Positions 1 through 64,000 of a DNA stretch of 64,000 nucleotides are shown here, one piece after another. The notes under the pieces are model-generated. The model was not told the origin of the DNA and searched no databases. It saw only the letters and a list, made by a program, of their open reading frames with translations. The number at the start of each line of letters is the position of its first letter. Within the stretch, counting starts at the first letter, position 1. This DNA is from Ignavibacteria bacterium (GTDB lineage Bacteria > Bacteroidota > Ignavibacteria > Ignavibacteriales > Ignavibacteriaceae). The DNA lies in the NCBI GenBank assembly GCA_021286645.1, contig JAJTBZ010000022.1, positions 1 through 64,000 on the forward strand, given 5' to 3'. Made by a program: the position numbers and the translations under genes.

Positions 1-7
1 ATCGCCA

Positions 8-62
8 TGCCCGTGGGGTAACTCCAGTCGGGGAAAACCCTCCTTCCGTTACCCCACGGGCA
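8..62. repeat. 15-bp perfect inverted repeat
   Basis: Positions 8-22 and 48-62 are exact reverse complements (15 bp) around a 25-base loop that has a small GGGG/CCC hairpin of its own. No T-run follows on either strand, so a simple intrinsic terminator is not clearly supported. It lies just outside the AT-rich polysaccharide island and may end a transcription unit to the left of the window. Its role is unknown. Confidence 0.6.
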
Positions 63-197
63 GATCAGTGTTATTTTTATATTCTCTTATTATATCATTT
101 TTTTAATTATCTTCGGTTACCTTTTATTATGACTCAATAAGAATATACGTTACACGCCACAGTATAATAATTTGTTTCTACCAATCAAAGCGTTCTT

Positions 198-243
198 CTA
201 CAAACTATGATCTTCCTCGTAGAGGTCATCATCGGCGGGGGAG
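198..243 (-). pseudogene. Remnant 3' end of an HTH regulator gene (duplicate of the gene at 9132)
   Basis: Read on the minus strand, these bases encode SPADDDLYEEDHSL and a TAG stop. This nearly matches the C-terminus of the intact HTH gene ending at 9132 (SPADEDLYEEDHSL, TAA). Over 44 aligned bases (200-243 against 9134-9177) there are three mismatches, all at third codon positions, and one changes E to D. Similarity stops abruptly at 243, so only the tail remains. The two copies are in the same orientation and bracket the polysaccharide island. The synonymous-type differences suggest divergence as coding sequence before truncation, rather than a fresh target-site duplication. Confidence 0.75.
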
Positions 244-389
244 TAATATAATGTTTTATAATTGGACTATTTGAACGCAACACCAATTCGGCAATTTGAG
301 TCCGGAAACTGCCTTTTCCTGAAGACAATAGCGAGTGCAGGAAGCCGGGCCATTATATATATACGGGAAATAAATCCCGGCCGTTAATG
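244..389. other. Gene-free AT-rich stretch at the left edge
   Basis: Outside the inverted repeat at 8-62 and the HTH-gene remnant at 198-243, the first 389 bases show no supportable gene, RNA or clear promoter. The sequence is strongly AT-rich from about position 65, like the island it borders. Confidence 0.5.
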
Positions 390-836
390 TTAGTTACCGA
401 CAGTTGTACTGACAAGCACCGTAGTTTTTTTTCTGGCAGCCATATATTTTACCAATTTTTCAAATATCGGTGTAGAGGCCGTTAAAACAATGAGAGTAAA
501 AAACCATTGCATAGAACGAGTAAGCGCTGTGGTTGGAGTTGTTCCTATAACAACAAAACCATATACAAGAGGAACAAGCCAGGTTATTGATCGGGAGTCA
601 TAAAATTTATACCAACATAACGTTACGGCAAATCCCAATATAAAGGGGATAGTAATCGGACCTGTTTCGCCAAAATCTACATGGGCATCCTTTAAATATG
701 TCCCGGCATTTGTCCACATTGGTATAAAATATCCGGGAGGAATGCTGGCAGGCTTCTCGGCGAGGCCGAAGACAGATAGAGTATAGTGCTGCCAAATTAT
801 GACAACATTCATGTTGGCTATTACATTTCTCTGCAA
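390..836 (-). pseudogene. C-terminal fragment of an oligosaccharide repeat-unit polymerase (Wzy-like)
   Basis: This 148-residue reading frame contains a periplasmic-loop-like segment (NAGTYLKDAHVDFGETGP) followed by membrane segments at about residues 63-80, 87-101 and 109-127. It resembles the C-terminal third of O-antigen/repeat-unit polymerases, where a conserved DFG..G loop precedes the last helices. Such polymerases normally have 380-450 residues and 10 or more helices, so most of the protein is missing. No continuation is visible upstream, at higher coordinates. With an otherwise complete ligase/polymerase in the same island, this looks like a decayed second polymerase. The family call is from pattern only. 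Confidence 0.5.
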
Positions 837-1231
837 TACTTACTTCCCATTCAATTACCACTATTAAATTTTGAAATTTCAACCACTTCTGAAACGACTC
901 ACTTCGAAAGTGTTTATTGCTCACAATTATTGTCGTCGTTTAGTTTATATTAACTTATGTAAATACCTTAATTTACTATGATAAATTCCACACAAATATT
1001 CCGACGATAAATTTGGATAATTGTCAGACACATTTTAGTTTTAGATTCTTATTCTTCTTGAAAACATGACAAAAATAAATGCGCAATTCTATTTCTATTA
1101 ATTGGAATAAATTTTCCTCTTTCCTATTTAGTCGGAAGCGTATCACATGGTAAGCTATTTTTCAAAAAAATATTATTCTTGGTGTTGCTAGCAGGCAAGC
1201 TCAGAATTGGAAAAGTTTAGTAAGGATCAAA
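837..1231. other. Intergenic region between polymerase remnant and flippase
   Basis: AT-rich, with no open frame that looks coding. It probably holds the promoter of the plus-strand flippase gene, whose ribosome-binding site AAGGA (1222-1226) precedes the ATG at 1232. It may also hold the degraded 5' part of the minus-strand polymerase fragment, but no residual similarity could be recognised by eye. Confidence 0.4.
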
Positions 1232-2737
1232 ATGCAGAAAAATTCAATTTTTTCAGGACAAACTCTTTATAAAAATGCAATTATTAATCTAATAGGCCTT
1301 GTACTCCCCCTATTCGTAGCCATTTTCTGCATTCCATTAATCATAAAAGGAATTGGTGATGAAAAATTTGGGGTATTGAGTTTATCATGGCTTGTCATTG
1401 GTTATTTTGGGCTTTTCGATTTTGGAATGGGAAGGGCGCTCACTAAATTAACTGCTGAAAGAATATCTCAACCAAATGAGGAAGAAATTCCTGGTTTATT
1501 CTGGACTTCATTTTTTCTGATAACAGCCTGTAGCTTGCTAATTGCGGTGTTAGTTTATTCATTTACTGAATTTCTCGTAATAAATTATTTTAAAATATCA
1601 GTGGACCTACGGGTTCAAACCATTCAGTCCTTTCATTTATTGGCCTTTGCTATTCCTTTTGTTTCGACTACTGCAAGCCTACGTGGTTTCCTCGAGGCGT
1701 ATCAGGCTTTTACAATAATTAATATAATCCGGGTATTAACCGGTATTTTCGCATATGTTTTGCCTTTAATAATCATCTATTTTACTACCAATTTAATGGT
1801 AATGATTAGTTTTCTTGTTTTCATCCGATTTCTCCTATGGGGTTGGCACTTTGTTGCATGTATAAAACTGCGTACAGAGTTAATAAAGAATTTTGTTTTT
1901 AACAAGGCATTCATTTCACCAATTTTAACGTTTAGTGGATGGATGAGCCTTGCAAACATATTTTTCCCGCTTGCAACTTATTTTGACAGGTTTCTTATCG
2001 GGGCACTTATGTCAGCTGCGGCTATTACCTATTATTCAACTCCAATGGAGTTAATCTCCAGGGCTCTTCTTATTCCGAGTGCTCTTTTTCAGGTTCTATT
2101 TCCTGCATTCTCTGCTTCCTATAAGAATTTTTCCGATCAATTTCAATCCTTATATTCACAAGCTACCCGTATAACTATAATTGCATTAGTTCCAGTATGT
2201 TTTTTAGTTTATACTTTTTCTGACCTAATATTACAATTATGGCTTGGCCAGCAATTTTCTATGCAAGCAACGTTGGTTCTTAAATTATTGTCAATCGGAA
2301 TTTTCTTTAATGCGATTACCCACGTTCCATTCTATATAATTCAGAGCATTGGTAAGCCAAAATTTTTGGCCCTGTTATCTATAATTGAACTTCCCGTTCT
2401 TATACTTCTTTTACATTTTGTAATTCCAATTTATGGCCTTAATGGGGTAGCTCTACTATTCACGATCCGGACCGGATCAGAACTTACTATACAGTTTTGG
2501 TATGTTCAAAAATTTGTTAAATTTCCCCGAGATCATTACCAGAAAATTATTGCGCTGGCTATGCTCTGTATTTTAAGTGTGCTCCCTGGCAGTTTTAATC
2601 TATCGATATCTGCTCGAATTATTGCTTCGGCGATTTATCTGATTACGTTTTTCTCGCTAACCTGGAAATTTTTTATACTTCTCAATGAAAAAGAACAGAT
2701 TGTAAATAAATTTTTTAGCCTCTATCAAAAAAAATAA
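1232..2737 (+). CDS. Wzx-type polysaccharide flippase
   Basis: A 501-residue, very hydrophobic protein with about 12-14 predicted membrane helices. It opens with a helix at about residues 15-40 and the FGVLSLSW..IGYFGLFDFGMGRALTKL segment typical of the MOP-superfamily O-antigen/teichoic flippases. These proteins move undecaprenyl-linked repeat units across the inner membrane for Wzy-dependent assembly. Length is normal for the family. The ATG at 1232 is preceded by AAGGA with good spacing. It is the first plus-strand gene of the island, but 584 bases separate it from the acyltransferase, so co-transcription is uncertain. Base composition is markedly more AT-rich than the housekeeping genes to the right, consistent with transfer. 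Confidence 0.85.
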   Translation: MQKNSIFSGQTLYKNAIINLIGLVLPLFVAIFCIPLIIKGIGDEKFGVLSLSWLVIGYFGLFDFGMGRALTKLTAERISQPNEEEIPGLFWTSFFLITACSLLIAVLVYSFTEFLVINYFKISVDLRVQTIQSFHLLAFAIPFVSTTASLRGFLEAYQAFTIINIIRVLTGIFAYVLPLIIIYFTTNLMVMISFLVFIRFLLWGWHFVACIKLRTELIKNFVFNKAFISPILTFSGWMSLANIFFPLATYFDRFLIGALMSAAAITYYSTPMELISRALLIPSALFQVLFPAFSASYKNFSDQFQSLYSQATRITIIALVPVCFLVYTFSDLILQLWLGQQFSMQATLVLKLLSIGIFFNAITHVPFYIIQSIGKPKFLALLSIIELPVLILLLHFVIPIYGLNGVALLFTIRTGSELTIQFWYVQKFVKFPRDHYQKIIALAMLCILSVLPGSFNLSISARIIASAIYLITFFSLTWKFFILLNEKEQIVNKFFSLYQKK

Positions 2738-3321
2738 TTTAGAAATCTAAGCCCTTTCCAAGGTTACTTTCTTATATAGTGTACACCTAAAATTTTCTTA
2801 GGGTAAATTTTGAGCAGCCAGATTAATTATCATTTATTCTGATTTTTTCAAATTTCAGATTGATGTCGTGCCCCTTTTGCAAAATGAAAAAACCTGGAAT
2901 ATTTGAAACACAATACTTTTGTAATTGAAACCGCGTGAATTAAGTCCGGCTCACTTCCCGTTGCATCATTTACGAAATAGCTGTAGACTTTTGCTGTATT
3001 TAAATTTATATTTTAAAATTCTAGTCGTATTTACTTCAATTACGCTTACTAATTGCTGTCAATTTTTTTCCTTTTTCACAAACGATGAGTTGCAGCAGAT
3101 TTATCTTCATGGGAAACGAAATAATAACAAAGTATTTTCTTATTGAGGTCTTTTTTTTGAAAATGCAGTTTCTTCAACTTAGTATTTTATTTCAGAGTAT
3201 CTTTCACTATTTTTTAACTTGGCGGTGTTGAATTTTCGTAATTAAGACATATCTTTACGATTTGAGCAAATAAACCATTGCTTATTAGGTCATTTTTTAT
3301 AGCAATTAATTTCATCGGAAA
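2738..3321. other. Long AT-rich intergenic region
   Basis: No convincing gene. A 73-codon frame at 2925-3146 would need a TTG start, lacks a ribosome-binding site and has no family features. The region may carry a promoter for the acyltransferase at 3322 or be the remnant of a lost glycosyl gene. Confidence 0.4.
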
Positions 3322-4782
3322 ATGCTTTTTAGTTCCATCCAGTTTTTTGTATTTTTTTTCATGTTGATTGCCGGTTATTATGCGTTCCCTTATCGGCTAC
3401 GAATGCCATTTCTGCTATTGGCTAACTGTTTCTTTTACATGTCTTTTGCGCCAGTTCTAATCCTTCTTCTTTTTTCAATAATTGTTTTTGACTATGTAAT
3501 TACTCTGATGATTGAAAAATCTACCGGATTTACAAAAAACATACTTTTCTCTTTAGGGTTACTATTTAACCTTGGGATTCTGGGGTTTTATAAATATTAC
3601 TTATTTTTTATTATAACACTTGCCCCATTTTTAGCGATTTTTAATATTTCTTGTCCTTTCCCGGTAATAAATGTTGTTCTTCCCATCGGGCTTTCCTTTT
3701 ATACATTTCAATCGATAAGTTATATTGTCGATGTGTACCGAGGAGAAATGAGTGCTGAAAAGAGTTTTCTTTCGTTATCATTATACCTTTCATTTTTTGC
3801 TAATATTGTATCGGGCCCTATTGAACGGGCTCAGAATTTATTACCTCAATTTAAAACAGACCATCAATATAACTACGACAATGTTGTTCAGGGAGCTAAA
3901 TTATTTTATGTTGGTTTATTCCGCAAAGTTGTAATTGCAGATAACCTTGCAAAATATGTTAATCAGGTTTACGATAATAATGGTGCGTATCACGGCATGC
4001 CTCTTATACTGGCAAGTTATTTATTTGCGATTCAAATTTATTGCGATTTTGCCGGGTACTCAGAAATGGCGTTGGGGTTGGCAAAAGCGTTAGGTTATAA
4101 TTTAACACTGAATTTTAATTCACCCTATAAAGCTAAATCTATTCCTGAATTTTGGAAAAAATGGCATATTTCACTTACGTCGTGGTTTCGAGACTACTTA
4201 TTTGTTGCGCTTGAGTATATTTATGCATTTCTCGGGGGCGAAACTATTACTAAAACAAGATGGTATGTGAACATGCTTGTTGTCTTTGTTGTTAGTGGCT
4301 TATGGCATGGTGCGGGATGGTCATTTATTGTGTGGGGACTCTTACATGGTGTATTTCTTATCAGTTCGCCATTATTAAAGAACTTTCGAGAACAATTAGC
4401 GGCTTTAACTCGGATAAATAAGGCCCCTCGCATTAGGTCAGCTATAGCTCTCTTTACTACTTTTCACTTAGTTACTTTTGCGTGGATATTTTTCAGATCT
4501 GGAACAATTTCTGCTGCTTTTACTAACATCGTGAATATTTTCGATTTTAATTATAATTCCAACTCAATATCTGTAAACTATCTTGCTCTGGCAATTGCTG
4601 TCTCTACGTTTTTATTTATTGAGCTGAAGGGTTCCATTAAAACTTCAATCATTAAACACTCAAGTAACACAAGTGTATTTTTAACTCCAGTACTTAGGAT
4701 AGCTTTTTATGTAATCATCACAGTTCTCATATTATTTTTTGGGCAGTTTGAGGCAACAAATTTTATTTATTTCCAATTCTAA
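3322..4782 (+). CDS. MBOAT-family polysaccharide O-acyltransferase (AlgI-like)
   Basis: A 486-residue multi-pass membrane protein of the AlgI/DltB-like MBOAT family. It carries the FWKKWHISLTSWFRDYLF signature at about residues 277-294 and the SGLWHGAGWSFIVWG motif, whose histidine (H329) is the expected catalytic residue. Members pass acyl groups, usually acetyl, across the membrane onto an exported polysaccharide, together with an SGNH-type periplasmic partner. That partner is the next gene, whose ATG lies 5 bases after this stop. The length matches AlgI-type proteins. The acceptor is presumably the glycan made by this island, but this is inferred from context. Confidence 0.9.
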   Translation: MLFSSIQFFVFFFMLIAGYYAFPYRLRMPFLLLANCFFYMSFAPVLILLLFSIIVFDYVITLMIEKSTGFTKNILFSLGLLFNLGILGFYKYYLFFIITLAPFLAIFNISCPFPVINVVLPIGLSFYTFQSISYIVDVYRGEMSAEKSFLSLSLYLSFFANIVSGPIERAQNLLPQFKTDHQYNYDNVVQGAKLFYVGLFRKVVIADNLAKYVNQVYDNNGAYHGMPLILASYLFAIQIYCDFAGYSEMALGLAKALGYNLTLNFNSPYKAKSIPEFWKKWHISLTSWFRDYLFVALEYIYAFLGGETITKTRWYVNMLVVFVVSGLWHGAGWSFIVWGLLHGVFLISSPLLKNFREQLAALTRINKAPRIRSAIALFTTFHLVTFAWIFFRSGTISAAFTNIVNIFDFNYNSNSISVNYLALAIAVSTFLFIELKGSIKTSIIKHSSNTSVFLTPVLRIAFYVIITVLILFFGQFEATNFIYFQF

Positions 4783-4786
4783 GTGT

Positions 4787-5860
4787 ATGAACAAATCTAA
4801 GCTATTATTGATATGTATTTATTTTTTAGGGTTGACATCCTTTTTAATATTCCTTTTAGTAAATACTCCTCCATTCATGCATTGGTTAAATGATCGAAAT
4901 GCAGGCTATGGTGACTTGTATTCTCTCTGTAAAGTAAAAAATTTCAATGAAAAACTACCACCCCGGTTTAATATTAGCGAACTTCCTAAAAACGACGCAG
5001 ATATTTACTTAATTGGCGACAGTTTTTCGGGTATTGCTCGCGATTTTAAACATTTACCAATTCAATTAGGGGAAAAAACTGGGAAAAAAGTTGATGCTAT
5101 AATAGCCTCTGATGTTGATATCCGTTTTTTTTATCCCCAAAATTATCCAAGATTAATTCATTCTTCTCGAACTCGTAGAAAGATCGTAATTATTGAATGT
5201 GTTGAAAGGCAGATTCTGACGTACTATCAAAATTTTACAAACTACAAGCCTGAAGAATTCGTTTCTACTCCATACGCAAAAATTTCTGAGTTAGCAAACA
5301 AAATAAATATCCATTTATTCAGTCAAGCAGGGGCATTTTATCAATTCTTTTTCCTTAATAGTCCGGGTTTTTCCAGCGTAACCGAATTTTGGAATACATT
5401 TAAATTTAATAGATTTGGGACAATTGCAAAGGAGACGCCTGTTTATTCCAAAAATCCTCCTTTTATCTTTTATTTTGAAGATACAAAAAAAGACTTGGTA
5501 AAAAGTTTTTACGCAAATCACTCTGATTCAGTAATAAAAAAAACCGCTGAAAATATTGCCCATATTGGAAAAATTCTTCACGAAAATTTTAATGCCGAAT
5601 TGATATTTATACCCGTTCCGAATAAATATACAATTTATCACAAATTTGTAAACAATGATTCGTATGATCAGTTTTTGCCAAAACTCCAGACTGCATTGGA
5701 GTTGCGTGGGGTAGTAGTTGTAGATCTATATCATCCTTTTGTTAACTCAAACGAATTGCTGTACTATCCTACCGATACTCATTGGAACAGAAGAGGCATT
5801 CAAATTGCTGTTGAACAAACAAAGAAAACCCTTGATAGAATCTCGATTAATCAAAATTGA
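4787..5860 (+). CDS. AlgX/AlgJ-like SGNH-fold polysaccharide acetylation protein
   Basis: About 357 residues from the ATG at 4787. A TTG 48 bases upstream is in frame but overlaps the acyltransferase and would bury the membrane anchor. An N-terminal helix (about residues 5-26) suggests a periplasmic protein anchored to the inner membrane. The SGNH-like fold is seen in DIYLIGDSFSG (Ser79 as candidate nucleophile) and the C-terminal PTDTHWN block (Asp330 and His332), the standard D-x-H arrangement of AlgX/AlgJ proteins. These proteins complete O-acetyl transfer from the MBOAT partner to the glycan. The gene directly follows the MBOAT gene, so the pair is almost certainly one transcription unit. 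Confidence 0.85.
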   Translation: MNKSKLLLICIYFLGLTSFLIFLLVNTPPFMHWLNDRNAGYGDLYSLCKVKNFNEKLPPRFNISELPKNDADIYLIGDSFSGIARDFKHLPIQLGEKTGKKVDAIIASDVDIRFFYPQNYPRLIHSSRTRRKIVIIECVERQILTYYQNFTNYKPEEFVSTPYAKISELANKINIHLFSQAGAFYQFFFLNSPGFSSVTEFWNTFKFNRFGTIAKETPVYSKNPPFIFYFEDTKKDLVKSFYANHSDSVIKKTAENIAHIGKILHENFNAELIFIPVPNKYTIYHKFVNNDSYDQFLPKLQTALELRGVVVVDLYHPFVNSNELLYYPTDTHWNRRGIQIAVEQTKKTLDRISINQN

Positions 5861-5867
5861 TTAATCG
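5844..5867. repeat. Stem-loop overlapping the stop codon of the AlgX-like gene
   Basis: Positions 5844-5853 and 5858-5867 form a perfect 10-bp inverted repeat with a very short AT loop. It spans the TGA stop of the AlgX-like gene. The region beyond converges on the minus-strand ligase gene. No uninterrupted T-run follows, so it may be a weak terminator or an mRNA-stabilising hairpin. Confidence 0.4.
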
Positions 5868-6129
5868 GGATAATTATAAAAGTAGAACTTCTTTATAAAA
5901 ATAATAAACAGCCATAGTACTGCATATCGCTTTACCTCTCTGCCTTCTACAATTATTATTAGTATGAAGCAATTCGCGAAAGCAATAATTTTCTCGAATT
6001 GCCAGTATATATGCGATGAGAATATTGGTGAGTATTGTATACAAGCACCGGCAATAAAATTAAGAGACTTTTCCGGTACCTTTACCTTTTTTTTGATGAT
6101 CCGAGTAAAAAAACGGTCTGTTGTTCAAT

Positions 6130-7536
6130 TTACACACGTGATTCTTCCATATTTTGCGGGTTGGTACTATTGTCTATGAACCTAAGGAATGTACCGAAAA
6201 CGAACCAGAAAATAATCCCAAAATACAAGCCATCGAAAGTAGGTTCAACCATAGAGTGTATCAGGCAACCAATATACGAGCAAATACCACCCCATAAAAA
6301 TAATTTGTCGTTTAAATTGTGTACACGGATATACGCTTTTACAAGCGAATAAAAAAGGTAAAGTAGAAAAATGAAGTATAATAAACTTCCGATCAGTCCG
6401 GTTTCACCTAACATACCAAGTACTAAATTATGTGCGTGAACTCCATCTTTACTCTTAAACTTCATATAATAGCCAAGATTAACTAATCCAACTCCCTCTA
6501 TCGGATGTTCCGTTATTACAGTACCAATATCATTATATAAATTTACTCTGGAAAAATATGAGTCCGTTTTATTTGCTTCAGAAATCCGTTTACTAAGTAT
6601 ACTGGTAAACGGATTATATACAATTAGAAATCCCAATGATATCAGTATTATGAGGATAGGGAAAAAAGTTCGCAATCTAATAATCTTGAATAAAAAGATT
6701 AACAATGCAATCAATAAAGCAATAATGCCACCACGAGAAAGAGTCAATATCATTGTAGCCGACAAAGCGGTTAATATCAAGGAAAGTAATAATTTTCCTT
6801 TTATTGTACCGGAAGATAATAAGCTTGATAATGTAATGGGTATAATTAGCACAAAAAAAGCAGCCAGGTAATTAGATTTACCCCATGAATTCCCAACTAA
6901 GTTTTTTCGTATAATCAACATTGCCATGCTTTGTTTCAAATTCCCCAACTGACTAATGTAATAGATTTGTTGTAATGCCAGAAATAATCCCCAAAGAATT
7001 ACTGCTGTGATTAAAAGATTTTTTAGTTTTCTGGAAGAAACCACATTGTAAGCAAAAACACAACTTATAAAACTAAAGAAATGATTATGCCATCCTGCAA
7101 TTGCCCGCATGCGATCGTGAGCCAGCAAACTACCTAATAATGTCCAGCAAATAAAAAGAGTGTATGCCCAAAAATATTTCGGGAATTTTGTTTTCTCCGG
7201 CCAACCAACAATCAGACGAATTAGCAACACAAACAATCCAAATGTAAAGGTTAGATCCACAGACGACATACCAAAGGATTTCCCCCCTGTCTTCACGCCG
7301 CCAAAAGAACCAATTAACATTGAAAATAAAATAAAAATAAGCAGATGAAAAGGCTGCTTGTAAAAATACAAGTAACCCAAGACCAGAATAACCAAAGAAA
7401 AAAAAGTAACGCCTACAATAACATCGTAGTGTAATGATAAAACGAGTAGAAGTATCTCAAATACTAACAATAATGAGAATTTGCTCAGAATCCTTGATTT
7501 CATCAAACCGATGTTGAAGGTTAAAAATCGCTGCAC
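6130..7536 (-). CDS. O-antigen ligase/polymerase family membrane protein (Wzy_C domain)
   Basis: About 468 residues with 10-12 predicted helices. The large periplasmic loop carries the family pattern: GNSWGKSNYLAAF near residue 215 and the GVHAHNLVLGMLGETGLIG segment near residue 365, whose histidine is the conserved position of WaaL/Wzy_C proteins. Such enzymes either ligate finished glycan to lipid A-core or polymerise repeat units, and sequence alone does not separate these. It lies 9 bases downstream of the Wzz-like gene in the same direction. The start is ambiguous: GTG at 7536 or ATG at 7503, neither with a clear ribosome-binding site. With the flippase it supplies the back end of a Wzx/Wzy pathway. 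Confidence 0.85.
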   Translation of the reverse strand: MQRFLTFNIGLMKSRILSKFSLLLVFEILLLVLSLHYDVIVGVTFFSLVILVLGYLYFYKQPFHLLIFILFSMLIGSFGGVKTGGKSFGMSSVDLTFTFGLFVLLIRLIVGWPEKTKFPKYFWAYTLFICWTLLGSLLAHDRMRAIAGWHNHFFSFISCVFAYNVVSSRKLKNLLITAVILWGLFLALQQIYYISQLGNLKQSMAMLIIRKNLVGNSWGKSNYLAAFFVLIIPITLSSLLSSGTIKGKLLLSLILTALSATMILTLSRGGIIALLIALLIFLFKIIRLRTFFPILIILISLGFLIVYNPFTSILSKRISEANKTDSYFSRVNLYNDIGTVITEHPIEGVGLVNLGYYMKFKSKDGVHAHNLVLGMLGETGLIGSLLYFIFLLYLFYSLVKAYIRVHNLNDKLFLWGGICSYIGCLIHSMVEPTFDGLYFGIIFWFVFGTFLRFIDNSTNPQNMEESRV

Positions 7537-7545
7537 AGTATTAAT

Positions 7546-8787
7546 TTATTTTCTATTACCAATGAAGAAGAGAGATTTTAAAGGCTCTATAACACCCTCT
7601 TTATAATGGTTATAGCGAGCCTCATCTGTTTTGAATTCCTGATACGAATGCTTAATAAGCGAGATAGTAACTGAAAAAAAGAATGTTAACAATGACGCCA
7701 ATCCAATTATTATTGATCGGTGCGGCGATGATTTCTTTTGGGCTGGAACTGCTTTATCAAGTACCAAACAAATAGGCATATCTTTTTGTTCATCAATTTT
7801 TGTCTGCTCATATACAGGCATTAAATAAGCAAAAAGCCGATTTTTAAACTCAACTTCTCGAATCAGTCGAATGCTCTTGATCGCAATATCCGGCACATTT
7901 TCAAATGCTGGAACAAGTTGGGTTAAATTATCCCCGCTCCCCCAATTGGAACCATATTTCAAGGCGGTTAACCTTTTTTCTAACTCTTCTATCTTTATCT
8001 CGGCCGATCGAATAATCATAGAATTATCACCTTGCATTTTCTTCAATACTTCAAGCTGGATTTGCTGTAATGTCAATTCAGATTTTAATTCGGCAGCCTC
8101 TTTTATACCGGCTTTGGTTTGTTCGTCAATTGATAGGATATGATATTTATGATTAAAAGCTCTTAAACTATCTTCGGCAGCTGCAAGCTCTTTCTTTACA
8201 TCATTACATCGTTTTTCAAGAAAATTTTTATTGGAGCTCGCTTCTCTCGTTCCTAACTCACTACTAATAATATTTAACTGATCTACAAAGTAATTAGCCA
8301 TTTGTGCTGCTCGTACCGGATCTTTGTCAGTTACTTTTATTGTTAAATTCCCTTCATCCTCTACACTAAATTTAACATTGTCATTTAGTTCGGATAATAC
8401 ATCTTCTATTGGTTTTTTTGGTGAGATATGATACACATTTCGTATATCAAATTTTTGGGCAACAGCTTCCAAAGCACGTCGGCTTTGTAAAATCATTAAA
8501 TAGCTCATTGATTCATCAGATGGTCCTCCAAGACGCCCCAATGTTTTTGAAAGATCCTGTATCCGACCTGGTAACGAAGCACCGATATCACCAAGTAGGC
8601 TATTTCTTTTTTTCGAGGGAACTATTGAAGTAGTAGAAGTATACCAATTGTCCATCATTAAGGCTATAACAATTGCGGCAAGTGTTACTATAACAGTATT
8701 TGTTATAATGAATCTTTTTGATTTGACTATAGCAATTATTAGAGTTTCAAAACTTTTCTCTTTTTGTATATTAGCCGCTTCCTGCAT
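7546..8787 (-). CDS. Wzz/GNVR-type polysaccharide chain-length determinant
   Basis: 413 residues with the polysaccharide co-polymerase layout: an N-terminal helix (about 27-47), a long periplasmic region rich in coiled coil (about 165-290), and a second helix (about 355-378) followed by a short cytoplasmic tail. The N-terminal half has the usual Wzz pattern of a short basic cytoplasmic start followed by W-Y-S/T residues just outside the membrane. It lacks a C-terminal tyrosine kinase domain. It sets the modal length of the exported glycan together with the polymerase downstream. The ATG at 8787 is preceded by AGAGG (8794-8798), and this gene leads the minus-strand pair. Confidence 0.85.
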   Translation of the reverse strand: MQEAANIQKEKSFETLIIAIVKSKRFIITNTVIVTLAAIVIALMMDNWYTSTTSIVPSKKRNSLLGDIGASLPGRIQDLSKTLGRLGGPSDESMSYLMILQSRRALEAVAQKFDIRNVYHISPKKPIEDVLSELNDNVKFSVEDEGNLTIKVTDKDPVRAAQMANYFVDQLNIISSELGTREASSNKNFLEKRCNDVKKELAAAEDSLRAFNHKYHILSIDEQTKAGIKEAAELKSELTLQQIQLEVLKKMQGDNSMIIRSAEIKIEELEKRLTALKYGSNWGSGDNLTQLVPAFENVPDIAIKSIRLIREVEFKNRLFAYLMPVYEQTKIDEQKDMPICLVLDKAVPAQKKSSPHRSIIIGLASLLTFFFSVTISLIKHSYQEFKTDEARYNHYKEGVIEPLKSLFFIGNRK

Positions 8788-9131
8788 TAAAAACCTCTGA
8801 AATCACTCAACTATTTACATATGAATACATTTAAAATTTCTGTCCAAAATACTGATATTTTATGCAATTACACTAAAGAATTTGAGTGAGACTTAAAAAA
8901 ACAATTTATTAAAAATCCTGTTGGAAAACTCTTAATATAAAAGTTGGGCCTTTACCACATTTTTTTTTGAGATTTCTTTTATCTTGAAATTATTAGTCGT
9001 CTAACTCTGCCTCCATTAAATAGTAACGAGTAATTTGTAACTCGTAGACTACGGCATTAGTGCTGTTTCTACAATTGGCAAATTTTCTATTTTATTATAT
9101 CCAATCAATACAAATTTCACTTTGATCTTCA
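8788..9131. other. AT-rich intergenic region at the right end of the island
   Basis: No gene visible. It probably contains the promoter of the minus-strand chain-length/ligase pair. Composition changes sharply at about 9140, where the GC-richer HTH gene begins. That is a natural right boundary for the polysaccharide island. Confidence 0.45.
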
Positions 9132-9389
9132 TTACAAACTATGATCTTCTTCGTACAGGTCCTCATCGGCGGGGGAGCGGGGCGGGTCCGGGGTAAACTC
9201 AAGGATATCGGCCGGCTGGCATTCCAGGGCCTCGCACAGCGCGTTCAGGGTACTGAAACGGATGGCCTTTGCTTTTCCGGTTTTCAGTATGGAAAGATTT
9301 GCCAGAGTCAGGCCAACTTTATCGGCAAGCACTGTTAACGAAATCTTCCGCTTCGCCATCATCACATCCAGATTCACAATAATTGCCAT
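9132..9389 (-). CDS. Small Cro/C1-type HTH regulator (YozG-like)
   Basis: About 85 residues from the ATG at 9389. An earlier in-frame start would overlap the upstream gene by about 60 bases. Residues about 12-70 form a Cro/C1 helix-turn-helix: KISLTVLADKVGLTLANLSILK, split at the turn, then a second helix pair ending in ECQPADILEF. This is the compact YozG-like regulator class usually paired with a DUF2975 membrane protein, exactly the arrangement seen here with only one base between the genes. It likely autoregulates the pair. Its 3' end has a diverged duplicate at 198-243, so the polysaccharide island sits between two copies of this gene's tail. Confidence 0.85.
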   Translation of the reverse strand: MAIIVNLDVMMAKRKISLTVLADKVGLTLANLSILKTGKAKAIRFSTLNALCEALECQPADILEFTPDPPRSPADEDLYEEDHSL

Positions 9390-9390
9390 G

Positions 9391-9927
9391 CTACACCACC
9401 AGATCCTGTTCCTGTTGCAGCATTGCCGCGCGTTGCATAATAATTCCAAATACGTATATGATCAGTCCCACGATAACAAAGGGGTTAAACGGAATAGAAA
9501 GGAGGTTTATTGCACCCATTAGCCATAGAACAGTCGATGAAGGAAACTGCTCAAGTATAAAGCTATTCAACTGATATATAATGCCAATGACTATTATTGC
9601 CATACCCGACCTGCTGAGTAACAGCGGATTTCTCTGATGAAAATACTGCTCCTTCTGTAAATGGGTAAAAATAGCTTTGAACTGCAACAACACGAATACG
9701 ATACTCACGCAGAGAAGAGCATTTAGGCAGAGTACCTGAATGGCGATAAAATGCGTACAGCTCCGGGCCGGAAGACTGGTAAACCCTAAAAACGGAGCAG
9801 CTTTTGGGTTACCATTCAAAATTCCAGCGATAATCGATAGACTATGCAATAGAAAATTCAACGGCAGCAAACCTATGTACAGCCACAACGCGGCTGAAAT
9901 AAAACCAACAAACCAGTTCTTTTTCAT
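9391..9927 (-). CDS. DUF2975 family membrane protein
   Basis: 178 residues with four predicted membrane helices (about 9-30, 55-80, 105-128 and 138-165). The QYFHQRNPLLLSRSGMAIIVIG stretch, with a basic loop before helix three, is typical of DUF2975 proteins. Function is unknown in the family. They are nearly always followed by a small YozG-type HTH gene, as here. A GAGG ribosome-binding site precedes the ATG at 9927. The roughly 270-base gap to the divergent macrodomain gene presumably contains both promoters. Confidence 0.85.
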   Translation of the reverse strand: MKKNWFVGFISAALWLYIGLLPLNFLLHSLSIIAGILNGNPKAAPFLGFTSLPARSCTHFIAIQVLCLNALLCVSIVFVLLQFKAIFTHLQKEQYFHQRNPLLLSRSGMAIIVIGIIYQLNSFILEQFPSSTVLWLMGAINLLSIPFNPFVIVGLIIYVFGIIMQRAAMLQQEQDLVV

Positions 9928-10200
9928 GGAAACCTCGTAATTGTTACTCCTAACGTAAATAAATATTTATTGAAATACAATAAATATTTATCAATAATAT
10001 AGAATTTTTATACTATTACGATATTTCTTCCTCCCGGCAGCATATATTGCCTGTCCACGTGTAACATGGCAGCCGACACACTTCAGCGCGTTGCATGGCA
10101 AATTGCACCGAACTGCCATACTTTAGTTGTACCCTGCGGTTTTCCTTTCCCTTTGTTACCCGATTTTCTATATTGCGTGCAATGATAAGCGGAGGAATGT

Positions 10201-10740
10201 ATGCCGGTTACGGGTAATGTAATTAACAGAATGGAATTGTTTAAGGGCGATATTACAAAACTGCATGTTGACGCAATTGTTAATGCAGCAAACAATACAT
10301 TGTTGGGTGGGGGCGGCGTTGATGGCGCGATTCACCGCGCCGCGGGTCCCGGTCTGTTGCAGGAGTGCCGTGAACTGAATGGCTGCGCTACCGGCGAGGC
10401 CAAATACACCCGCGCCTATAACCTGCCGGCCGAATACGTTATCCATACCGTGGGACCCGTGTGGCATGGCGGAATAAAGAACGAAACACATTTGCTAACA
10501 CTTTGCTATACCAACTCCCTTGAAATTGCTCATCAATTGAAACTTAATTCCATTACTTTTCCTGCCATTAGTACGGGGGCGTACCGTTTTCCCGTGTACA
10601 AGGCTGCTGCCATAGCGGTTAATTCCACCGCCCGCTTTCTTTCGGCACATGCCTTTCCGCAGCGTGTTATTTTCGCCTGTTTCGATGACGAAACCATTAC
10701 GCTTTATCAGGATATTATGATGCTATTCGGTAATACCTGA
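10201..10740 (+). CDS. Macrodomain protein, ADP-ribose/O-acetyl-ADP-ribose hydrolase type
   Basis: 179 residues covering one macrodomain. [30 protein letters not shown] (split at the loop) carries the ADP-ribose-binding Asp, the VNAAN motif and the glycine-rich [10 protein letters not shown] loop. The [15 protein letters not shown] phosphate loop follows near residue 115. This pattern fits the MacroD/YmdB class, which removes acetyl or ADP-ribose groups from ADP-ribosylated substrates in the cytoplasm. GGAGG at 10191-10195 fixes the start. It is followed 40 bases later by the isochorismatase-like gene, so both may share one transcript. Confidence 0.92.
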
Positions 10741-10780
10741 GCGCAAAACACAATCATATATCTTTTTAGCGAAGGATTTT

Positions 10781-11365
10781 ATGGTAATTTTGGATAAACA
10801 TGCCCTGTTGATTATTGATATGATTAACGACTACCTTACCCCCGGGGGCCTTTTGCCTTCATTGCCATGCCGGGCCATCATACCATCAATTCAACATGTG
10901 CTGCGCTTCTCCCGCCACCACGAGATGCCTGTTTTGTTTCTGAATACGCGCCTGCAAAATGCCGGCGAGCCGCTTGCCGGCCGATGGGGACTGCATGCCG
11001 TAAAGGGCAGCTTCGGCGAACAGGTTATTTCCGAACTGCAATACCTGCCCGATGACCACCTGATTCACAAAACAGGGTACAACGCGTTTAATGGTACCGA
11101 TTTACATGCCACGTTGCACGCGCTTGGCACTACCGAAGTGGTGATAACCGGCATCCATACCCATGTCTGCGTACTGTTTACTGCCGCCGCCGCGTTTGAA
11201 CTGGGCTACCGTGTAACTATACTGGAAGATTGCGTAACTACCACCAATACAGAAAACCATACTTCACGTTTGTCCTTTTTTGCAAGTCATATCGGAAGAG
11301 TAATAAAATCGGATGATTGGATTAAAGAAGTGGGACCCGTTCATTCAGTTATTGTGTCGTCCTGA
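10781..11365 (+). CDS. Isochorismatase-family cysteine hydrolase
   Basis: 194 residues with the complete isochorismatase-like catalytic set: Asp13 in LLIIDMINDY, Lys97 in LIHKTGYNAF and Cys130 in GIHTHVCVLFTA. The family includes nicotinamidases, isochorismatases and N-carbamoyl hydrolases. Substrate cannot be told from sequence, so a more exact name is not justified. The neighbouring macrodomain gene makes a link to NAD/ADP-ribose turnover attractive, since nicotinamide is released in that chemistry, but this is inference. A repeat array starts about 150 bases after the stop. Confidence 0.88.
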   Translation: MVILDKHALLIIDMINDYLTPGGLLPSLPCRAIIPSIQHVLRFSRHHEMPVLFLNTRLQNAGEPLAGRWGLHAVKGSFGEQVISELQYLPDDHLIHKTGYNAFNGTDLHATLHALGTTEVVITGIHTHVCVLFTAAAAFELGYRVTILEDCVTTTNTENHTSRLSFFASHIGRVIKSDDWIKEVGPVHSVIVSS

Positions 11366-11514
11366 ATAGTGTTCTCATCTAAAGTAAATTATTAGTCGTT
11401 CTCCCTTCCCTTGACAAAAGGACGTGCCCCGCTTTGCGGTGGAGGAGCTGGAGGGAGAGAATCTTTAACAACAGCGATCTGCGCCCGTGAATAACCATTA
11501 TTTATCATTGCAAA

Positions 11515-11629
11515 ATTCTGTGTCGATCCTACGGATCTTAATAAGATTTTTGGGTTGCTGTTGCCTACAGATATATCGTGCCTATGGCACTTAGGAACTT
11601 CCCTGATAGTTTTCATTTCTGCTGTTGAT
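11515..11629. repeat. Spacer element of the hairpin repeat family (array 1, copy a)
   Basis: Opens with the GATCC-TAC-GGATC stem-loop (11525-11537) and carries a second stem-loop, GTGCC-TAT-GGCAC, at 11578-11590. It is followed directly by a repeat unit. Confidence 0.85.
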
Positions 11630-12323
11630 GGTTTCGATACGCCTTCGGCTGATCAATCACCCGGTTCTGAAATGCGAAACGGCGTGCCACGAAAGGTCAT
11701 TGAGTGTCCGGCCAGATGCGGCAAAACCAACGCCGTGTAAAACCCGCGGCCGGATGTATCGAAATGACCGGCCTTCGATACGCCTTCGGCTACGCAATCA
11801 CCCAGTTCTGAAATGCTACACAGCGCACCGCAAAAGGTCATTGAGTGTCCGGCCAGATGCGGCAAAACCAGCGCCGTGGTAAAACATAGGCCGGATGTAT
11901 CGAAATGACCCGGGCAATTAATAGATTCTGTGTCGATCCTACGGATCTTTTTATGATTTTTGGGTGATTGTTTTCTACAGATATATTGTGCCTCTGGCAC
12001 TTAGGAACTTCCCTGATAGTTTTCATTTCTGCTGTTGATGGTTTCGATATGCCTTCGGCTACTCAATCACCAAGTTCTTAAATACAAAACAGCGCGCCAG
12101 CGAAAGGGTCATTGAGTGTCCGGCCCGCTGCGGCAAAACCAACGCCGTGGTAAAACCAGGCCGGATGTATCGAAATGACCGGCCTTCGATACGCCTCCGG
12201 CTACTGAATCACCAAGTTCTGAAATGCTAAACAGCGCTCCAACGAAAAGGTCATTGAGTGTCCGGCCCGCTGCGGCAAAACTAACGCCGTGTAAAACCCG
12301 CGGCCGGATGTGTCGAAATGACC
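11630..12323. repeat. Hairpin repeat array 1 (four units)
   Basis: Four units of about 135-140 bp lie at 11630-11769, 11774-11910, 12041-12180 and 12185-12323, with a spacer element at 11911-12040. Each unit starts with TTCGATACGCCTTCGGC and ends with CCGGATGTATCGAAATGACC. Inside are two stem-loops: hairpin A around GCC-TTC-GGC, and hairpin B closed by GGTCATT/AATGACC and TCCGGCC/GGCCGGA. Units that directly follow another unit lack the outer 5' arm of hairpin A. The next 278 bases to the gene at 12602 hold no supportable feature. This is the left of two arrays bracketing the secreted-protein cluster. Confidence 0.92.
11911..12040. repeat. Spacer element (array 1, copy b)
   Basis: Begins CGGGCAATTAATAGATTC, then the GATCC/GGATC stem-loop and the stem-loop GTGCC-TCT-GGCAC at 11988-12000. 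The loop differs from copy a while the stem is kept. Confidence 0.85.
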
Positions 12324-12601
12324 CGGAGGGAAACAGAAAAGACTCATTATCATTTTAGTTTTCTCATAAAAATCAGGGTTACCGGTTCAGGTGAGTTGCA
12401 GGCGGATTATTTAACCTGGTGCGATGAACCGAAGAATTCCTCCTCTAAATAGCGCAGGGGGAAAAGAAAATCAGGCTTTTCTATTTGTACTGCAAAATAA
12501 AATAGATTATATTAAAATAGAGAGTTTTCTTGTTCGTTTAGTACCCTTTAGTGCCAAGTCTTCGAATTCTATAATTATATAATAAAAATTCAGAGGGATC
12601 T

Positions 12602-13471
12602 ATGGAAGAGTATGAACAATGGTTAAACAAAATACCCGAGAACCGCAACTATTTACCCACTAAAGACGTTATCCTTAAATGGGCGGCAGTGCGGCATAAA
12701 ACTGCCGATAAGGCCGGCGCAAAAGCATTCCCGGGGTTATTTTCAATTCACAAATTTCGAACAGACCATACACTATTCTGGTGTGCAATTACAATTGAAG
12801 CTTTGATAGCAATATTCGTCCTTTATAAGGTGAGCTGGAATTACATGGTGATGATTATTCTGGGAGTCTCAATAATTTTGGACCTGGCATGCGCGTATTT
12901 TGGTCACTCATCCCAATCGGACAGATGTATTGCCGACAACAAATTGTACTATGAAAAAGATGGGTCTGAGAAAGAAAGGCTTCGTGATACAATTACACGC
13001 GCGAAGATCGTGCATGGCATTGCATCGTTTTTAATTATTGCGATGTTCGTGGGAAAAGTATTGGGAATACTGTGGCTCTTCCCCGGTATGAGCGCGGGAA
13101 TATTACCTTTCCTGCTTAGCGCCCTCTATTTCCTCGTGGCGGTTGTACATATAACAACAACGGGTTTTTATTTCTCCGGCGTTTCATTAATTCGTTCGTT
13201 AAAGCGCGAGTTTAAGAAACAGAATGAAACCGCTGCTACTTATATTAAGGAACCACTACCCTGCCAGTTTAACGCGGATGTTGACCTTGTTCCCGATACT
13301 GCTTCCGATAAAAAACACATACTGAATAAGGGTGCAGCAAGTGAATTTATATTGAATTGTTGGGGAATTCTTTTTGATTCGGATATTACTGTTTTGCTGG
13401 ATAAACAAAAACCCGGTTCGCAGCAGATCTATGCCGAAAAGCTTAAAGAAATTCAGATCTCCCGTTTTTAA
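12602..13471 (+). CDS. Four-helix membrane protein of unknown function
   Basis: 289 residues. A cytoplasmic-looking N-terminus (1-55) is followed by four predicted helices at about 58-77, 80-101, 135-160 and 163-190, then a roughly 95-residue soluble tail. I recognise no family. An AGGG ribosome-binding site precedes the ATG. It is the first gene of an eight-gene co-directional cluster (12602-22084) in which every product is predicted to be membrane-bound, lipid-anchored or secreted, and it is the only one with several internal helices. The lipoprotein gene starts 21 bases after its stop. It could be the inner-membrane component of an envelope assembly, which is inference from position only. 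Confidence 0.8.
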   Translation: MEEYEQWLNKIPENRNYLPTKDVILKWAAVRHKTADKAGAKAFPGLFSIHKFRTDHTLFWCAITIEALIAIFVLYKVSWNYMVMIILGVSIILDLACAYFGHSSQSDRCIADNKLYYEKDGSEKERLRDTITRAKIVHGIASFLIIAMFVGKVLGILWLFPGMSAGILPFLLSALYFLVAVVHITTTGFYFSGVSLIRSLKREFKKQNETAATYIKEPLPCQFNADVDLVPDTASDKKHILNKGAASEFILNCWGILFDSDITVLLDKQKPGSQQIYAEKLKEIQISRF

Positions 13472-13492
13472 CGCAGCGTAAATGAGGAAATT

Positions 13493-14632
13493 ATGAAATA
13501 TAACCGATATGTAGCTCTTGCTCTGGGAGCATTTTTTAGTATGTTTTTTATTGGTATAACCGGTTGTGAAACCGGTTGTAGAACCGGTGAACCGGATGTT
13601 GATGAGGCATCGAAAGAAATAACCGTTAACAACAAAGTTGATTATTCGCTTAACTTTGTGGTCGATTTCAAGGTAACGAAAGAAGATCAGCATAACATAC
13701 TATTATTAAATAAAACGATTATTTCAGCAGAGGATTCGAAAACCGCGTACACCCCGTTGAAAAAAATTAAGTTTACCCGATTGTACTCGAGTCATGAAGA
13801 TCGTGACACTTCTGCTGTTATGGAAATTGACCCCTGCCCAAGCTGGGTGCAAATGAATAACGCGGATAAAAATGTTTTTGGCATTGAAACTGTTTTGTTA
13901 ACAAAAAATATTAAGCCGTTTCTGAATGAAAGCACTATTCTTACGGCCGATTACTCCGATGCGAAAAGTTTAAAGAGTTACCTCGATAAACTGGAATCGC
14001 AAGAGACCAAATGTTTTGTTTATAAACCAACCGAGGATGCTGGAAACAAAAAATCCGATATGGTATTTACCGATATGAAAGCACTGCAAACTGCAATGGC
14101 AGCATACCTGGATAAACAAAACCGTGAACAGAAACCAATGCATATTGCACTGATCTACTCGAAGAAGGCAGAGTTCCCTTATCCGGAGCAACCGGCATCG
14201 AAACCTGCGAAAGAAGTAAAAAAAAAAGAGGATATCCACGCGAGCGGTAAAAACGGTCTTGCTGGAAATAAGGGAGAACCCTTATCTCAAAAATCCTCGG
14301 GAAATAAAGTAGAACCCAAGCTGCAGAACCCTGCGGAAAATACCAACTCCGGCAGCGGGACAACCGGTACCGGACTAAGGCCAGGCGGCTGGAAACAGCT
14401 TAAGTTCGCTAACCATGACCAGTATTATGGTGAAATTAAAGACGGTAAAATGGATGGCGTGGGCGAATATCATTTCGCGCAGGGCCAGGTAATTTCATCG
14501 CGCGATTTGAAAGCGCGCAGAGCAGAAGCGGGAGATGTGCTTAAGGGTACCTGGCATAATGGCGTGTTTTCTTCCGGCAAACTCTATGACTCAAACAATA
14601 AGTTTAAGCAAACGATAGTAATAGGCGAGTAG
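13493..14632 (+). CDS. Lipoprotein with a C-terminal MORN-like motif
   Basis: 379 residues. The N-terminus is a lipoprotein signal ending in a lipobox-like GITGC (Cys at about 25), so the mature protein should be lipid-anchored. A central 220-residue domain is unrecognised. A low-complexity Lys/Pro/Ser/Gly linker covers about 235-300. Near residue 310 a segment YYGEIKDGKMDGVGEYHF matches a single MORN repeat, followed by a second weak repeat-like stretch (LKGTWHNGVFSSGKLY). MORN repeats act in membrane or protein contact. An AGGA-type ribosome-binding site precedes the start, and the next gene begins 8 bases after the stop, so this is clearly an operon member. Confidence 0.8.
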   Translation: MKYNRYVALALGAFFSMFFIGITGCETGCRTGEPDVDEASKEITVNNKVDYSLNFVVDFKVTKEDQHNILLLNKTIISAEDSKTAYTPLKKIKFTRLYSSHEDRDTSAVMEIDPCPSWVQMNNADKNVFGIETVLLTKNIKPFLNESTILTADYSDAKSLKSYLDKLESQETKCFVYKPTEDAGNKKSDMVFTDMKALQTAMAAYLDKQNREQKPMHIALIYSKKAEFPYPEQPASKPAKEVKKKEDIHASGKNGLAGNKGEPLSQKSSGNKVEPKLQNPAENTNSGSGTTGTGLRPGGWKQLKFANHDQYYGEIKDGKMDGVGEYHFAQGQVISSRDLKARRAEAGDVLKGTWHNGVFSSGKLYDSNNKFKQTIVIGE

Positions 14633-14640
14633 CTGATTTT

Positions 14641-15765
14641 ATGGGGAAAATGTTTTGGTTGCTTTGCGGGTATGTATTTTTCATTTCCTGCAATACAATA
14701 TTTGCTCAAAATGAATGCACCTCGCAATATTTGAGTCAGGTTTTTCATCGGCTGCCGGCTGAATGCCGGCAGGCCCGATCTAATGATACCTTAGCCTATT
14801 TTACCCGCGTAACCGATAAAATAATGCCGGGCCGTACCATGCCTGTATTATATTATTATACGCGCAGCCAGCTAAGTGATATCGGCATCAGATTATGCGA
14901 TTCTTCCTCGCTGCGGGCAATTGTTAACAACGAAATAGTTTGCCGCTTTTTTGAAAGGAAAATGCTTGAACTGTTGGTGAACTTAAGCAGTGAAACCATT
15001 GCCGATAACGAGCAGATTCACTTGCTGGTAAACAGGAACCAGGTAATTCAGCGCAAGCAATTATTTTTGTTCTGCGAAACCATGATTCGGGCTACCAAAC
15101 TTGAATATCATCGCGATAGCCTGTTCGCGCGCTTGGTAGGGGTTTCGGGTAATAATGTAGCTGAATTCCAATTTCGTGTATCCAACTACCTGTTGCGGGC
15201 TCACGATAAGAGCGAGTTGGATTCGTTAATGTATAAAGAGCTGACATCCTTCCATACCGGTTCACAGACTCCCAAAGAAACGATCCCGGGGTTGTATAGT
15301 GCACCGGATAGTATTATTGTTTCAAAGGGTAAATTTCTTTTTACCGAAAAACTTAATCAGGATCTATACCACGGAATTTTGAGAAAAAAAGAATATCTCA
15401 TATTCAGCCGGAGTTATTTCCCGGAAAGTTTTTGCAATCTTCTTCAGCATCCATCATTGTCAGATAGCATCAGTATAGAAGTGCAACATTATCAGTACAA
15501 CGGAAAAGCGCCGCTGTTTACTATGGCCTTTCAGGACTTCGCTGCTTATTTTTCCGATCATGAATTCTATACCGGTATTATCCGTTCGGCTGCAGATAAA
15601 TTGCAGGTACTGGTAATTGTCTATAATAAGGACCTTAATGTGTACCACTTCTTTACCACACAACCGGATGCTGAACAGTTCTTTAAAGGAAAGAAAAAAT
15701 TTCATATTGATTTTCACACGAATATCCCGAGCGATACGCTTGGTGATATTACCGGAGTACGGTAA
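14641..15765 (+). CDS. Secreted protein of unknown function
   Basis: 374 residues with an N-terminal signal peptide (hydrophobic 4-20, cleavage likely after IFAQ near residue 23). No known domain is recognised. Cysteines at about 26 and 40 might pair in the periplasm. The middle third is predicted largely helical, and the last 120 residues look like an alpha/beta region. The gene is tightly placed between the MORN lipoprotein and the next secreted gene (39 bases apart) and shares their direction. It is presumably periplasmic or outer-membrane associated and works with them. Confidence 0.75.
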   Translation: MGKMFWLLCGYVFFISCNTIFAQNECTSQYLSQVFHRLPAECRQARSNDTLAYFTRVTDKIMPGRTMPVLYYYTRSQLSDIGIRLCDSSSLRAIVNNEIVCRFFERKMLELLVNLSSETIADNEQIHLLVNRNQVIQRKQLFLFCETMIRATKLEYHRDSLFARLVGVSGNNVAEFQFRVSNYLLRAHDKSELDSLMYKELTSFHTGSQTPKETIPGLYSAPDSIIVSKGKFLFTEKLNQDLYHGILRKKEYLIFSRSYFPESFCNLLQHPSLSDSISIEVQHYQYNGKAPLFTMAFQDFAAYFSDHEFYTGIIRSAADKLQVLVIVYNKDLNVYHFFTTQPDAEQFFKGKKKFHIDFHTNIPSDTLGDITGVR

Positions 15766-15804
15766 GTTCTTTACTAAATATGAGAACGGGAAGAAAAGAT
15801 TACA

Positions 15805-16626
15805 ATGTATAACACCAGACAAATAGTTGCTTACTTGCTGATTGTGATAACAATGCAGCTATGTGCCCAGGGGACGGATAGTTTATCGGAAGAGAATATA
15901 AAACTTTCCGGAGATTACTTTTGGGATGAAGCGTATTCACCCAATAAACAAAATGCAATAACACAGGCTACCGATAAGCTTATGGGAATTATTGCCGATT
16001 CAGTAGCAAAAAATACAATTACTGAGCAGGTAAAAGAAGTAATTACACCGGAAGTAAGGTATTTGTATTTTTCCTGGGGACAAAAAACGCAGGCTATTGC
16101 CTTTGTTGAAAAAGCACGCATTCAGGTAATTATGGAGAAAAACAAGGCACTACAGTATTTTCCTATAAAAATAAGTCATGAAAAGAATGCTGCTACTGAA
16201 GATGTTGTTAAAACCCCAACAGCAGTAAATAAAAAAGCAACTGAATTGGATTCGGGTGAAAAGGCAGTGCAACCACCCGTTATAAACGGAAGCCCAAATA
16301 TTCCTGGTGAGAGGCAGAAGAGTAGTAGCAATAAAAAATCTGACAGGCTGCGGTCGCGGTTTTCGGCTATACAGAGCAGTGATGTTTTATTGAAAGAGTT
16401 GGAGAACTCGAGCGACATTGGAGATCTTTCCTACGGCAATCAAGAAGATTTTAATAATCCCGCTGCTTGCGATATTATTATAATGAACAGTGATGCACGC
16501 ACGGTTGAGATGTATATAGTGCAAAATGCAGGGAATTATATCGATTTCCAAAGTGGCATGGTGATAAATGATTTTATGGGAAAAGTGAAAGGTAAAAAAG
16601 TTATATGGCTCGTGTATTTCGATTAA
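15805..16626 (+). CDS. Secreted protein with an LPP20-like N-terminal region
   Basis: 273 residues with a signal peptide (about 1-21, ending QLCAQ). Residues about 30-115 follow the pattern of Bacteroidota LPP20-like proteins: a short beta start (KLSGDYFWDEAYS), a helix rich in Ala/Asp and Lys (NAITQATDKLMGIIADSV), then strands ending FVEKARIQVIME. A disordered linker (about 120-190, Lys/Ser/Pro rich) leads to a small C-terminal domain. In related Bacteroidota such proteins lie next to PEGA-domain genes, as they do here. The family link is by remembered pattern, not by search. The 3' end overlaps the next gene by 22 bases, indicating translational coupling. Confidence 0.7.
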   Translation: MYNTRQIVAYLLIVITMQLCAQGTDSLSEENIKLSGDYFWDEAYSPNKQNAITQATDKLMGIIADSVAKNTITEQVKEVITPEVRYLYFSWGQKTQAIAFVEKARIQVIMEKNKALQYFPIKISHEKNAATEDVVKTPTAVNKKATELDSGEKAVQPPVINGSPNIPGERQKSSSNKKSDRLRSRFSAIQSSDVLLKELENSSDIGDLSYGNQEDFNNPAACDIIIMNSDARTVEMYIVQNAGNYIDFQSGMVINDFMGKVKGKKVIWLVYFD

Positions 16627-17642
16627 TAGTTTTCTTTACTCTTTTAACCGGCCTGTTTGGCGGCTTGGTGTTTGCACAGAATTCTTCAGATAATTCCGGT
16701 GTATATAATAAAACAACTGTTACCCTGACCGGATTACCGAATTCAGTGCTGTTAGAAAAAATGCAGAAGAATGCTACAGCATTTCTCTCGGAACTCAACG
16801 CGGCATTTGCAGGGAACCGGGAACCCTCCGTGCCGGGTTCGGTGATGAATGATGAGGGAAAAGAAATTCTTGCTTCATTATGGGAAACCAGCCCCTTCCG
16901 AAGTATTAAGACTAAAATAATCGATCGGATAATACTTGTACGGACAACGCGTGGCATGAAATATCAGTTAAGAAATATTCCGGTGTATATTAAAGATGTG
17001 GTATCGTATGAAAAAGATTCCGAAAGCCAGCAGGCTGCCGATCACTCGCAGGAAATAAGCCTAACATTTTCGAAAACAGGAGAAATTGATAATATATCAT
17101 ATACGTTGGATTATACCCGTAGCGATTTGTTAAAACGGGATACCACTTCGTTATTAGAATTTCAACGGCGGCAATTTGTATTAGAGTTTTTAGAACGACT
17201 GAGGACTGCGTATAACCGGAAGGATACTGCCTTTCTCCAAAAAGTGTACAGCGATGATGCTCTGATAATAACGACAAAAGAAATTAGATTAGAGAAGAGT
17301 GGCGATCTCGGGATAAAGGGTCAGGTAATAGTTATTTCCCAAAAAGTAACAAAGCAGGTATATTTAAAAAGCCTGGCCGAGAAAATATTCAAATACAATA
17401 AGTTTATTAATGTCAGGTTCGAAGATATTAAGATTGTTATGAATCTGAAGTATCCCAATATATACGGGGTTAACCTGAAGCAATTCTGGAATTCCTCAAA
17501 TTATAAAGATGCAGGCTATCTTTTTCTGTTGGTAGATTTTAAGAACGAGGATGCACCCATGATACATGTGCGTACATTCCAGCCGGATAGTACAATAAAA
17601 TCTCCAGGTGATATTATTGATATGGGTTCGTTTAATTATTAA
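16605..17642 (+). CDS. Secreted protein with a possible NTF2-like domain
   Basis: 345 residues. The signal peptide is clear (hydrophobic 7-22, cleavage near FAQ at 25). Residues about 175-225 (LEFQRRQFVLEFLERLRTAY, then NRKDTAFLQKVYSDDALII) resemble the opening helix and strand of NTF2-like domains, in which a helix is followed by a short N-x-K-D-xx-FL-x-x-hydrophobic segment. I give this low weight. The ATG lies inside the preceding gene and the two overlap by 22 bases. It is followed 50 bases later by the first PEGA-domain gene. It is probably periplasmic and part of the same envelope assembly. Confidence 0.7.
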   Translation: MARVFRLIVFFTLLTGLFGGLVFAQNSSDNSGVYNKTTVTLTGLPNSVLLEKMQKNATAFLSELNAAFAGNREPSVPGSVMNDEGKEILASLWETSPFRSIKTKIIDRIILVRTTRGMKYQLRNIPVYIKDVVSYEKDSESQQAADHSQEISLTFSKTGEIDNISYTLDYTRSDLLKRDTTSLLEFQRRQFVLEFLERLRTAYNRKDTAFLQKVYSDDALIITTKEIRLEKSGDLGIKGQVIVISQKVTKQVYLKSLAEKIFKYNKFINVRFEDIKIVMNLKYPNIYGVNLKQFWNSSNYKDAGYLFLLVDFKNEDAPMIHVRTFQPDSTIKSPGDIIDMGSFNY

Positions 17643-17692
17643 TCGGCTTGGTTGAGTTTTCGGATGACTGATACGGGAAGGAAGAAAAGCCA

Positions 17693-19639
17693 GTGGTGAA
17701 CTCAGCGGGTGTATGGATCTGTGTGCTACTGTTCACTGCCGCTATGTCTGTATATGGCCAGGACAGCCTTGGTTCACTGCGGGTAGAGGAGAATGCATTG
17801 CAGCTGTTTAATGAAACGGATGCTATGATTAAGATTTATACTGAATTGGAGCTAAGCTTTGAGTGCTCAACTTTACCAATGAATGCTGAAAATATCCATG
17901 AAAATTCAACGGGGAAGCAGCGCGTATATTTTGTACTGATAAATCCATACCAGGAAACAATAAGCCTTAATATTATAGCAAAAGGATATAGCCCCCTTTT
18001 ATTGCAACTTAAAGGACTGGGAGCGAAACGTACATGGGTATATTATATATTTGCACGGCCGCATATCCTTAGCGATGTAGGCAATATTTTTCTTTCATCG
18101 GATCCGCCGGGCGCGCATATATCTATACGCGGGCAGCAGCCATTTCCTGCTCAAACTCCCTACTATTTTAAGAACCAGACGGCAATGGGCTATTGGGTTA
18201 CTTTAACAAGAGAAGGGTATAAGGATACGACATTTATAATGCAGGTACAACGCGATACATCGTTAACCATGAATGTAAAAATGGCGCCACTTAAGGGTAT
18301 GCTGCATATATTTACCAGTCCCGAAAATAAAATTTTCGTTGATGGAAACGAATGCCCGGAGTGCAACAGTCAGCCGATTCTATTGGGAGAAAAAAACAGG
18401 GCGATACTGGTAAAGAAAAAATACCATAAGCCATTTTACAAAATGGTATCATTGCATAATCTTCACGATACATTATGGGTGCGTGACGGACAGGAATTGC
18501 AGCCGTGGATAGGAGTGATCGCGGTAGCAACTGACCCGCCGGGGGCTGCGGTATTTGCCGATGGGCAATATTGGGGAAACACACCAGTGCAGAAATCTGT
18601 AGCAGCAGGTAAATACAGGATGATGCTGAGTAAACCCGGGTATGATACACTGGTTGAGACAGTTGAATTGCTGGAAGAAGAAACTTTTATGTTATCCAGA
18701 TCTTTGAATGTGCAATCCGGCTTATCAATAGATTCACGGCCAGCAGGCGCTGATGTTATGATTAACGGCAAAAAATTTGGACAAACCCCCTTGCATGTTT
18801 CTTTACCCGAAGGCGATTATTCAATTGCGATCGAAAAGTCCGGCTATAAACCCGAACATCTGGAAAAGCATGTGAACTCGATGGAAGCTTTTCATTATAC
18901 GGCAATATTGAATAAACTTTGCAGATTAATTATTAAACGTAACGAAGGTGTGGAGTTAACTATTAACGGGAGACCTGCGGGGACACTCGATCAGGAGCGT
19001 GAGTTTTTACTTGAAGCGGCAACATACTCTATAACGGCGCGTCTGGATACCGCCCGGCTTACAAAAAAAATTACGATGAATGCTGATGAAGATAATAATG
19101 TAGAATTCGATTTTCCCCGAAAGGAAGATGGTTCATCGTGGATAAGCCGGCTGCGATGCTGTACTGCACCGGCCGGACGTGGCATGTATGTAAGTTTTCA
19201 GCAGGCATTTCGCGGCAGTGAAACCCGTCAGGGGGTTGACCACATGGTTCAAAATATGGCTGGAATTGGATACCGGTTGCAGGAAAATAACTATGAATTA
19301 ATGGCAGATGTAAGCTTCTTTGAACTGAGCCGGTCCCCGAATTTAATCTCACCGGTTAAAGAAGGCAGTCAAACCGAGAGATTTATAAACATGCTGTTTG
19401 CTTGTCGTTGCGGGTACGTTCCGGTTAGTTTTGAGAATGGTGTTTCGGTTTCATGCGGTGTATTTGCCCAGTTGGCAATTTTACGCGGCGATCGGGGTTA
19501 TAGCCTTCCGGATATAGGTTATTACGCCAATATTTCCTGCAATGTTTTTTCATTTCTGCAATTAAGCGCGGGTTACCAAAATTGTGTAAGGAAGAATATT
19601 TTTATTAATGGCATAAATTTTATGGCGGCATTTCAATGA
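17693..19639 (+). CDS. PEGA-domain envelope protein with a C-terminal beta-rich region (paralogue 1)
   Basis: 648 residues beginning at GTG 17693, behind a purine-rich AAGGAAG site. A signal peptide (1-22) is followed by an N-terminal domain opening ENALQLFNETDAMIKIY, like that found before PEGA repeats in Bacteroidota. Repeats follow: a degenerate one at about 140-200 (SSDPPGAHISIRG), and clearer ones at about 275-330 (ATDPPGAAVFADGQYWGNTP) and 340-395 (DSRPAGADVMINGKKFGQTP). PEGA motifs bind carbohydrate or other envelope partners. The last 150 residues alternate in polarity and end in aromatic-rich strands, suggesting an outer-membrane barrel or barrel-like cap. It overlaps the next gene by ATGA, and that gene is its paralogue. 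Confidence 0.85.
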   Translation: MVNSAGVWICVLLFTAAMSVYGQDSLGSLRVEENALQLFNETDAMIKIYTELELSFECSTLPMNAENIHENSTGKQRVYFVLINPYQETISLNIIAKGYSPLLLQLKGLGAKRTWVYYIFARPHILSDVGNIFLSSDPPGAHISIRGQQPFPAQTPYYFKNQTAMGYWVTLTREGYKDTTFIMQVQRDTSLTMNVKMAPLKGMLHIFTSPENKIFVDGNECPECNSQPILLGEKNRAILVKKKYHKPFYKMVSLHNLHDTLWVRDGQELQPWIGVIAVATDPPGAAVFADGQYWGNTPVQKSVAAGKYRMMLSKPGYDTLVETVELLEEETFMLSRSLNVQSGLSIDSRPAGADVMINGKKFGQTPLHVSLPEGDYSIAIEKSGYKPEHLEKHVNSMEAFHYTAILNKLCRLIIKRNEGVELTINGRPAGTLDQEREFLLEAATYSITARLDTARLTKKITMNADEDNNVEFDFPRKEDGSSWISRLRCCTAPAGRGMYVSFQQAFRGSETRQGVDHMVQNMAGIGYRLQENNYELMADVSFFELSRSPNLISPVKEGSQTERFINMLFACRCGYVPVSFENGVSVSCGVFAQLAILRGDRGYSLPDIGYYANISCNVFSFLQLSAGYQNCVRKNIFINGINFMAAFQ

Positions 19640-21714
19640 AAGATAATAATTCAATTTCTCAATGGAAATTTCAGTTCCTGTTAATTGTTGTTCTGTTCAT
19701 TCTCAGTATAGACGCGTGGGCGCAGGAAACACTGGAATATAAAACGGTAAATGAGAATGCGTTACAAATAAAGAATGAAAATGATGCGCTTGCTAAAATA
19801 TATTCAAATCTTGAATTAAGTTTTGAGTGTTCCACGTTGCCATTGAACGGGAACGATGTGGAAGTTAAATTTTCGAATGGAATGTATACGTATTATGTTT
19901 ATCTAAAGCCGATTGCGCACACATGCAACCTGATAGTTAAAGCCAATAAGTGCGTGCCGCTTTCTATTGTTATAAAAGATATTGTGCCGAAAGCTGTGTT
20001 CGTGTACAGCGTTTATACGAAACAGGAAAACACCGGGGTAGATGTTACAGATGCAGTGGGTGATTTTGATCTTGTTTCTGTACCTTCCGGTGCGGAAATT
20101 TCGATTAAGGGGCAACCGGCATTTAACGGGCATACCCCGTATTCATTTCACGATCAGACGGCTATACGGTATTTGGTTACCCTGCGGAAACCTGAGTATT
20201 ATGACACAACGCTTGTTATTGATATTCGGAAAAATAAAAAACAAAATCTACTGGTGCCGCTTAGAGCGCGGTTCGGATTCCTGACACTTAATACATCCCA
20301 GGAAAATACTCTGTTTGTTGACGGTACTGAGATGCAATATCAATCGGGAAGTAAGATTAAATTATTCGAAGGGAAGAGAAAAATTACCATTGCCAGAAAA
20401 TACTATCAGCCATATATCGATTCACTGGAGATAGCAGGCGCTATAAAACCCGTTGAATTCGTCAGAAATGTTACATTGCCGCCATATAAAGGCAGGCTTT
20501 TAGTGAATACATTCCCTTCGGGCGCGAGCGTCCTAATTGACGGGGTTCTGAAAGGGTTTACACCATACAATGATGAACTTAATGCAGGGGCATATAATAT
20601 CGATATAAAAAAGGAATTATATAAAGACGTACACAAATCGATAGAGTTTTTTAAGGACGATGCAGTAGGAATTGAAGAAAAACTACAAAGATATGGTACG
20701 CTAAACCTTCGCAGTTCACCCTCGGGCGCAATGGTATATTCCAACGGCGAACTGCTGGGAACTACTCCATTGGAAAAAGACCTTCCGGCAGGTAGTTATC
20801 AGCTCAAAGTAGTAAAAGAGCATTACCGTACTGAAACAGTTCACTGTGATATTAGTTGGGATTTGATTTCGAATTCTTATGTACAACTACCTGCTAACGG
20901 TAAATTGATTATTCGTGGTGCCCCCGGTGCATCGTGTTCCATCGATCGGAAATTCAAGGGGCAGTTAAACGGTGAAATGGAAATTGAATTGCCGCCGGGC
21001 GATCACAAATTGTGGTTATGGAGATATGGGTATGATGACGAGGAAATATCCTTTACCCTTGAACCGGAAGTAAAGACGCTGGATGTGGAACTGACGAAAA
21101 GCGAGGGTAAGTTTTTCCGATGGAACTTAACAGGAAATGAGCGCATTCAAAACCTTACGCCTTCCTGGGGCGGCTATATAAAATGTCATTTTTCAAAACT
21201 CACGCCGGAGTTCCTCTCCTCGGCTGCAAAATTTCCTGTGCACAGTTCAGCCGGTGGTATGTGGCCATTGGGTACGGGAGTTGCAATTTGGTTCGAACCC
21301 TTTATGATGCAATTGGATTTTAATTATCTTCAGATAATAGCACAAGATATAAAAGGTGGAGACCGGGTGATGAATTTTGCTGATTCGGCCATGTTTCACG
21401 TGTATTTTGGTACAGCAAAATTTGGTTACACCCCTTTCGTTTTATTCGAGAGGATTTATCCCACATTTGGTATTATGGGGCAATACACAAATGCTACAAT
21501 CAGTGATCATTTTCTTAAGGATGCGTATAGCCCTGAACTTGGGGGAACGCAAACGCAGCGGTTTGATTTCGGGTACTACACTGATGTAATGTTTAAGCTT
21601 GGGTCTGTTATTTCGTTATCAGTTGGTTATGAAATACACCCGCCGCCAAATAGCTTTGAAAATTCATACTATATTAACCTGATAATTACCACGAGGTCTA
21701 ATTATGATAAATAG
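19636..21714 (+). CDS. PEGA-domain envelope protein with a C-terminal beta-rich region (paralogue 2)
   Basis: 692 residues, starting in a four-base ATGA overlap with paralogue 1. After a signal peptide (about 10-30) the N-terminal domain repeats the paralogue's pattern almost word for word (ENALQIKNENDALAKIY, then LELSFECSTLPLNG). PEGA repeats are seen near residues 145-200 (SVPSGAEISIKGQPAFNGHTP), 290-345 (NTFPSGASVLIDGVLKGFTP) and 355-410 (RSSPSGAMVYSNGELLGTTP). A Gly/Pro-rich degenerate repeat follows, then a beta-rich C-terminus of about 180 residues (WGGYIKCHFSKL onward). The pair arose by tandem duplication and then diverged substantially. It overlaps the next lipoprotein gene by 11 bases. 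Confidence 0.85.
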   Translation: MKDNNSISQWKFQFLLIVVLFILSIDAWAQETLEYKTVNENALQIKNENDALAKIYSNLELSFECSTLPLNGNDVEVKFSNGMYTYYVYLKPIAHTCNLIVKANKCVPLSIVIKDIVPKAVFVYSVYTKQENTGVDVTDAVGDFDLVSVPSGAEISIKGQPAFNGHTPYSFHDQTAIRYLVTLRKPEYYDTTLVIDIRKNKKQNLLVPLRARFGFLTLNTSQENTLFVDGTEMQYQSGSKIKLFEGKRKITIARKYYQPYIDSLEIAGAIKPVEFVRNVTLPPYKGRLLVNTFPSGASVLIDGVLKGFTPYNDELNAGAYNIDIKKELYKDVHKSIEFFKDDAVGIEEKLQRYGTLNLRSSPSGAMVYSNGELLGTTPLEKDLPAGSYQLKVVKEHYRTETVHCDISWDLISNSYVQLPANGKLIIRGAPGASCSIDRKFKGQLNGEMEIELPPGDHKLWLWRYGYDDEEISFTLEPEVKTLDVELTKSEGKFFRWNLTGNERIQNLTPSWGGYIKCHFSKLTPEFLSSAAKFPVHSSAGGMWPLGTGVAIWFEPFMMQLDFNYLQIIAQDIKGGDRVMNFADSAMFHVYFGTAKFGYTPFVLFERIYPTFGIMGQYTNATISDHFLKDAYSPELGGTQTQRFDFGYYTDVMFKLGSVISLSVGYEIHPPPNSFENSYYINLIITTRSNYDK

Positions 21715-22084
21715 AAATTTACTCTTTATCATTGCAATAATATGCTCTCTGATTGTAATTTCCGGCTGCGAGGCAATGCAGGATCCGAATGACTATCTGG
21801 AGATGCCCGGTGAAATACAGGTCGGGTACTGTACGCGTCTGAATTCAGGCAAATATGAAATTTCACTTTCCTGGACAATGCCTGCCGGAGGATATTCATT
21901 TAATGTTGTCAGGAGTGGAAATAGTTACACATCCAATACAATTTCTAATCTGTATTATGTTGATAGCGGGCTGAGTCAGGGAACGTACGAGTATAAGATA
22001 TATGCTTTAAAGAATACTGATAGATCTTTGCCGGCATACATTAAGATTAAAATTAATTATAGCACGTATGAAATTACCCGGTGA
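21704..22084 (+). CDS. Small lipoprotein with a fibronectin III-like fold
   Basis: 126 residues. The N-terminus is a lipoprotein signal with lipobox VISGC (Cys at about 22). The rest, about 100 residues, looks like one Ig/FN3-like beta sandwich: alternating strands, YEISLSWTMPAGGYSFNVVR resembling the B and C strands, and YVDSGLSQGTYEYKIYAL resembling the F-G region. GAGG precedes the ATG. It overlaps the second PEGA gene by 11 bases and ends the eight-gene cluster, just before repeat array 2. It likely sits in the outer membrane with the PEGA proteins, which is inference. Confidence 0.75.
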   Translation: MINRNLLFIIAIICSLIVISGCEAMQDPNDYLEMPGEIQVGYCTRLNSGKYEISLSWTMPAGGYSFNVVRSGNSYTSNTISNLYYVDSGLSQGTYEYKIYALKNTDRSLPAYIKIKINYSTYEITR

Positions 22085-22280
22085 AATAACCGAACTTTTC
22101 TTTTGTGAGTATTAAATAGATGCGCATTCGTCGCCGTTGGTGATTTCGATACGCCTTGGGCTGATCAATCACCGGGCCCTTAAATGCAAAACAAGGCACC
22201 ACCAAAGGTCATTGAGTGTCCGGCCAGATGCGGTAAAGCACGCGCCGTGGCAAACATTGGCCGGATGTATCGAAATGACC

Positions 22281-22420
22281 CGGGCAATTAATAGATTCTG
22301 TGTCGATCCTACGGATCTTTTTATGATTTTTGGGTGTCTGTTGCCTACAGATATATCGTCCCCATGGGACTTAGAAATGCTGCTGTGGGGTTTTCATGTT
22401 TCTTTATATTCGTCGCTGTT
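22281..22420. repeat. Spacer element (array 2, copy c)
   Basis: Same layout as the array 1 spacers, but the second stem-loop (22358-22370) reads GTCCC-CAT-GGGAC: both sides of the stem have changed together relative to GTGCC/GGCAC. Confidence 0.85.
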
Positions 22421-22562
22421 GGTGATTTCGATATGCCTTCGGCTACTCAATCACCCAGTTCTGAAATGCGAAACGGCGTGCCACGAAAGGTCATTGAGTG
22501 TCCGGCCAGATGCGGTAAAACTTACGCCGTGTAAAACCCGGGCCGGATGTATCGAAATGACC

Positions 22563-22702
22563 CGGGCAATTAATAGATTCTGTGTCGATCCTACGGATCT
22601 TTTTATGATTTTTGGGTTGCTGTTGCCTACAGATATATCGTCCCCATGGGACTTAGAAATGCTGCTGTGGGGTTTTCATGTTTCTTTATATTCGTCGCCG
22701 TT
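22563..22702. repeat. Spacer element (array 2, copy d)
   Basis: Near-identical to copy c over its length, with stem-loop GTCCC-CAT-GGGAC at 22640-22652. It probably arose by recent duplication of the unit-plus-spacer block. Confidence 0.85.
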
Positions 22703-22996
22703 GGTGATTTCGATACGCCTTCGGCTACTCAATCACCCAGTTCTTAAATACCAAACAAGGCACCACCAAAGGTTATTGAGTGTCCGGCCAGATGCGGCAA
22801 AACTTACGCCGTAGTAAATATTGGCCGGATGTATCGAAATGACCGGCCTTCGATACGCCTTCGGCTACTCAATTACCCGGTTCTTAAATGCGAAACGGCG
22901 TGCCACGAAAGGTCATTGAGTGTCCGGCCGGATGCGGCAAAACCAACGCTGTGGTAAAACCAGGCCGGATGTATCGAAATGACCGGCCTTCGTTAC

Positions 22997-23027
22997 AAAA
23001 AAAAGAGGCTGCCTATGGGACAGCCTC
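22997..23027 (-). terminator. Rho-independent terminator of the tig-clpP operon
   Basis: A 7-bp stem, GAGGCTG (23005-23011) with CAGCCTC (23021-23027), is followed on the minus strand by eight T residues (22997-23004). It lies 54 bases beyond the clpP stop and in its direction, at the edge of repeat array 2. Confidence 0.85.
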
Positions 23028-23080
23028 GGTAATCTTTGCAATTCGTATCCGGTTTGCCGGATATTATGCCATGATACTAC

Positions 23081-23692
23081 TTATTTCCGTTTATCCAGAA
23101 TATTGTCAATAATTGAATATTCCTTGGCATCTTCGGGACTCATGAAATAATCGCGGTCGCAATCTTTGGTAATCTGTTCAACCGTTTTTCCGGTATGATG
23201 AGCCAAAATTGTATACAGGGCTTCGCGTGTTTTCAACATTTCGCGGGTCTGAATTTCGATATCAGATGTCTGGCCCTGCAACCCGCCGATCCATGGTTGG
23301 TGAATCATAATACGCGAGTGCGGTAACGCAGTGCGTTTACCTGCAGCACCGCCGGCAAGTAATATAGCACCCATTGAAGCTGCCATGCCAACGCAAATGG
23401 TTGCTACATCGGGTTTAATATACTGCATGGTATCGTAAATAGCCATACCGGCAGTTACGCTGCCACCCGGCGAGTTAATATAGAGATAAATATCTTTCTG
23501 CGCGTCTTCAGCTTCAAGGAATATTAACTGCGCGATAATTAAACTGGCCACGTGGTCATCCACACCGGTACCAAGGAATATGATTCGTTCGCGCAACAGG
23601 CGCGAATAAATATCCATACCGCGTTCGCCGCGTCCGGTCTGTTCGATAACATACGGAACAAGCTGATTATATATCTCTATGTTCTTACTCAT
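23081..23692 (-). CDS. clpP: ATP-dependent Clp protease proteolytic subunit
   Basis: 203 residues, full length for ClpP. The catalytic triad is visible: Ser106 in VGMAASMGA, His131 in SRIMIHQPW and Asp181 in DCDRDYF. It forms the double-heptamer cytoplasmic protease that degrades substrates delivered by ClpX or ClpA/C. It starts 2 bases after the trigger factor stop, the usual tig-clpP arrangement. The clpX gene that often comes next is absent here: a terminator and a repeat array follow instead, so ClpX must be encoded elsewhere if present. Confidence 0.97.
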
Positions 23693-23694
23693 AA

Positions 23695-24999
23695 TTATGC
23701 TTCCTTTTTATCAGGCAAATCTACTTTTTTGATGGTGTTCTGAGCTTTCAGGTATTTCAAATATTCCTGACGCAAAATGGTTTCTTTACCATCTTCACTT
23801 TCATTATAGAATGAGAACAGGGCATCAGCAGGTAAATTCATTTTTTTCGCGCTAACTTCTGCGAACTCGCGTACTGCTTCTTCGGTAACCGTAATGTTTT
23901 CAGCCGCAATAATTTCTTTGCGGATAAAATACAGTTTCACGAAACGTTCAGCAGCCGGTGCGAGTGTTTTTTCCAGATATTCGCGTGGATACTGTTTACC
24001 CTGCTTCTTTAATTCCTTTGCACGGTCCTCAATAAGGTTTTCATGATAACGTTTCAGGAATGTAGCAGGAGGAGTGTACGGGTTTAACTCGATGAGCTTA
24101 TCTTCAAGTTTATACTCGGTTTCTTCATCCATTTTTTCGGCATAGTACGTTTCATAATCATCTTTGATCTGTTTCTTCAGTTCATCGATGTTCTGCGCGC
24201 GGTCATGGGTAATTTCTTTTACAAATTCATCGGTTGTTTCCGGGAATTCGGCTTTTTTAATGCTTAAGACTTTACCTTTGTACGAAAATGTTTCTTTATG
24301 CTCTTCGGTAGTACCGTCTTCATGACTGTGCGAATGTGAATCCTCAAATGAGAAATCGAAATCTTCGCCGACTTTTTTACCTGCCAACGCGTTCTTAATA
24401 GATTCCTGAACGCCTTCCTGATATAATTTAACAGTTAAGGGGAAAGGTTTGTTCCCGCCTTCTTCAGGATGATGAACTGATTCATTCGATCTGCTCAGTT
24501 CGCAGTCAACAACGTAGTTATCGCCGTCTATTACTTCAGCCTCGGTTAACGTTGCTTTGGAATCGAGCATTTTCTTAATTTCGCCGTCAACCATTTCATC
24601 GGTTACTTTCAGGTCAGTAACTTCTACTTCAATATTCTTATACTGTTTTAATTCAATTTTCGGGGTGTGCTCAAAAACAACCTTAAATGAAAGCGGCTGG
24701 CCGGGTTCATATTTGAAATCGGTCATACGCGGGCGGTCATATACGTTAATCTTGTTTTCTTCAATGTAATTAAAGAAATGTTGGTTGGCTACACTTTCGG
24801 CAGCATCGTACTGCAAGGCAGAACCATACATTTTTTCTACGATAGAACGCGGAACTTTTCCTTTACGGAATCCGGGTACGTTTACCTTTTTCAGTTCTTT
24901 TTGATACGCTTTTTCGATGTCATCTGCTATTTCTTCAGGAGCGAGCGTTACTTCAAGCTCTGATTCAGATTCGTGTAATGGGTTGAGTTTTGTTTCCAA
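23695..24999 (-). CDS. tig: Trigger factor, ribosome-associated chaperone
   Basis: 434 residues. The N-terminal ribosome-binding domain has the signature [17 protein letters not shown] near residue 42. The middle FKBP-like region (about 150-255) is poorly conserved and carries a His/Asp/Glu-rich loop ([12 protein letters not shown]) near residue 215. The helical C-terminal chaperone domain runs to the end. It meets nascent chains at the ribosome exit. The start is TTG at 24999, supported by AGAGG six bases upstream (25006-25010), and no ATG fits better. It lies 26 bases downstream of tRNA-Leu on the same strand, so the two may share a transcript. Confidence 0.95.
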
Positions 25000-25025
25000 A
25001 GTTTACCTCTATGATAATAAATTAG

Positions 25026-25107
25026 TGCGGAGAGGGGGACTCGAACCCCCACGGATTGCTCCACCAGATCCTAAGTCTGGCGCGTCTGCCAATTCCGCCA
25101 TATCCGC
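25026..25107 (-). tRNA. tRNA-Leu (anticodon UAG)
   Basis: The minus strand folds as a class II tRNA of 82 nt: acceptor GCGGATA pairs with the segment ending CTCCGC, discriminator A. The D arm contains GGCGGAATTGGCAGACGC, the anticodon loop reads CTTAGGA (anticodon TAG), there is a variable arm, and the T arm has GGTTCGAGTCC. CCA is not encoded. The long variable arm and the UAG anticodon give leucine. Confidence 0.97.
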
Positions 25108-25280
25108 ATTAAATACCGGGTAGCATGCCGGATTCACAATAATTTAGCCTGTAAAATTACGCACAAAATAGCTTTTTTCCAATATCGCTCTCGCGTCACC
25201 CGATTTTTACCCTTATCTATCTGCTAAATACGGCAATAATGCAGACTTTACGGTAAAAATGACCGGACTGCCGGGTATAT

Positions 25281-25817
25281 TTACTCGCCCCGGTTATCGC
25301 CTTCGCCGTGGATAAGTCCCTTTTCCTTACGCTGTGTTAGTTTTTCCTTATTCGTTACCGCTATTTCATCCAGGTTCAAGTCCAGTTGCCGCGCCAGTTC
25401 GGAAATATAATACAATACATCGCCCATTTCTTTCATAATTGCATCTTTTGCTTCGGGAGACTGTATTATTTTATCGAGCAGTTCACCGGTTTCACCAAAA
25501 AGACCCAACAATGGATACAGTGCAGCGCCCAACACGGTATTTCCGGTACCAGCGCCCCTGTTTGCAGAAATTTCCGTTGCTATTTGGCGCGAGAAGTCAG
25601 TAAAACCTTCTCCTGCTCTTTGTACCTGCCGTGAAATAACTTCACGGGTTTCTTCTGTTACTTTTCCCTCCTTATCACGTAAAGTCTTCTTCGTGCGCTC
25701 GCAGATTATGCCCGCGGCACTAAGCGCGGTCAACAGTCCACCGAAATTCTTTGGATCATAATCCGTGGGGTACTTCGCGGTTGTAACGGTAAATGCCTGA
25801 TACTCAGAAAAATTCAT
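25281..25817 (-). CDS. MazG-like nucleotide pyrophosphohydrolase domain protein
   Basis: 178 residues. The second half contains the all-alpha NTP pyrophosphatase metal site: GLFGETGELLDKI near residue 112 and KEMGDVLYYISELARQL near residue 137, an ExxE...ExxD arrangement. The N-terminal 90 residues are an extra region not part of the standard domain. Such proteins hydrolyse nucleoside triphosphates to monophosphates, often non-canonical or damaged ones. The substrate is unknown. A second, two-domain MazG is encoded at 60636. It is divergent from the Cache lipoprotein gene on the plus strand. Confidence 0.82.
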   Translation of the reverse strand: MNFSEYQAFTVTTAKYPTDYDPKNFGGLLTALSAAGIICERTKKTLRDKEGKVTEETREVISRQVQRAGEGFTDFSRQIATEISANRGAGTGNTVLGAALYPLLGLFGETGELLDKIIQSPEAKDAIMKEMGDVLYYISELARQLDLNLDEIAVTNKEKLTQRKEKGLIHGEGDNRGE

Positions 25818-26059
25818 TCAATTCTTTCAAAAATGATACGTGGAAATATCCTGGTTCGCCTGCTTATTTCCAATGGAATTAAAATAATTCGCCCGTCAAT
25901 TATCTATATATGGTAAAATACTTTGAACTTTTCGATTTGTTTTATATCTTACTCAATAGTAACCGACGAATACCCGCGTTCGCGAGGGCCCCGGCTAAAA
26001 GAGGATTATTCGGCGGTGTAATTGAGTTGAATTGCCTCAGTAATTACAGGTACGGAGTC

Positions 26060-27058
26060 ATGAAAAAAGTATACTTTCTTATACCCTTGCTCCTGCTGAT
26101 AGCTCTTAACTGCTCATCACCTGAAAAGCATGCCATGCAGCGTTTATCCAGTCTGGAAACATTGGCGGGAAATATTAATACCGATCTGGCCTCAATACGG
26201 GCGGAAGTACAGGCACTCGCGGTTGATATTCATCATTACTATATAGCCCGGGATTCCATTCTGCCTCATATCAACACTTCAATTTATACCGTCTCGGCCA
26301 GCGGTGTTATGTATAAGCCCGTTGATGACGGCGGATCGGCAGTATTTGTATCCGGTTATGTGCCTGTTACACCTGAAATAAAAAAAATAGTGTACTTCAC
26401 CGAACCCGTAGATGCAGCGCTAAAGCGTCTGGTAAAGAAATATCCGGAAATTGCCCAAGTCTATTTTAACGACAAAAATTCGTATAACAGAATCTATCCT
26501 TTCTTCGATGTCCTTGCTCAGTATGAAGCTAAAATGAATATACCCGACTATAATTTTTACTATATGGCCGATGCAAAACATAACCCGGGTAAAACTGCCG
26601 TGTGGGTAAGAGAACCCTATGTTGATCCGGCAGGACGCGGCTGGATGGTTTCGGCTATCGCCCCTGTTTATGTCGATACTGCTCTGGTGGGCGTTCCCGG
26701 TATTGATATTACCATTAATACTCTTACCGACCGCTACATTAAAGATACTCCTGACAGGATGTTTTTACTTATAGATGCCACCGGAGTAATTGTTACCGCG
26801 CAGGAAGCAGCCATCCTGATGCTCTCATTCCCGAAATTGAAGGACCATAAATACGTAGAAACTATTAAACTTGATACCTACAGAAAAGAATCGTATAACC
26901 TGTTTCTGGGGCAGGAACCCGGGGCACGCGAAATTGCCGATAAAGTAATAAAACAAAAACTAACAAATTTTCCGGTTACTATTGGAACCGAGCATTGCTA
27001 TGTAATAGCATCGGTAATACCGGAAGTAAACTGGTACCTGATTGAAATTGTAAAATAA
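26060..27058 (+). CDS. Lipoprotein with a double Cache sensor domain
   Basis: 332 residues from the ATG at 26060, chosen because GGAG precedes it and because it begins a proper lipoprotein signal (lipobox ALNC, Cys near 17). An in-frame start 150 bases upstream would hide the signal. A helix (about 25-65) leads into a dCache-like domain with the YMADAKHN ... WVREPYVDPAGRGWMVS ... GVPGIDIT pattern, the ligand-binding fold of chemoreceptors and kinases. It has no transmitter, so it is sensor only. Four bases separate it from the hybrid kinase gene, suggesting it binds a ligand in the periplasm and reports to that kinase. Confidence 0.85.
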   Translation: MKKVYFLIPLLLLIALNCSSPEKHAMQRLSSLETLAGNINTDLASIRAEVQALAVDIHHYYIARDSILPHINTSIYTVSASGVMYKPVDDGGSAVFVSGYVPVTPEIKKIVYFTEPVDAALKRLVKKYPEIAQVYFNDKNSYNRIYPFFDVLAQYEAKMNIPDYNFYYMADAKHNPGKTAVWVREPYVDPAGRGWMVSAIAPVYVDTALVGVPGIDITINTLTDRYIKDTPDRMFLLIDATGVIVTAQEAAILMLSFPKLKDHKYVETIKLDTYRKESYNLFLGQEPGAREIADKVIKQKLTNFPVTIGTEHCYVIASVIPEVNWYLIEIVK

Positions 27059-27061
27059 ATT

Positions 27062-30013
27062 ATGAAACGCCGTCTTATTTTCCTGATTTCCGGTATTGCC
27101 ATTGCTATCTTTATTGCCGTGTGGCAGTATATTCAATTACTGGAAAATCAGGAAAGAGCCAGTACCGATTCACTCTTAAAACAGGTAACCCTGTGCGGTA
27201 AAGAAATTGAACAGGGATACACCGAGTTTGAAGAATCGATAAAATACCAGTTTTCCGGTAAGGATATTTCGCTCTTACTGAAACCGGAAATAAATATTCG
27301 CACTGCTGACAGCGCTATACAGGTGCAAACCGAGCTTACATCATTGCGCCGGTTTTACTCGCTCAATCAGGATTTTATTATTGGAATGCTGCTGGAAAAT
27401 CAGAATTATCATCGTACCATTTACCGCAGCCCCAGTAACTACTTTACTATCAGCTCGGTTACGAAAAATAAATCACTGCAACTGCTATATAACTACCCGC
27501 AATTTGAACGGCTTGGCGATACCATGGTTGTTACACAACCTGCACGCGACCTGCGTGGTAATGTGGTTGCCAACGTGCGTATATATATCACTATAAGTAA
27601 TTTCTTCAAGCTGTTTGCTGACCGGTTCTATATTGGCAGGGCCTCATGGAGCTGGGCTATCGATACTACCGGCAACCTGCTCTACGCTGCTTTTACCGAA
27701 CAGCCCGGTGTAAAATTACCGTTCTCCCCCGATAGTCCGCAATTGTTTAAGAACTACCTGCACAGGCATTTGCGATTTTCTCTTAATCATTCCATCAGCT
27801 ATGGCAAAAAAGCAAATGTTGTATCGGTTTTTTATCCGGTCTCTGCATTCAGTCAAACATTCGGCATCGCGTTTTCCACAGATACCGATTTGTTGTTCGA
27901 AGATATAACACAAAAGAATATAACCATATTCCTTGCTTTCATTTTAATTCTGTCGCTTACCATTTTTGTATTCGGACTTATACTGCGGGAACAAAAGAAA
28001 ATTCAGCAGCAGCTTATTCGCACCGATGAATTACTGCGGGTAAGCAACAACGCGAGCACAATTTTACTTGTTGAACAGAACTATCTCGCCTCTATTCGGA
28101 AAGCCCTAAAAATTGTAATCCGCGCGCTTCTTATAGATCGTGCATATATTTTTGAAAATGTTGAATTGCCCGACGGGCAAATGGGATGCAGTATGCGCTT
28201 TGAAGTGAGTCAGCCGCATCTGCAATCCAAATACACCGAAGCAGAAATGCAGAATGTGCCATACTCTGTTTCGGGGCTCACCCGTTGGTACAACGTATTT
28301 ACCGGTGAAAGAACCCCCATAAAGGGATTCGTGCACGATATGCCAACTGACGAACAACCGATATTGACACGGAATGGCATTAAATCGGTAATCGCTCTGC
28401 CCATCTTCATTGATCAGCAATTCTGGGGATTCATCAGTTTCGATGATTGCACTAATTTACGGAACTGGCAGGATCATGAAGAAATGATACTTATGAATCT
28501 TGCTAATGTTATTGGCGGCGCGCTGGCCAAGAACAAGCGGCGCACCGAACTGATTGAAGCAATGGAACAGGTTCAAACTGCCAATAAGTTAAAATCTGCT
28601 TTCCTCGCAAATATGAGTCACGAAATCCGCACACCAATTAATGCCATACTGGGCTTTTCTGATCTGCTCTTCGGCTTGTTGAAAGATGTTAAAGCACGCG
28701 AATATATTTCGATTATTATTCAAAGCGGTAAAAATCTGCTCAGTATAATTAACGACATACTGGATCTTTCTAAAATTGAAGCGGGAAGAATTGAACTTGT
28801 ACCCGCGCCTTCGGATATTCGACTGCTTATCAGCGATCTCTCCAATATGTTCATGGCGCAACAGCGCGAAAAACAACTCGACTTTATTATCGATGTAGAT
28901 GCCGGCTTGCCGGATCTGTTATTAATTGACGCGCTGCGGGTTCGGCAGGTATTGTTTAATCTCGTTAGCAATGCTTTCAAATTTACGCACCGTGGCAGCG
29001 TAACAGTAAAGGTTTGGGGCACCCCGCACAGCGAGGGCAGGATTACCATGTACTTCCAGGTTACCGATACAGGAATTGGAATCCCCGATGATTCCCTTTC
29101 CGTTATTTTCGAACCTTTCAGGCAGGCCGATGTTCAGAATACACGCCAGTACGGCGGCACGGGGCTGGGGCTGGCGATAACGAAAAAATTTATCGAGATG
29201 ATGCAGGGCGCTATTACTGTAACGAGTACTGTTGGAACAGGCAGCTGTTTTACGGTCTCCATACCCGAAATACATATTGCAGAAGGAACGGCGGCACCAC
29301 TGCAGCCCAAAGAGATGGAACCTACTCATACCCGCTTTAAGGGCCAGACTGTTTTAATTGTTGAAGACATTCAGACTAATATTGATTTGGTTACTGCCTA
29401 CCTCGATGACAGCGGGCTTAACCTGCTGACCGCGTATAATGGCGAAGAATGCCTGAATGTATTGCAAACACAAAATGTGGATCTCATTCTTCTCGATCTG
29501 CACATGCCTGTTATGGATGGCTACCAGACAATAGTAAAAATACGCGAAAGCCAAAGCTGGGCACATATACCCGTTATTGCCGTTACCGCGTTTACCATAT
29601 TTGACCCAAAATCAGAACTGCAAAAACTCTTTAATGGCAGCCTGAAAAAGCCTATAACCCGCGCGATGCTCTTCGGCGAAATGCGCCGCATGCTCGCTTT
29701 CGATTATAAGGAAGAAATAGAATCCGTAAACGAAGATTTACCGCGTGAAGAACATACCGGTTATTTCCTTGCAGAATTGAAAGATGTTTTTGGCGAACGG
29801 TTCCTTCATTTAAAAGAAACAATGTTTATTGATGAATTTAATGTGTTTGCCGATCAACTACAGCAATTTGCGAAAGATCATGATTCGCCTACACTTGTTC
29901 ATGAAGCCGAGCTGCTGAAAAGCGCCGTGATAAATTTCGATTTTGTGAAACTGAATACTATGATTGACTTATTTGATAAATATTTCTCGAATGCGGTAAC
30001 TGCTGCTGAATAA
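27062..30013 (+). CDS. Hybrid sensor histidine kinase (sensor-GAF-HisKA-HATPase-REC-HPt-like)
   Basis: 983 residues. Helix 1 (about 5-22) and helix 2 (287-308) bound a roughly 260-residue periplasmic sensor of Cache-like size. A GAF domain follows (about 335-490). HisKA has the phosphorylatable His520 in NMSHEIRTPINA. HATPase has the N box near 635 and G boxes DTGIGIPD and GGTGLGLAI near 672 and 697. The receiver (about 762-885) has Asp812 in LILLDLHMP. The tail (about 890-983) resembles an HPt domain, but where the phospho-His should lie it reads AELLKSA with Glu950. It is second in a four-gene operon, 3 bases after the Cache lipoprotein. Confidence 0.93.
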   Translation: MKRRLIFLISGIAIAIFIAVWQYIQLLENQERASTDSLLKQVTLCGKEIEQGYTEFEESIKYQFSGKDISLLLKPEINIRTADSAIQVQTELTSLRRFYSLNQDFIIGMLLENQNYHRTIYRSPSNYFTISSVTKNKSLQLLYNYPQFERLGDTMVVTQPARDLRGNVVANVRIYITISNFFKLFADRFYIGRASWSWAIDTTGNLLYAAFTEQPGVKLPFSPDSPQLFKNYLHRHLRFSLNHSISYGKKANVVSVFYPVSAFSQTFGIAFSTDTDLLFEDITQKNITIFLAFILILSLTIFVFGLILREQKKIQQQLIRTDELLRVSNNASTILLVEQNYLASIRKALKIVIRALLIDRAYIFENVELPDGQMGCSMRFEVSQPHLQSKYTEAEMQNVPYSVSGLTRWYNVFTGERTPIKGFVHDMPTDEQPILTRNGIKSVIALPIFIDQQFWGFISFDDCTNLRNWQDHEEMILMNLANVIGGALAKNKRRTELIEAMEQVQTANKLKSAFLANMSHEIRTPINAILGFSDLLFGLLKDVKAREYISIIIQSGKNLLSIINDILDLSKIEAGRIELVPAPSDIRLLISDLSNMFMAQQREKQLDFIIDVDAGLPDLLLIDALRVRQVLFNLVSNAFKFTHRGSVTVKVWGTPHSEGRITMYFQVTDTGIGIPDDSLSVIFEPFRQADVQNTRQYGGTGLGLAITKKFIEMMQGAITVTSTVGTGSCFTVSIPEIHIAEGTAAPLQPKEMEPTHTRFKGQTVLIVEDIQTNIDLVTAYLDDSGLNLLTAYNGEECLNVLQTQNVDLILLDLHMPVMDGYQTIVKIRESQSWAHIPVIAVTAFTIFDPKSELQKLFNGSLKKPITRAMLFGEMRRMLAFDYKEEIESVNEDLPREEHTGYFLAELKDVFGERFLHLKETMFIDEFNVFADQLQQFAKDHDSPTLVHEAELLKSAVINFDFVKLNTMIDLFDKYFSNAVTAAE

Positions 30014-30029
30014 TAACAGAAAGTACACT

Positions 30030-31202
30030 ATGATTGATATTATTTCCGCGAAACCCAAAATTCTGATAGTTGACGATACACCAAAAAATCTGCAACTACT
30101 GAGTACCATCCTGACCAACGAGGGATTTAAGGTCTCGTTCGCGGTAAACGGGCAGGAAGCCCTGCGTATTATTAATACTGTTATGCCCGACCTGATTCTT
30201 CTGGACGTGCAAATGCCCGGATTGAACGGCTTTGAGGTCTGCCGGAAAATTAAAGAACAACCCGACCTGGCTCATATTCCCATCATCTTCCTGACGGCCA
30301 GAACCGGCGAAGATGATATTATACAGGGGTTTCAGCTTGGAGGAGTTGATTACGTTACCAAACCTTACCGGCAAATGGAATTGCTTATGCGTGTTAAAGC
30401 GCATATTGAATTGAAAATTTCGCGCGACGTTATTGCGCGGCAAAAAGAAGAACTTGAAGAAACCGCCGAAGCCCTGCAGGAACTGAACGCCATGAAAGAT
30501 AAGTTCTTTTCCATTATTGCGCATGACCTGAAAAGTCCCTTCAGCGGATTTATTGGATTTACCGAATTACTTCATTCACATTTCGATACATTAAGTACCG
30601 AAGAAATAAAAGAAGTTGCATCGGCTATGCACCATAACGCCCAGCACTTATATACGTTAATAGAAAACCTGCTTTCCTGGGCCCGCTCGCAAACAAAATC
30701 TCTTACGTATGCACCCTGGCCTTACAGTATTTTTAACAGCATTCGCGATGTAACCGAATTGCTGCGCGAAACGGCTCGCATTAAACACGTGGAACTTATT
30801 AATGACGCCGACCAGAATTTAACAGGCTTTTTCGACGAGCGTTTAATGCAAACCGTACTCCGCAACCTTACGGGTAATGCCATTAAATATTCGTATCCCG
30901 ACTCCCGAATTGTATTTGGCGCGAAGCGGGGGCCGGAAGGGTTTATCACTCTGTGGGTGAAAGACAGCGGTATGGGAATTGACCCCAAAAATATTTCTTC
31001 CCTGTTTCGTATCGATGTAAAATATACCTCCCTGGGCACGAACCACGAGTCGGGTACAGGACTGGGATTACTGATATGCAAAGAGTTTGTAGAAAAAATG
31101 GGCGGAACAATTTGGCTCGAATCCGAATTGGGGAAAGGCACAACCATCAGCTTTACGGTGCCCGAGGGTGAATTAATTGATAAACAACAATTTACTATAT
31201 GA
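30030..31202 (+). CDS. Response regulator-histidine kinase fusion (REC-HisKA-HATPase)
   Basis: 390 residues with no membrane segment. The N-terminal receiver (about 8-125) has Asp59 in LILLDVQMPG and the conserved Lys in VTKPY. After a coiled coil (about 128-155), HisKA has His165 in IIAHDLKSPFSGF. The ATPase domain (about 260-385) has the N box NLTGNAIKYS and G boxes DSGMGIDP and GTGLGLLIC. With the receiver ahead of the transmitter, it is a cytoplasmic phosphorelay intermediate that could accept phosphate from the preceding kinase. It is 16 bases downstream of it and overlaps the next gene by ATGA. Confidence 0.93.
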   Translation: MIDIISAKPKILIVDDTPKNLQLLSTILTNEGFKVSFAVNGQEALRIINTVMPDLILLDVQMPGLNGFEVCRKIKEQPDLAHIPIIFLTARTGEDDIIQGFQLGGVDYVTKPYRQMELLMRVKAHIELKISRDVIARQKEELEETAEALQELNAMKDKFFSIIAHDLKSPFSGFIGFTELLHSHFDTLSTEEIKEVASAMHHNAQHLYTLIENLLSWARSQTKSLTYAPWPYSIFNSIRDVTELLRETARIKHVELINDADQNLTGFFDERLMQTVLRNLTGNAIKYSYPDSRIVFGAKRGPEGFITLWVKDSGMGIDPKNISSLFRIDVKYTSLGTNHESGTGLGLLICKEFVEKMGGTIWLESELGKGTTISFTVPEGELIDKQQFTI

Positions 31203-33580
31203 AAACTGAAAATACTTCTATAGATATGAAAGATATTACTGCCCAACTTACCGCCAGCGCAACCGTGCTTGTGGTAGATGATAATGCTCTTATACTTCAA
31301 CTGGTATCATCGCTCCTTACAAAGGTCGGCTACCGTGTATCGTTTGCAACCAATGGCAAGCAGGCAATAAGCGTTGCACAAACCGCTAAGGTAGACCTTA
31401 TTTTGCTGGATGTGCAAATGCCCGAAATAGACGGCTATGAGGTTTGCGAACACCTGAAATCCATGCCTGAAACCAAAGACATTCCGATCATTTTCCTCAC
31501 GGCGAAGTCTGAAACAGAAGATCTTACCCGCGGTTATGAAGCCGGGGGTGTTGACTATGTAACAAAGCCTTTTAATCCCACGGAATTGCTCGCGCGCGTT
31601 AACTCGCACATTAACTTAAAACGCGCTCTCGAGTTGCTGAAAAAGCAAAAAGATGAAGAGCTTAAAGACAGCGAGCAACGATTCGAACAAATGGCCGAAC
31701 AAACCAATGAAATGATTTGGGAAATTGATAACGAGGGCTTGTACACTTACGTTAGTCCCGGCAGTGAATTAATTTATGGCTACCCGCCTGATGAAATGGC
31801 CGGCAAAATGCACTTTTACGATCTGCATCCGGAAGAGGGACGCGAATCGTTCAAGCAGGCCGTGCTTACTATACTCTCGTTCCGAAAACCATTCAGGGAA
31901 CTTATTAACGCGGGACAGACAAAAGCGGGTAAAACCGTATGGGTTACATCCAACGGACTGCCCATTCAAAACCGGCAGGGCGAGCTGATCGGCTACCGGG
32001 GCACCGACTATGATATTACCGAACGAAAAAATGCTGAAGACGCCCTGCGCGAAAGCGAGCTGCGATACCGAAGCTTAATCGAGAATGCTTTCGATGCCAT
32101 ATACCTTATCCGCAATGGCAGATTTGAATATATTAATCAGCATTTTGTTACCATGACCGGCTACACGCTTGAGGAAGTAACCAGTTTACAATTCGATCAT
32201 AAATGGATATTCACCTCGGAAGTGGTTGAAGGCTCACTGATATTGCCGCCCGGAAAGAAAAACATCAGCCGCCGGTATGAAACCAAGGTATGGAATAAAA
32301 ATAATGAGTTAATTGACGTTGAAATTTCAACCGCCTGCCTTTCGATTAATGGCTCAATATCCGAACTGGGTATTATACGCGATATTACCGAACGGAACCG
32401 GATGGTAAACGAATTGAAGACCGCCAAAGAAAAAGCAGAAGAAATGAACAGGCTGAAATCTCATTTCCTTGCACTGGTTAGTCACGAACTACGGACTCCG
32501 TTGAACGGCATCCTGGGTTTTTCACAACTTCTGGAAGAAGAACTTTTGGAACCGGATTTAAAAACTATGGCCTCGGTAATCAGCAGAAGCAGCCGCAGAT
32601 TGAAAGGTACCGTGGGCAACCTGCTGGATCTTACCCGCATTGAAGCAAACAGCCAGGATGTAGCAATTGTTCGCTTCGACTGCCTTGAACAGGTATTTAA
32701 TTCTGCACAACTCTTTACCCCGTTTGCCGAAGAGCGCGGCTTGCAATTACAAGTTCAGCCTTCAGACCAAACGCTGCCAATTTTAGCCGATGCCACGTTA
32801 TTCAAGAGCATTCTGGATAACCTGATAGATAATGCAATTAAATACACCGATCATGGTTCCGTTACCGTTTCTACCGGAAAGGAATCGGTAAATGGTCGTG
32901 ATTATTGTTACATAGAAGTAATTGATACGGGAATTGGCATTCCGGACGGGATGCAGAAAGTAATTTTCGAGGAATTCCGCCAGGTAAGCGAAGGAATGGA
33001 CAGGGGTTTTGAGGGAACCGGCCTGGGCCTTACCATTGCAAAACGATATACCGAAATGATGTACGGGCACATATCGCTCGAAAGCGAACCGGGCAAAGGC
33101 TCTATTTTCCGGATATCTTTCCCCGCCGCGCCCGTTGCAGAAGGCGAGGTTCTGAAAACGGAGAAATATACCGCGAAGTTATTTCATCAACGGAAAACAG
33201 AAGATCGGCCGCTTCACGTTTTAAGTATTGATGATGACCCGAACACACTCGCGCTCATTAAACGCACATTGCAGGAAATGGCAAATGTACAGGGTGTTCC
33301 CGGCCCGGTAGATGCACTCGAAAAACTACAGTCAAATGAACCGTTCGATATTATATTGCTCGATATTAACCTTGGCCGCGGGCAGCACGGGATGCGCTTT
33401 ATAACAAAAGTACGCGAGTTACCCGGCTATGAAAATACACCGATTGTTGCCGTTACCGCCTATGCAATGAGCGGCGATAAAGAAGAATTTTTGCAGCACG
33501 GTTGCAGCCACTACCTCGCGAAACCTTTTGAACCGGCCGAATTGCAGGAGTTAATTAAAAATATCTCGGATAATTTGTAA
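31199..33580 (+). CDS. Cytoplasmic hybrid histidine kinase (REC-PAS-PAS-HisKA-HATPase-REC)
   Basis: 793 residues, soluble. Receiver 1 (about 20-140) has Asp71 in LILLDVQMPE. Two PAS domains follow (about 158-280, starting RFEQMAEQTNEMIWEI, and about 283-402, starting RYRSLIENAFDAIYLI). HisKA has His429 in LVSHELRTPLNG, and HATPase covers about 535-650 with DTGIGIPDG and GTGLGLTIAK. A C-terminal receiver has Asp722 in IILLDINLG. Having receivers at both ends places it deep in a phosphorelay. It overlaps the preceding gene by four bases. No DNA-binding output domain is encoded in this operon, so the final target is elsewhere. Confidence 0.93.
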   Translation: MKTENTSIDMKDITAQLTASATVLVVDDNALILQLVSSLLTKVGYRVSFATNGKQAISVAQTAKVDLILLDVQMPEIDGYEVCEHLKSMPETKDIPIIFLTAKSETEDLTRGYEAGGVDYVTKPFNPTELLARVNSHINLKRALELLKKQKDEELKDSEQRFEQMAEQTNEMIWEIDNEGLYTYVSPGSELIYGYPPDEMAGKMHFYDLHPEEGRESFKQAVLTILSFRKPFRELINAGQTKAGKTVWVTSNGLPIQNRQGELIGYRGTDYDITERKNAEDALRESELRYRSLIENAFDAIYLIRNGRFEYINQHFVTMTGYTLEEVTSLQFDHKWIFTSEVVEGSLILPPGKKNISRRYETKVWNKNNELIDVEISTACLSINGSISELGIIRDITERNRMVNELKTAKEKAEEMNRLKSHFLALVSHELRTPLNGILGFSQLLEEELLEPDLKTMASVISRSSRRLKGTVGNLLDLTRIEANSQDVAIVRFDCLEQVFNSAQLFTPFAEERGLQLQVQPSDQTLPILADATLFKSILDNLIDNAIKYTDHGSVTVSTGKESVNGRDYCYIEVIDTGIGIPDGMQKVIFEEFRQVSEGMDRGFEGTGLGLTIAKRYTEMMYGHISLESEPGKGSIFRISFPAAPVAEGEVLKTEKYTAKLFHQRKTEDRPLHVLSIDDDPNTLALIKRTLQEMANVQGVPGPVDALEKLQSNEPFDIILLDINLGRGQHGMRFITKVRELPGYENTPIVAVTAYAMSGDKEEFLQHGCSHYLAKPFEPAELQELIKNISDNL

Positions 33581-33619
33581 ATTGTGTTTCCATTTTAATT
33601 TGATTTGAAAGGATATCGA

Positions 33620-34261
33620 ATGAACTATTTAGTTTTATTAAGACATGGTGAATCTCAATGGAACCTCGAAAACCGTTTTACCGGTTGGGTTGATGTTGAT
33701 ATTTCCCCGAAAGGCGAATCGGAAGCCCGTCGCGCCGGGGAATTACTTAAAGAAAAGAATTTAACTTTTGATTATTTATTTACTTCAGTATTAAAACGTG
33801 CTATTCGCACTGCCGAACTGGCTTTTTCTGTTGCCGGTTATACCAATATCCCAACCGAGCGCGATATGGCCTTGAACGAACGCCATTATGGTGCTTTACA
33901 GGGATTAAACAAAAAAGAAACCGCCGATCAGTTTGGTGAAGAGCAGGTTCATATCTGGCGCCGCAGCTACGATGTACCTCCGCCAAAAGATGTTACCGAA
34001 TTGAATCCCGATGGTTATGCCGAAAGCCTGAAAGATACCGCTGCCCGTACAATCCCTTACTATCAGCAAAAAATTGAACCGCTGGTAAAAGAAGGCAAGA
34101 ATGTTATTGTTACCGCGCACGGCAACAGCCTTCGTTCTCTCGTAATGTTCCTCGATAACCTTACCAAAGAACAGGTACTTGAGTTAAATATTCCTACCGG
34201 CACCCCGCTGGTATATGAGTTCGAAGACGGTAAAATTCTTAATAAATATTATTTACAGTAG
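33620..34261 (+). CDS. gpmA: 2,3-bisphosphoglycerate-dependent phosphoglycerate mutase
   Basis: About 213 residues from the ATG at 33620. AAAGGA is well placed upstream, and the in-frame TTG at 33605 is unlikely. The histidine phosphatase signature [18 protein letters not shown] is at the N-terminus (catalytic His9). The GpmA-type segment ERHYGALQG follows near 87, RRSYDVPPP near 115, and the second catalytic histidine is in [11 protein letters not shown] near 180. It interconverts 3- and 2-phosphoglycerate in glycolysis/gluconeogenesis. It is slightly shorter than E. coli GpmA (250) because of a reduced C-terminus, as in many bacteria. It follows the kinase operon by 39 bases but is functionally unrelated. 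Confidence 0.95.
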
Positions 34262-34270
34262 AATTTACCC

Positions 34271-34729
34271 ATGCACAGCATCTTTTACGATATAATGAAC
34301 GATGATGACTTATTGCGCATCTCTAACGCCATTACGGAAATGGAAAAACTATCCTCCGGCGAAATTGTTGTATCGATTAAAGAAAAACGAAATTGGTGGC
34401 AGAAACGCGTTCCGGTACGGAAATTAGCGGAACGCGAATTTCGCCGCCTGAAAATTAACGCTACACGCGACCATACAGGAATATTGCTCTACATTATTCT
34501 GAAAGATCGTGAATTCTCCGTCCTGGCCGATTCAGGTATCCATGATATCGTTGGCGACAGCCAGTGGGAGTTGATTAAAGACCTGCTGTTAAAAAACTTT
34601 CGCGCGGGGTATTACTGCAAAGGTATTGTAGAAGCTGTACATGAAATGGGCCGGGTCTTATCGCTCCATTTTCCCATTAAACCCGATGATACCAATGAGA
34701 TTTCAAACCGTGTAATCATTCGTCCCTGA
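34271..34729 (+). CDS. TPM-domain protein
   Basis: 152 residues, or 141 if translation starts at the second Met (MNDDDLLRI). The core matches the TPM/Psb32/MOLO-1 fold: SNAITEMEKLSSGEIVVSI near residue 20, ATRDHTGILLYIILKDREF near 68, then the segment ADSGIHDIVGDSQWELIKD. Family members have been linked to phosphatase-like activity or membrane-complex assembly. The usual C-terminal helix or Gly-rich tail is missing, so this is a stand-alone soluble domain. It begins 9 bases after gpmA and ends before a convergent gene. Confidence 0.85.
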   Translation: MHSIFYDIMNDDDLLRISNAITEMEKLSSGEIVVSIKEKRNWWQKRVPVRKLAEREFRRLKINATRDHTGILLYIILKDREFSVLADSGIHDIVGDSQWELIKDLLLKNFRAGYYCKGIVEAVHEMGRVLSLHFPIKPDDTNEISNRVIIRP

Positions 34730-34848
34730 GAGCAACTGATCCTCTTATCATTCCTGTAGATAACAGCCCGCATTTGTAATCTCTGTACCCCAAAATTTTT
34801 ACCCGATACCACCCGGTACCTGCTTTACCGAAATTACTTACCCGCGTA

Positions 34849-34881
34849 TTTACCTGAAGGCCCTTACCGCCTTCAGGTAAA
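34849..34881. terminator. Stem-loop between convergent genes
   Basis: TTTACCTGAAGG (34849-34860) and CCTTCAGGTAAA (34870-34881) form a perfect 12-bp stem, extended by one C-G pair, with a 7-base loop. It lies between the plus-strand TPM gene and the minus-strand peptidase gene. No T-run follows on either side, so termination is inferred from position and stability. Confidence 0.6.
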
Positions 34882-34893
34882 CGAGGCGTCAAA

Positions 34894-37782
34894 TCATTTC
34901 TGCAATATCATTTTCTTCGCGGCACGGCAGGTAACCTGACCGTTACTATCCCACGCGGTCAGATAATATAAATATACTCCTGAACTTAACCCGCCTGCGT
35001 TAAAAGTAACGTGGTATATGCCCGGTTTCTGAATTCCGTTAACCAGAGTTTGTATATTTCTGCCAAGCAGATCATACACCTGCAATTTCACTTTTCCCGC
35101 CGCCGGAACAGCATACTCTATAATGGTTTCCGGGTTAAACGGGTTAGGATAGTTCTGCCGCATCTCGTAAGCCAACGGGGCAGCAATATTGTCTTCTCTT
35201 ACGCCAACAGGTTCACCGAATGTAAAATGTAAACCAGAATATAACAGGCTTTTCGCCTGATTTTTCACCATAAAAAACAGGGGGAAACTACATGTTATGG
35301 TTTTATATAAACCATTGCCGGCAACCACAACCGGTTTGTTTTTCAACAATCCCTGGGCGGTTGATGTATCATACGTTGACATGTAGGCATGTAATGCCAT
35401 TCCTTTTGCCGATGGGTCAATAGCATCAATATTGCCGAGCTGATAATTTAGGGAGTACGATGCTTTGGCCGAATCAACCATTACCATCGGGTATGCTGAA
35501 GCATTGGTTAGAGCACCCTGAAAGCGGGTTATAATCCCGGATTCTTCCTGACTAATGCTAAGGTAGTCATTCATAAATGTACCGGCATTAAAGATTAACG
35601 AATTTCCGGTCATGTTTTCAAATGCTTTGGCAGGCTTATACCCTGCATAGAAAAACTTTCCGCCGGAACTCAGGTAGCGTGCTATTTCAGTTTTCGCGTT
35701 ATACGGGGCAGACATCTCGTTCATATCATCACCCAGCCACACAACCGAACTGTATGCCCCCAGATCAGACAGAGTAGGAGCGCCCGAAACCGCGGTTATG
35801 TATTTTTCAAATGCAAAATTTCCCATGATATAGGTATAAAAACTATCTACCTGTGCACTCGTGTAACCAGCCAATGTGCCCGAACCAACTGTAGTTTCAT
35901 TCACGAGCAATATTCCCTTGTTCAAAGAAATTGCCCTGCAACGCGGTGTAACTGCCGGTCCGCTTTCATTTCCCAACGAATCAATGGCTTTTACGCTATA
36001 TTTATAATATTTACCATCTACGGGTGTATTATCCACGTAGTTGCTATCGGTTACTATAACCTGGTTCAGCTTTACCAAACCATTACCCAGCGTATCGGTC
36101 CGGTATATATTGTAACCTTTCAAATCAAGATCCGAATTCTTCATCCATTTAAACGCAATGGCATGTAACCGGGGTTCGCACGCCAGCCCGAGGGGAGCCG
36201 CGGGCAGAATATCGGGAGTAATTGATAATTCAAGATAGGGCGAAGAATTACCCTGGTCATCGAGAGACCTGCCGCCTATATAATACTGCACTCCCGGCGT
36301 AAGACCGCTAAGAGTAATTACACTATCCGTGGTGGAGTAGGTGTTTGCATACAGCCCGGGACTTGTACCCACGCCAATCTGAAAATACACACCCGGCGCC
36401 TGAGCCGGTTTATCCCACCGGACGAGAACCTGTGTTCCATTACCGGTATTAAACACCTGCAGCCCGCTGAATTGCGGCTGCATCGATTGGTTAACCGCTA
36501 AAGCCACCGATGCTTTTATTACTTCGGCGCAATACGGCATGCTGTAGTTGCCAATCGTATCGGCGGGGGAATGATAAAACGGACTGAAATAATTTTCTTC
36601 AAAATATACTACCGGGTAGCCCCGCGTCCAGAATGAATAACTATCGCTGCCCCCGGAATTAGTGTTGACGATCGCCCCTGTGATACCCGTAAATTGCGAG
36701 GTAAGGCTGTTTGTAAGGTTGGCGAGTGAACTACAGCCGGTATAGCTATAAATTGATACTTTACTTTGCGCAACCGGTAGGTTAGTAGAGCTGATCATAT
36801 CGTGGTTGATCATTGCTTTGATATTCATTTGCGAAGCAATCGCCTTCTGCGCGTAATCAGCGCTGCCGTACAAGCCCATCTCCTCTGCCGCGAATGCAAT
36901 AAAGCGAATACTCGTACGTGGTTGGAAATTTTTATACTTAAGTACACGGGCCGCTTCAAGTACAGCGCACGTGCCGCTCGCGTTATCATCCGCGCCTGGC
37001 GCAACGAGTACCGGGTTGCCCGAAGAATATGAATCATAATGCCCGCCCAGTATAACATACATGTTCGGGTAAACAGTGCCGGGCAGAGTAGCTATAACAT
37101 TTTTTTGCCACGTATTTTGATATAGGAACGAATCAATTTTCACATCGGTATAACCCATGCTGATAAACCGGTTTTTCAACCACAATACAACAGATTCCCG
37201 GGTAGCGGCATATAAATACCGGGTGCCGAATGACTGTAAGGCAGCAATAACCTTTCGGATACTATCGGCACGTACCTCATTACAAAGCAGGCGGGTCAGG
37301 GAGTCAGCCGAAGCGGTAATTTTTTCCGGGTAATGTACATCATAGCGGGGCACGGGTAACGGTTCCTGCAGCCGAATACCAAAGCCATAGGAAAACATTG
37401 CCGCGTTTTCTTTACGCGCAGGGGCTTTTACAAGTACAAATTCATCGTTCCGGTAAATTATCGTCCCGCTCACAACGGCCCGGGTAGCGGGCGCGCCATC
37501 CCGTAAGGTACAGACATAAAAATTTTCATCTTCACGCACCTCGGATAAAATGCTTACCGGAATCTCTTTTCGTCCCGGGAGGCTCAGAGTTCCCTCATCA
37601 ACACCGGCGATACATACCGTAGTACCCGCGTAATACACAGGAACTCTACTGCGGAGAAGCAGAGTTATATCGAAATCTTTGGTAATTGGAATAACTGCGA
37701 GGTATTTTTCGGGTATATTGGCAATCAGGCTGCCCAGGCAAAAAAATACAATTAAACCGGTACGTGCTAGTTTTCTCAACAT
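34894..37782 (-). CDS. Secreted M28-family metallopeptidase with T9SS sorting domain
   Basis: About 962 residues from ATG 37782. AAGGTG lies 7 bases upstream, and earlier in-frame starts overlap the peroxiredoxin gene. Signal peptide: about 1-20. The M28 zinc peptidase core shows the metal and catalytic residues in order: GGHYDS near 245, PGADDNASG near 264, AAEEMGLYG near 297, NHDM near 325 and FYHSPADT near 404. Two FN3-like domains cover about 430-640, then a roughly 220-residue region of unclear fold. The last 85 residues are a T9SS type A sorting domain with QNYPNPFNPET. It is probably exported to the cell surface or medium to release amino acids. Confidence 0.93.
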   Translation of the reverse strand: MLRKLARTGLIVFFCLGSLIANIPEKYLAVIPITKDFDITLLLRSRVPVYYAGTTVCIAGVDEGTLSLPGRKEIPVSILSEVREDENFYVCTLRDGAPATRAVVSGTIIYRNDEFVLVKAPARKENAAMFSYGFGIRLQEPLPVPRYDVHYPEKITASADSLTRLLCNEVRADSIRKVIAALQSFGTRYLYAATRESVVLWLKNRFISMGYTDVKIDSFLYQNTWQKNVIATLPGTVYPNMYVILGGHYDSYSSGNPVLVAPGADDNASGTCAVLEAARVLKYKNFQPRTSIRFIAFAAEEMGLYGSADYAQKAIASQMNIKAMINHDMISSTNLPVAQSKVSIYSYTGCSSLANLTNSLTSQFTGITGAIVNTNSGGSDSYSFWTRGYPVVYFEENYFSPFYHSPADTIGNYSMPYCAEVIKASVALAVNQSMQPQFSGLQVFNTGNGTQVLVRWDKPAQAPGVYFQIGVGTSPGLYANTYSTTDSVITLSGLTPGVQYYIGGRSLDDQGNSSPYLELSITPDILPAAPLGLACEPRLHAIAFKWMKNSDLDLKGYNIYRTDTLGNGLVKLNQVIVTDSNYVDNTPVDGKYYKYSVKAIDSLGNESGPAVTPRCRAISLNKGILLVNETTVGSGTLAGYTSAQVDSFYTYIMGNFAFEKYITAVSGAPTLSDLGAYSSVVWLGDDMNEMSAPYNAKTEIARYLSSGGKFFYAGYKPAKAFENMTGNSLIFNAGTFMNDYLSISQEESGIITRFQGALTNASAYPMVMVDSAKASYSLNYQLGNIDAIDPSAKGMALHAYMSTYDTSTAQGLLKNKPVVVAGNGLYKTITCSFPLFFMVKNQAKSLLYSGLHFTFGEPVGVREDNIAAPLAYEMRQNYPNPFNPETIIEYAVPAAGKVKLQVYDLLGRNIQTLVNGIQKPGIYHVTFNAGGLSSGVYLYYLTAWDSNGQVTCRAAKKMILQK

Positions 37783-37862
37783 GGTCACCTTCATAAATAT
37801 TTTTTTCAGAATAGAAAATACGGTAAAACTTTTCAAAAAGCACGATTGAAAGCCGTTGGCAG

Positions 37863-38327
37863 TTATTTTCTGAATGAACGGAAAGAGTGTAAAAATGATA
37901 ATAACGCCCTGGCATGCCCGCCCGGGAACCATTGCGACGAATACCGGTAAACCAGGGTACCCTGCATATCGAACAAAAACGAAGCCCGCTCCTGAAACAG
38001 CGAGAGGTAACTTCCTAAATGAAACTTATCCCTGATTTCTCTACGCGGATCAGAAAGCAGCCGGAAAGGTATCCCGTACTCACGCGAAAACTCTTCGTGC
38101 CGCTCGGGTGTATCGGCACTTATACCTATTATTTCTGTATTAAACGCCTTAAACAGGGCGGCGTTATCCCGAAAGGCGCACGCCTGGTTCGTGCAGCCGA
38201 AGTTAAAATCACGGTTATAAAAATATATAATTACATTCGCCTTGCCGGTAAACAGCGAAGGGCTGAATGGTTGGCGAAACTGATCGTGCGCTAAAAAACC
38301 CGGTATATTGCTGCCAATATGCATCAT
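37863..38327 (-). CDS. AhpC/TSA-family peroxiredoxin with a degenerate active-site motif
   Basis: 154 residues with the Bcp/PrxQ layout: GSNIPGFLAHDQFRQPFSPS at the N-terminus, the active-site segment YNRDFNFGCTNQACAFRD near residues 36-53, then the DTPERHEEFSREYGIPFRLL segment and a C-terminal helix. Bcp proteins use the Cys of PxxxTxxC, with a second Cys five residues on as resolving residue. Both cysteines are here, but the conserved Pro and Thr are replaced by Asn (NRDFNFGC). The Cys pair suggests it can still be reduced, but peroxidase activity is uncertain. It lies 80 bases upstream of the M28 gene in the same direction. Confidence 0.85.
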   Translation of the reverse strand: MMHIGSNIPGFLAHDQFRQPFSPSLFTGKANVIIYFYNRDFNFGCTNQACAFRDNAALFKAFNTEIIGISADTPERHEEFSREYGIPFRLLSDPRREIRDKFHLGSYLSLFQERASFLFDMQGTLVYRYSSQWFPGGHARALLSFLHSFRSFRK

Positions 38328-38694
38328 ACTATAAATTTTGTAATCGGTAGAGATTGTATATTCCAGAACTCAAAGTCTGCATATAGCGAAAATAAAGTAT
38401 ATTTCTAAAAGAACAAGGAAGAAATAGTCCTAATTGTCTGAGTATTTATACTATATATTCCGATAATTATGCAAATAAATGCACGCTAAACCGGATATTA
38501 TTTCCAAAAGATAAATTTTTATCTATTTTTGTAGTCTTAGTATCTTTGTTCTTATGGGAGGTGATAGAATTAAGACGCTCTGACTGATATTTTCTGTCAT
38601 TAAATGAGTAGCAGCCGCTCGATGGATCGTTTGTGGCTCCGGATAGTGGCCCCCGCAAGTATGTACTGTATTTGGCGGGATAAGGAAAACTGAA
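38328..38694. other. Divergent intergenic region
   Basis: 367 bases between the minus-strand peroxiredoxin and the plus-strand kinase. It is AT-rich on the left, with a small AGATAAA/TTTATCT inverted repeat around 38510-38530, and GC-richer from about 38600. AAGGA lies just before the kinase start. No gene or recognised operator is seen, although both promoters should lie here. Confidence 0.4.
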
Positions 38695-41600
38695 ATGGAT
38701 TTTTCTACATACAGCCGGCTGAAATATTGGCATATTTTTGTCCTCTCAGCCATTATTATTCTCCTGTTCGCCGGCGGAGGACTATTATTTTTTAACTATT
38801 CTGCAAATGAAATACGCACTGAAAAACACAATGACCTGAGTACCATTGCAGAAGTAAAGTACAACCAGCTGAAAGCCTGGCGGGCAGAACGTATGGCAGA
38901 TGCCCTGCTGCTTTCCAAAAGCCCTTTCTTTATTACCAGCTTACAACGTTTCATTGGCGCCGACCAGGATACTAAATTACGAAGTGAAATAGCAGAACGC
39001 TTAACCCTTACAGTCGACTACGACCATTACCGCAATGTTGTATTAATCCGGCCCGATCTGAAAAACCTTATCTCCGTAGATGAGTCACGAACCTCATTAT
39101 CCGCGTATCAACAGCAGAAAATCCATGAGGCAATTCATCTTGGCGAAGCAATGTTTACCGACTTATACCTGAGCGGGCAGGATAGCCTGCCACAGATGGA
39201 TCTTATTGCCCCCGTTTATACTGCAAATAATTCATTGCTTGCAATTCTTATTTTCCAGATCGATCCCGAAGAATACCTGTACCCGTTATTAAAAGACTGG
39301 CCGGTGCCGAGCCAAACTTCCGAAGTTTTACTGGTACGCAAAGAAGGTGACCGCGTGGTATTCTTAAATGAGCTGCGCCATAACAATGAAAAGGCACTCC
39401 ATTTTTCTTTGCCTGTTAGCAGAACCGACATGCCCGCGGTGCAGGCAGTGAATGGAAAGACCGGCATCGTAAGCGGTAACGACTACCGTGGTGTTCCGGT
39501 AATTGCCGATATCAGACCCATTAACGGCACTTCCTGGTTCATGGTTGCTAAGATCGATGAGCAGGAAGCGTTTCAGGAATTGCACTTCCGTACCCTTGTA
39601 ATTGTACTCTTTGTACTCAGCCTGCTGATACTTTCCAGCGTTGTTGTTATGATGTATATATATTCCCGGCAGCGGAATGTATATAAAGAATTGTATGCCA
39701 ACGAAAAGAAACTCCGCGAAGAACATCAGGAGTTCAGAACTACTTTATACAGTATCGGCGACGCGGTTATAACAACCGATACACGCGGTTATGTTCGTGA
39801 AATGAATCCCGTTGCCGAAAAACTGACCGGCTGGACGGAAGCAGAAGCCGCAGGGCAGCCACTCGATAAGGTTTTCGTAATTATTAACGAAGAAACAAGG
39901 CGGCCCGTTACTAACCCCGCTTCTATTGTACTGGCAAAGGGAATCATTGTCGGTCTGGCAAACCATACATTATTAATTTCCCGCCAGGGTAATGAAATAC
40001 CCATTGCCGATAGCGGCGCGCCGATTATTAATGAAGAAAATGAAATTTGCGGCGTTGTATTGGTATTTCGCGATCAAACCGAAGAGCGTACTGCCGAAGC
40101 AGCATTAACAGAAAGCGAAGAACGCTTCCGCTCTTTATTCCGTAATATGGCCGAAGGTGTTGCATTACACGAATTGGTATTTGGCGAAAATGATGTTCCT
40201 GTTGATTATGTAATTGTAAACTGTAACCACGCGTACGAAAATATTTTTGGTATTGAAAAAACCGATATTCTTTCGAAACCTGCTTCAACTATTCCCGGAT
40301 GGATACAGGCGAAGTACCTGAAAGAATACGCGAATGTTGCCATATCGGGCGCACCGTTGACATTCGAATTGCACGATACGGAAAAAGACAAGCATTTCGT
40401 TATATCGGTTGCAACATGGGGACGCGCGGGGTTCGCCACTATAGTTACCGATATCACCGAGCGTATTAAATATGCCGAAGCACTTTGGTCGCAGCAGCAG
40501 CGCATGGCCCTGCATGTAGAACAAACTCCTATCGCCGTTATCGAATGGGATGCCTCGTTCTGTGTTACCGAATGGAACGCGGCCGCCGAACACATGTTCG
40601 GGTACTCACGCGAAGAAGCTCGCGGCCGGCATATTAACTCCCTGCTCATACCACCCGAATTTCATAAAGATATCGATAACCTGCATAAAGAAATCCTTTG
40701 CTACAAACAAAGCCGGCAGGGTATTAATAAAAATCTTACCCGTTCCGGGAAAAGAATTACTATTGAATGGATAATTACTCCGCTGGTTGATGCACACGGA
40801 ACAGTGCTTGGCTTCACTTCGCTATGCGAAGATATCAGCTCCCGTATTGCCCATGAAGAAGCCTTACGCGAAAGCGAAGAGCGGTTTAGAAGAATTTTTG
40901 AAGAATCCGCCGATCCGATTTTACTGCTGAACGATTCACACTTTTTTGATTGCAACCCGACTACACTGCGCAAATTAGGTTATACCAGCCGTGAAGATAT
41001 TATCGGAAAGACACCCGCCGAACTTTCGCCGGAATATCAGCCTGATGGGCAACTGTCTTCCGAAAAGGCCAAAGAAGTAATAGCTGCGGCTAAAAAACGT
41101 GGATTCAATTGTTTTGAATGGGCACATACAACAGCTTCGGGCGAAATGATTATTTTCGAGGTGATGCTGACCCCCTTTAAGTTACACGGCGAAACGATTT
41201 ACCATGTAATGTGGCGCGATATAACCGAACGCCGCATGCTGATGAGCCAGCTTATTGAAGCAAAAGAAAAAGCAGAAGAAATGACCCGCATAAAATCCAA
41301 TTTCTTCGCGAATATGAGTCACGAGCTGCGCACACCGTTAATCGGTATCCTCGGTTATTCGGAAGTATTACAAGACCGGCTGATCGGGCAGGATGAATTA
41401 AATAAAATGGCTGCTACCATTAATATGGGCGGAACCCGCTTACTGGAAACCCTGAACCTGATTCTGAATATCTCAAAAATTGAAGCCTCGAAAGTGGATA
41501 TTACCATGCAGCCGGTTAATATTTGCAGAATTCTCAGCGAAACTCATACGCTTTATGCTTCCGCTGCAGAAAAGAAAGGCTTACAATTCGACTTTACTAC

Positions 41601-42417
41601 CGTTGAAGAAAATATCTACTGCGATCTCGATGAAAAACTCTTCCGCGATATTTTACATAACCTTGTGAATAACGCGGTGAAATATACCGAGCGGGGACGC
41701 ATCTGGATAGCCGTTAAGAAAACCCCGCACGATGCGGTTATTGAATTCGGTGATACAGGCATTGGTATCGCCAAAGAAAAACAATCGGTCATTTGGGAAG
41801 AATTCCGGCAGGTAAGCGAGGGCTTCGGAAGAAGTTTTGAAGGCTCGGGCCTGGGATTAACCCTTACAAAAAAATATATCAACCTCTTAGGCGGCACAAT
41901 TGCATTGCTAAGCGAGGAGAAAAAAGGTTCACTGTTTACCGTTACTTTCCCGCTTATTCAGAAATCGGCTTTACACCCGACTGACCTGGACCTCATCGAT
42001 GATGCCATTGAATCAATTCCTGCTACAGAGGATATTGAACATAATCGGCTGCTCTTCGTTGAAGATGATCACATATCACGGGAAATTGTTTCGATGATGC
42101 TGCAGGATCGGTTCATACTGGATATAGTAACCGATGCCGAAGAAGCTCTCGTTCAGGTAATGAAACACAAATACGATGCGGTGTTAATGGATATTAATCT
42201 CGGTAAAGATATTGACGGGGTTGAATTAACACGCCGCATTAAACGGCTTCCCGGCTATCAGGATATACCCTATATAGCCGTTACCGCCTATGCCATGAGC
42301 ACCGAGCGTGAAGAATTTCTTTCCAAAGGATTAACGCATTATCTCTCGAAACCTTTCAGCAGGGCTCAACTGATTCAGGTGTTGGTTGACGCGCTTTCGA
42401 CTAAGGTATCGGAATAA
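38695..42417 (+). CDS. Hybrid sensor histidine kinase (Cache-PAS x4-HisKA-HATPase-REC)
   Basis: 1240 residues. Helix 1 (about 12-34) and helix 2 (301-324) bound a roughly 265-residue periplasmic Cache-like sensor. Four PAS domains follow at about 345-465, 470-595, 600-715 and 725-850, recognisable by their FRxxxxxxxDxI openings. HisKA has His876 in NMSHELRTPLIG. HATPase (about 985-1100) has DTGIGIAKE and GSGLGLTLTK. The receiver has Asp1166 in VLMDINLGKD. Its receiver and transmitter closely resemble those of the kinase at 31199, so the two probably share ancestry. It is transcribed alone, convergent with the helicase gene. Confidence 0.94.
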   Translation: MDFSTYSRLKYWHIFVLSAIIILLFAGGGLLFFNYSANEIRTEKHNDLSTIAEVKYNQLKAWRAERMADALLLSKSPFFITSLQRFIGADQDTKLRSEIAERLTLTVDYDHYRNVVLIRPDLKNLISVDESRTSLSAYQQQKIHEAIHLGEAMFTDLYLSGQDSLPQMDLIAPVYTANNSLLAILIFQIDPEEYLYPLLKDWPVPSQTSEVLLVRKEGDRVVFLNELRHNNEKALHFSLPVSRTDMPAVQAVNGKTGIVSGNDYRGVPVIADIRPINGTSWFMVAKIDEQEAFQELHFRTLVIVLFVLSLLILSSVVVMMYIYSRQRNVYKELYANEKKLREEHQEFRTTLYSIGDAVITTDTRGYVREMNPVAEKLTGWTEAEAAGQPLDKVFVIINEETRRPVTNPASIVLAKGIIVGLANHTLLISRQGNEIPIADSGAPIINEENEICGVVLVFRDQTEERTAEAALTESEERFRSLFRNMAEGVALHELVFGENDVPVDYVIVNCNHAYENIFGIEKTDILSKPASTIPGWIQAKYLKEYANVAISGAPLTFELHDTEKDKHFVISVATWGRAGFATIVTDITERIKYAEALWSQQQRMALHVEQTPIAVIEWDASFCVTEWNAAAEHMFGYSREEARGRHINSLLIPPEFHKDIDNLHKEILCYKQSRQGINKNLTRSGKRITIEWIITPLVDAHGTVLGFTSLCEDISSRIAHEEALRESEERFRRIFEESADPILLLNDSHFFDCNPTTLRKLGYTSREDIIGKTPAELSPEYQPDGQLSSEKAKEVIAAAKKRGFNCFEWAHTTASGEMIIFEVMLTPFKLHGETIYHVMWRDITERRMLMSQLIEAKEKAEEMTRIKSNFFANMSHELRTPLIGILGYSEVLQDRLIGQDELNKMAATINMGGTRLLETLNLILNISKIEASKVDITMQPVNICRILSETHTLYASAAEKKGLQFDFTTVEENIYCDLDEKLFRDILHNLVNNAVKYTERGRIWIAVKKTPHDAVIEFGDTGIGIAKEKQSVIWEEFRQVSEGFGRSFEGSGLGLTLTKKYINLLGGTIALLSEEKKGSLFTVTFPLIQKSALHPTDLDLIDDAIESIPATEDIEHNRLLFVEDDHISREIVSMMLQDRFILDIVTDAEEALVQVMKHKYDAVLMDINLGKDIDGVELTRRIKRLPGYQDIPYIAVTAYAMSTEREEFLSKGLTHYLSKPFSRAQLIQVLVDALSTKVSE

Positions 42418-42435
42418 CGGAACAAAAAAGTTAGT

Positions 42436-45400
42436 TTATCGGTAATTACAGGGCCTGCCTCTTTCGGCAAATATACAATACGGGCAGTGCTCTGTTCGTT
42501 TTTTGGGGTTAGAGTCCTGAATATGCTGAAACATGTCATGCAGTTCCAGCTGAACCGTTGATATATCTTCAGTGGTGTAATGGAAACGACGTGAATGTTC
42601 GGGGGCAGATATAAACGCGAGCCAGGTTTCTATAGGTTTATTCATACCTTGCAGGCGCGATACCAGATACGCGTAGAACGCGAGCTGCTTTTCATATCCC
42701 TCGTATTTTTTAGCGGAGCTGTCTATAGGCGCCCTGTCTGATTTATAATCTACAATTATTATTTTATCCTGCCCGGTAATTAACCGGTCAACAATACCAA
42801 ATAAACTGAATTGATCTTCCTGCAACAATACCGCGTATTCAGTTTTATATTCCGGATAACTGACCGTATTGCGGTAAAAATCCGATTCCGTAAATGCCGT
42901 GTATAGTTTTTTTATATCTGCCTTCAACGCCGCGCGTGTAGCCGCATCCAGCCCCTGATGTAATTGTACTATTTGTTCAACCCTGTCATCAATGCCGCTT
43001 ACCGTGCATTCCTCTTCAAGCAGCTTATGCAGAATCTGTCCCCGCAGCACCGGTTCGGGTGTAACAAAAGTTGAAGGCCCTTCCGGTGATTGATTTTCAT
43101 AGTCTTCCCACGCGTCAAGTTTGTTTAATAAGGCGTGCATGCGTACATTATAAAGCAGGTGGTATTTCAGGGGGCATTGAGAGTACGCGGCAAATTGTGA
43201 GGCGGAAATAATATATTCCCTGCCTGTACGCGGTAACGGGGTAATATCGTACTCGCGGGCAATAGCGGTACCGCTGTCCTCAATACACACTTCGGCTTCA
43301 ATTTCGCACTGTGTTATAACGGGCATTACTATTTTTCTGTGTTCCGAAGAACTGACATACAAATCGCCATCCGGGCGCAGCCGTTTAACATACCCTTCTA
43401 TAGCGGCATTGCCGGCCGAAACAGATATTCCCAATGAAGAGATAATCATTTCAAGGTAACTGTTTGCTGTTGCGGTTCCCGCTTTTTTTAAAGTAGCGCA
43501 TAAAAACAATTCTTCCCGCGCGCGCGTAAGAGCCACGTACAACAACCTTTTTTCTTCGGCATATTCCATTTCGCTTTGAATTGCTTCAGCAAGGCCATAC
43601 ACCGGCGGTTTAACACGCTCTTCAAAATAATCAGCGCTGCCGGGCAGCGGGAAAACGATTCCAAAATTTTTATCGGTAATGAGTGATGTACCGAACTGCC
43701 CTTTACTCTTCGTGCTGTGATTCATATCCGCCAGAAAAACAATGGGGAATTGCAGTCCTTTGGAAGCATGGATACTCATTAAACGCAGGCTGTCTTCCGA
43801 TGAATTTACCAGCGCGTAGGCTTCGTTTTCCAACTCAACAGAAGCGCTTTTCAGATATTCAACAAAATCATATAATATCCTGAAACCCTCAAGTTCAAAT
43901 TGACGGGCGTGGAAACGTAATTTCCTGATATTTGCAAAAATCTGCCCGGCATTTTCTCTGCGGGCAATTATTGCTAAATACGGCGTGTCGGTATATAACC
44001 GGTAGAGTATCTCGGAAATGGAACTGGTCTTCGCTGCAAGTATATGGGCGTTAAGCGTTGCAACGCATTGTTCAAACCGCGAACCGGCGGGCTTACTCCT
44101 CGCGTATTGCTGCAATCGCTCGAATAAATTACCGCTGCCATTTACCCGCATGGAAAACAAATCATTATCGCTTACCATAAAGAACGGCGAACGTAATATT
44201 CCGGCCAGGGCTGCATCGTTCGAGGATGATATAAGAAATTGCAGATAATTTAAAACATCCAGTACGCATTGTGCCTGAAAGAAGCCTTTACCGCCAATAA
44301 TGCTGAACGGTATTTTATATCGCGAGAGCAGCGGACGGTATATTTCAAACACGCTCTTTGTCCGCGATAGTATCACCATATCGCTCCATCGTAATTGGGG
44401 GCGTTCTTTCTTTAGCTCCAATATTTTCGCTATCACCAGTTCAGCCTCGGGAATGCTGTTTTCATCCTCGCTGTTGCTCAGTATAAACGATACCGAACCG
44501 GGTTCCTCGGTATCTTTGGCACAAATAGTTTCTTCGAACGCCACTTCATTAAACAAATGCACGGGATTTGCAAACAGGTGCCGGAAGATTTCGTTAATAA
44601 ACAGGCATAATCCCGGCGACATGCGAAATGAATCGGGCAATGATAATACTTCGCCTTCGGGTGTTGCCTTCCGGATATCCTCCCGTGTACGCGCGAATAC
44701 CTCTATATCGGCATTCCTGAACATATAAATACTTTGCTTCTCATCTCCAACCACGAACAGGTTGCCTTGTTGTAAATCATTGAGCAGCGGTTTGAATATT
44801 TCATATTGCAGTGTATTTGTGTCCTGGTATTCATCCACCATAATGTATTTGAACCTGCCGGCAAGCGCCCTGCGAACATGCTCAAGTTTCAGTATTCCAC
44901 GGGTTAGCAGAAGCATATCGGTAAAATCAAGCGCGCTCTTTTGCTTTTTCCGTTGCGTATACAATTCCAATATTTCAAACAGCATGGTAATAAGCTCTCC
45001 CCGTACTGTAACGGTGCGGGTAAACGTGCCGGTGTTAATACTGCCATCGGCATTGTATGCTTCGCCGATAATAAAGCAAAAATCACGAAACCGGCAAATT
45101 TCCGTCAGCTCTTTTTCTAAACCAGCCTGAGCATCTTTTGAAATATATTTTTTTGCAAGGAAACCAACAGTAGTTTTTGTCATGGCCGCCTGGCAATATG
45201 CAATTGCCAATTCCGCCTTTTTATATGTACTGTTGCCGGGCTGTTGTAATTGCCGAACGATATCATCTACCGCTTTATAGCCGGAAAGTTTTTCATCTGC
45301 CGCTATATTATGCACGCTCTCAACTGCCTGCATAAATCGGGGCTCGACAGAAGTAAAAAATTCTTCAACTATCCGTTCGAACTGCCGTATTAACAGTCTG

Positions 45401-45984
45401 CCTGCTTCCTCCGCGCTTATCCCGGAAGAGAGTACGGGCTGTACCAGAAAATTTTCCCGATTCCTTATCAATGAGATAAAAATATTCTTTAACCGTTCAG
45501 ACCCGCCAAAAATTCTGCTTAATCGTTTTTCGACCGGGCGGTTTACTTCCTGTCGGGAGACAAAACTGATACTTTCGGCTATCAGTGTACTTTCGCTGTA
45601 TTCATCCAGCGGGCTAAACCCGGGATCAATTTCCGCCTCAACCGGAAATTCGCGCAGCAGATCGGCACAGAACGAGTGAATAGTACAGATGTGGGCGGAA
45701 ACCAACTGTTTACGTATATCTTCAAGTTTCGCGCGCCCGGCAGGTGTATCGGCATCGGAGAGTTTTTTCTCAATTTGAACTGCAATTTCGTTGTAGAGTT
45801 CGGAAGCGGCAAGTTTGGTAAAGGTAATCGCGGCTATCTGCTGCAGAGCGACCTGCTCGTGCAAAATAATATCCATGAAACGACGGGTAAGAACAAATGT
45901 CTTTCCCGATCCCGCGTTAGCGGTAAGACTGATATGTTTTTGGTAATTAAGCGCCCGTTGCTGGTGCGGTGTAACCGATGGCAT
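42436..45984 (-). CDS. UvrD-type helicase-nuclease (AddA-like) with a C-terminal PD-(D/E)XK domain
   Basis: 1182 residues. Superfamily 1 helicase motifs are present: Walker A NAGSGKTFVLTRR (19-31), DEYQDTN near 385 and YVALTRARE near 820. The C-terminus (about 915-1182) is a RecB-like nuclease with VDYKSDRA. Its framing cysteines (one in SQFAAYSQCPLKYHLLYN near 935, then Cys1167, Cys1170 and Cys1179) suggest the Fe-S-stapled nuclease usual in AddB. It likely acts in double-strand break end processing. No addB partner is next to it: a PAS kinase gene sits 6 bases upstream. The ATG has GAGAGGA immediately before it. Confidence 0.88.
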   Translation of the reverse strand: MPSVTPHQQRALNYQKHISLTANAGSGKTFVLTRRFMDIILHEQVALQQIAAITFTKLAASELYNEIAVQIEKKLSDADTPAGRAKLEDIRKQLVSAHICTIHSFCADLLREFPVEAEIDPGFSPLDEYSESTLIAESISFVSRQEVNRPVEKRLSRIFGGSERLKNIFISLIRNRENFLVQPVLSSGISAEEAGRLLIRQFERIVEEFFTSVEPRFMQAVESVHNIAADEKLSGYKAVDDIVRQLQQPGNSTYKKAELAIAYCQAAMTKTTVGFLAKKYISKDAQAGLEKELTEICRFRDFCFIIGEAYNADGSINTGTFTRTVTVRGELITMLFEILELYTQRKKQKSALDFTDMLLLTRGILKLEHVRRALAGRFKYIMVDEYQDTNTLQYEIFKPLLNDLQQGNLFVVGDEKQSIYMFRNADIEVFARTREDIRKATPEGEVLSLPDSFRMSPGLCLFINEIFRHLFANPVHLFNEVAFEETICAKDTEEPGSVSFILSNSEDENSIPEAELVIAKILELKKERPQLRWSDMVILSRTKSVFEIYRPLLSRYKIPFSIIGGKGFFQAQCVLDVLNYLQFLISSSNDAALAGILRSPFFMVSDNDLFSMRVNGSGNLFERLQQYARSKPAGSRFEQCVATLNAHILAAKTSSISEILYRLYTDTPYLAIIARRENAGQIFANIRKLRFHARQFELEGFRILYDFVEYLKSASVELENEAYALVNSSEDSLRLMSIHASKGLQFPIVFLADMNHSTKSKGQFGTSLITDKNFGIVFPLPGSADYFEERVKPPVYGLAEAIQSEMEYAEEKRLLYVALTRAREELFLCATLKKAGTATANSYLEMIISSLGISVSAGNAAIEGYVKRLRPDGDLYVSSSEHRKIVMPVITQCEIEAEVCIEDSGTAIAREYDITPLPRTGREYIISASQFAAYSQCPLKYHLLYNVRMHALLNKLDAWEDYENQSPEGPSTFVTPEPVLRGQILHKLLEEECTVSGIDDRVEQIVQLHQGLDAATRAALKADIKKLYTAFTESDFYRNTVSYPEYKTEYAVLLQEDQFSLFGIVDRLITGQDKIIIVDYKSDRAPIDSSAKKYEGYEKQLAFYAYLVSRLQGMNKPIETWLAFISAPEHSRRFHYTTEDISTVQLELHDMFQHIQDSNPKKRTEHCPYCIFAERGRPCNYR

Positions 45985-45990
45985 ATCCTC

Positions 45991-47454
45991 TCAGGCTTTT
46001 GGTAGTGAAAATATAAAAGTGCTGCCAACGCCCAATTTACTCTCAACTACAATTGTGCCCCCGCAACGCTCAATCATTTCTTTACACAACAGCAGGCCCA
46101 ACCCGGTACCTTTTTCGCCGGCAGTTCCAACGCTTGTATGTTGTGCATCCATCCGGAAAAGCATTTCCTTTTCCTCCTTGCGCATGCCCACGCCGGTATC
46201 TTCAACAGAGATAAGTATAAAGGATTCCTGCTCGGTGCTGCTGAGGGTAATTTTACCACCCTCATTGGTAAATTTGATTGCATTCGATATAAGGTTACGT
46301 GTTACAGTTTGCACCATGTTTAAGTCGGCCTTTACCAAATGCTTTACCGCCACATCATTAATAAGCTCTATACCCTTATTCTCTGCCACCAGGCGCAGCA
46401 ATTCAATAGCTCCCGCGCATACCATTTTCACATTCAGCACTTCAGGGTTATACGTCATTTTCCCGGTTTGCAGTCGTGTCCAATTCAGCAGATTTTCCAG
46501 CAGCTTATACGTGTTAATACTCAGGCCGTCTATTGAATTGATAATTTCTTTCCGGTCATCATCGGAAAGGTTATCATACTCCGTGTGTAAAATTTTCGAA
46601 TATCCCAACAGGCCCTGAAACGGTCCGCGCAGGTCGTGCGATATAATAGAGAAAAACTTATCTTTTGCAGCGTTAAGCTCGCGTAATTCATCGGCATAAC
46701 TCTGCATTGCTATTTCAATTTCTTTTTTCTCGGTAATATCATTAATTACCATCAGCAAATGCGATTCATCATTCATCTTAAAACCGGTAAGAAAACAGTC
46801 GAGCCACATTTCTTTACCGAAACTGGACAGGTAATGAATCTCTTTATGAACTTCAAGCTGATTCCTGAGGGTATGAAGCGCCAAATCGTATAGCTCGGAG
46901 CGTTTCCACGAACGGATCTGGTGAAAATTATGCGAGATCATCATATCAATGGAAGGGGCGCCGACAATATCGGCGTACGCGCGGTTACATGATTTGCACT
47001 GCCCGGTTGAATCATATGTAGAAATACCGATTGGCGACGACTGCAATACGCGCGATGAAAAATTTAACGCGTTTTCCAGTTCGCGCTCCTGGCGTTTTCG
47101 CAAGGTAACATCTCTCGCTGCCGAGTACACCAGTTCACCCACAGATTGCGACCGCCACTCGAGCCACTTGTATGAGCCATCCTTGCAACGAAAGCGATTA
47201 TCGAATTCAATTACCGATTTTCCCTGACGAAGATCTGTTAACGAGGATATAGTGGTAATACGGTCTTCATTATGCACAAAGTCCAGAAAATTCACTCCCT
47301 CCAGTTCTTCCAGCTTATAACCCAGGGCCCGCTCCCATTCAAAATTCAATTTTCTTAAAGTTCCGGAGTAGTCGGAAATACAGAATAAATCGACGCCGAG
47401 ATTAAAAAAGTAAAAATACCCGTATTCGGCTTCGTCGTTAAATTGCGCGTTCAT
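45991..47454 (-). CDS. PAS-domain sensor histidine kinase (PAS-PAS-HisKA-HATPase)
   Basis: About 487 residues from ATG 47454. An in-frame TTG nine bases upstream is less likely. PAS 1 (about 12-125) includes FNLGVDLFCISDYSGTLRKL and a PAC-like WLEWRSQSV segment. PAS 2 covers about 130-250. HisKA has the H-box SIISHDLRGPFQGLLGYSKIL, cut at the His. HATPase (about 370-487) has DTGVGMRK and GTGLGLLLC. No membrane helices and no receiver are present, so it is a cytoplasmic kinase needing a separate response regulator, which is not adjacent. It is followed after 6 bases by the AddA-like gene, an unusual partnership. Confidence 0.92.
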   Translation of the reverse strand: MNAQFNDEAEYGYFYFFNLGVDLFCISDYSGTLRKLNFEWERALGYKLEELEGVNFLDFVHNEDRITTISSLTDLRQGKSVIEFDNRFRCKDGSYKWLEWRSQSVGELVYSAARDVTLRKRQERELENALNFSSRVLQSSPIGISTYDSTGQCKSCNRAYADIVGAPSIDMMISHNFHQIRSWKRSELYDLALHTLRNQLEVHKEIHYLSSFGKEMWLDCFLTGFKMNDESHLLMVINDITEKKEIEIAMQSYADELRELNAAKDKFFSIISHDLRGPFQGLLGYSKILHTEYDNLSDDDRKEIINSIDGLSINTYKLLENLLNWTRLQTGKMTYNPEVLNVKMVCAGAIELLRLVAENKGIELINDVAVKHLVKADLNMVQTVTRNLISNAIKFTNEGGKITLSSTEQESFILISVEDTGVGMRKEEKEMLFRMDAQHTSVGTAGEKGTGLGLLLCKEMIERCGGTIVVESKLGVGSTFIFSLPKA

Positions 47455-47581
47455 AATCAGCAATCGGGTGTATATATTTTACATATTGAACAAACAAAAT
47501 AGCAATTCACTCTTGTTGACAAAAGCACTTTTTTTCATCTTTTACCCTTTACTCTGTATATTCTTATTATGTTTCTGCATT

Positions 47582-47603
47582 TTTACCCGTAATACCGGGT
47601 AAA
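47582..47603. repeat. 8-bp palindromic stem upstream of a membrane protein gene
   Basis: TTTACCCG (47582-47589) and CGGGTAAA (47596-47603) are exact reverse complements around a 6-base loop. They sit in the roughly 210-base divergent region between the PAS kinase and the gene at 47665. It may be an operator or a terminator-like hairpin. No further evidence is visible. Confidence 0.4.
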
Positions 47604-47664
47604 CGGGGAACTTAACAGTATTATTTCTGCATTGTGTTTATATAGATTTTACTAACGGACTGGT

Positions 47665-48420
47665 ATGAACAAGCAAAACCTCATCTTATGGTCGGGCGCG
47701 ATATTTATCACTTTCCTGGCAGGCTACCTGAAATCGGTTACCGGGCCCAACTTCCCGATGAGCGGTACAATTGGTATCGAAGGTCAGCGTATTACCTACC
47801 ATATTGAACGTAAAGCGCATTTGAAAGATACCCTGCGCCTGCTGATAAGAACCGATATATCGGGCGTAACCGGTAAAGTGCAGGTTGCCGGCAGGGATTC
47901 AGCATATCAATTTACTGCTACCCCCGACAGCCAGTTTATTTCTGCCTGTATCCCCGTTGCATCTCTTCCGGCCAAACTTCTGTATTCCATCATTTTGCAG
48001 TATCATGGTAAAAACTACCCCGTGCCCTATAATGGCGAGCAGTTCACAACCCTGTGCGTGCCAAAGGTTGCGGATTCATTGCAATTCGTTCACTTTGTAA
48101 CTCTGTATCTTGGACTGGTGCTAACCCTGAGGGCGGCATTGGATAAATTTGGCGAGGGTAAGCGAACAAAAAAACTATCGCTTTTCGCGCTTATCTGTTT
48201 CGGTTTGTATGGATTTTTTGTTGTACCGGTAATTAATTTTATTGAATTAAATGCTATTAACCGTACGGTATTACAGCCGCAGGCAATGTTCTACCCGCTG
48301 CCGCTATTGCTGTTTTTCTTCGGCGTGGCTTCGCTTATAGCAATTTTTACGATGAAGAACAGCGAGCTTCCCGCGTGGCTATTCGCTGCCGGTACTCTGC
48401 TGCTTTTCTTCTTCGTGTAA
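47665..48420 (+). CDS. Membrane protein with a periplasmic beta domain, unknown function
   Basis: 251 residues: one helix near the N-terminus (about 7-25), a roughly 115-residue extracytoplasmic, strand-rich domain (about 28-140), and a C-terminal bundle of four predicted helices at about 141-160, 170-190, 208-229 and 232-250. I recognise no family. It stands alone on the plus strand, divergent from the PAS kinase and convergent with mfd. The helix-domain-helices layout suits an envelope sensor or transporter accessory, but nothing more specific can be supported. Confidence 0.75.
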   Translation: MNKQNLILWSGAIFITFLAGYLKSVTGPNFPMSGTIGIEGQRITYHIERKAHLKDTLRLLIRTDISGVTGKVQVAGRDSAYQFTATPDSQFISACIPVASLPAKLLYSIILQYHGKNYPVPYNGEQFTTLCVPKVADSLQFVHFVTLYLGLVLTLRAALDKFGEGKRTKKLSLFALICFGLYGFFVVPVINFIELNAINRTVLQPQAMFYPLPLLLFFFGVASLIAIFTMKNSELPAWLFAAGTLLLFFFV

Positions 48421-48431
48421 CTACGGCAGAA

Positions 48432-51400
48432 TCAATAGTGTTCCAATACTTCTTTGGTAAACTCTATCAGGTATTCAATTGACCGTTCGGGTACGTTAAA
48501 TACCTGGTTAATTTGCAACTTTATAGATTCGGCTGACTGTACCAGCTGAATCTGTTTCGGGTACTTTGTGTTAATTAACCCGATAAGCTTCATGAATGAA
48601 GTCTGGTAATACTCTTCATTTGTTCCACGGGGTAAAATAATAAGAACCCGTTTTTGTTGAATAATTACCCGTTCAAACATCGCGCGCGAAGCGTAAAAAC
48701 GAAGTTCCGCGCTGATGATAAGTCGTTTAACCAACTGAGGCATAACGCCAAAACGGTCGAGCATTTCTTCTTCAAGCTCCCTGATCTCATCAATACCCTT
48801 AACAGAAAACAGCGCCGTGTAATACGAAAGTCTGTCCATCTGATCGGGTATATAAGCTTTGGGTATCCCGATTTCGAAATATGCCTCGATAGTTGTTTCG
48901 GGTAATTGCTTTGAAGCAGGTAAATCTTTGAACAGTGCCTGAAATTCTTCCTGTTTTAATTCTTCAACCGATTCATTAATCAGTTTAATGTATAAATCGA
49001 AACCTATTTCATTAATAAACCCGGTTTGTTCATTCCCGAGCAGGTTACCGGCACCGCGTATTTCCAGATCGCGCATGGCAAGCTGAAAACCAGCGCCCAG
49101 CTCCGTATGATCTTCAACCGCCTGCAGCCTGCGCGCGGTAGTTTTTTGCAAAGCGTTCCGCGAAGGTATCAGAAAGTATGCGTACGCCTGCCGGTCACTA
49201 CGTCCCACACGGCCCCGCAACTGATGCAGCTCGGCAAGCCCGAACCGGTCGGCGCGATTGATAATAATGGTATTTACGCTCGGTATATCGAGTCCCGATT
49301 CAATTATCTTTGTAGCAAGCAAAATATTGTATTTACGGTGTAAGAAGCCGTGAAACACATCTTCGAGCTGCGCGGGTTTCATTTGCCCGTGTGCTATGGC
49401 TATATTAGCCTCGGGGACAAGTTTCTTAATATAGTCTGCAAATTTCTGAATTGTCATTACACGATCATGAACCACATACACCTGCCCGTCACGTTTAAGT
49501 TCATTCAGTATCCACTGACGGATATTGGCATTTTCAAACGATTCCACACGTGAATACACCGGCTGCCTGTTTGAAGGCGGTGTGGCGAGAATGGAAAGAT
49601 CGCGCGCGCCCAAAAGCGATAGGTTTAACGTACGTGGAATTGGCGTGGCGGTCATGGTTAAAATATCCACGTTCAATTTATAGGAGCGCAGTTTTTCTTT
49701 TGAAGCCACACCAAAGCGGTGTTCCTCATCAATTATCAGTAATCCCAGGTCACGGAATGCGACATCTTTTGAAAGAATGCGGTGCGTGCCAATTACGATA
49801 TCAATTGCACCATCTTTAAGTTTTTGCACTATTTCCGTCTGCTCAGCTTTCGTTTGGAACCTGCTTAACGCAGCAATAGTAACCGGGAACTGTGAAAGGC
49901 GATCGGAGAATGTATTATAATGCTGCTCCGCCAAAATTGTTGTGGGCACCAGTATAGCGGCCTGTTTGCCATCCTGCACGGCCTTAAATGCAGCGCGTAT
50001 TGCAATTTCCGTTTTACCAAATCCTACATCACCGCATACCAGGCGGTCCATTGGCGTTGCAGTTTCCATATCCGTCTTCACTTCACTCGTTACCCGCGAC
50101 TGGTCAACAGTATCTTCATACATAAACGAGGCTTCCAGTTCCTGCTGCCAGGTAGTATCGGGGCTGAACGGGAACCCGCGACTCATTTTCCTTTTCGCGT
50201 ACAGGTCAATAAGCTCTTTCGCGGCTTCTTTAATTTTCCGCTTCGCTTTTTTCTTCTTGTTGCTCCAGTCCTGCGTACCCAACGTAGAAAGTGTCGGCGA
50301 GACACCCTCTTTTGCCGAAAACCGTTTTACCAGGTGCAGGTAATTCAAATTTACATAGACAATACCGCCTTCGGCGTATTGCAATTTCATTGACTCCTGC
50401 TCTACATCGCCGATATGAATAGATTCGAGTCCCAGGTACCGTGCAATACCATATTCTTCATGAACAACAAAATCACCTGCTTTAATCGCATCGAGCGCGC
50501 GGTTCTTCTTTAGTTGTTTCTTCTTCTTTTCCGGCAGACGGGTACGGTATGGTTTATTGAATACCTGATAGTCGGTAAGCAGCAGAAGTTTTTCTGATTT
50601 GTTAACAAACCCTTCTTTTACCGGCAGCATTACAATTTTCAGTGTACCGGAGTCCAGAAAATCTTCAAGTTTGTTTTTCGAATCCTCGAACAACGAGCGC
50701 AGGCGCGTAGATTGTAATTCGTTTTCTACCGCCATATACACGGTATAGCCGCGCTGTACGAAGGAAGTGATTTCATTAAAAAGAATTTTATAATTGGAAT
50801 TGATTGCAGGCGCCTCAGAAAGACCCAGTTCTACCCTCTCAACGGCCGAACCCAATGTTTCTTCAACGATAAATCGCGCTGTAAGGCCCGCTGCATATTT
50901 CTGCAGGAGCGCGGCGGCATGTATTCCATCGGGTGCTGCGGCTGTTTCCGTTTCCGGCTTCTCCGGTGGAATATCGAATAATAAACTATCTTCAAAATTC
51001 CCGTCAACCGCAGTACCGGGTGTATCTTCTTCATCGGGTGCTATATCAACCGCGGCCCATTCTGCTTCAAGGCTGTTAAAAAACACCACAGGTGAATCGA
51101 GATAATCGAAAATCCGCATGGGCGGGCATTCGGTTTCTTCTTCGGGCGTAAAGTGCGGGGCCAACGTGGCGTGCCCGGCAAAATCGATGGAGCGTTGGCT
51201 CTCGGGATCGAAGTACCGGATAGATTCTACAAAATCGCCATCAAATTCAAGACGAACGGGCACCCGCTCACTATAGGACCAGAAATCAATAATCGCTCCC
51301 CGCTTGGCATACGAACCCGGTTCTTCGGCAAACTGCCCGCTCTGATAATTAAATAAATTCAGGTATTCCAACAGTTCATTGTAGGTCATGGAGGAGCCGG

Positions 51401-51821
51401 TTTTTATTTGCAGCAGCTGACTTACCATTTCATTTTGCCGTGGCAGCTGTGCGGTAAGGATTTGGTAGGTGGCAATAAGGATAGCCTTATCCCTTTTTCC
51501 CAGTTCCGTTACCCGTTCCTGCAGGCTGGTAGCAGAATATGAACTGAAAGCGAGTACTAAATCCTGATGCCCCAATAAGGAAAGCTCTACTTCTGCCTCC
51601 TGAACTCTTCGTACATCCGGTAAAAGGATTAGCACATGTTTACTCTGTTCGCTGCATGTAATTGCAGCCAGGGATTTTGCCGCGCCCGTTAACGCGCTTA
51701 CGCGTAAGGTACCCCCGGCTGGTGTTGCCCCCAGCATCTTTTGAATTGTTGGTAATTGCGAATGTAAATAACCGGTATAGTTTTGCATGGTCTTTATAGT
51801 ATTATCCAAAACAGCGGGCAT
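48432..51821 (-). CDS. mfd: Transcription-repair coupling factor
   Basis: 1129 residues, full length for Mfd. The N-terminal UvrB-like region has a degenerate Walker A (LTGAAKSLA near 40). The RNA polymerase-interaction domain follows around 440-510 (GDFVVHEEYGIARYLGLE). The translocase shows GDVGFGKTEIAIR near 600, IIDEEHRFGV near 690, TATPIPRTLNLS near 730 and the RG motif region LATKIIESGLDIPSVNTIII near 850. It removes stalled RNA polymerase at lesions and recruits UvrA. The start could be the ATG at 51821 or the in-frame ATG at 51788. It ends 12 bases from the convergent membrane gene. Confidence 0.97.
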   Translation of the reverse strand: MPAVLDNTIKTMQNYTGYLHSQLPTIQKMLGATPAGGTLRVSALTGAAKSLAAITCSEQSKHVLILLPDVRRVQEAEVELSLLGHQDLVLAFSSYSATSLQERVTELGKRDKAILIATYQILTAQLPRQNEMVSQLLQIKTGSSMTYNELLEYLNLFNYQSGQFAEEPGSYAKRGAIIDFWSYSERVPVRLEFDGDFVESIRYFDPESQRSIDFAGHATLAPHFTPEEETECPPMRIFDYLDSPVVFFNSLEAEWAAVDIAPDEEDTPGTAVDGNFEDSLLFDIPPEKPETETAAAPDGIHAAALLQKYAAGLTARFIVEETLGSAVERVELGLSEAPAINSNYKILFNEITSFVQRGYTVYMAVENELQSTRLRSLFEDSKNKLEDFLDSGTLKIVMLPVKEGFVNKSEKLLLLTDYQVFNKPYRTRLPEKKKKQLKKNRALDAIKAGDFVVHEEYGIARYLGLESIHIGDVEQESMKLQYAEGGIVYVNLNYLHLVKRFSAKEGVSPTLSTLGTQDWSNKKKKAKRKIKEAAKELIDLYAKRKMSRGFPFSPDTTWQQELEASFMYEDTVDQSRVTSEVKTDMETATPMDRLVCGDVGFGKTEIAIRAAFKAVQDGKQAAILVPTTILAEQHYNTFSDRLSQFPVTIAALSRFQTKAEQTEIVQKLKDGAIDIVIGTHRILSKDVAFRDLGLLIIDEEHRFGVASKEKLRSYKLNVDILTMTATPIPRTLNLSLLGARDLSILATPPSNRQPVYSRVESFENANIRQWILNELKRDGQVYVVHDRVMTIQKFADYIKKLVPEANIAIAHGQMKPAQLEDVFHGFLHRKYNILLATKIIESGLDIPSVNTIIINRADRFGLAELHQLRGRVGRSDRQAYAYFLIPSRNALQKTTARRLQAVEDHTELGAGFQLAMRDLEIRGAGNLLGNEQTGFINEIGFDLYIKLINESVEELKQEEFQALFKDLPASKQLPETTIEAYFEIGIPKAYIPDQMDRLSYYTALFSVKGIDEIRELEEEMLDRFGVMPQLVKRLIISAELRFYASRAMFERVIIQQKRVLIILPRGTNEEYYQTSFMKLIGLINTKYPKQIQLVQSAESIKLQINQVFNVPERSIEYLIEFTKEVLEHY

Positions 51822-51858
51822 ATCCCCGGCACCCTGGGGTTCCGAATGCCTGTTCTGT

Positions 51859-53451
51859 TTATTTTTCTTCGTTTGGTTTTATAAAAATACTGTCTTTCGG
51901 CCGTAATTCATCCAGCATACGACGTATGGAAGAAGAAGCCGCGTTGCTGCCCCTGTACGATGCCTGCCGATAATAGCGAACTGCCTCGCGTTTACTCATG
52001 GAAACACAGAGGCCTTTCTCGTACATATAACCCAAAAGCACTTCGGCTAAAACCGAGCCGGATGAGTCAGCCATTTTCACAGTCTCCAGAGGCATTACCT
52101 GTCCGCACTCGCCTGTAGTTAATAAACGGGCAATAGAAAGCCGCAGCAGGCCTTCCGCACTGCCTGCTTTACCCGCCCTTAGCCAATAACTGTATGCCTT
52201 TTCTCTATCGGCCTTAATTGGTGTTCCGGTAAAGTAACATTGCCCAAGTTCCAGCAGCGAAGGAAGATGTCCCTTCTGTGCAGCCTCGTCAAGAAACTTC
52301 ACCAATTTATCCTCAGAAAGCAGGGTATTGTAACCGAGCGCGTTTAACATAGCGAATGAAAATAATGCATCGGGATCTTTCTTTTCGGCCAGGGCATACA
52401 TTTCACTCAGCACATTTTTATGGTCAATTAGCCGACTAATACTAATACCGGCTAGAGAAGATTCCAACCTGAGCGCGCGCAAATAATACATAAGCGCTTT
52501 TATATTATGCCGGGGCACATATATACCTTTTTCGAAAAACCTGCCGAGATATAAATTTGCCTCCGGGCTGCCCGCTAAAGCAGCAAAATGTAATTTTTGT
52601 AAAATTTCCGCGGGCGGAGTCAATTCGAGTGAGTCGATTCCGATTAAGCCTAAATTGTATTTTGTTTCACTGCCGTTCGCCTTTAACGCTCGCATAAAAA
52701 ACGCTGAATCTGATGGCAGTGAGGAAGTATCCTTTGTTAACTCTAAAATTTCCATACCGGGCATACCGAGCTGTGCCGGTGAAGTTTTTACTACCTGCGA
52801 GCGGTCAAAAACATATTTCTGCTCCTTGGTGTCAGCACCGGTGGCGGATTTTATTTCCGGTTCCATGTAAATTTCGCGCATACGGCGCAGCACTTCAATA
52901 GCGGGAGTAAAACCCTTGCCCGCGGCGCGTTTAATCCACACGAAGGCGGAATCGGTATTACGGGGCAGTACCATATTATCCAGATAGTAGAGCCCCATTG
53001 CATATTCGGCGTCGGTCATGCCATAAGAGGCCGCGCGCCGGTAAAAATTGTATGCAATAAATGGATTCCACTCACCCATATTACCGGAGTTATAGAAAAC
53101 TCCCAGATTGTATAATGCAGCGGGAAGATCCTGTTCTGCTGCTTTGCGTATCCAGTACAGTGCCTTAACCGTATCTGTTTCAAACCCATCACCCAGCATA
53201 TAGCGCAGGCCCAGTTCATGCTGCGCGAACGCGTCACCGGAATTTGCCTTTTGTACAAGATAAAACAGCGCCTGAAATTTATACGAATACTCAGGAATAT
53301 ACAGGTGATACAAAGACATCCACCAGTTTTTATTACGGTGGGCGAGGCTTTCTACCAGGGTATCCTGAGTTTTACGGGCTGAGCGGCTTTGCGCGAAACT
53401 ACCGGCAGTACATGTACAAACAATAAGCAGAAGTAAAAGAAGTTTTCTCAT
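51859..53451 (-). CDS. Secreted Sel1/TPR-like repeat protein
   Basis: About 530 residues. The signal peptide (MRKLLLLLLIVCTCTAGSFAQ without its last residues) starts at ATG 53451; two further in-frame ATGs lie within 18 bases upstream. The mature part contains at least eight Sel1-like repeats of about 36 residues, for example GDAFAQHELGLRYMLGDG near 72, LPAALYNLGVFYNSG near 108, GSPEANLYLGRFFEKG near 305 and GSVLAEVLLGYMYEKG near 475. Sel1 repeats make solenoids for protein contacts, here in the periplasm or outer envelope. It is probably downstream of mfd only by position, not function. Array 3 lies just upstream. Confidence 0.88.
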   Translation of the reverse strand: MRKLLLLLLIVCTCTAGSFAQSRSARKTQDTLVESLAHRNKNWWMSLYHLYIPEYSYKFQALFYLVQKANSGDAFAQHELGLRYMLGDGFETDTVKALYWIRKAAEQDLPAALYNLGVFYNSGNMGEWNPFIAYNFYRRAASYGMTDAEYAMGLYYLDNMVLPRNTDSAFVWIKRAAGKGFTPAIEVLRRMREIYMEPEIKSATGADTKEQKYVFDRSQVVKTSPAQLGMPGMEILELTKDTSSLPSDSAFFMRALKANGSETKYNLGLIGIDSLELTPPAEILQKLHFAALAGSPEANLYLGRFFEKGIYVPRHNIKALMYYLRALRLESSLAGISISRLIDHKNVLSEMYALAEKKDPDALFSFAMLNALGYNTLLSEDKLVKFLDEAAQKGHLPSLLELGQCYFTGTPIKADREKAYSYWLRAGKAGSAEGLLRLSIARLLTTGECGQVMPLETVKMADSSGSVLAEVLLGYMYEKGLCVSMSKREAVRYYRQASYRGSNAASSSIRRMLDELRPKDSIFIKPNEEK

Positions 53452-53610
53452 TATCATCACAATTTGCATTCTGTATCAAAGCGCCTGAAAACAGCGTACG
53501 GTGCTTGGTGGGGCAGCATATGCTAAAGGCAATTCATTCGGCCTCTAAAATATGATAAATATCAATAGTCAGCAATGCAGTTTTATGGTTAAAAAGGGAA
53601 GATACCTGCA

Positions 53611-54211
53611 CCCGCGGCCGGATGTATCGAAATGACCCCGGCAATTAATAGATTCTGTATCGATCCTACGGATCTTTATATAATTTTTGGGTGATTGTTT
53701 TCTACAGATATATCGTCCCCATGGGACTTAGAAATGCTGCTGTGGGGTTTTCATGTTTCTTTATATTCATCGCCGTTGGTGATTTCGATACGCCTGCGGC
53801 TACTCAATCACCCAGTTCTTAAATACCAAACAGCGCACCACCAAAGGTCATTGAGTCTCCGGCCAGATGCGGTAAAGCACGCGCCGTGGTAAACCCGGGC
53901 CGGATGTATCGAAATGACCGGGATGTGGCTTCGATACGCCTTCGGCTACCCAATCACCCAGTTCTGAAATGCTAAACAGCGCACCACGAAAGGTCATTGA
54001 GTCTCCGGCCAGATGCGGCAAAACCAGCGCCGTGGTTAACACAGGCCGGATGTATCGAAATGACCGGAATGCGCCTTCGATACGCCTTCGGCTACTCTGC
54101 AACCAAGTTCTGAAATACAAAACAGCGCACCATAAAAGGTCATTGAGTGTCCGGCCAGATGCGGTAAAGCACGCGCCGTGGCAATCCCAGGCCGGATGTA
54201 TCGAAATGACC
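53611..54211. repeat. Hairpin repeat array 3 (three units plus a partial unit)
   Basis: A truncated 3' half-unit (about 53611-53637) is followed by a spacer element and full units at 53778-53919, 53930-54065 and 54076-54211. Sequence and orientation match arrays 1 and 2. In unit 1 the hairpin A loop is GCC-TGC-GGC instead of GCC-TTC-GGC, so the stem is kept while the loop varies. It lies just past the 3' end of the ATPase gene at 54236. Between the Sel1 gene and 53610 nothing else is seen. Confidence 0.9.
53638..53777. repeat. Spacer element (array 3, copy e)
   Basis: Same layout as the other spacers. The second stem-loop at 53715-53727 is the GTCCC-CAT-GGGAC version, like array 2. Confidence 0.85.
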
Positions 54212-54235
54212 GGGCAATAGTTTAATCACACCAAC

Positions 54236-55399
54236 TTACTCTAAATCAGTAATAGTTTTTAGAAACCGTTCAAGGCCGCACACGGTTACCCCATTAGGAG
54301 CGGGATACTCATCTGCCCGCGGAATAACAATATATGAGCGTGCCGGCGATAAATCGGCAATAGTCTCGTAAAATCCTCTGGATGGTACCGGGGCCAACGA
54401 AAATTTTATTTCTGCTACCAATATCGGCTGCAGACCCTTTACCACCACTATATCGGCTTCCGCGCCGTGCGATGTCCTGTAGAAGTATAAGGCAAATCCT
54501 GTTGGCAAACTGCCTGCGACCTGCTCTATTACATATCCTTCCCAGGCTGCACCGGCAGCAGGGTGACCCAGTAATTCCTGTAGATCGCCTATATCCAGAA
54601 GAGCCATAAACAAACCGGAATCGCGTATATATACCTTTGGTGTTTTTACCAAACGCTTTTTCGCGTTAACAAACCAGGGCTGCAACAATCGTACATGAAA
54701 AGATGCGCTCAGGTAGTCAATGTACCGTTTCACGGTAGGCACACTTACACCCAGCGAGGCGGCAAGAATGGACTGATTCAACAGTCCCGCCTGCGAGTGT
54801 GCCAGCATCCGCCAAAGGTTACTAATGGTATGCTGGTTAAAGCCGGTCCCGAATATATTGGCGGCTTCCATCTGGCTGTAGCTTTGTATATATGATTTTC
54901 GCCACTGCATCGAGTGCAGGTTATCGGCAGCAAGAAAAGAACGGGGAAATCCACCACGCAGCAGGTGGGTATCTGTTTGCGTTCCTTCCGGCAATTCGGT
55001 TAACAGGAACGGACTAATTTCTATGAACTCAACCCTGCCGGTAAGATACTCCGATACACCGTGGATAAACTGCGGCGCTGCAGAACCAAGAAGCAGAAAA
55101 CGGCCGTTTACACCAAGGGCATCCATAGCGGGACGCAACTCCCGGAATAAATCCGGTTTTGCCTGTACTTCATCAATTATTATTAATACATTGGCGAACC
55201 GTTCAAAAAATGCATGGGGATCGGTAAGTTTACGGTAATCTCTCGAGTCTTCCATATCGAGGTAAATAGAGTCCGGGTGTAATTTTACTATCTCACGGGC
55301 AATAGTCGTTTTACCCGATTGCCTCGGCCCAACCAACGCGCACGCCGGGTTATTTTCCAACGCGGTCTCAATACGATGAATATATTTTCTGGTAATCAT
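54236..55399 (-). CDS. AAA_14/DUF4143 ATP-binding protein
   Basis: 387 residues. The AAA module has Walker A GPRQSGKTT (24-32), and LIIIDEVQAKPDLFRELR serves as Walker B near 72-90. The C-terminal half matches DUF4143: RLVKTPKVYIRDSGLFMALL near 245, then EADIVVVKG and AEIKFS near 310-330, which is nuclease-like in shape. These proteins are widespread, easily transferred and of unknown biological role; some sit in toxin or defence islands. Here the gene is alone, bracketed by arrays 3 and 4 in direct orientation, like a one-gene cassette. Confidence 0.9.
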   Translation of the reverse strand: MITRKYIHRIETALENNPACALVGPRQSGKTTIAREIVKLHPDSIYLDMEDSRDYRKLTDPHAFFERFANVLIIIDEVQAKPDLFRELRPAMDALGVNGRFLLLGSAAPQFIHGVSEYLTGRVEFIEISPFLLTELPEGTQTDTHLLRGGFPRSFLAADNLHSMQWRKSYIQSYSQMEAANIFGTGFNQHTISNLWRMLAHSQAGLLNQSILAASLGVSVPTVKRYIDYLSASFHVRLLQPWFVNAKKRLVKTPKVYIRDSGLFMALLDIGDLQELLGHPAAGAAWEGYVIEQVAGSLPTGFALYFYRTSHGAEADIVVVKGLQPILVAEIKFSLAPVPSRGFYETIADLSPARSYIVIPRADEYPAPNGVTVCGLERFLKTITDLE

Positions 55400-55490
55400 A
55401 TTCTCAAAATACCCGATATCCGTGTAAATTTAAAATGAAATATTAAATTTACACGGTAGAGTCAGTCCTTTTACTGCTCAATCGCCGGCC

Positions 55491-56080
55491 TCCGATACGC
55501 CTTCGGCTACTCAATCACCAAATTCTAAAATGCAAAAAGCCGTACCACCAAAGGTCATTGAGTGTCCGGCCCGCTGCGGCAAAACCAACGCCGTGGCAAT
55601 CCTGGGCCGGATGTATCGAAATGACCCGGGCAATAATAGATTCTGTGTCGATCCTACGGATCTTTATAAAATTTTTGGGTATCTGTTTTCTACAGATATA
55701 TCGTGCCTCTGGCACTCTGAAAATCCCTGATAATTTTCATTTCTGTTGTTGGTGATTTCGATACGCCTCCGGCTACTCAATCACCCAATTCTTAAATACC
55801 AAACAGCGCACCACGAAAGGGTCATTGAGTGTCCGGCCGGCTGCGGCAAAACCAACGCCGTGGCAATCCTGGGCCGGATGTATCGAAATGACCGTACTTC
55901 GATACGCCTTCGGCTATCTGCAACCAAGTTCTGAAATGCAAAACGGCGAACCGCAAAAGGTCATTGAGTGTCCGGCCAGATGCGGCAAAACTAATGCCGT
56001 GGTAAACCCGGGCCGGATGTATCGAAATGACCGTGCTTCGATACGCCTGCGGTTGCTCTGCCACACGGTTCTGAAATGTA
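55491..56080. repeat. Hairpin repeat array 4 (three units plus a partial unit)
   Basis: Full units at 55491-55626, 55751-55893 and 55898-56032, then a decayed unit start at 56037-56080. A spacer element lies between the first two. It sits 92 bases before the ATPase start, in the same orientation as array 3. The partial unit here has lost the tail, and the partial unit of array 3 has lost the head, as expected if one array was once split. Beyond it, to 56242, only the terminator at 56134-56176 is seen. Confidence 0.9.
55627..55750. repeat. Spacer element (array 4, copy f)
   Basis: Shorter copy. Stem-loop GTGCC-TCT-GGCAC at 55703-55715, the same pairing class as array 1 copy b. Confidence 0.85.
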
Positions 56081-56133
56081 ATACCGCTATTACCGTATGA
56101 ATACCCTATATCTAAAAGTATTGCCGTAATAAT

Positions 56134-56176
56134 AAAAAAACCCGTAATACCAATATATATTCTGATATTACGGGTT
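56134..56176 (-). terminator. Rho-independent terminator of the STAS-like gene
   Basis: AACCCGTAATA (56139-56149) and TATTACGGGTT (56166-56176) form an 11-bp stem. On the minus strand the stem runs into a T-run (complement of A residues 56134-56140). It lies 67 bases past the stop at 56243, in the right direction. Confidence 0.88.
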
Positions 56177-56242
56177 AACTAATATTCAAGATCGCTGCTC
56201 TCGGAGTTATACCGGAACTTCCACGGAGCAAACCGTTTTCAC

Positions 56243-56638
56243 TTACACTTTATCCGGATCCTTGGCTAAGCGTATCCATTCTTCGGCAACAGTTTCAAAA
56301 TTAGAAACAGCCGAAGCATCTATGTAGCGTTCAAATGCGTAAATACCGCTTGTTTGGGCAAGCCGCTTAAACTGATTGGCAACCAATGAATTTGGCACCA
56401 GCACAGCCGAGCGCTCCATTCCTGCCGATTTAAACAGGCCCTGCCCTTGTACCATTACCTCCTGTGCATCAGCTAAAAGAGGTTTAAGAGTTCGCATATC
56501 GATCAATACCCCAAATTTTTTCGGCGCCCCGGTAAGCGCTTTCTTCGAATCCTCAACCCAGTCCTGTAATTCGTCGATTTTTATGAAACCTTCGAATACC
56601 AGCTTGAACCCGTACCCCTTCTTTTCAATCTTATACAT
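56243..56638 (-). CDS. SpoIIAA/STAS-like protein
   Basis: 131 residues from the ATG at 56638, preceded by GGAG; an earlier in-frame start lacks a site. The sequence alternates strand and helix: FKLVFEGFIKIDELQDWV, KFGVLIDMRTLKPL, MERSAVLVPNSLVANQFKR and then RYIDASAVSNFETVAEEWI. This is the pattern of the SpoIIAA-like (STAS superfamily) proteins, which bind partners or small lipophilic ligands. No kinase site is obvious. It is transcribed alone, with a strong terminator after it. Confidence 0.78.
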   Translation of the reverse strand: MYKIEKKGYGFKLVFEGFIKIDELQDWVEDSKKALTGAPKKFGVLIDMRTLKPLLADAQEVMVQGQGLFKSAGMERSAVLVPNSLVANQFKRLAQTSGIYAFERYIDASAVSNFETVAEEWIRLAKDPDKV

Positions 56639-56815
56639 AGAGTAGCTCCAATGATTAATGAATGATAGTAAAGAGATAATTACGCGCAACCGTTTTATTA
56701 ACGGTTAGTGCTATTGAGTAAATACATTTTTACGCTTACAAGTTCCAAATACCTTAATTTATACCGCGGAACTAATTAAGTGCCGAATTATTTTACGTAT
56801 CCGCCATAAAATACA

Positions 56816-56843
56816 AAACCCTCCTGAATATTCAAGAGGGTTT
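56816..56843 (-). terminator. Terminator of kdsA
   Basis: AAACCCTC (56816-56823) pairs with GAGGGTTT (56836-56843), and the intervening TGAATATTCA is self-complementary, so the hairpin is long. A short T-rich run follows on the minus strand. It is 42 bases past the kdsA stop. Confidence 0.75.
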
Positions 56844-56885
56844 GAAACTCAACGAAAATATTTTTTTTTGATGTGTTTTTACAAT

Positions 56886-57704
56886 CTATCCACGTTTAAC
56901 GCGGGTATCAATATCTTTCATTAACGATAGAATTGCTTCTGCATCATCCAGTGGAAGCTGGCTGCCGGCATCACTTAATGCCTTAATGGGGTTGGGATGA
57001 ATCTCCAGAAACAACGCGTCAACACCAACGGCAATTGCCGCCGCGGCAAGTGGTTTGATGTATTTAGGCTGACCGCCGGAAAACCCGCCCTGCGATGGTA
57101 TTTGTACCGCGTGCGTGGCATCCATAACCACCGGGTACCCGCTCTCGCGCATTACCAATAACGAACGCATATCAACCACCAGGTTATGATAGCCGAAAAA
57201 AGTACCCCGCTCGGTTAACATAATATTATTATTACCGGTGGATGCTACCTTCTGCGCGGCGTGATTCATATCCTCGGGTGCAAGAAACTGCCCCTTCTTA
57301 ATATTTACAATCTTACCCGTTTTACCGGCTGCAATCAACAAATCGGTTTGCCGCGAAAGAAAAGCGGGTATCTGCAATATATCAGCGTAATCGGCTGCCA
57401 TCGGGGCATCCTGCTCGGTATGGATATCGGTTACAATCGGAACATGAAAAGTATTCTTCACTTTTCGGAGTATTTCCAACGCGGCCAATGGCTCAAGGCC
57501 CGTGAATGACTGTAGGCTTGTACGGTTAGCTTTCTTAAAACTCGATTTAAAAATAAACGGTATTTCCAGTTTACGGGCAATTTCCTGCAGCCTGCCGGCT
57601 GTTTCCATTACTACCGCTTCGCTTTCCACCACGCATGGCCCGGCCAGCAGTACAAACGGCAGACCATCACCGATACGTATTCCTTCTTTAACATCAATTA
57701 TCAT
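56886..57704 (-). CDS. kdsA: 3-deoxy-8-phosphooctulonate synthase
   Basis: 272 residues. It condenses phosphoenolpyruvate with arabinose 5-phosphate to KDO-8-phosphate, an early step of LPS inner-core synthesis. Family motifs are LLAGPCVVES near 18, FKSSFKKANRTS near 52, PIVTDIHTE near 93, and the segment VVMDATHAVQIPSQ followed by LEIHPNP near 200-240. The Cys in AGPC is the metal ligand of the metal-dependent KDO8P synthase class; the metal-independent class has Asn there. An AGGAAGG site precedes the ATG. It lies 62 bases downstream of ruvB. Confidence 0.96.
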   Translation of the reverse strand: MIIDVKEGIRIGDGLPFVLLAGPCVVESEAVVMETAGRLQEIARKLEIPFIFKSSFKKANRTSLQSFTGLEPLAALEILRKVKNTFHVPIVTDIHTEQDAPMAADYADILQIPAFLSRQTDLLIAAGKTGKIVNIKKGQFLAPEDMNHAAQKVASTGNNNIMLTERGTFFGYHNLVVDMRSLLVMRESGYPVVMDATHAVQIPSQGGFSGGQPKYIKPLAAAAIAVGVDALFLEIHPNPIKALSDAGSQLPLDDAEAILSLMKDIDTRVKRG

Positions 57705-57766
57705 ACTTTTCCTTCCTTTCTATCCTGTGCCACGACTTACTTTCCATAAGGTGCGGCATTCCCTTA

Positions 57767-58804
57767 TTACACCTGATCGAACAATGAGGCATTGCCTTCA
57801 ACAGCCTGTTTTTTCGTTCTGCCCAGATACGCGTACGCGTGCAATGTAGCCTCGCGCCCCCGGGGAGTACGGTTGATAAATCCCTGCTGTATTAAAAAGG
57901 GCTCATATACTTCTTCCAGCGTGCCCGCGTCTTCATTCACGGCCACTGCCAGGGCGCTTAAACCCACGGGGCCGCCGTTAAACTTTTCTATAATGGTTAA
58001 GAGTATCTCTTTATCCATTTCATCCAAACCGAAATCATCTACATCCAATGCCTGAAGTGCAAACCTGGCAACTTCAAGGTCAATGCTGCTCTTATTCTGA
58101 TAGTCGGCAAAATCTCTCGTGCGGCGCAGCAGGCGGTTTGCAATTCGCGGGGTTCCACGAGCCCGTTTTGCAATTTCGAATGCTGCATCATTCTCTATAG
58201 GCACGTTTAATATCCGTGCCGAGCGAAGTATAATGTTTTTTAATAACTCGCTATCGTAATAGTCAAGCCGAAATTTAATTCCAAACCGGTCACGCAGCGG
58301 CGAGGTTAACATACCCGCGCGTGTTGTTGCACCAATAAGCGTGTATTTCGGCAGCCCGATCTGTACGGTTCGTGCATTCGGCCCGCTGTCTATCATAATA
58401 TCAATACGGTAATCTTCCATGGCCGAATATAAAAACTCTTCCACAACGGGACTCAGCCGATGTATTTCATCGATAAATAAAACCGAGTGTTCTTCCAGAT
58501 TGGTAAGCACTCCCGCCAGGTCACCGGGTTTTTCAAGAACCGGGCCGGAGGTCATCTTAAAGCCTACACCCATTTCATTGGCTATAATGTTCGCAAGGGT
58601 GGTTTTTCCTAATCCGGGGGGACCGGTAAGCAGCACGTGGTCTAAAGCCTCGCCACGTTTTCGGGCAGCGGAAATGAACACGTTCAGGTTATCTACTATC
58701 TTTTGCTGACCGGTAAAATCGCTAAACCGCGCCGGGCGCAACGCTTTTTCGTATTCTTTTTCCTCGTTTTTGGGTCCGGCATCTACCGTTGGTGATTTTC
58801 TCAA
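57767..58804 (-). CDS. ruvB: Holliday junction branch-migration ATPase RuvB
   Basis: 345 residues. Walker [10 protein letters not shown] (61-69), Walker [16 protein letters not shown] near 109, sensor [18 protein letters not shown] near 157, and a C-terminal winged helix ending in [14 protein letters not shown]. RuvB hexamers drive branch migration with RuvA. The start is TTG at 58804, because no ATG occurs before the conserved [12 protein letters not shown]. The start site is less certain than the identity. ruvA and ruvC are not adjacent. Confidence 0.96.
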
Positions 58805-58817
58805 TTCTTTTCTCTCT

Positions 58818-59915
58818 TTACGAAGCTTCTATTGATTTAAACTTCACGTGCAGTTTATTCAGCACAACTACCATTACGATCATAAGCCCGATCATCTCCA
58901 CTGCCAGCAGCACGGAAACAAGCGGTCCAAATTTATTCGTCCAAAAATTCGCTACCCCCAGTGTCCAGGGTGTTCCATACAATATTATAAGGTGAACCAC
59001 GTAAATTAGCAGGGTATTTCGGCCAAGTAATATTATCAAATGGGGTATGCTTTCCATTTTCCGGGCTATAACGGTAAATACCGCATTCAGCAGCAATACA
59101 TAACCTACCCGGAATATTACCAGGTTCGGACTGGTAGTCCAGAAATAACTGGTACCATACACTTCATATTCTATCAGGTTGCCAATCTGCGAAATTGCAA
59201 TAACTGCGAGTCCGGTAATGGCAATTTTTTTCGAAAAATCCATTGATTTGAAAATATCGGGATGTTTGGCCAGGTAACTGCCCAATACCGCCCCCGCGTG
59301 CAGGTAACACAGCCAGGGAAAAACAGGGAAGTTACTGCCCGTGCCTTTATATAAATATCCCGCTAAAGCCGGATTCACGTACCGAACCCAGTTTATATGT
59401 TCAAAGTACTGAAATAAGGCTACAGCAGATACAATACTTACACCAAAAACCAGCAGATCTTTCTTTCCCAATAACTCGCTGATATAGTCGAGCACCATAA
59501 TGGAAAGAATGCCAACGCCAATAAGTTGTAATACATCAACTGCCCAAAATAACTGCCATTGCGCGGCAGTAACGCCGCTAAAATCGAAAATACGGCGGGT
59601 AGGGTATTTTAAGAAATAACCCACCACCATAAGAAGGGCAAAACGCTTAACCCCTTTCCAAACCCTCGGGTTGTGCCAAAATGGTTCTTTGTTCAGACGA
59701 AACAGGTAATTAAACACCGTACCTGCCGTAAACATAAATATCGGGGCAGTCATGCCCCGATTAAAAAACCATACGGAATAAAAGGATGAAGTATAATCCC
59801 GGAATGAATTACCCAGTAGTACATCAATCGTATGCCCCTGTACCATCATTATTACAGCGAAGGCGCGTATTAAATCAATGAATATTACCCGGTTTTTTTT
59901 ACCTGCTGGAGTCAT
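58818..59915 (-). CDS. Multi-pass membrane acyltransferase-like protein (HGSNAT/DUF1624 type)
   Basis: 365 residues with about 9-10 predicted helices. The N-terminus [20 protein letters not shown] has the D-xx-R...M...GH pattern of the heparan-alpha-glucosaminide N-acetyltransferase catalytic/DUF1624 group and related acyltransferase-3 proteins, which move acyl groups across membranes. The [19 protein letters not shown] segment, from its second Phe, fits the same family. Substrate is unknown. It ends 13 bases before the ruvB start and begins 18 bases after the RidA gene, so a four-gene minus-strand run (ridA-like, this gene, ruvB, kdsA) is likely. Confidence 0.82.
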
Positions 59916-59933
59916 AACAGAACGGCTAAGCTA

Positions 59934-60392
59934 TCAGGCAGAGATCTTTGCTATTAATTCAATCTCTACAGCAGCATTCCGTGGCAATTCGGCAACACCT
60001 ACTGCCGAACGGGCATGTTTACCTTTTTCTCCAAATATATCCAATAATAATTGTGAAGCGCCATTGGCAACTTCGGGCTGACTGGTATAACCCGGTGTAC
60101 TGTTAATAAACACGGTTACTTTAACAATTTTTTCGATCTGTTCCAGCGAAGGAACCACTGAAAGTATGGCGCTCATACAATTAATGGCACAAATGCGGGC
60201 AGCTTCCTGTCCGTCCTCTGTTGATATTTCTGCACCAACTTTACCGATAAACTTAATTGCCCCGTTTTCTAACGGCAGCTGCCCCGAAGTATAAACAAGA
60301 TCGCCTATTTTTACTGCCGGTACGTATGCTGCTAATGGTTTTGGGGCATCCGGAATAACAATATTTAACTCTTTTAATCTGTCGCTCACCAT
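59934..60392 (-). CDS. RidA/YjgF-family protein
   Basis: 152 residues, longer at the N-terminus than E. coli RidA (128). The conserved core includes VYTSGQLPLENGAI near 33 and the arginine motif ARSAVGVAELPRNAAVEIE near 127, which in RidA binds the substrate carboxylate. RidA proteins hydrolyse reactive enamine/imine intermediates of amino-acid metabolism. The longer subgroup may have a different substrate. It is the first gene of the minus-strand run and diverges from mazG across about 240 bases. Confidence 0.9.
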   Translation of the reverse strand: MVSDRLKELNIVIPDAPKPLAAYVPAVKIGDLVYTSGQLPLENGAIKFIGKVGAEISTEDGQEAARICAINCMSAILSVVPSLEQIEKIVKVTVFINSTPGYTSQPEVANGASQLLLDIFGEKGKHARSAVGVAELPRNAAVEIELIAKISA

Positions 60393-60635
60393 AATTCTGA
60401 ACCTCTCTCTATTTTTCTATTATAATGTATAATATTATCAACAATAATCTATACAAAAAGATTTCTTCGTTACATCGCCCTCTGTTTCTCTTGCGGCTCA
60501 CATGCTTATAAGGCCTTTTTGCAATATGTTTCCTGGTATATAAAAAACATATTATTTTACTATTGCAATTTAATGTTTTTACGCTCAACTTAACATTGAT
60601 AAATAAAGTACTATTGTAATTTTTACGGAGTAGTT

Positions 60636-61400
60636 GTGGATATACAGAAATTTGAAAAGTTTATGAACATTATGTACCGCCTTCGCAAGGAATGCCCCTG
60701 GGATAGCGAACAGACACACGATTCCATTAAGGCGGCCACTCTTGAAGAGGCATATGAAACTGTTCACGCTATCGATGAGAAGGATTACAAGGAACTGCAA
60801 GGCGAACTGGGCGACCTGCTGCTGCATATCGCCTTCCATTCTGTTATTGCCGAAGATAACGGTACTTTTACCATTGATGATGTTATTCAGGGCATATCAG
60901 ATAAACTCGTTCGCCGCCACCCGCATATATTTGGCGATGTTCAGGTGAAGAATGTTGGTGAAATTTTGCAAAATTGGGAAGCTATTAAGCTAAGCGAGGG
61001 CAGGGAATCGGTTCTTGACGGCGTTCCCGAAATAATGCCGTCACTGCTGCGTGCCTATCGTTTGCAGGAAAAAGCCGCTAAAGTCGGCTTCGACTGGAAA
61101 AAGGTTGAAGACGTGTACGCCAAAGTGGTTGAAGAAACCAATGAGCTGCACCAGGCAGTCGATTCCGGCGATAAGGAAGCGGTTGAAAAGGAATTCGGCG
61201 ATTTGTTCTTCGCGCTCATTAATTACGCGCGCTTCATTGGCGTTAACCCCGAAAATGCCCTACGCGGCACCAACCGGAAGTTTATCTCACGCTTCCAGTT
61301 TATCGAAAAAGAACTGGCGAACCGGGGAAAGAAAATTACCGAATCCAATCTCGAAGAGATGGATGAAATCTGGAACGAAAGTAAAAAGATTTATAAATAA
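60636..61400 (+). CDS. mazG: Nucleoside triphosphate pyrophosphohydrolase MazG
   Basis: 254 residues with both MazG domains. Domain 1 has the CPWDSEQTHDSI signature and the metal-binding LEEAYE ... GELGDLL residues (about 20-70). Domain 2 has KVVEETNEL ... KEFGDLFFALINYARF (about 160-200). It hydrolyses NTPs to NMPs and PPi, cleaning the nucleotide pool and affecting ppGpp responses. The start is GTG at 60636, with GGAG five bases upstream. The following T9SS gene begins 19 bases after the stop. Confidence 0.96.
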   Translation: MDIQKFEKFMNIMYRLRKECPWDSEQTHDSIKAATLEEAYETVHAIDEKDYKELQGELGDLLLHIAFHSVIAEDNGTFTIDDVIQGISDKLVRRHPHIFGDVQVKNVGEILQNWEAIKLSEGRESVLDGVPEIMPSLLRAYRLQEKAAKVGFDWKKVEDVYAKVVEETNELHQAVDSGDKEAVEKEFGDLFFALINYARFIGVNPENALRGTNRKFISRFQFIEKELANRGKKITESNLEEMDEIWNESKKIYK

Positions 61401-61419
61401 CTACTTAACAGGCCATACC

Positions 61420-62226
61420 ATGAACCATATTTTTTACCGCAGCCTTTTTATTACCATATTCATGGTATGGATACCATTTAGCCCGGCACAAACCGTTAAG
61501 AAAAACGTTAAATGGCAATCGGTAATCACGGTAAAAGATAACGCGGGTAACCAACAGGATCTGATATTCGGGCAGGCGACCGAAGCAACCGATGATATCG
61601 ATGCTTCATTGGGCGAATTGCTGCTGCCACCGTACCCGCCAACGGGTGTATTTGATTCCCGATTCCAACTGCCCGTAAACTATTCCGAATCTATCATCGA
61701 CTATCGGAATATCAGTCAGACCGGAATTACCTGGAAGATACGTACGCAGCCGGGGTCTTCAACCTACAACATTACGTATTCATGGAACAAAAACTCGCTG
61801 CCTGCCGGCACATTTTACCTTATGGATATGTTTGACGGCCTGGTATTTAAAGTTGATATGAAAAACACCGCAAGCTATACCAATACCAACAGCGCGCTTA
61901 ACCCCGTTAAAATAGTGGCAACCGGTTTAACTGCTGTTTCCGAACCCGCCAATCCTGCTATCCGGCAAATTTCTTTACAGCAAAATTACCCGAACCCGTT
62001 TAACCCTGCCACGCGGATTACCTACACTATTTCCCATTCCGATTTTGTTACAGTAAAAGTATTTTCACCCCTTGGTAAAGAAGTGGCAACGTTAGTAAGC
62101 GGTGTTAAACCTGCCGGAACGTATACCGCCGAGTTTAACGCGGGCTCTTTAACCGGCGGCATATACTACTACCAGCTTACCGCCAACGGGTCCACGCTCA
62201 CCAAACCCTGCTGCCTCATAAAATGA
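61420..62226 (+). CDS. Secreted protein with a C-terminal T9SS sorting domain
   Basis: About 268 residues from the ATG at 61420. A much longer frame continues upstream but overlaps mazG out of frame and is not coding. A signal peptide (about 1-25, ending SPAQ) is followed by a roughly 140-residue, strand-rich passenger domain of unknown type (residues 26-175). The last 85 residues are a type A sorting domain with QNYPNPFNPATRITY and a final GGIYYYQLTANG strand. The protein should be passed through the outer membrane by type IX secretion. It resembles the tail of the M28 peptidase at 34894. Confidence 0.88.
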   Translation: MNHIFYRSLFITIFMVWIPFSPAQTVKKNVKWQSVITVKDNAGNQQDLIFGQATEATDDIDASLGELLLPPYPPTGVFDSRFQLPVNYSESIIDYRNISQTGITWKIRTQPGSSTYNITYSWNKNSLPAGTFYLMDMFDGLVFKVDMKNTASYTNTNSALNPVKIVATGLTAVSEPANPAIRQISLQQNYPNPFNPATRITYTISHSDFVTVKVFSPLGKEVATLVSGVKPAGTYTAEFNAGSLTGGIYYYQLTANGSTLTKPCCLIK

Positions 62227-62335
62227 TATGTATTATGTGTACGTACAATGGCGAACCCGGCCGCATACAAAGAAATTCATCGTGCCGGCTCAGGGCTGCC
62301 GATCTAAACATACGGCCAACTACCACCTTTGTTAT

Positions 62336-62734
62336 TTAATGGTATTTTACCAGGTGCATTATTGCAAGAATAAAAGCAAATACATCGCGCGAAATTCCTA
62401 AATACTTCCGCGCTCGGGCTAAAGTCGAATCTTCATGCTGTACTGAAAACCGGAACAATGCACTAATTTCTTTTTTACTCAATCCCAAACTGTCTTCCGG
62501 TTCCGCGAAAAGCCGGTAATCGAGGTTCATACGGCTTTGATAGGAAAGCATCATTTGAAATTCATTTAAACTCATCCTGCTAATAGAATCCGGGAAGGTT
62601 GTTAATGGCATATCCAAATACAGAACACTACTTCGTTCTTTCAAACGAAATACATCTGTTTGTATTTTTTCCTGAGCAGTTAAAACGTTCGTCATAACTA
62701 TGCACAGAAGCACCCCGAATACCAGATTTGACAT
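62336..62734 (-). CDS. Small secreted protein of unknown function
   Basis: 132 residues. An N-terminal signal sequence (about 1-20, ending VLTAQ) is followed by a mostly helical, charged mature part (about 21-118) and a hydrophobic tail (DVFAFILAIMHLV) that could be a weak anchor. No family is recognised. It stands alone between a convergent T9SS cargo gene and the GNAT gene upstream. Confidence 0.65.
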   Translation of the reverse strand: MSNLVFGVLLCIVMTNVLTAQEKIQTDVFRLKERSSVLYLDMPLTTFPDSISRMSLNEFQMMLSYQSRMNLDYRLFAEPEDSLGLSKKEISALFRFSVQHEDSTLARARKYLGISRDVFAFILAIMHLVKYH

Positions 62735-62848
62735 GTTTTTAAAGAATTAAATAAGATTAATCGTCAGCACCCTAATCCAAAATATAAATTATATGGATTA
62801 AAATCAAGAAAAATAACCCGGCCGTGCCGGAGCTCTATAAAATTTTAT

Positions 62849-63322
62849 TTACCGCGGCAGAATGTTTTCTTCGGTTAAGCGGTAAACCGTCCATTCACTT
62901 TGGGGCTTCGCGCCAGCTCGTTCATAAAACTCTATTGCCGGCGTATTCCAGTTTAATACCGCCCATTCCATCCGGCCGCAATCACGCTCTGCCGCCAGTT
63001 TCCGTACCGAATTAAACAATACCCGTCCCGCGCCCTGCCCCCGGAAGCCCGGTTTTACATAGATATCTTCCAAATACAGGCCTTTCTTACCAATAAACGT
63101 GGAAAAATTATGGAAGAAGAGCGCGTACCCGGCCAGTTGCCCTTCTATTGTCATCAACAGCACTTCTGCTACTTTTTCGGGGCCAAATAGCGCGTTGCTC
63201 AGTGAATCTTCCGTAGCAATTACTTCATGACTCAGCTTTTCGTATTCAGCAATTTCCTTAATTAATCCCAATATTACGGGCACATCCTGTTTTTCGGCAA
63301 ATCGTATGCTCACTTCATTCAT
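62849..63322 (-). CDS. GNAT-family N-acetyltransferase
   Basis: 157 residues, a complete GNAT fold. The acetyl-CoA loop is EDIYVKPGFRGQGAGRVLF near residue 85, preceded by the beta-4 strand, with the C-terminal NTPAIEFYERAGAKP segment near 126. The pattern is closest to the small polyamine/diamine acetyltransferase-like group, but the substrate is not certain. The upstream 360 bases contain a cluster of DnaA boxes. Confidence 0.9.
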   Translation of the reverse strand: MNEVSIRFAEKQDVPVILGLIKEIAEYEKLSHEVIATEDSLSNALFGPEKVAEVLLMTIEGQLAGYALFFHNFSTFIGKKGLYLEDIYVKPGFRGQGAGRVLFNSVRKLAAERDCGRMEWAVLNWNTPAIEFYERAGAKPQSEWTVYRLTEENILPR

Positions 63323-63439
63323 GTTCGGCCTTATATTACGATAAACAATAATTATTTTACTACTCTAAACTACTTAGTTTACCGGGAATATTGCAAATCG
63401 GGGAGTCGGTTATGCAGGCTGTGACCCGTAAAACCTGTA

Positions 63440-63700
63440 CCAAAGTATGTGGATAACTACGTTGAAAACTATGGGGTAAACTCAGGGTAAGATGTGAAAA
63501 AGTCCCAACGGTGGATAACTGCCGGTTTATCCACAGCTTTCCACATTGTGGAATGTGAATTTCTCTGCGCGAAAAGTTAATAATACAGCGTAAAATACAA
63601 GGATATTGAACTTTTCCACATATCCACACCATAAAAAGAATAATAAAGTTTAAATATTTAAATAAATATATATTTTAAATATTATATATGTGTGGAAAGC
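63440..63700. other. Candidate replication origin: DnaA-box cluster with AT-rich stretch
   Basis: Two perfect DnaA boxes (TTATCCACA) lie at 63448-63456 (minus) and 63527-63535 (plus). One-mismatch boxes lie at 63510-63518 (minus), 63612-63620 (plus) and 63620-63628 (plus). Weaker matches flank a TTCCACATTGTGGAA palindrome near 63540. Beside them, 63630-63690 is almost pure A/T, as expected of an unwinding element. The region from 63323 to 63681 holds no gene. The cluster and the adjacent AT tract are directly visible; the oriC role is inference. No dnaA is in the window. Confidence 0.65.
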
Positions 63701-63894
63701 TTTTGTAAATCGGTTACGAAGAGGGCAATATCCTCATCGGAAAAGCCTTTATCTCGAGCTGCCTTTTCCAAAGTGCCCCACATGGGTTCGCCGCAACGCA
63801 GGCAGCGAATGCCTTTATCCATGAGATATGTAACAGAATCGGGTAATTCGCGTACCAGATCCTCTATAAGGATATCTTTAGTTATTTCCATCAT
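63682..63894 (-). CDS. DUF1858-family small protein
   Basis: 70 residues from ATG 63894 (a second ATG follows at once), with AAAGGC just upstream. The protein is the DUF1858 domain alone: helical N-terminus (ILIEDLVRELP), then CLRCGEPMWGTLEKAARDKG with a CxxC pair, then a final helix. In other bacteria this domain is fused to or found beside ScdA-like or hybrid-cluster proteins and may have a redox or iron role. Its stop is at the edge of the candidate origin. Its start overlaps the partial gene at the window end by 17 bases. Confidence 0.85.
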   Translation of the reverse strand: MMEITKDILIEDLVRELPDSVTYLMDKGIRCLRCGEPMWGTLEKAARDKGFSDEDIALFVTDLQKLSTHI

Positions 63895-64000
63895 TTTTTG
63901 CCTTTTTATCGGGGAAAAGGAATACCGAAGCCAATACAGCCCCGTATATTGTACTGAAGAAGGGATTGCTTTGAATAGGGCAATGACCACTGGCGCAGCC
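63878..64000 (-). CDS. C-terminal part of a DUF6132-type membrane protein (cut by window edge)
   Basis: Only the last 40 residues are visible: they begin GCASGHCPIQSNPFFSTIYG and end in FPDKKAKNDGNN, stop TAA at 63878-63880. The C-x-S-G-x-C-P-I-x-SNP-x-x-S-x-x-YG pattern is the conserved core of DUF6132 proteins, small inner-membrane proteins with one or two helices. It is partial only because the window ends. It overlaps the DUF1858 start by 17 bases, so both are co-translated. Confidence 0.75.
   Translation of the reverse strand, partial: GCASGHCPIQSNPFFSTIYGAVLASVFLFPDKKAKNDGNN

Follow-up and report, generated by a model that had tools for sequence, protein, structure and literature searches.

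Organization of the gene cluster

The window (the whole 64,000-nt stretch of DNA that was analyzed) contains a run of eight genes, g1–g8, all on the plus strand, which are listed together with the flanking repeats in Table 1. All eight open reading frames of the original prediction were found, and its description of them as co-directional and closely spaced holds, with distances between consecutive genes of 21, 8, 39, −22, 50, −4, and −11 nt. The run is bracketed by two arrays of a dispersed 141/282-nt repeat. These arrays were absent from the earlier account, and the repeats recur at many other loci of the same genome. As regards a possible horizontal acquisition by way of these repeats, the cluster hardly differs in GC content (0.41) from the window as a whole (mean 0.43). 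Scans for promoters and terminators yielded no useful result. No product of g1–g5 or g8 passes a curated Pfam or NCBIfam cut-off, the PEGA domains of g6 and g7 being the sole exception. Identity with a known anti-phage defense system was rejected, as none of g1–g8 matches a PADLOC model.

Table 1. Features of the g1–g8 region, with positions in the window
Feature	Coordinates	Strand	Description
Repeat array	11515..12335		141/282-nt repeats
g1	12602..13471	+	ORF; 289-aa inner-membrane protein, four hydrophobic helices, soluble C-terminal part
g2	13493..14632	+	Lipoprotein; N-terminal domain of ~200 aa, linker, MORN-like C-terminal domain (~residues 272–378)
g3	14641..15765	+	Secreted protein, 374 aa, family C (C1), no Pfam family
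g4	15805..16626	+	Secreted protein, 273 aa, family D (C4/C5)
g5	16605..17642	+	Secreted protein, 345 aa, family E (C0)
g6	17693..19639	+	GTG start; secreted protein, 648 aa, family P (C2), PEGA
g7	19636..21714	+	692 aa, g6 paralogue, identical architecture
g8	21704..22084	+	Lipoprotein, 126 aa, FN3-like by eye
Repeat array	22119..22996		141/282-nt repeats

The PEGA proteins g6 and g7

That g6 and g7 are paralogous PEGA proteins is borne out by PF08308 matches well above the cut-off of 20.8 bits (E = 1.1e-42 and 144 bits for g6, E = 7.9e-39 and 132 bits for g7) and by 28% identity between the two sequences. In each, a conserved beta domain at the N terminus precedes three Pfam-recognized PEGA stretches and a beta-rich C terminus that is a putative outer-membrane barrel. 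To our knowledge, no biochemical function has been established for PEGA. The two proteins belong to family P, whose member at another locus (L033) matches g7 with a BLAST E-value of 1.8e-54 and whose spacer varies among relatives, consisting of either PEGA or TPR/Sel1 domains.

The AlphaFold2 model of g7 shows confident beta domains at residues ~45–435, whereas residues 487–692, where a barrel had been predicted, have pLDDT values below 50. The underlying alignment (A3) took in Sel1-bearing members, which explains why the PDB matches of g7 are TPR/Sel1 proteins and which probably impaired the model of the C terminus. Amphipathic strands are slightly more numerous than in shuffled sequences (5 versus 3.5 ± 1.4 in g6; 7 versus 3.9 ± 1.5 in g7). 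A C-terminal phenylalanine is present in 53 of 111 complete family P members compared with 1 of 165 other exported-looking ORFs of the same loci, and orthologues of g6 and g7 often end in the outer-membrane beta-signal; g6 and g7 themselves end in AAFQ and NYDK. The putative barrel is in this way backed indirectly, by the terminal residue of its relatives.

Proteins encoded by g2–g5

Lipoboxes were found in both predicted lipoproteins, g2 (FIGITGC) and g8 (LIVISGC), while the domain readings attached to them fall below curated cut-offs, the MORN match of g2 having an E-value of 0.0015 and the best domain match of g8, X25, standing in for the predicted FN3 domain at E = 0.001. The C terminus of g2 matches members of a Bacteroidales family, B (C6), with a best BLAST E-value of 5e-14. 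A vWA domain in g2 is not supported, as none was found even when the N terminus was searched alone, and there is no vWA match elsewhere in g1–g8.

The N termini of g3–g7 resemble signal peptides on direct reading, in keeping with the prediction that g3–g5 are secreted, although the hydropathy scan of g4 gave no peak above threshold. The best BLAST match of g3 is full length (E = 3.6e-21). A putatively LPP20-like N-terminal region and a conserved C-terminal region make up g4, which lacks the PKD-containing middle found in longer family D relatives; independent profile matches have E-values of 1e-14 and 1e-23. The g4 family aligns with LPP20 proteins in profile–profile comparison (probability 78), and g4 itself has no match to the corresponding Pfam family (PF02169).

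The g5 family is the most conserved member of the set and combines an N-terminal alpha/beta domain with a C-terminal NTF2-like domain (residues 183–330). Its homologues were compared in an alignment of 17 sequences. The AlphaFold2 model of g5 has a pLDDT of 88 and a pTM of 0.82, with most values above 85 over residues 183–330. Structure comparison gave Z scores of 13–15 for this region (up to 15.2, with an rmsd of 1.9), and the modeled C terminus thus has the NTF2 fold, in which helices pack on a curved beta sheet. The top Foldseek matches are dioxygenase beta subunits because they share this common fold. PDB sequence searches with the g3 and g5 profiles gave no significant match. A g5 profile scan of a species-level genome collection (genome_contigs) retrieved at least 360 relatives, and the same scan with the single g5 sequence found nothing. 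Many of the relatives come from gut Prevotella and Bacteroides. On the g5 tree, the window sequence forms a long branch.

Conservation and linkage of g2–g7

The window genes g2-g3-g4-g5-g6/g7 correspond to families B-C-D-E-P with order preserved, B denoting the C terminus of g2. The order of a g2-like protein with a MORN C terminus, g3, g4, g5, and a PEGA/barrel protein recurs in ~95 loci of Bacteroidota, Ignavibacteriota, and Neomarinimicrobiota. Among 98 loci of the g5 family, C is present in 77, D in 55, and P in 83, with the adjacencies CE in 36, CDE in 35, and EP in 75; the g3 family lies directly upstream of g4 or g5 homologues, and D and E are fused in four loci. Profile searches of 198 genomes located the g3 family in 8, of which 7 belong to the 18 genomes with g5 and hold it at the same place (P ~1e-7), and every D match above 65 bits sits at a g5 locus. 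The co-occurrence check proposed with the original prediction came out in its favor for g2–g7, homologues of g3 and g4 being found essentially only beside g5. On this gene-order evidence, it is well supported that g2–g7 form a conserved linked set of six genes. The linkage and the fusions indicate association, not membrane bridging.

The two outer genes

With regard to the single assembly proposed for all eight products, co-occurrence speaks for g2–g7 and not for g1 and g8. By hydropathy, g1 has four hydrophobic helices and lacks a signal peptide, as expected for the one polytopic membrane protein of the prediction, and no Pfam family matched it. Its one clear homologue (L151:9473-10363; 23% identity over 284 aa) occurs in a genome of the same class and in a different operon, where it is the first gene and is accompanied by a TssR-like protein (PF17643, E = 3.9e-14; TssR_VWA, 2e-13). 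A lipoprotein of a TssR-like operon is weakly similar to g2, with 23 of 1000 shuffles scoring equally well. Membership of g1 in the transmembrane family C8 was rejected, as comparison showed no similarity. In Prevotella loci the position of g1 is held by a transmembrane gene and a tubulin-like gene. For g8 there was no BLAST match among 99 loci. Small lipoproteins often come after P in relatives (L036, L038, L045, and L049–L051). Judged from gene neighborhoods, membership of g1 and g8 in the system is not supported.

A tubulin-like neighbor in one Bacteroidales group

In one group of Bacteroidales, including Xylanibacter brevis, Prevotella, Muribaculaceae, and others, B-C-D-E-P directly follows the tubulin/FtsZ-like FtsZl1 (Tubulin_2; family T, C7) and a transmembrane protein. 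The Tubulin_2 match has an E-value of 2.5e-48 in Xylanibacter brevis (L128) and 2.3e-50 in a second locus (L067), and T adjoins B in 22 of the 23 loci with T. Most g5 loci are without tubulin, and the T-linked loci group together on the g5 tree (4 changes versus 21 when shuffled). The g5 family is missing from two Tubulin_2 genomes of the window organism's phylum, and the tubulin link is therefore clade-specific. The window genome, whose assembly is 99% complete, gave no match to Tubulin_2 (PF13809). Other partners found beside the same core are kinase-like ORFs (C19) and Sel1 plus caspase proteins with DUF4384 (C10 and C13).

FtsZl1 was tied to a predicted membrane-remodeling apparatus by Makarova and Koonin in 2010 (PMC2875224). 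In that paper, FtsZl1 neighborhoods are linked to membrane, periplasmic, and outer-membrane components, the alignment includes FtsZl1 of Bacteroides caccae, and a reviewer asked how a cytoplasmic relative of FtsZ could go together with proteins of the periplasm and outer membrane. The suggestion that the cluster is undescribed stands in that g1–g5 and g8 have no curated family, and needs amending in that the Bacteroidales form adjoins a protein whose neighborhoods were described there. Searching the literature for PEGA together with LPP20, MORN, Bacteroides, or tubulin turned up no relevant paper.

Interpretation

Our preferred reading, with a probability of roughly 0.55, is that Bacteroidota and related phyla possess an uncharacterized trans-envelope apparatus, of which the cluster represents a tubulin-free variant. 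The six genes g2–g7 belong to a widespread, unnamed cluster that probably bridges the inner and outer membranes in Bacteroidetes-type bacteria, and it is likely that the products form a shared complex. In such a complex P would be anchored in the outer membrane with its PEGA spacer extending into the periplasm, C, D, and E would form a periplasmic core in which D and E touch directly, and the MORN domain of B would join this core to the inner side. B of Prevotella would be tethered to the tubulin-like protein through a transmembrane helix and a cytoplasmic zinc ribbon; for the window organism, the inner-membrane end is probably supplied by g1, and g2 would be lipid-anchored. At particular sites, the complex may hold or position the inner and outer membranes, and the cell wall, so that the envelope can be remodeled, rather than act in catalysis; this scaffold role is the least certain step and a tentative one.

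An alternative is a secretion or surface-assembly machine, in which P provides export or anchoring barrels, C-D-E act as periplasmic chaperones, and downstream-encoded large FN3/PKD proteins or small lipoproteins are the cargo. Giant exported proteins (2000–3000 aa) or small lipoproteins after P or E (L035 and L049–L051), the PKD-like domains of D relatives, and the position of g8 after P fit this idea, which we consider unlikely: no ATPase or channel family was recognized, most loci, including that of the window, lack giant proteins, and these phyla commonly encode large FN3/PKD proteins, with generic PKD matches in 112 of 198 genomes.

The variety of tubulin-, kinase-, and caspase-linked neighbors is typical of modular sensing and would suit a surface or periplasmic complex for stress sensing or adhesion whose PEGA/FN3 parts bind a ligand or the cell wall while g1 signals inward and the linked relatives are output variants. 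The lack of a known sensor domain, of a signaling domain in g1, and of any defense-family match other than the caspase of relatives makes this quite improbable.

That the cluster is a relic or a relative of the membrane complex of Bacteroidota type VI secretion (TssNQOPR) was suggested by the TssR-like operon that begins with the g1 homologue and by the similar combination in T6SSiii of polytopic TssN, PKD-bearing TssP, and the vWA lipoprotein TssR (PMC10781749). Membership was rejected since no TssR was found in the window genome, and a more distant relationship is very improbable given that g1–g8 match no Tss family, that g1 has about four helices compared with five in TssN, and that the cluster has no tail genes. 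That these are unrelated envelope genes kept together by phylogenetic inertia has hardly any probability, as the order is the same across phyla with differing neighbors, fusions exist, and whole-genome searches place C and D essentially only beside E, even if the sampled relatives from the window organism's own family carry neither g5 nor g3.

The cluster defines a conserved envelope gene set in which no core protein reaches the cut-off of a Pfam or NCBIfam model, and it shows that the envelope part exists without tubulin. It gives the Bacteroidales FtsZl1 proteins likely periplasmic and outer-membrane partners, which bear on the reviewer's question in the 2010 paper (PMC2875224). The cultured carriers Xylanibacter brevis, Bacteroides rodentium, and Hoylesella loescheii make the system testable. 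A bolder and doubtful extension is that the C-D-E core and PEGA-spaced outer-membrane proteins are an ancient self-standing machine, of a kind not described before, that bridges both membranes and was coupled to a tubulin-like GTPase in one gut Bacteroidales lineage; if so, a cytoplasmic polymer could act on the outer membrane.

Comparison with known systems

The FtsZl1 operons (PMC2875224) are a close counterpart, their Bacteroidales form having the same B-C-D-E-P order as the window, with kinase-like ORFs also nearby. Tubulin_2, by contrast, is absent from the window genome, the cluster contains no recognized vWA or GTPase gene, and g2 is a lipoprotein without the zinc ribbon or internal transmembrane helix of the Bacteroidales B protein. 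PEGA domains are common to g6, g7, other PF08308 proteins, and the LIC10124-type lipoproteins (NCBIfam NF047815), whereas the NF047815 scores of g6 and g7 (41 and 50 bits) are far below the equivalog cut-off of 650, and both proteins are set apart by a conserved N-terminal domain of their own and by their operon context. T6SSiii TssNQOPR (PMC10781749) likewise unites a polytopic inner-membrane protein, periplasmic proteins, and a lipoprotein, and differs in its Tss families and contractile tail genes, which the window cluster lacks. The C terminus of g5 is predicted to share its fold with the Cds6_C/NTF2-like periplasmic domains of Csd6, Pgp2, and Bd1075, although no transpeptidase or carboxypeptidase catalytic domain was found in g5, and general NTF2-like proteins score as high as or higher than the Cds6_C type (Z of 15 versus 13–14).

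Composition of the cluster and its surroundings

The eight genes, g1 to g8, all lie on the + strand at the positions originally predicted, with intergenic gaps of 21, 8, 39, -22, 50, -4, and -11 nt. In a Pfam search of the eight products, the curated cut-off was passed solely by the PEGA domains of g6 and g7, bearing out the two predicted PEGA-repeat proteins; an NCBIfam search gave no match above cut-off. The polytopic membrane protein, two lipoproteins, and secretion signals of the original prediction were likewise recovered, as a hydropathy scan gives four hydrophobic helices in g1, lipoboxes are present in g2 and g8, and the N termini of g3 to g7 resemble signal peptides (g4 judged by eye). 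Literature searches found no experimental data for any cluster member.

Arrays of a 141/282-nt repeat bracket the cluster and likewise a lone AAA-type ATPase gene, and are found at about a dozen genome sites, often contig ends. An Rfam search of the repeat gave no match, and its presence beside the cluster may be incidental. The GC content of the polysaccharide-type region (0.32–0.35, compared with about 0.45 over most of the window) suggests a different origin.

Features of the window and of compared loci
Feature	Location	Strand	Remarks
Dispersed non-coding repeat arrays, 141/282 nt	window 11515-12335, 22119-22996, 53616-54187, 55488-56009		core GGCCGGATGTATCGAAATGACC
Lone AAA-type ATPase gene	window 54236-55399
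Polysaccharide-type genes (flippase-, MBOAT-, ligase-, and chain-length-like)	window 1232-8787		by eye
tRNA gene	window 25026-25107	minus	Rfam RF00005
Two nearly identical flagellin-like genes	L139:7429-8283, L145:4255-5109		different contigs, each near a repeat array
Run of P-family genes	L046:747-19882
Sel1-repeat caspase (PF00656, E=7.6e-19) and DUF4384-like genes	L060:5142-9244, similar Prevotella loci		directly upstream of C-E-P, in tubulin's place
g1 homologue, lipoprotein, possible OMP, TssR-like vWA protein, ABC ATPase and permease	L151:2039-10363 (G039:C5)		operon, same-class genome

Linkage and distribution of g2 to g7

All-against-all BLAST and profile searches of 99 loci place the families in the constant order B-C-D-E-P, represented in the window by the C-terminal MORN-like part of g2 followed by g3, g4, g5, and g6/g7. 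Of the 98 E-bearing loci, 77 also carry C, 55 carry D, and 83 carry P, with C immediately before E or D-E in 71 and P immediately after E in 75, where the locus counts include four duplicates drawn by two routes and take E as starting point. Whole-genome profile searches with C and D therefore served as a second check. C was found in 8 of 198 genomes, and the seven with strong matches all fall within the 18 E genomes, with C beside E (hypergeometric P about 1e-7); D matches above 65 bits were all at E loci, and weaker ones were mostly generic PKD. The conserved co-occurrence expected of a single system thus holds for g2 to g7, whereas g1 and g8 are counted in the cluster by position only. In four loci D and E form a single protein (D-like residues about 13–290, E-like about 440–636), which argues for physical contact between them. 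Many P-family PEGA genes run around one D-E pair at L046, suggesting local amplification of P.

A search with g5 matched 17 of the 198 genomes of the window's phylum and its profile 18, with no profile match in the five other sampled genomes of the organism's family. The profile scan of bacteria and archaea (one genome per species) returned 360 relatives, the Melioribacteraceae contig JAFGMI010000053 being among the contigs matched. The best 79 of the 360, fetched for comparison, come chiefly from Prevotella, Bacteroides, Muribaculaceae, Odoribacteraceae, and Parabacteroides, and also take in Melioribacteraceae/Ignavibacteriales and Neomarinimicrobiota.

Predicted folds of g5 and the PEGA proteins

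In the AlphaFold2 model of g5 (52-sequence alignment, pLDDT 88), an alpha/beta domain at the N terminus is followed by an NTF2-like domain at the C terminus (residues 183–330, Z up to 15.2). Structural matches of the latter include Csd6, Pgp2, and Bd1075, three cell-wall proteins of the periplasm that contain such a domain, but many unrelated NTF2-like proteins score equally. The AlphaFold2 model of g7 is confident up to about residue 435, over the N-terminal beta domain and the PEGA repeats, and gives no clear fold for the rest. The conserved signature of the P family is the N-terminal domain, with spacers of PEGA in some members and TPR/Sel1 in others. A terminal phenylalanine is an outer-membrane beta-signal; it is the last residue of 53 of 111 complete P proteins, compared with 1 of 165 other exported-looking ORFs. 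The C-terminal beta-barrels of g6 and g7, which themselves end in other residues, are putative.

Tubulin-linked variants and proposed role

In 23 loci, including those of Xylanibacter brevis (L128) and Hoylesella loescheii, the gene set directly follows a gene for a ~1030-aa Tubulin_2 protein (domain E=2.5e-48), which carries a C-terminal GYF domain in L128; in most cases a small TM protein is encoded just before it. Every tubulin-linked locus lies inside one group of 34 rows in the E tree (support 83), and 4 changes are needed compared with 21 with shuffled labels. A genome-wide search found no Tubulin_2 in the window genome, and an E profile search found no E in two Tubulin_2 genomes of its phylum; tubulin is therefore a lineage-specific partner, the envelope core being self-standing elsewhere. 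In further Bacteroidales loci, the upstream position is taken not by tubulin but by Sel1 or Sel1-caspase and DUF4384-like genes.

The most likely role of the set would be envelope positioning or remodelling. P would be anchored in the outer membrane with PEGA as a periplasmic spacer, C-D-E would make up a periplasmic core, and B and g1 may form the inner-membrane end, which in Prevotella would be coupled to the tubulin-like GTPase. The conserved linkage, the D-E fusion, the folds, and the C-terminal signals in P relatives are observed, and from these we infer the remaining steps. That the set instead serves secretion or surface assembly is unlikely, and sensing or adhesion is somewhat less likely again. 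Kinship with T6SSiii, the Bacteroidota type VI secretion system (PMC10781749), was considered because a g1 homologue heads an operon with a TssR-like protein in a same-class genome, but is highly improbable, with TssR absent from the window genome in a genome-wide search. No tail genes were seen in the L151 operon, which may be kin to the genes from which the T6SSiii membrane complex arose.

The Tubulin_2 protein of the tubulin-linked loci belongs to the FtsZl1 family, which Makarova and Koonin in 2010 (PMC2875224) placed at the heart of a proposed multicomponent membrane-remodelling system; the supplement of that paper may list some of the present families. In these loci, B combines a single TM helix with a zinc ribbon on the cytoplasmic side, whereas in the window the same MORN-like C terminus is carried by a lipoprotein, g2.
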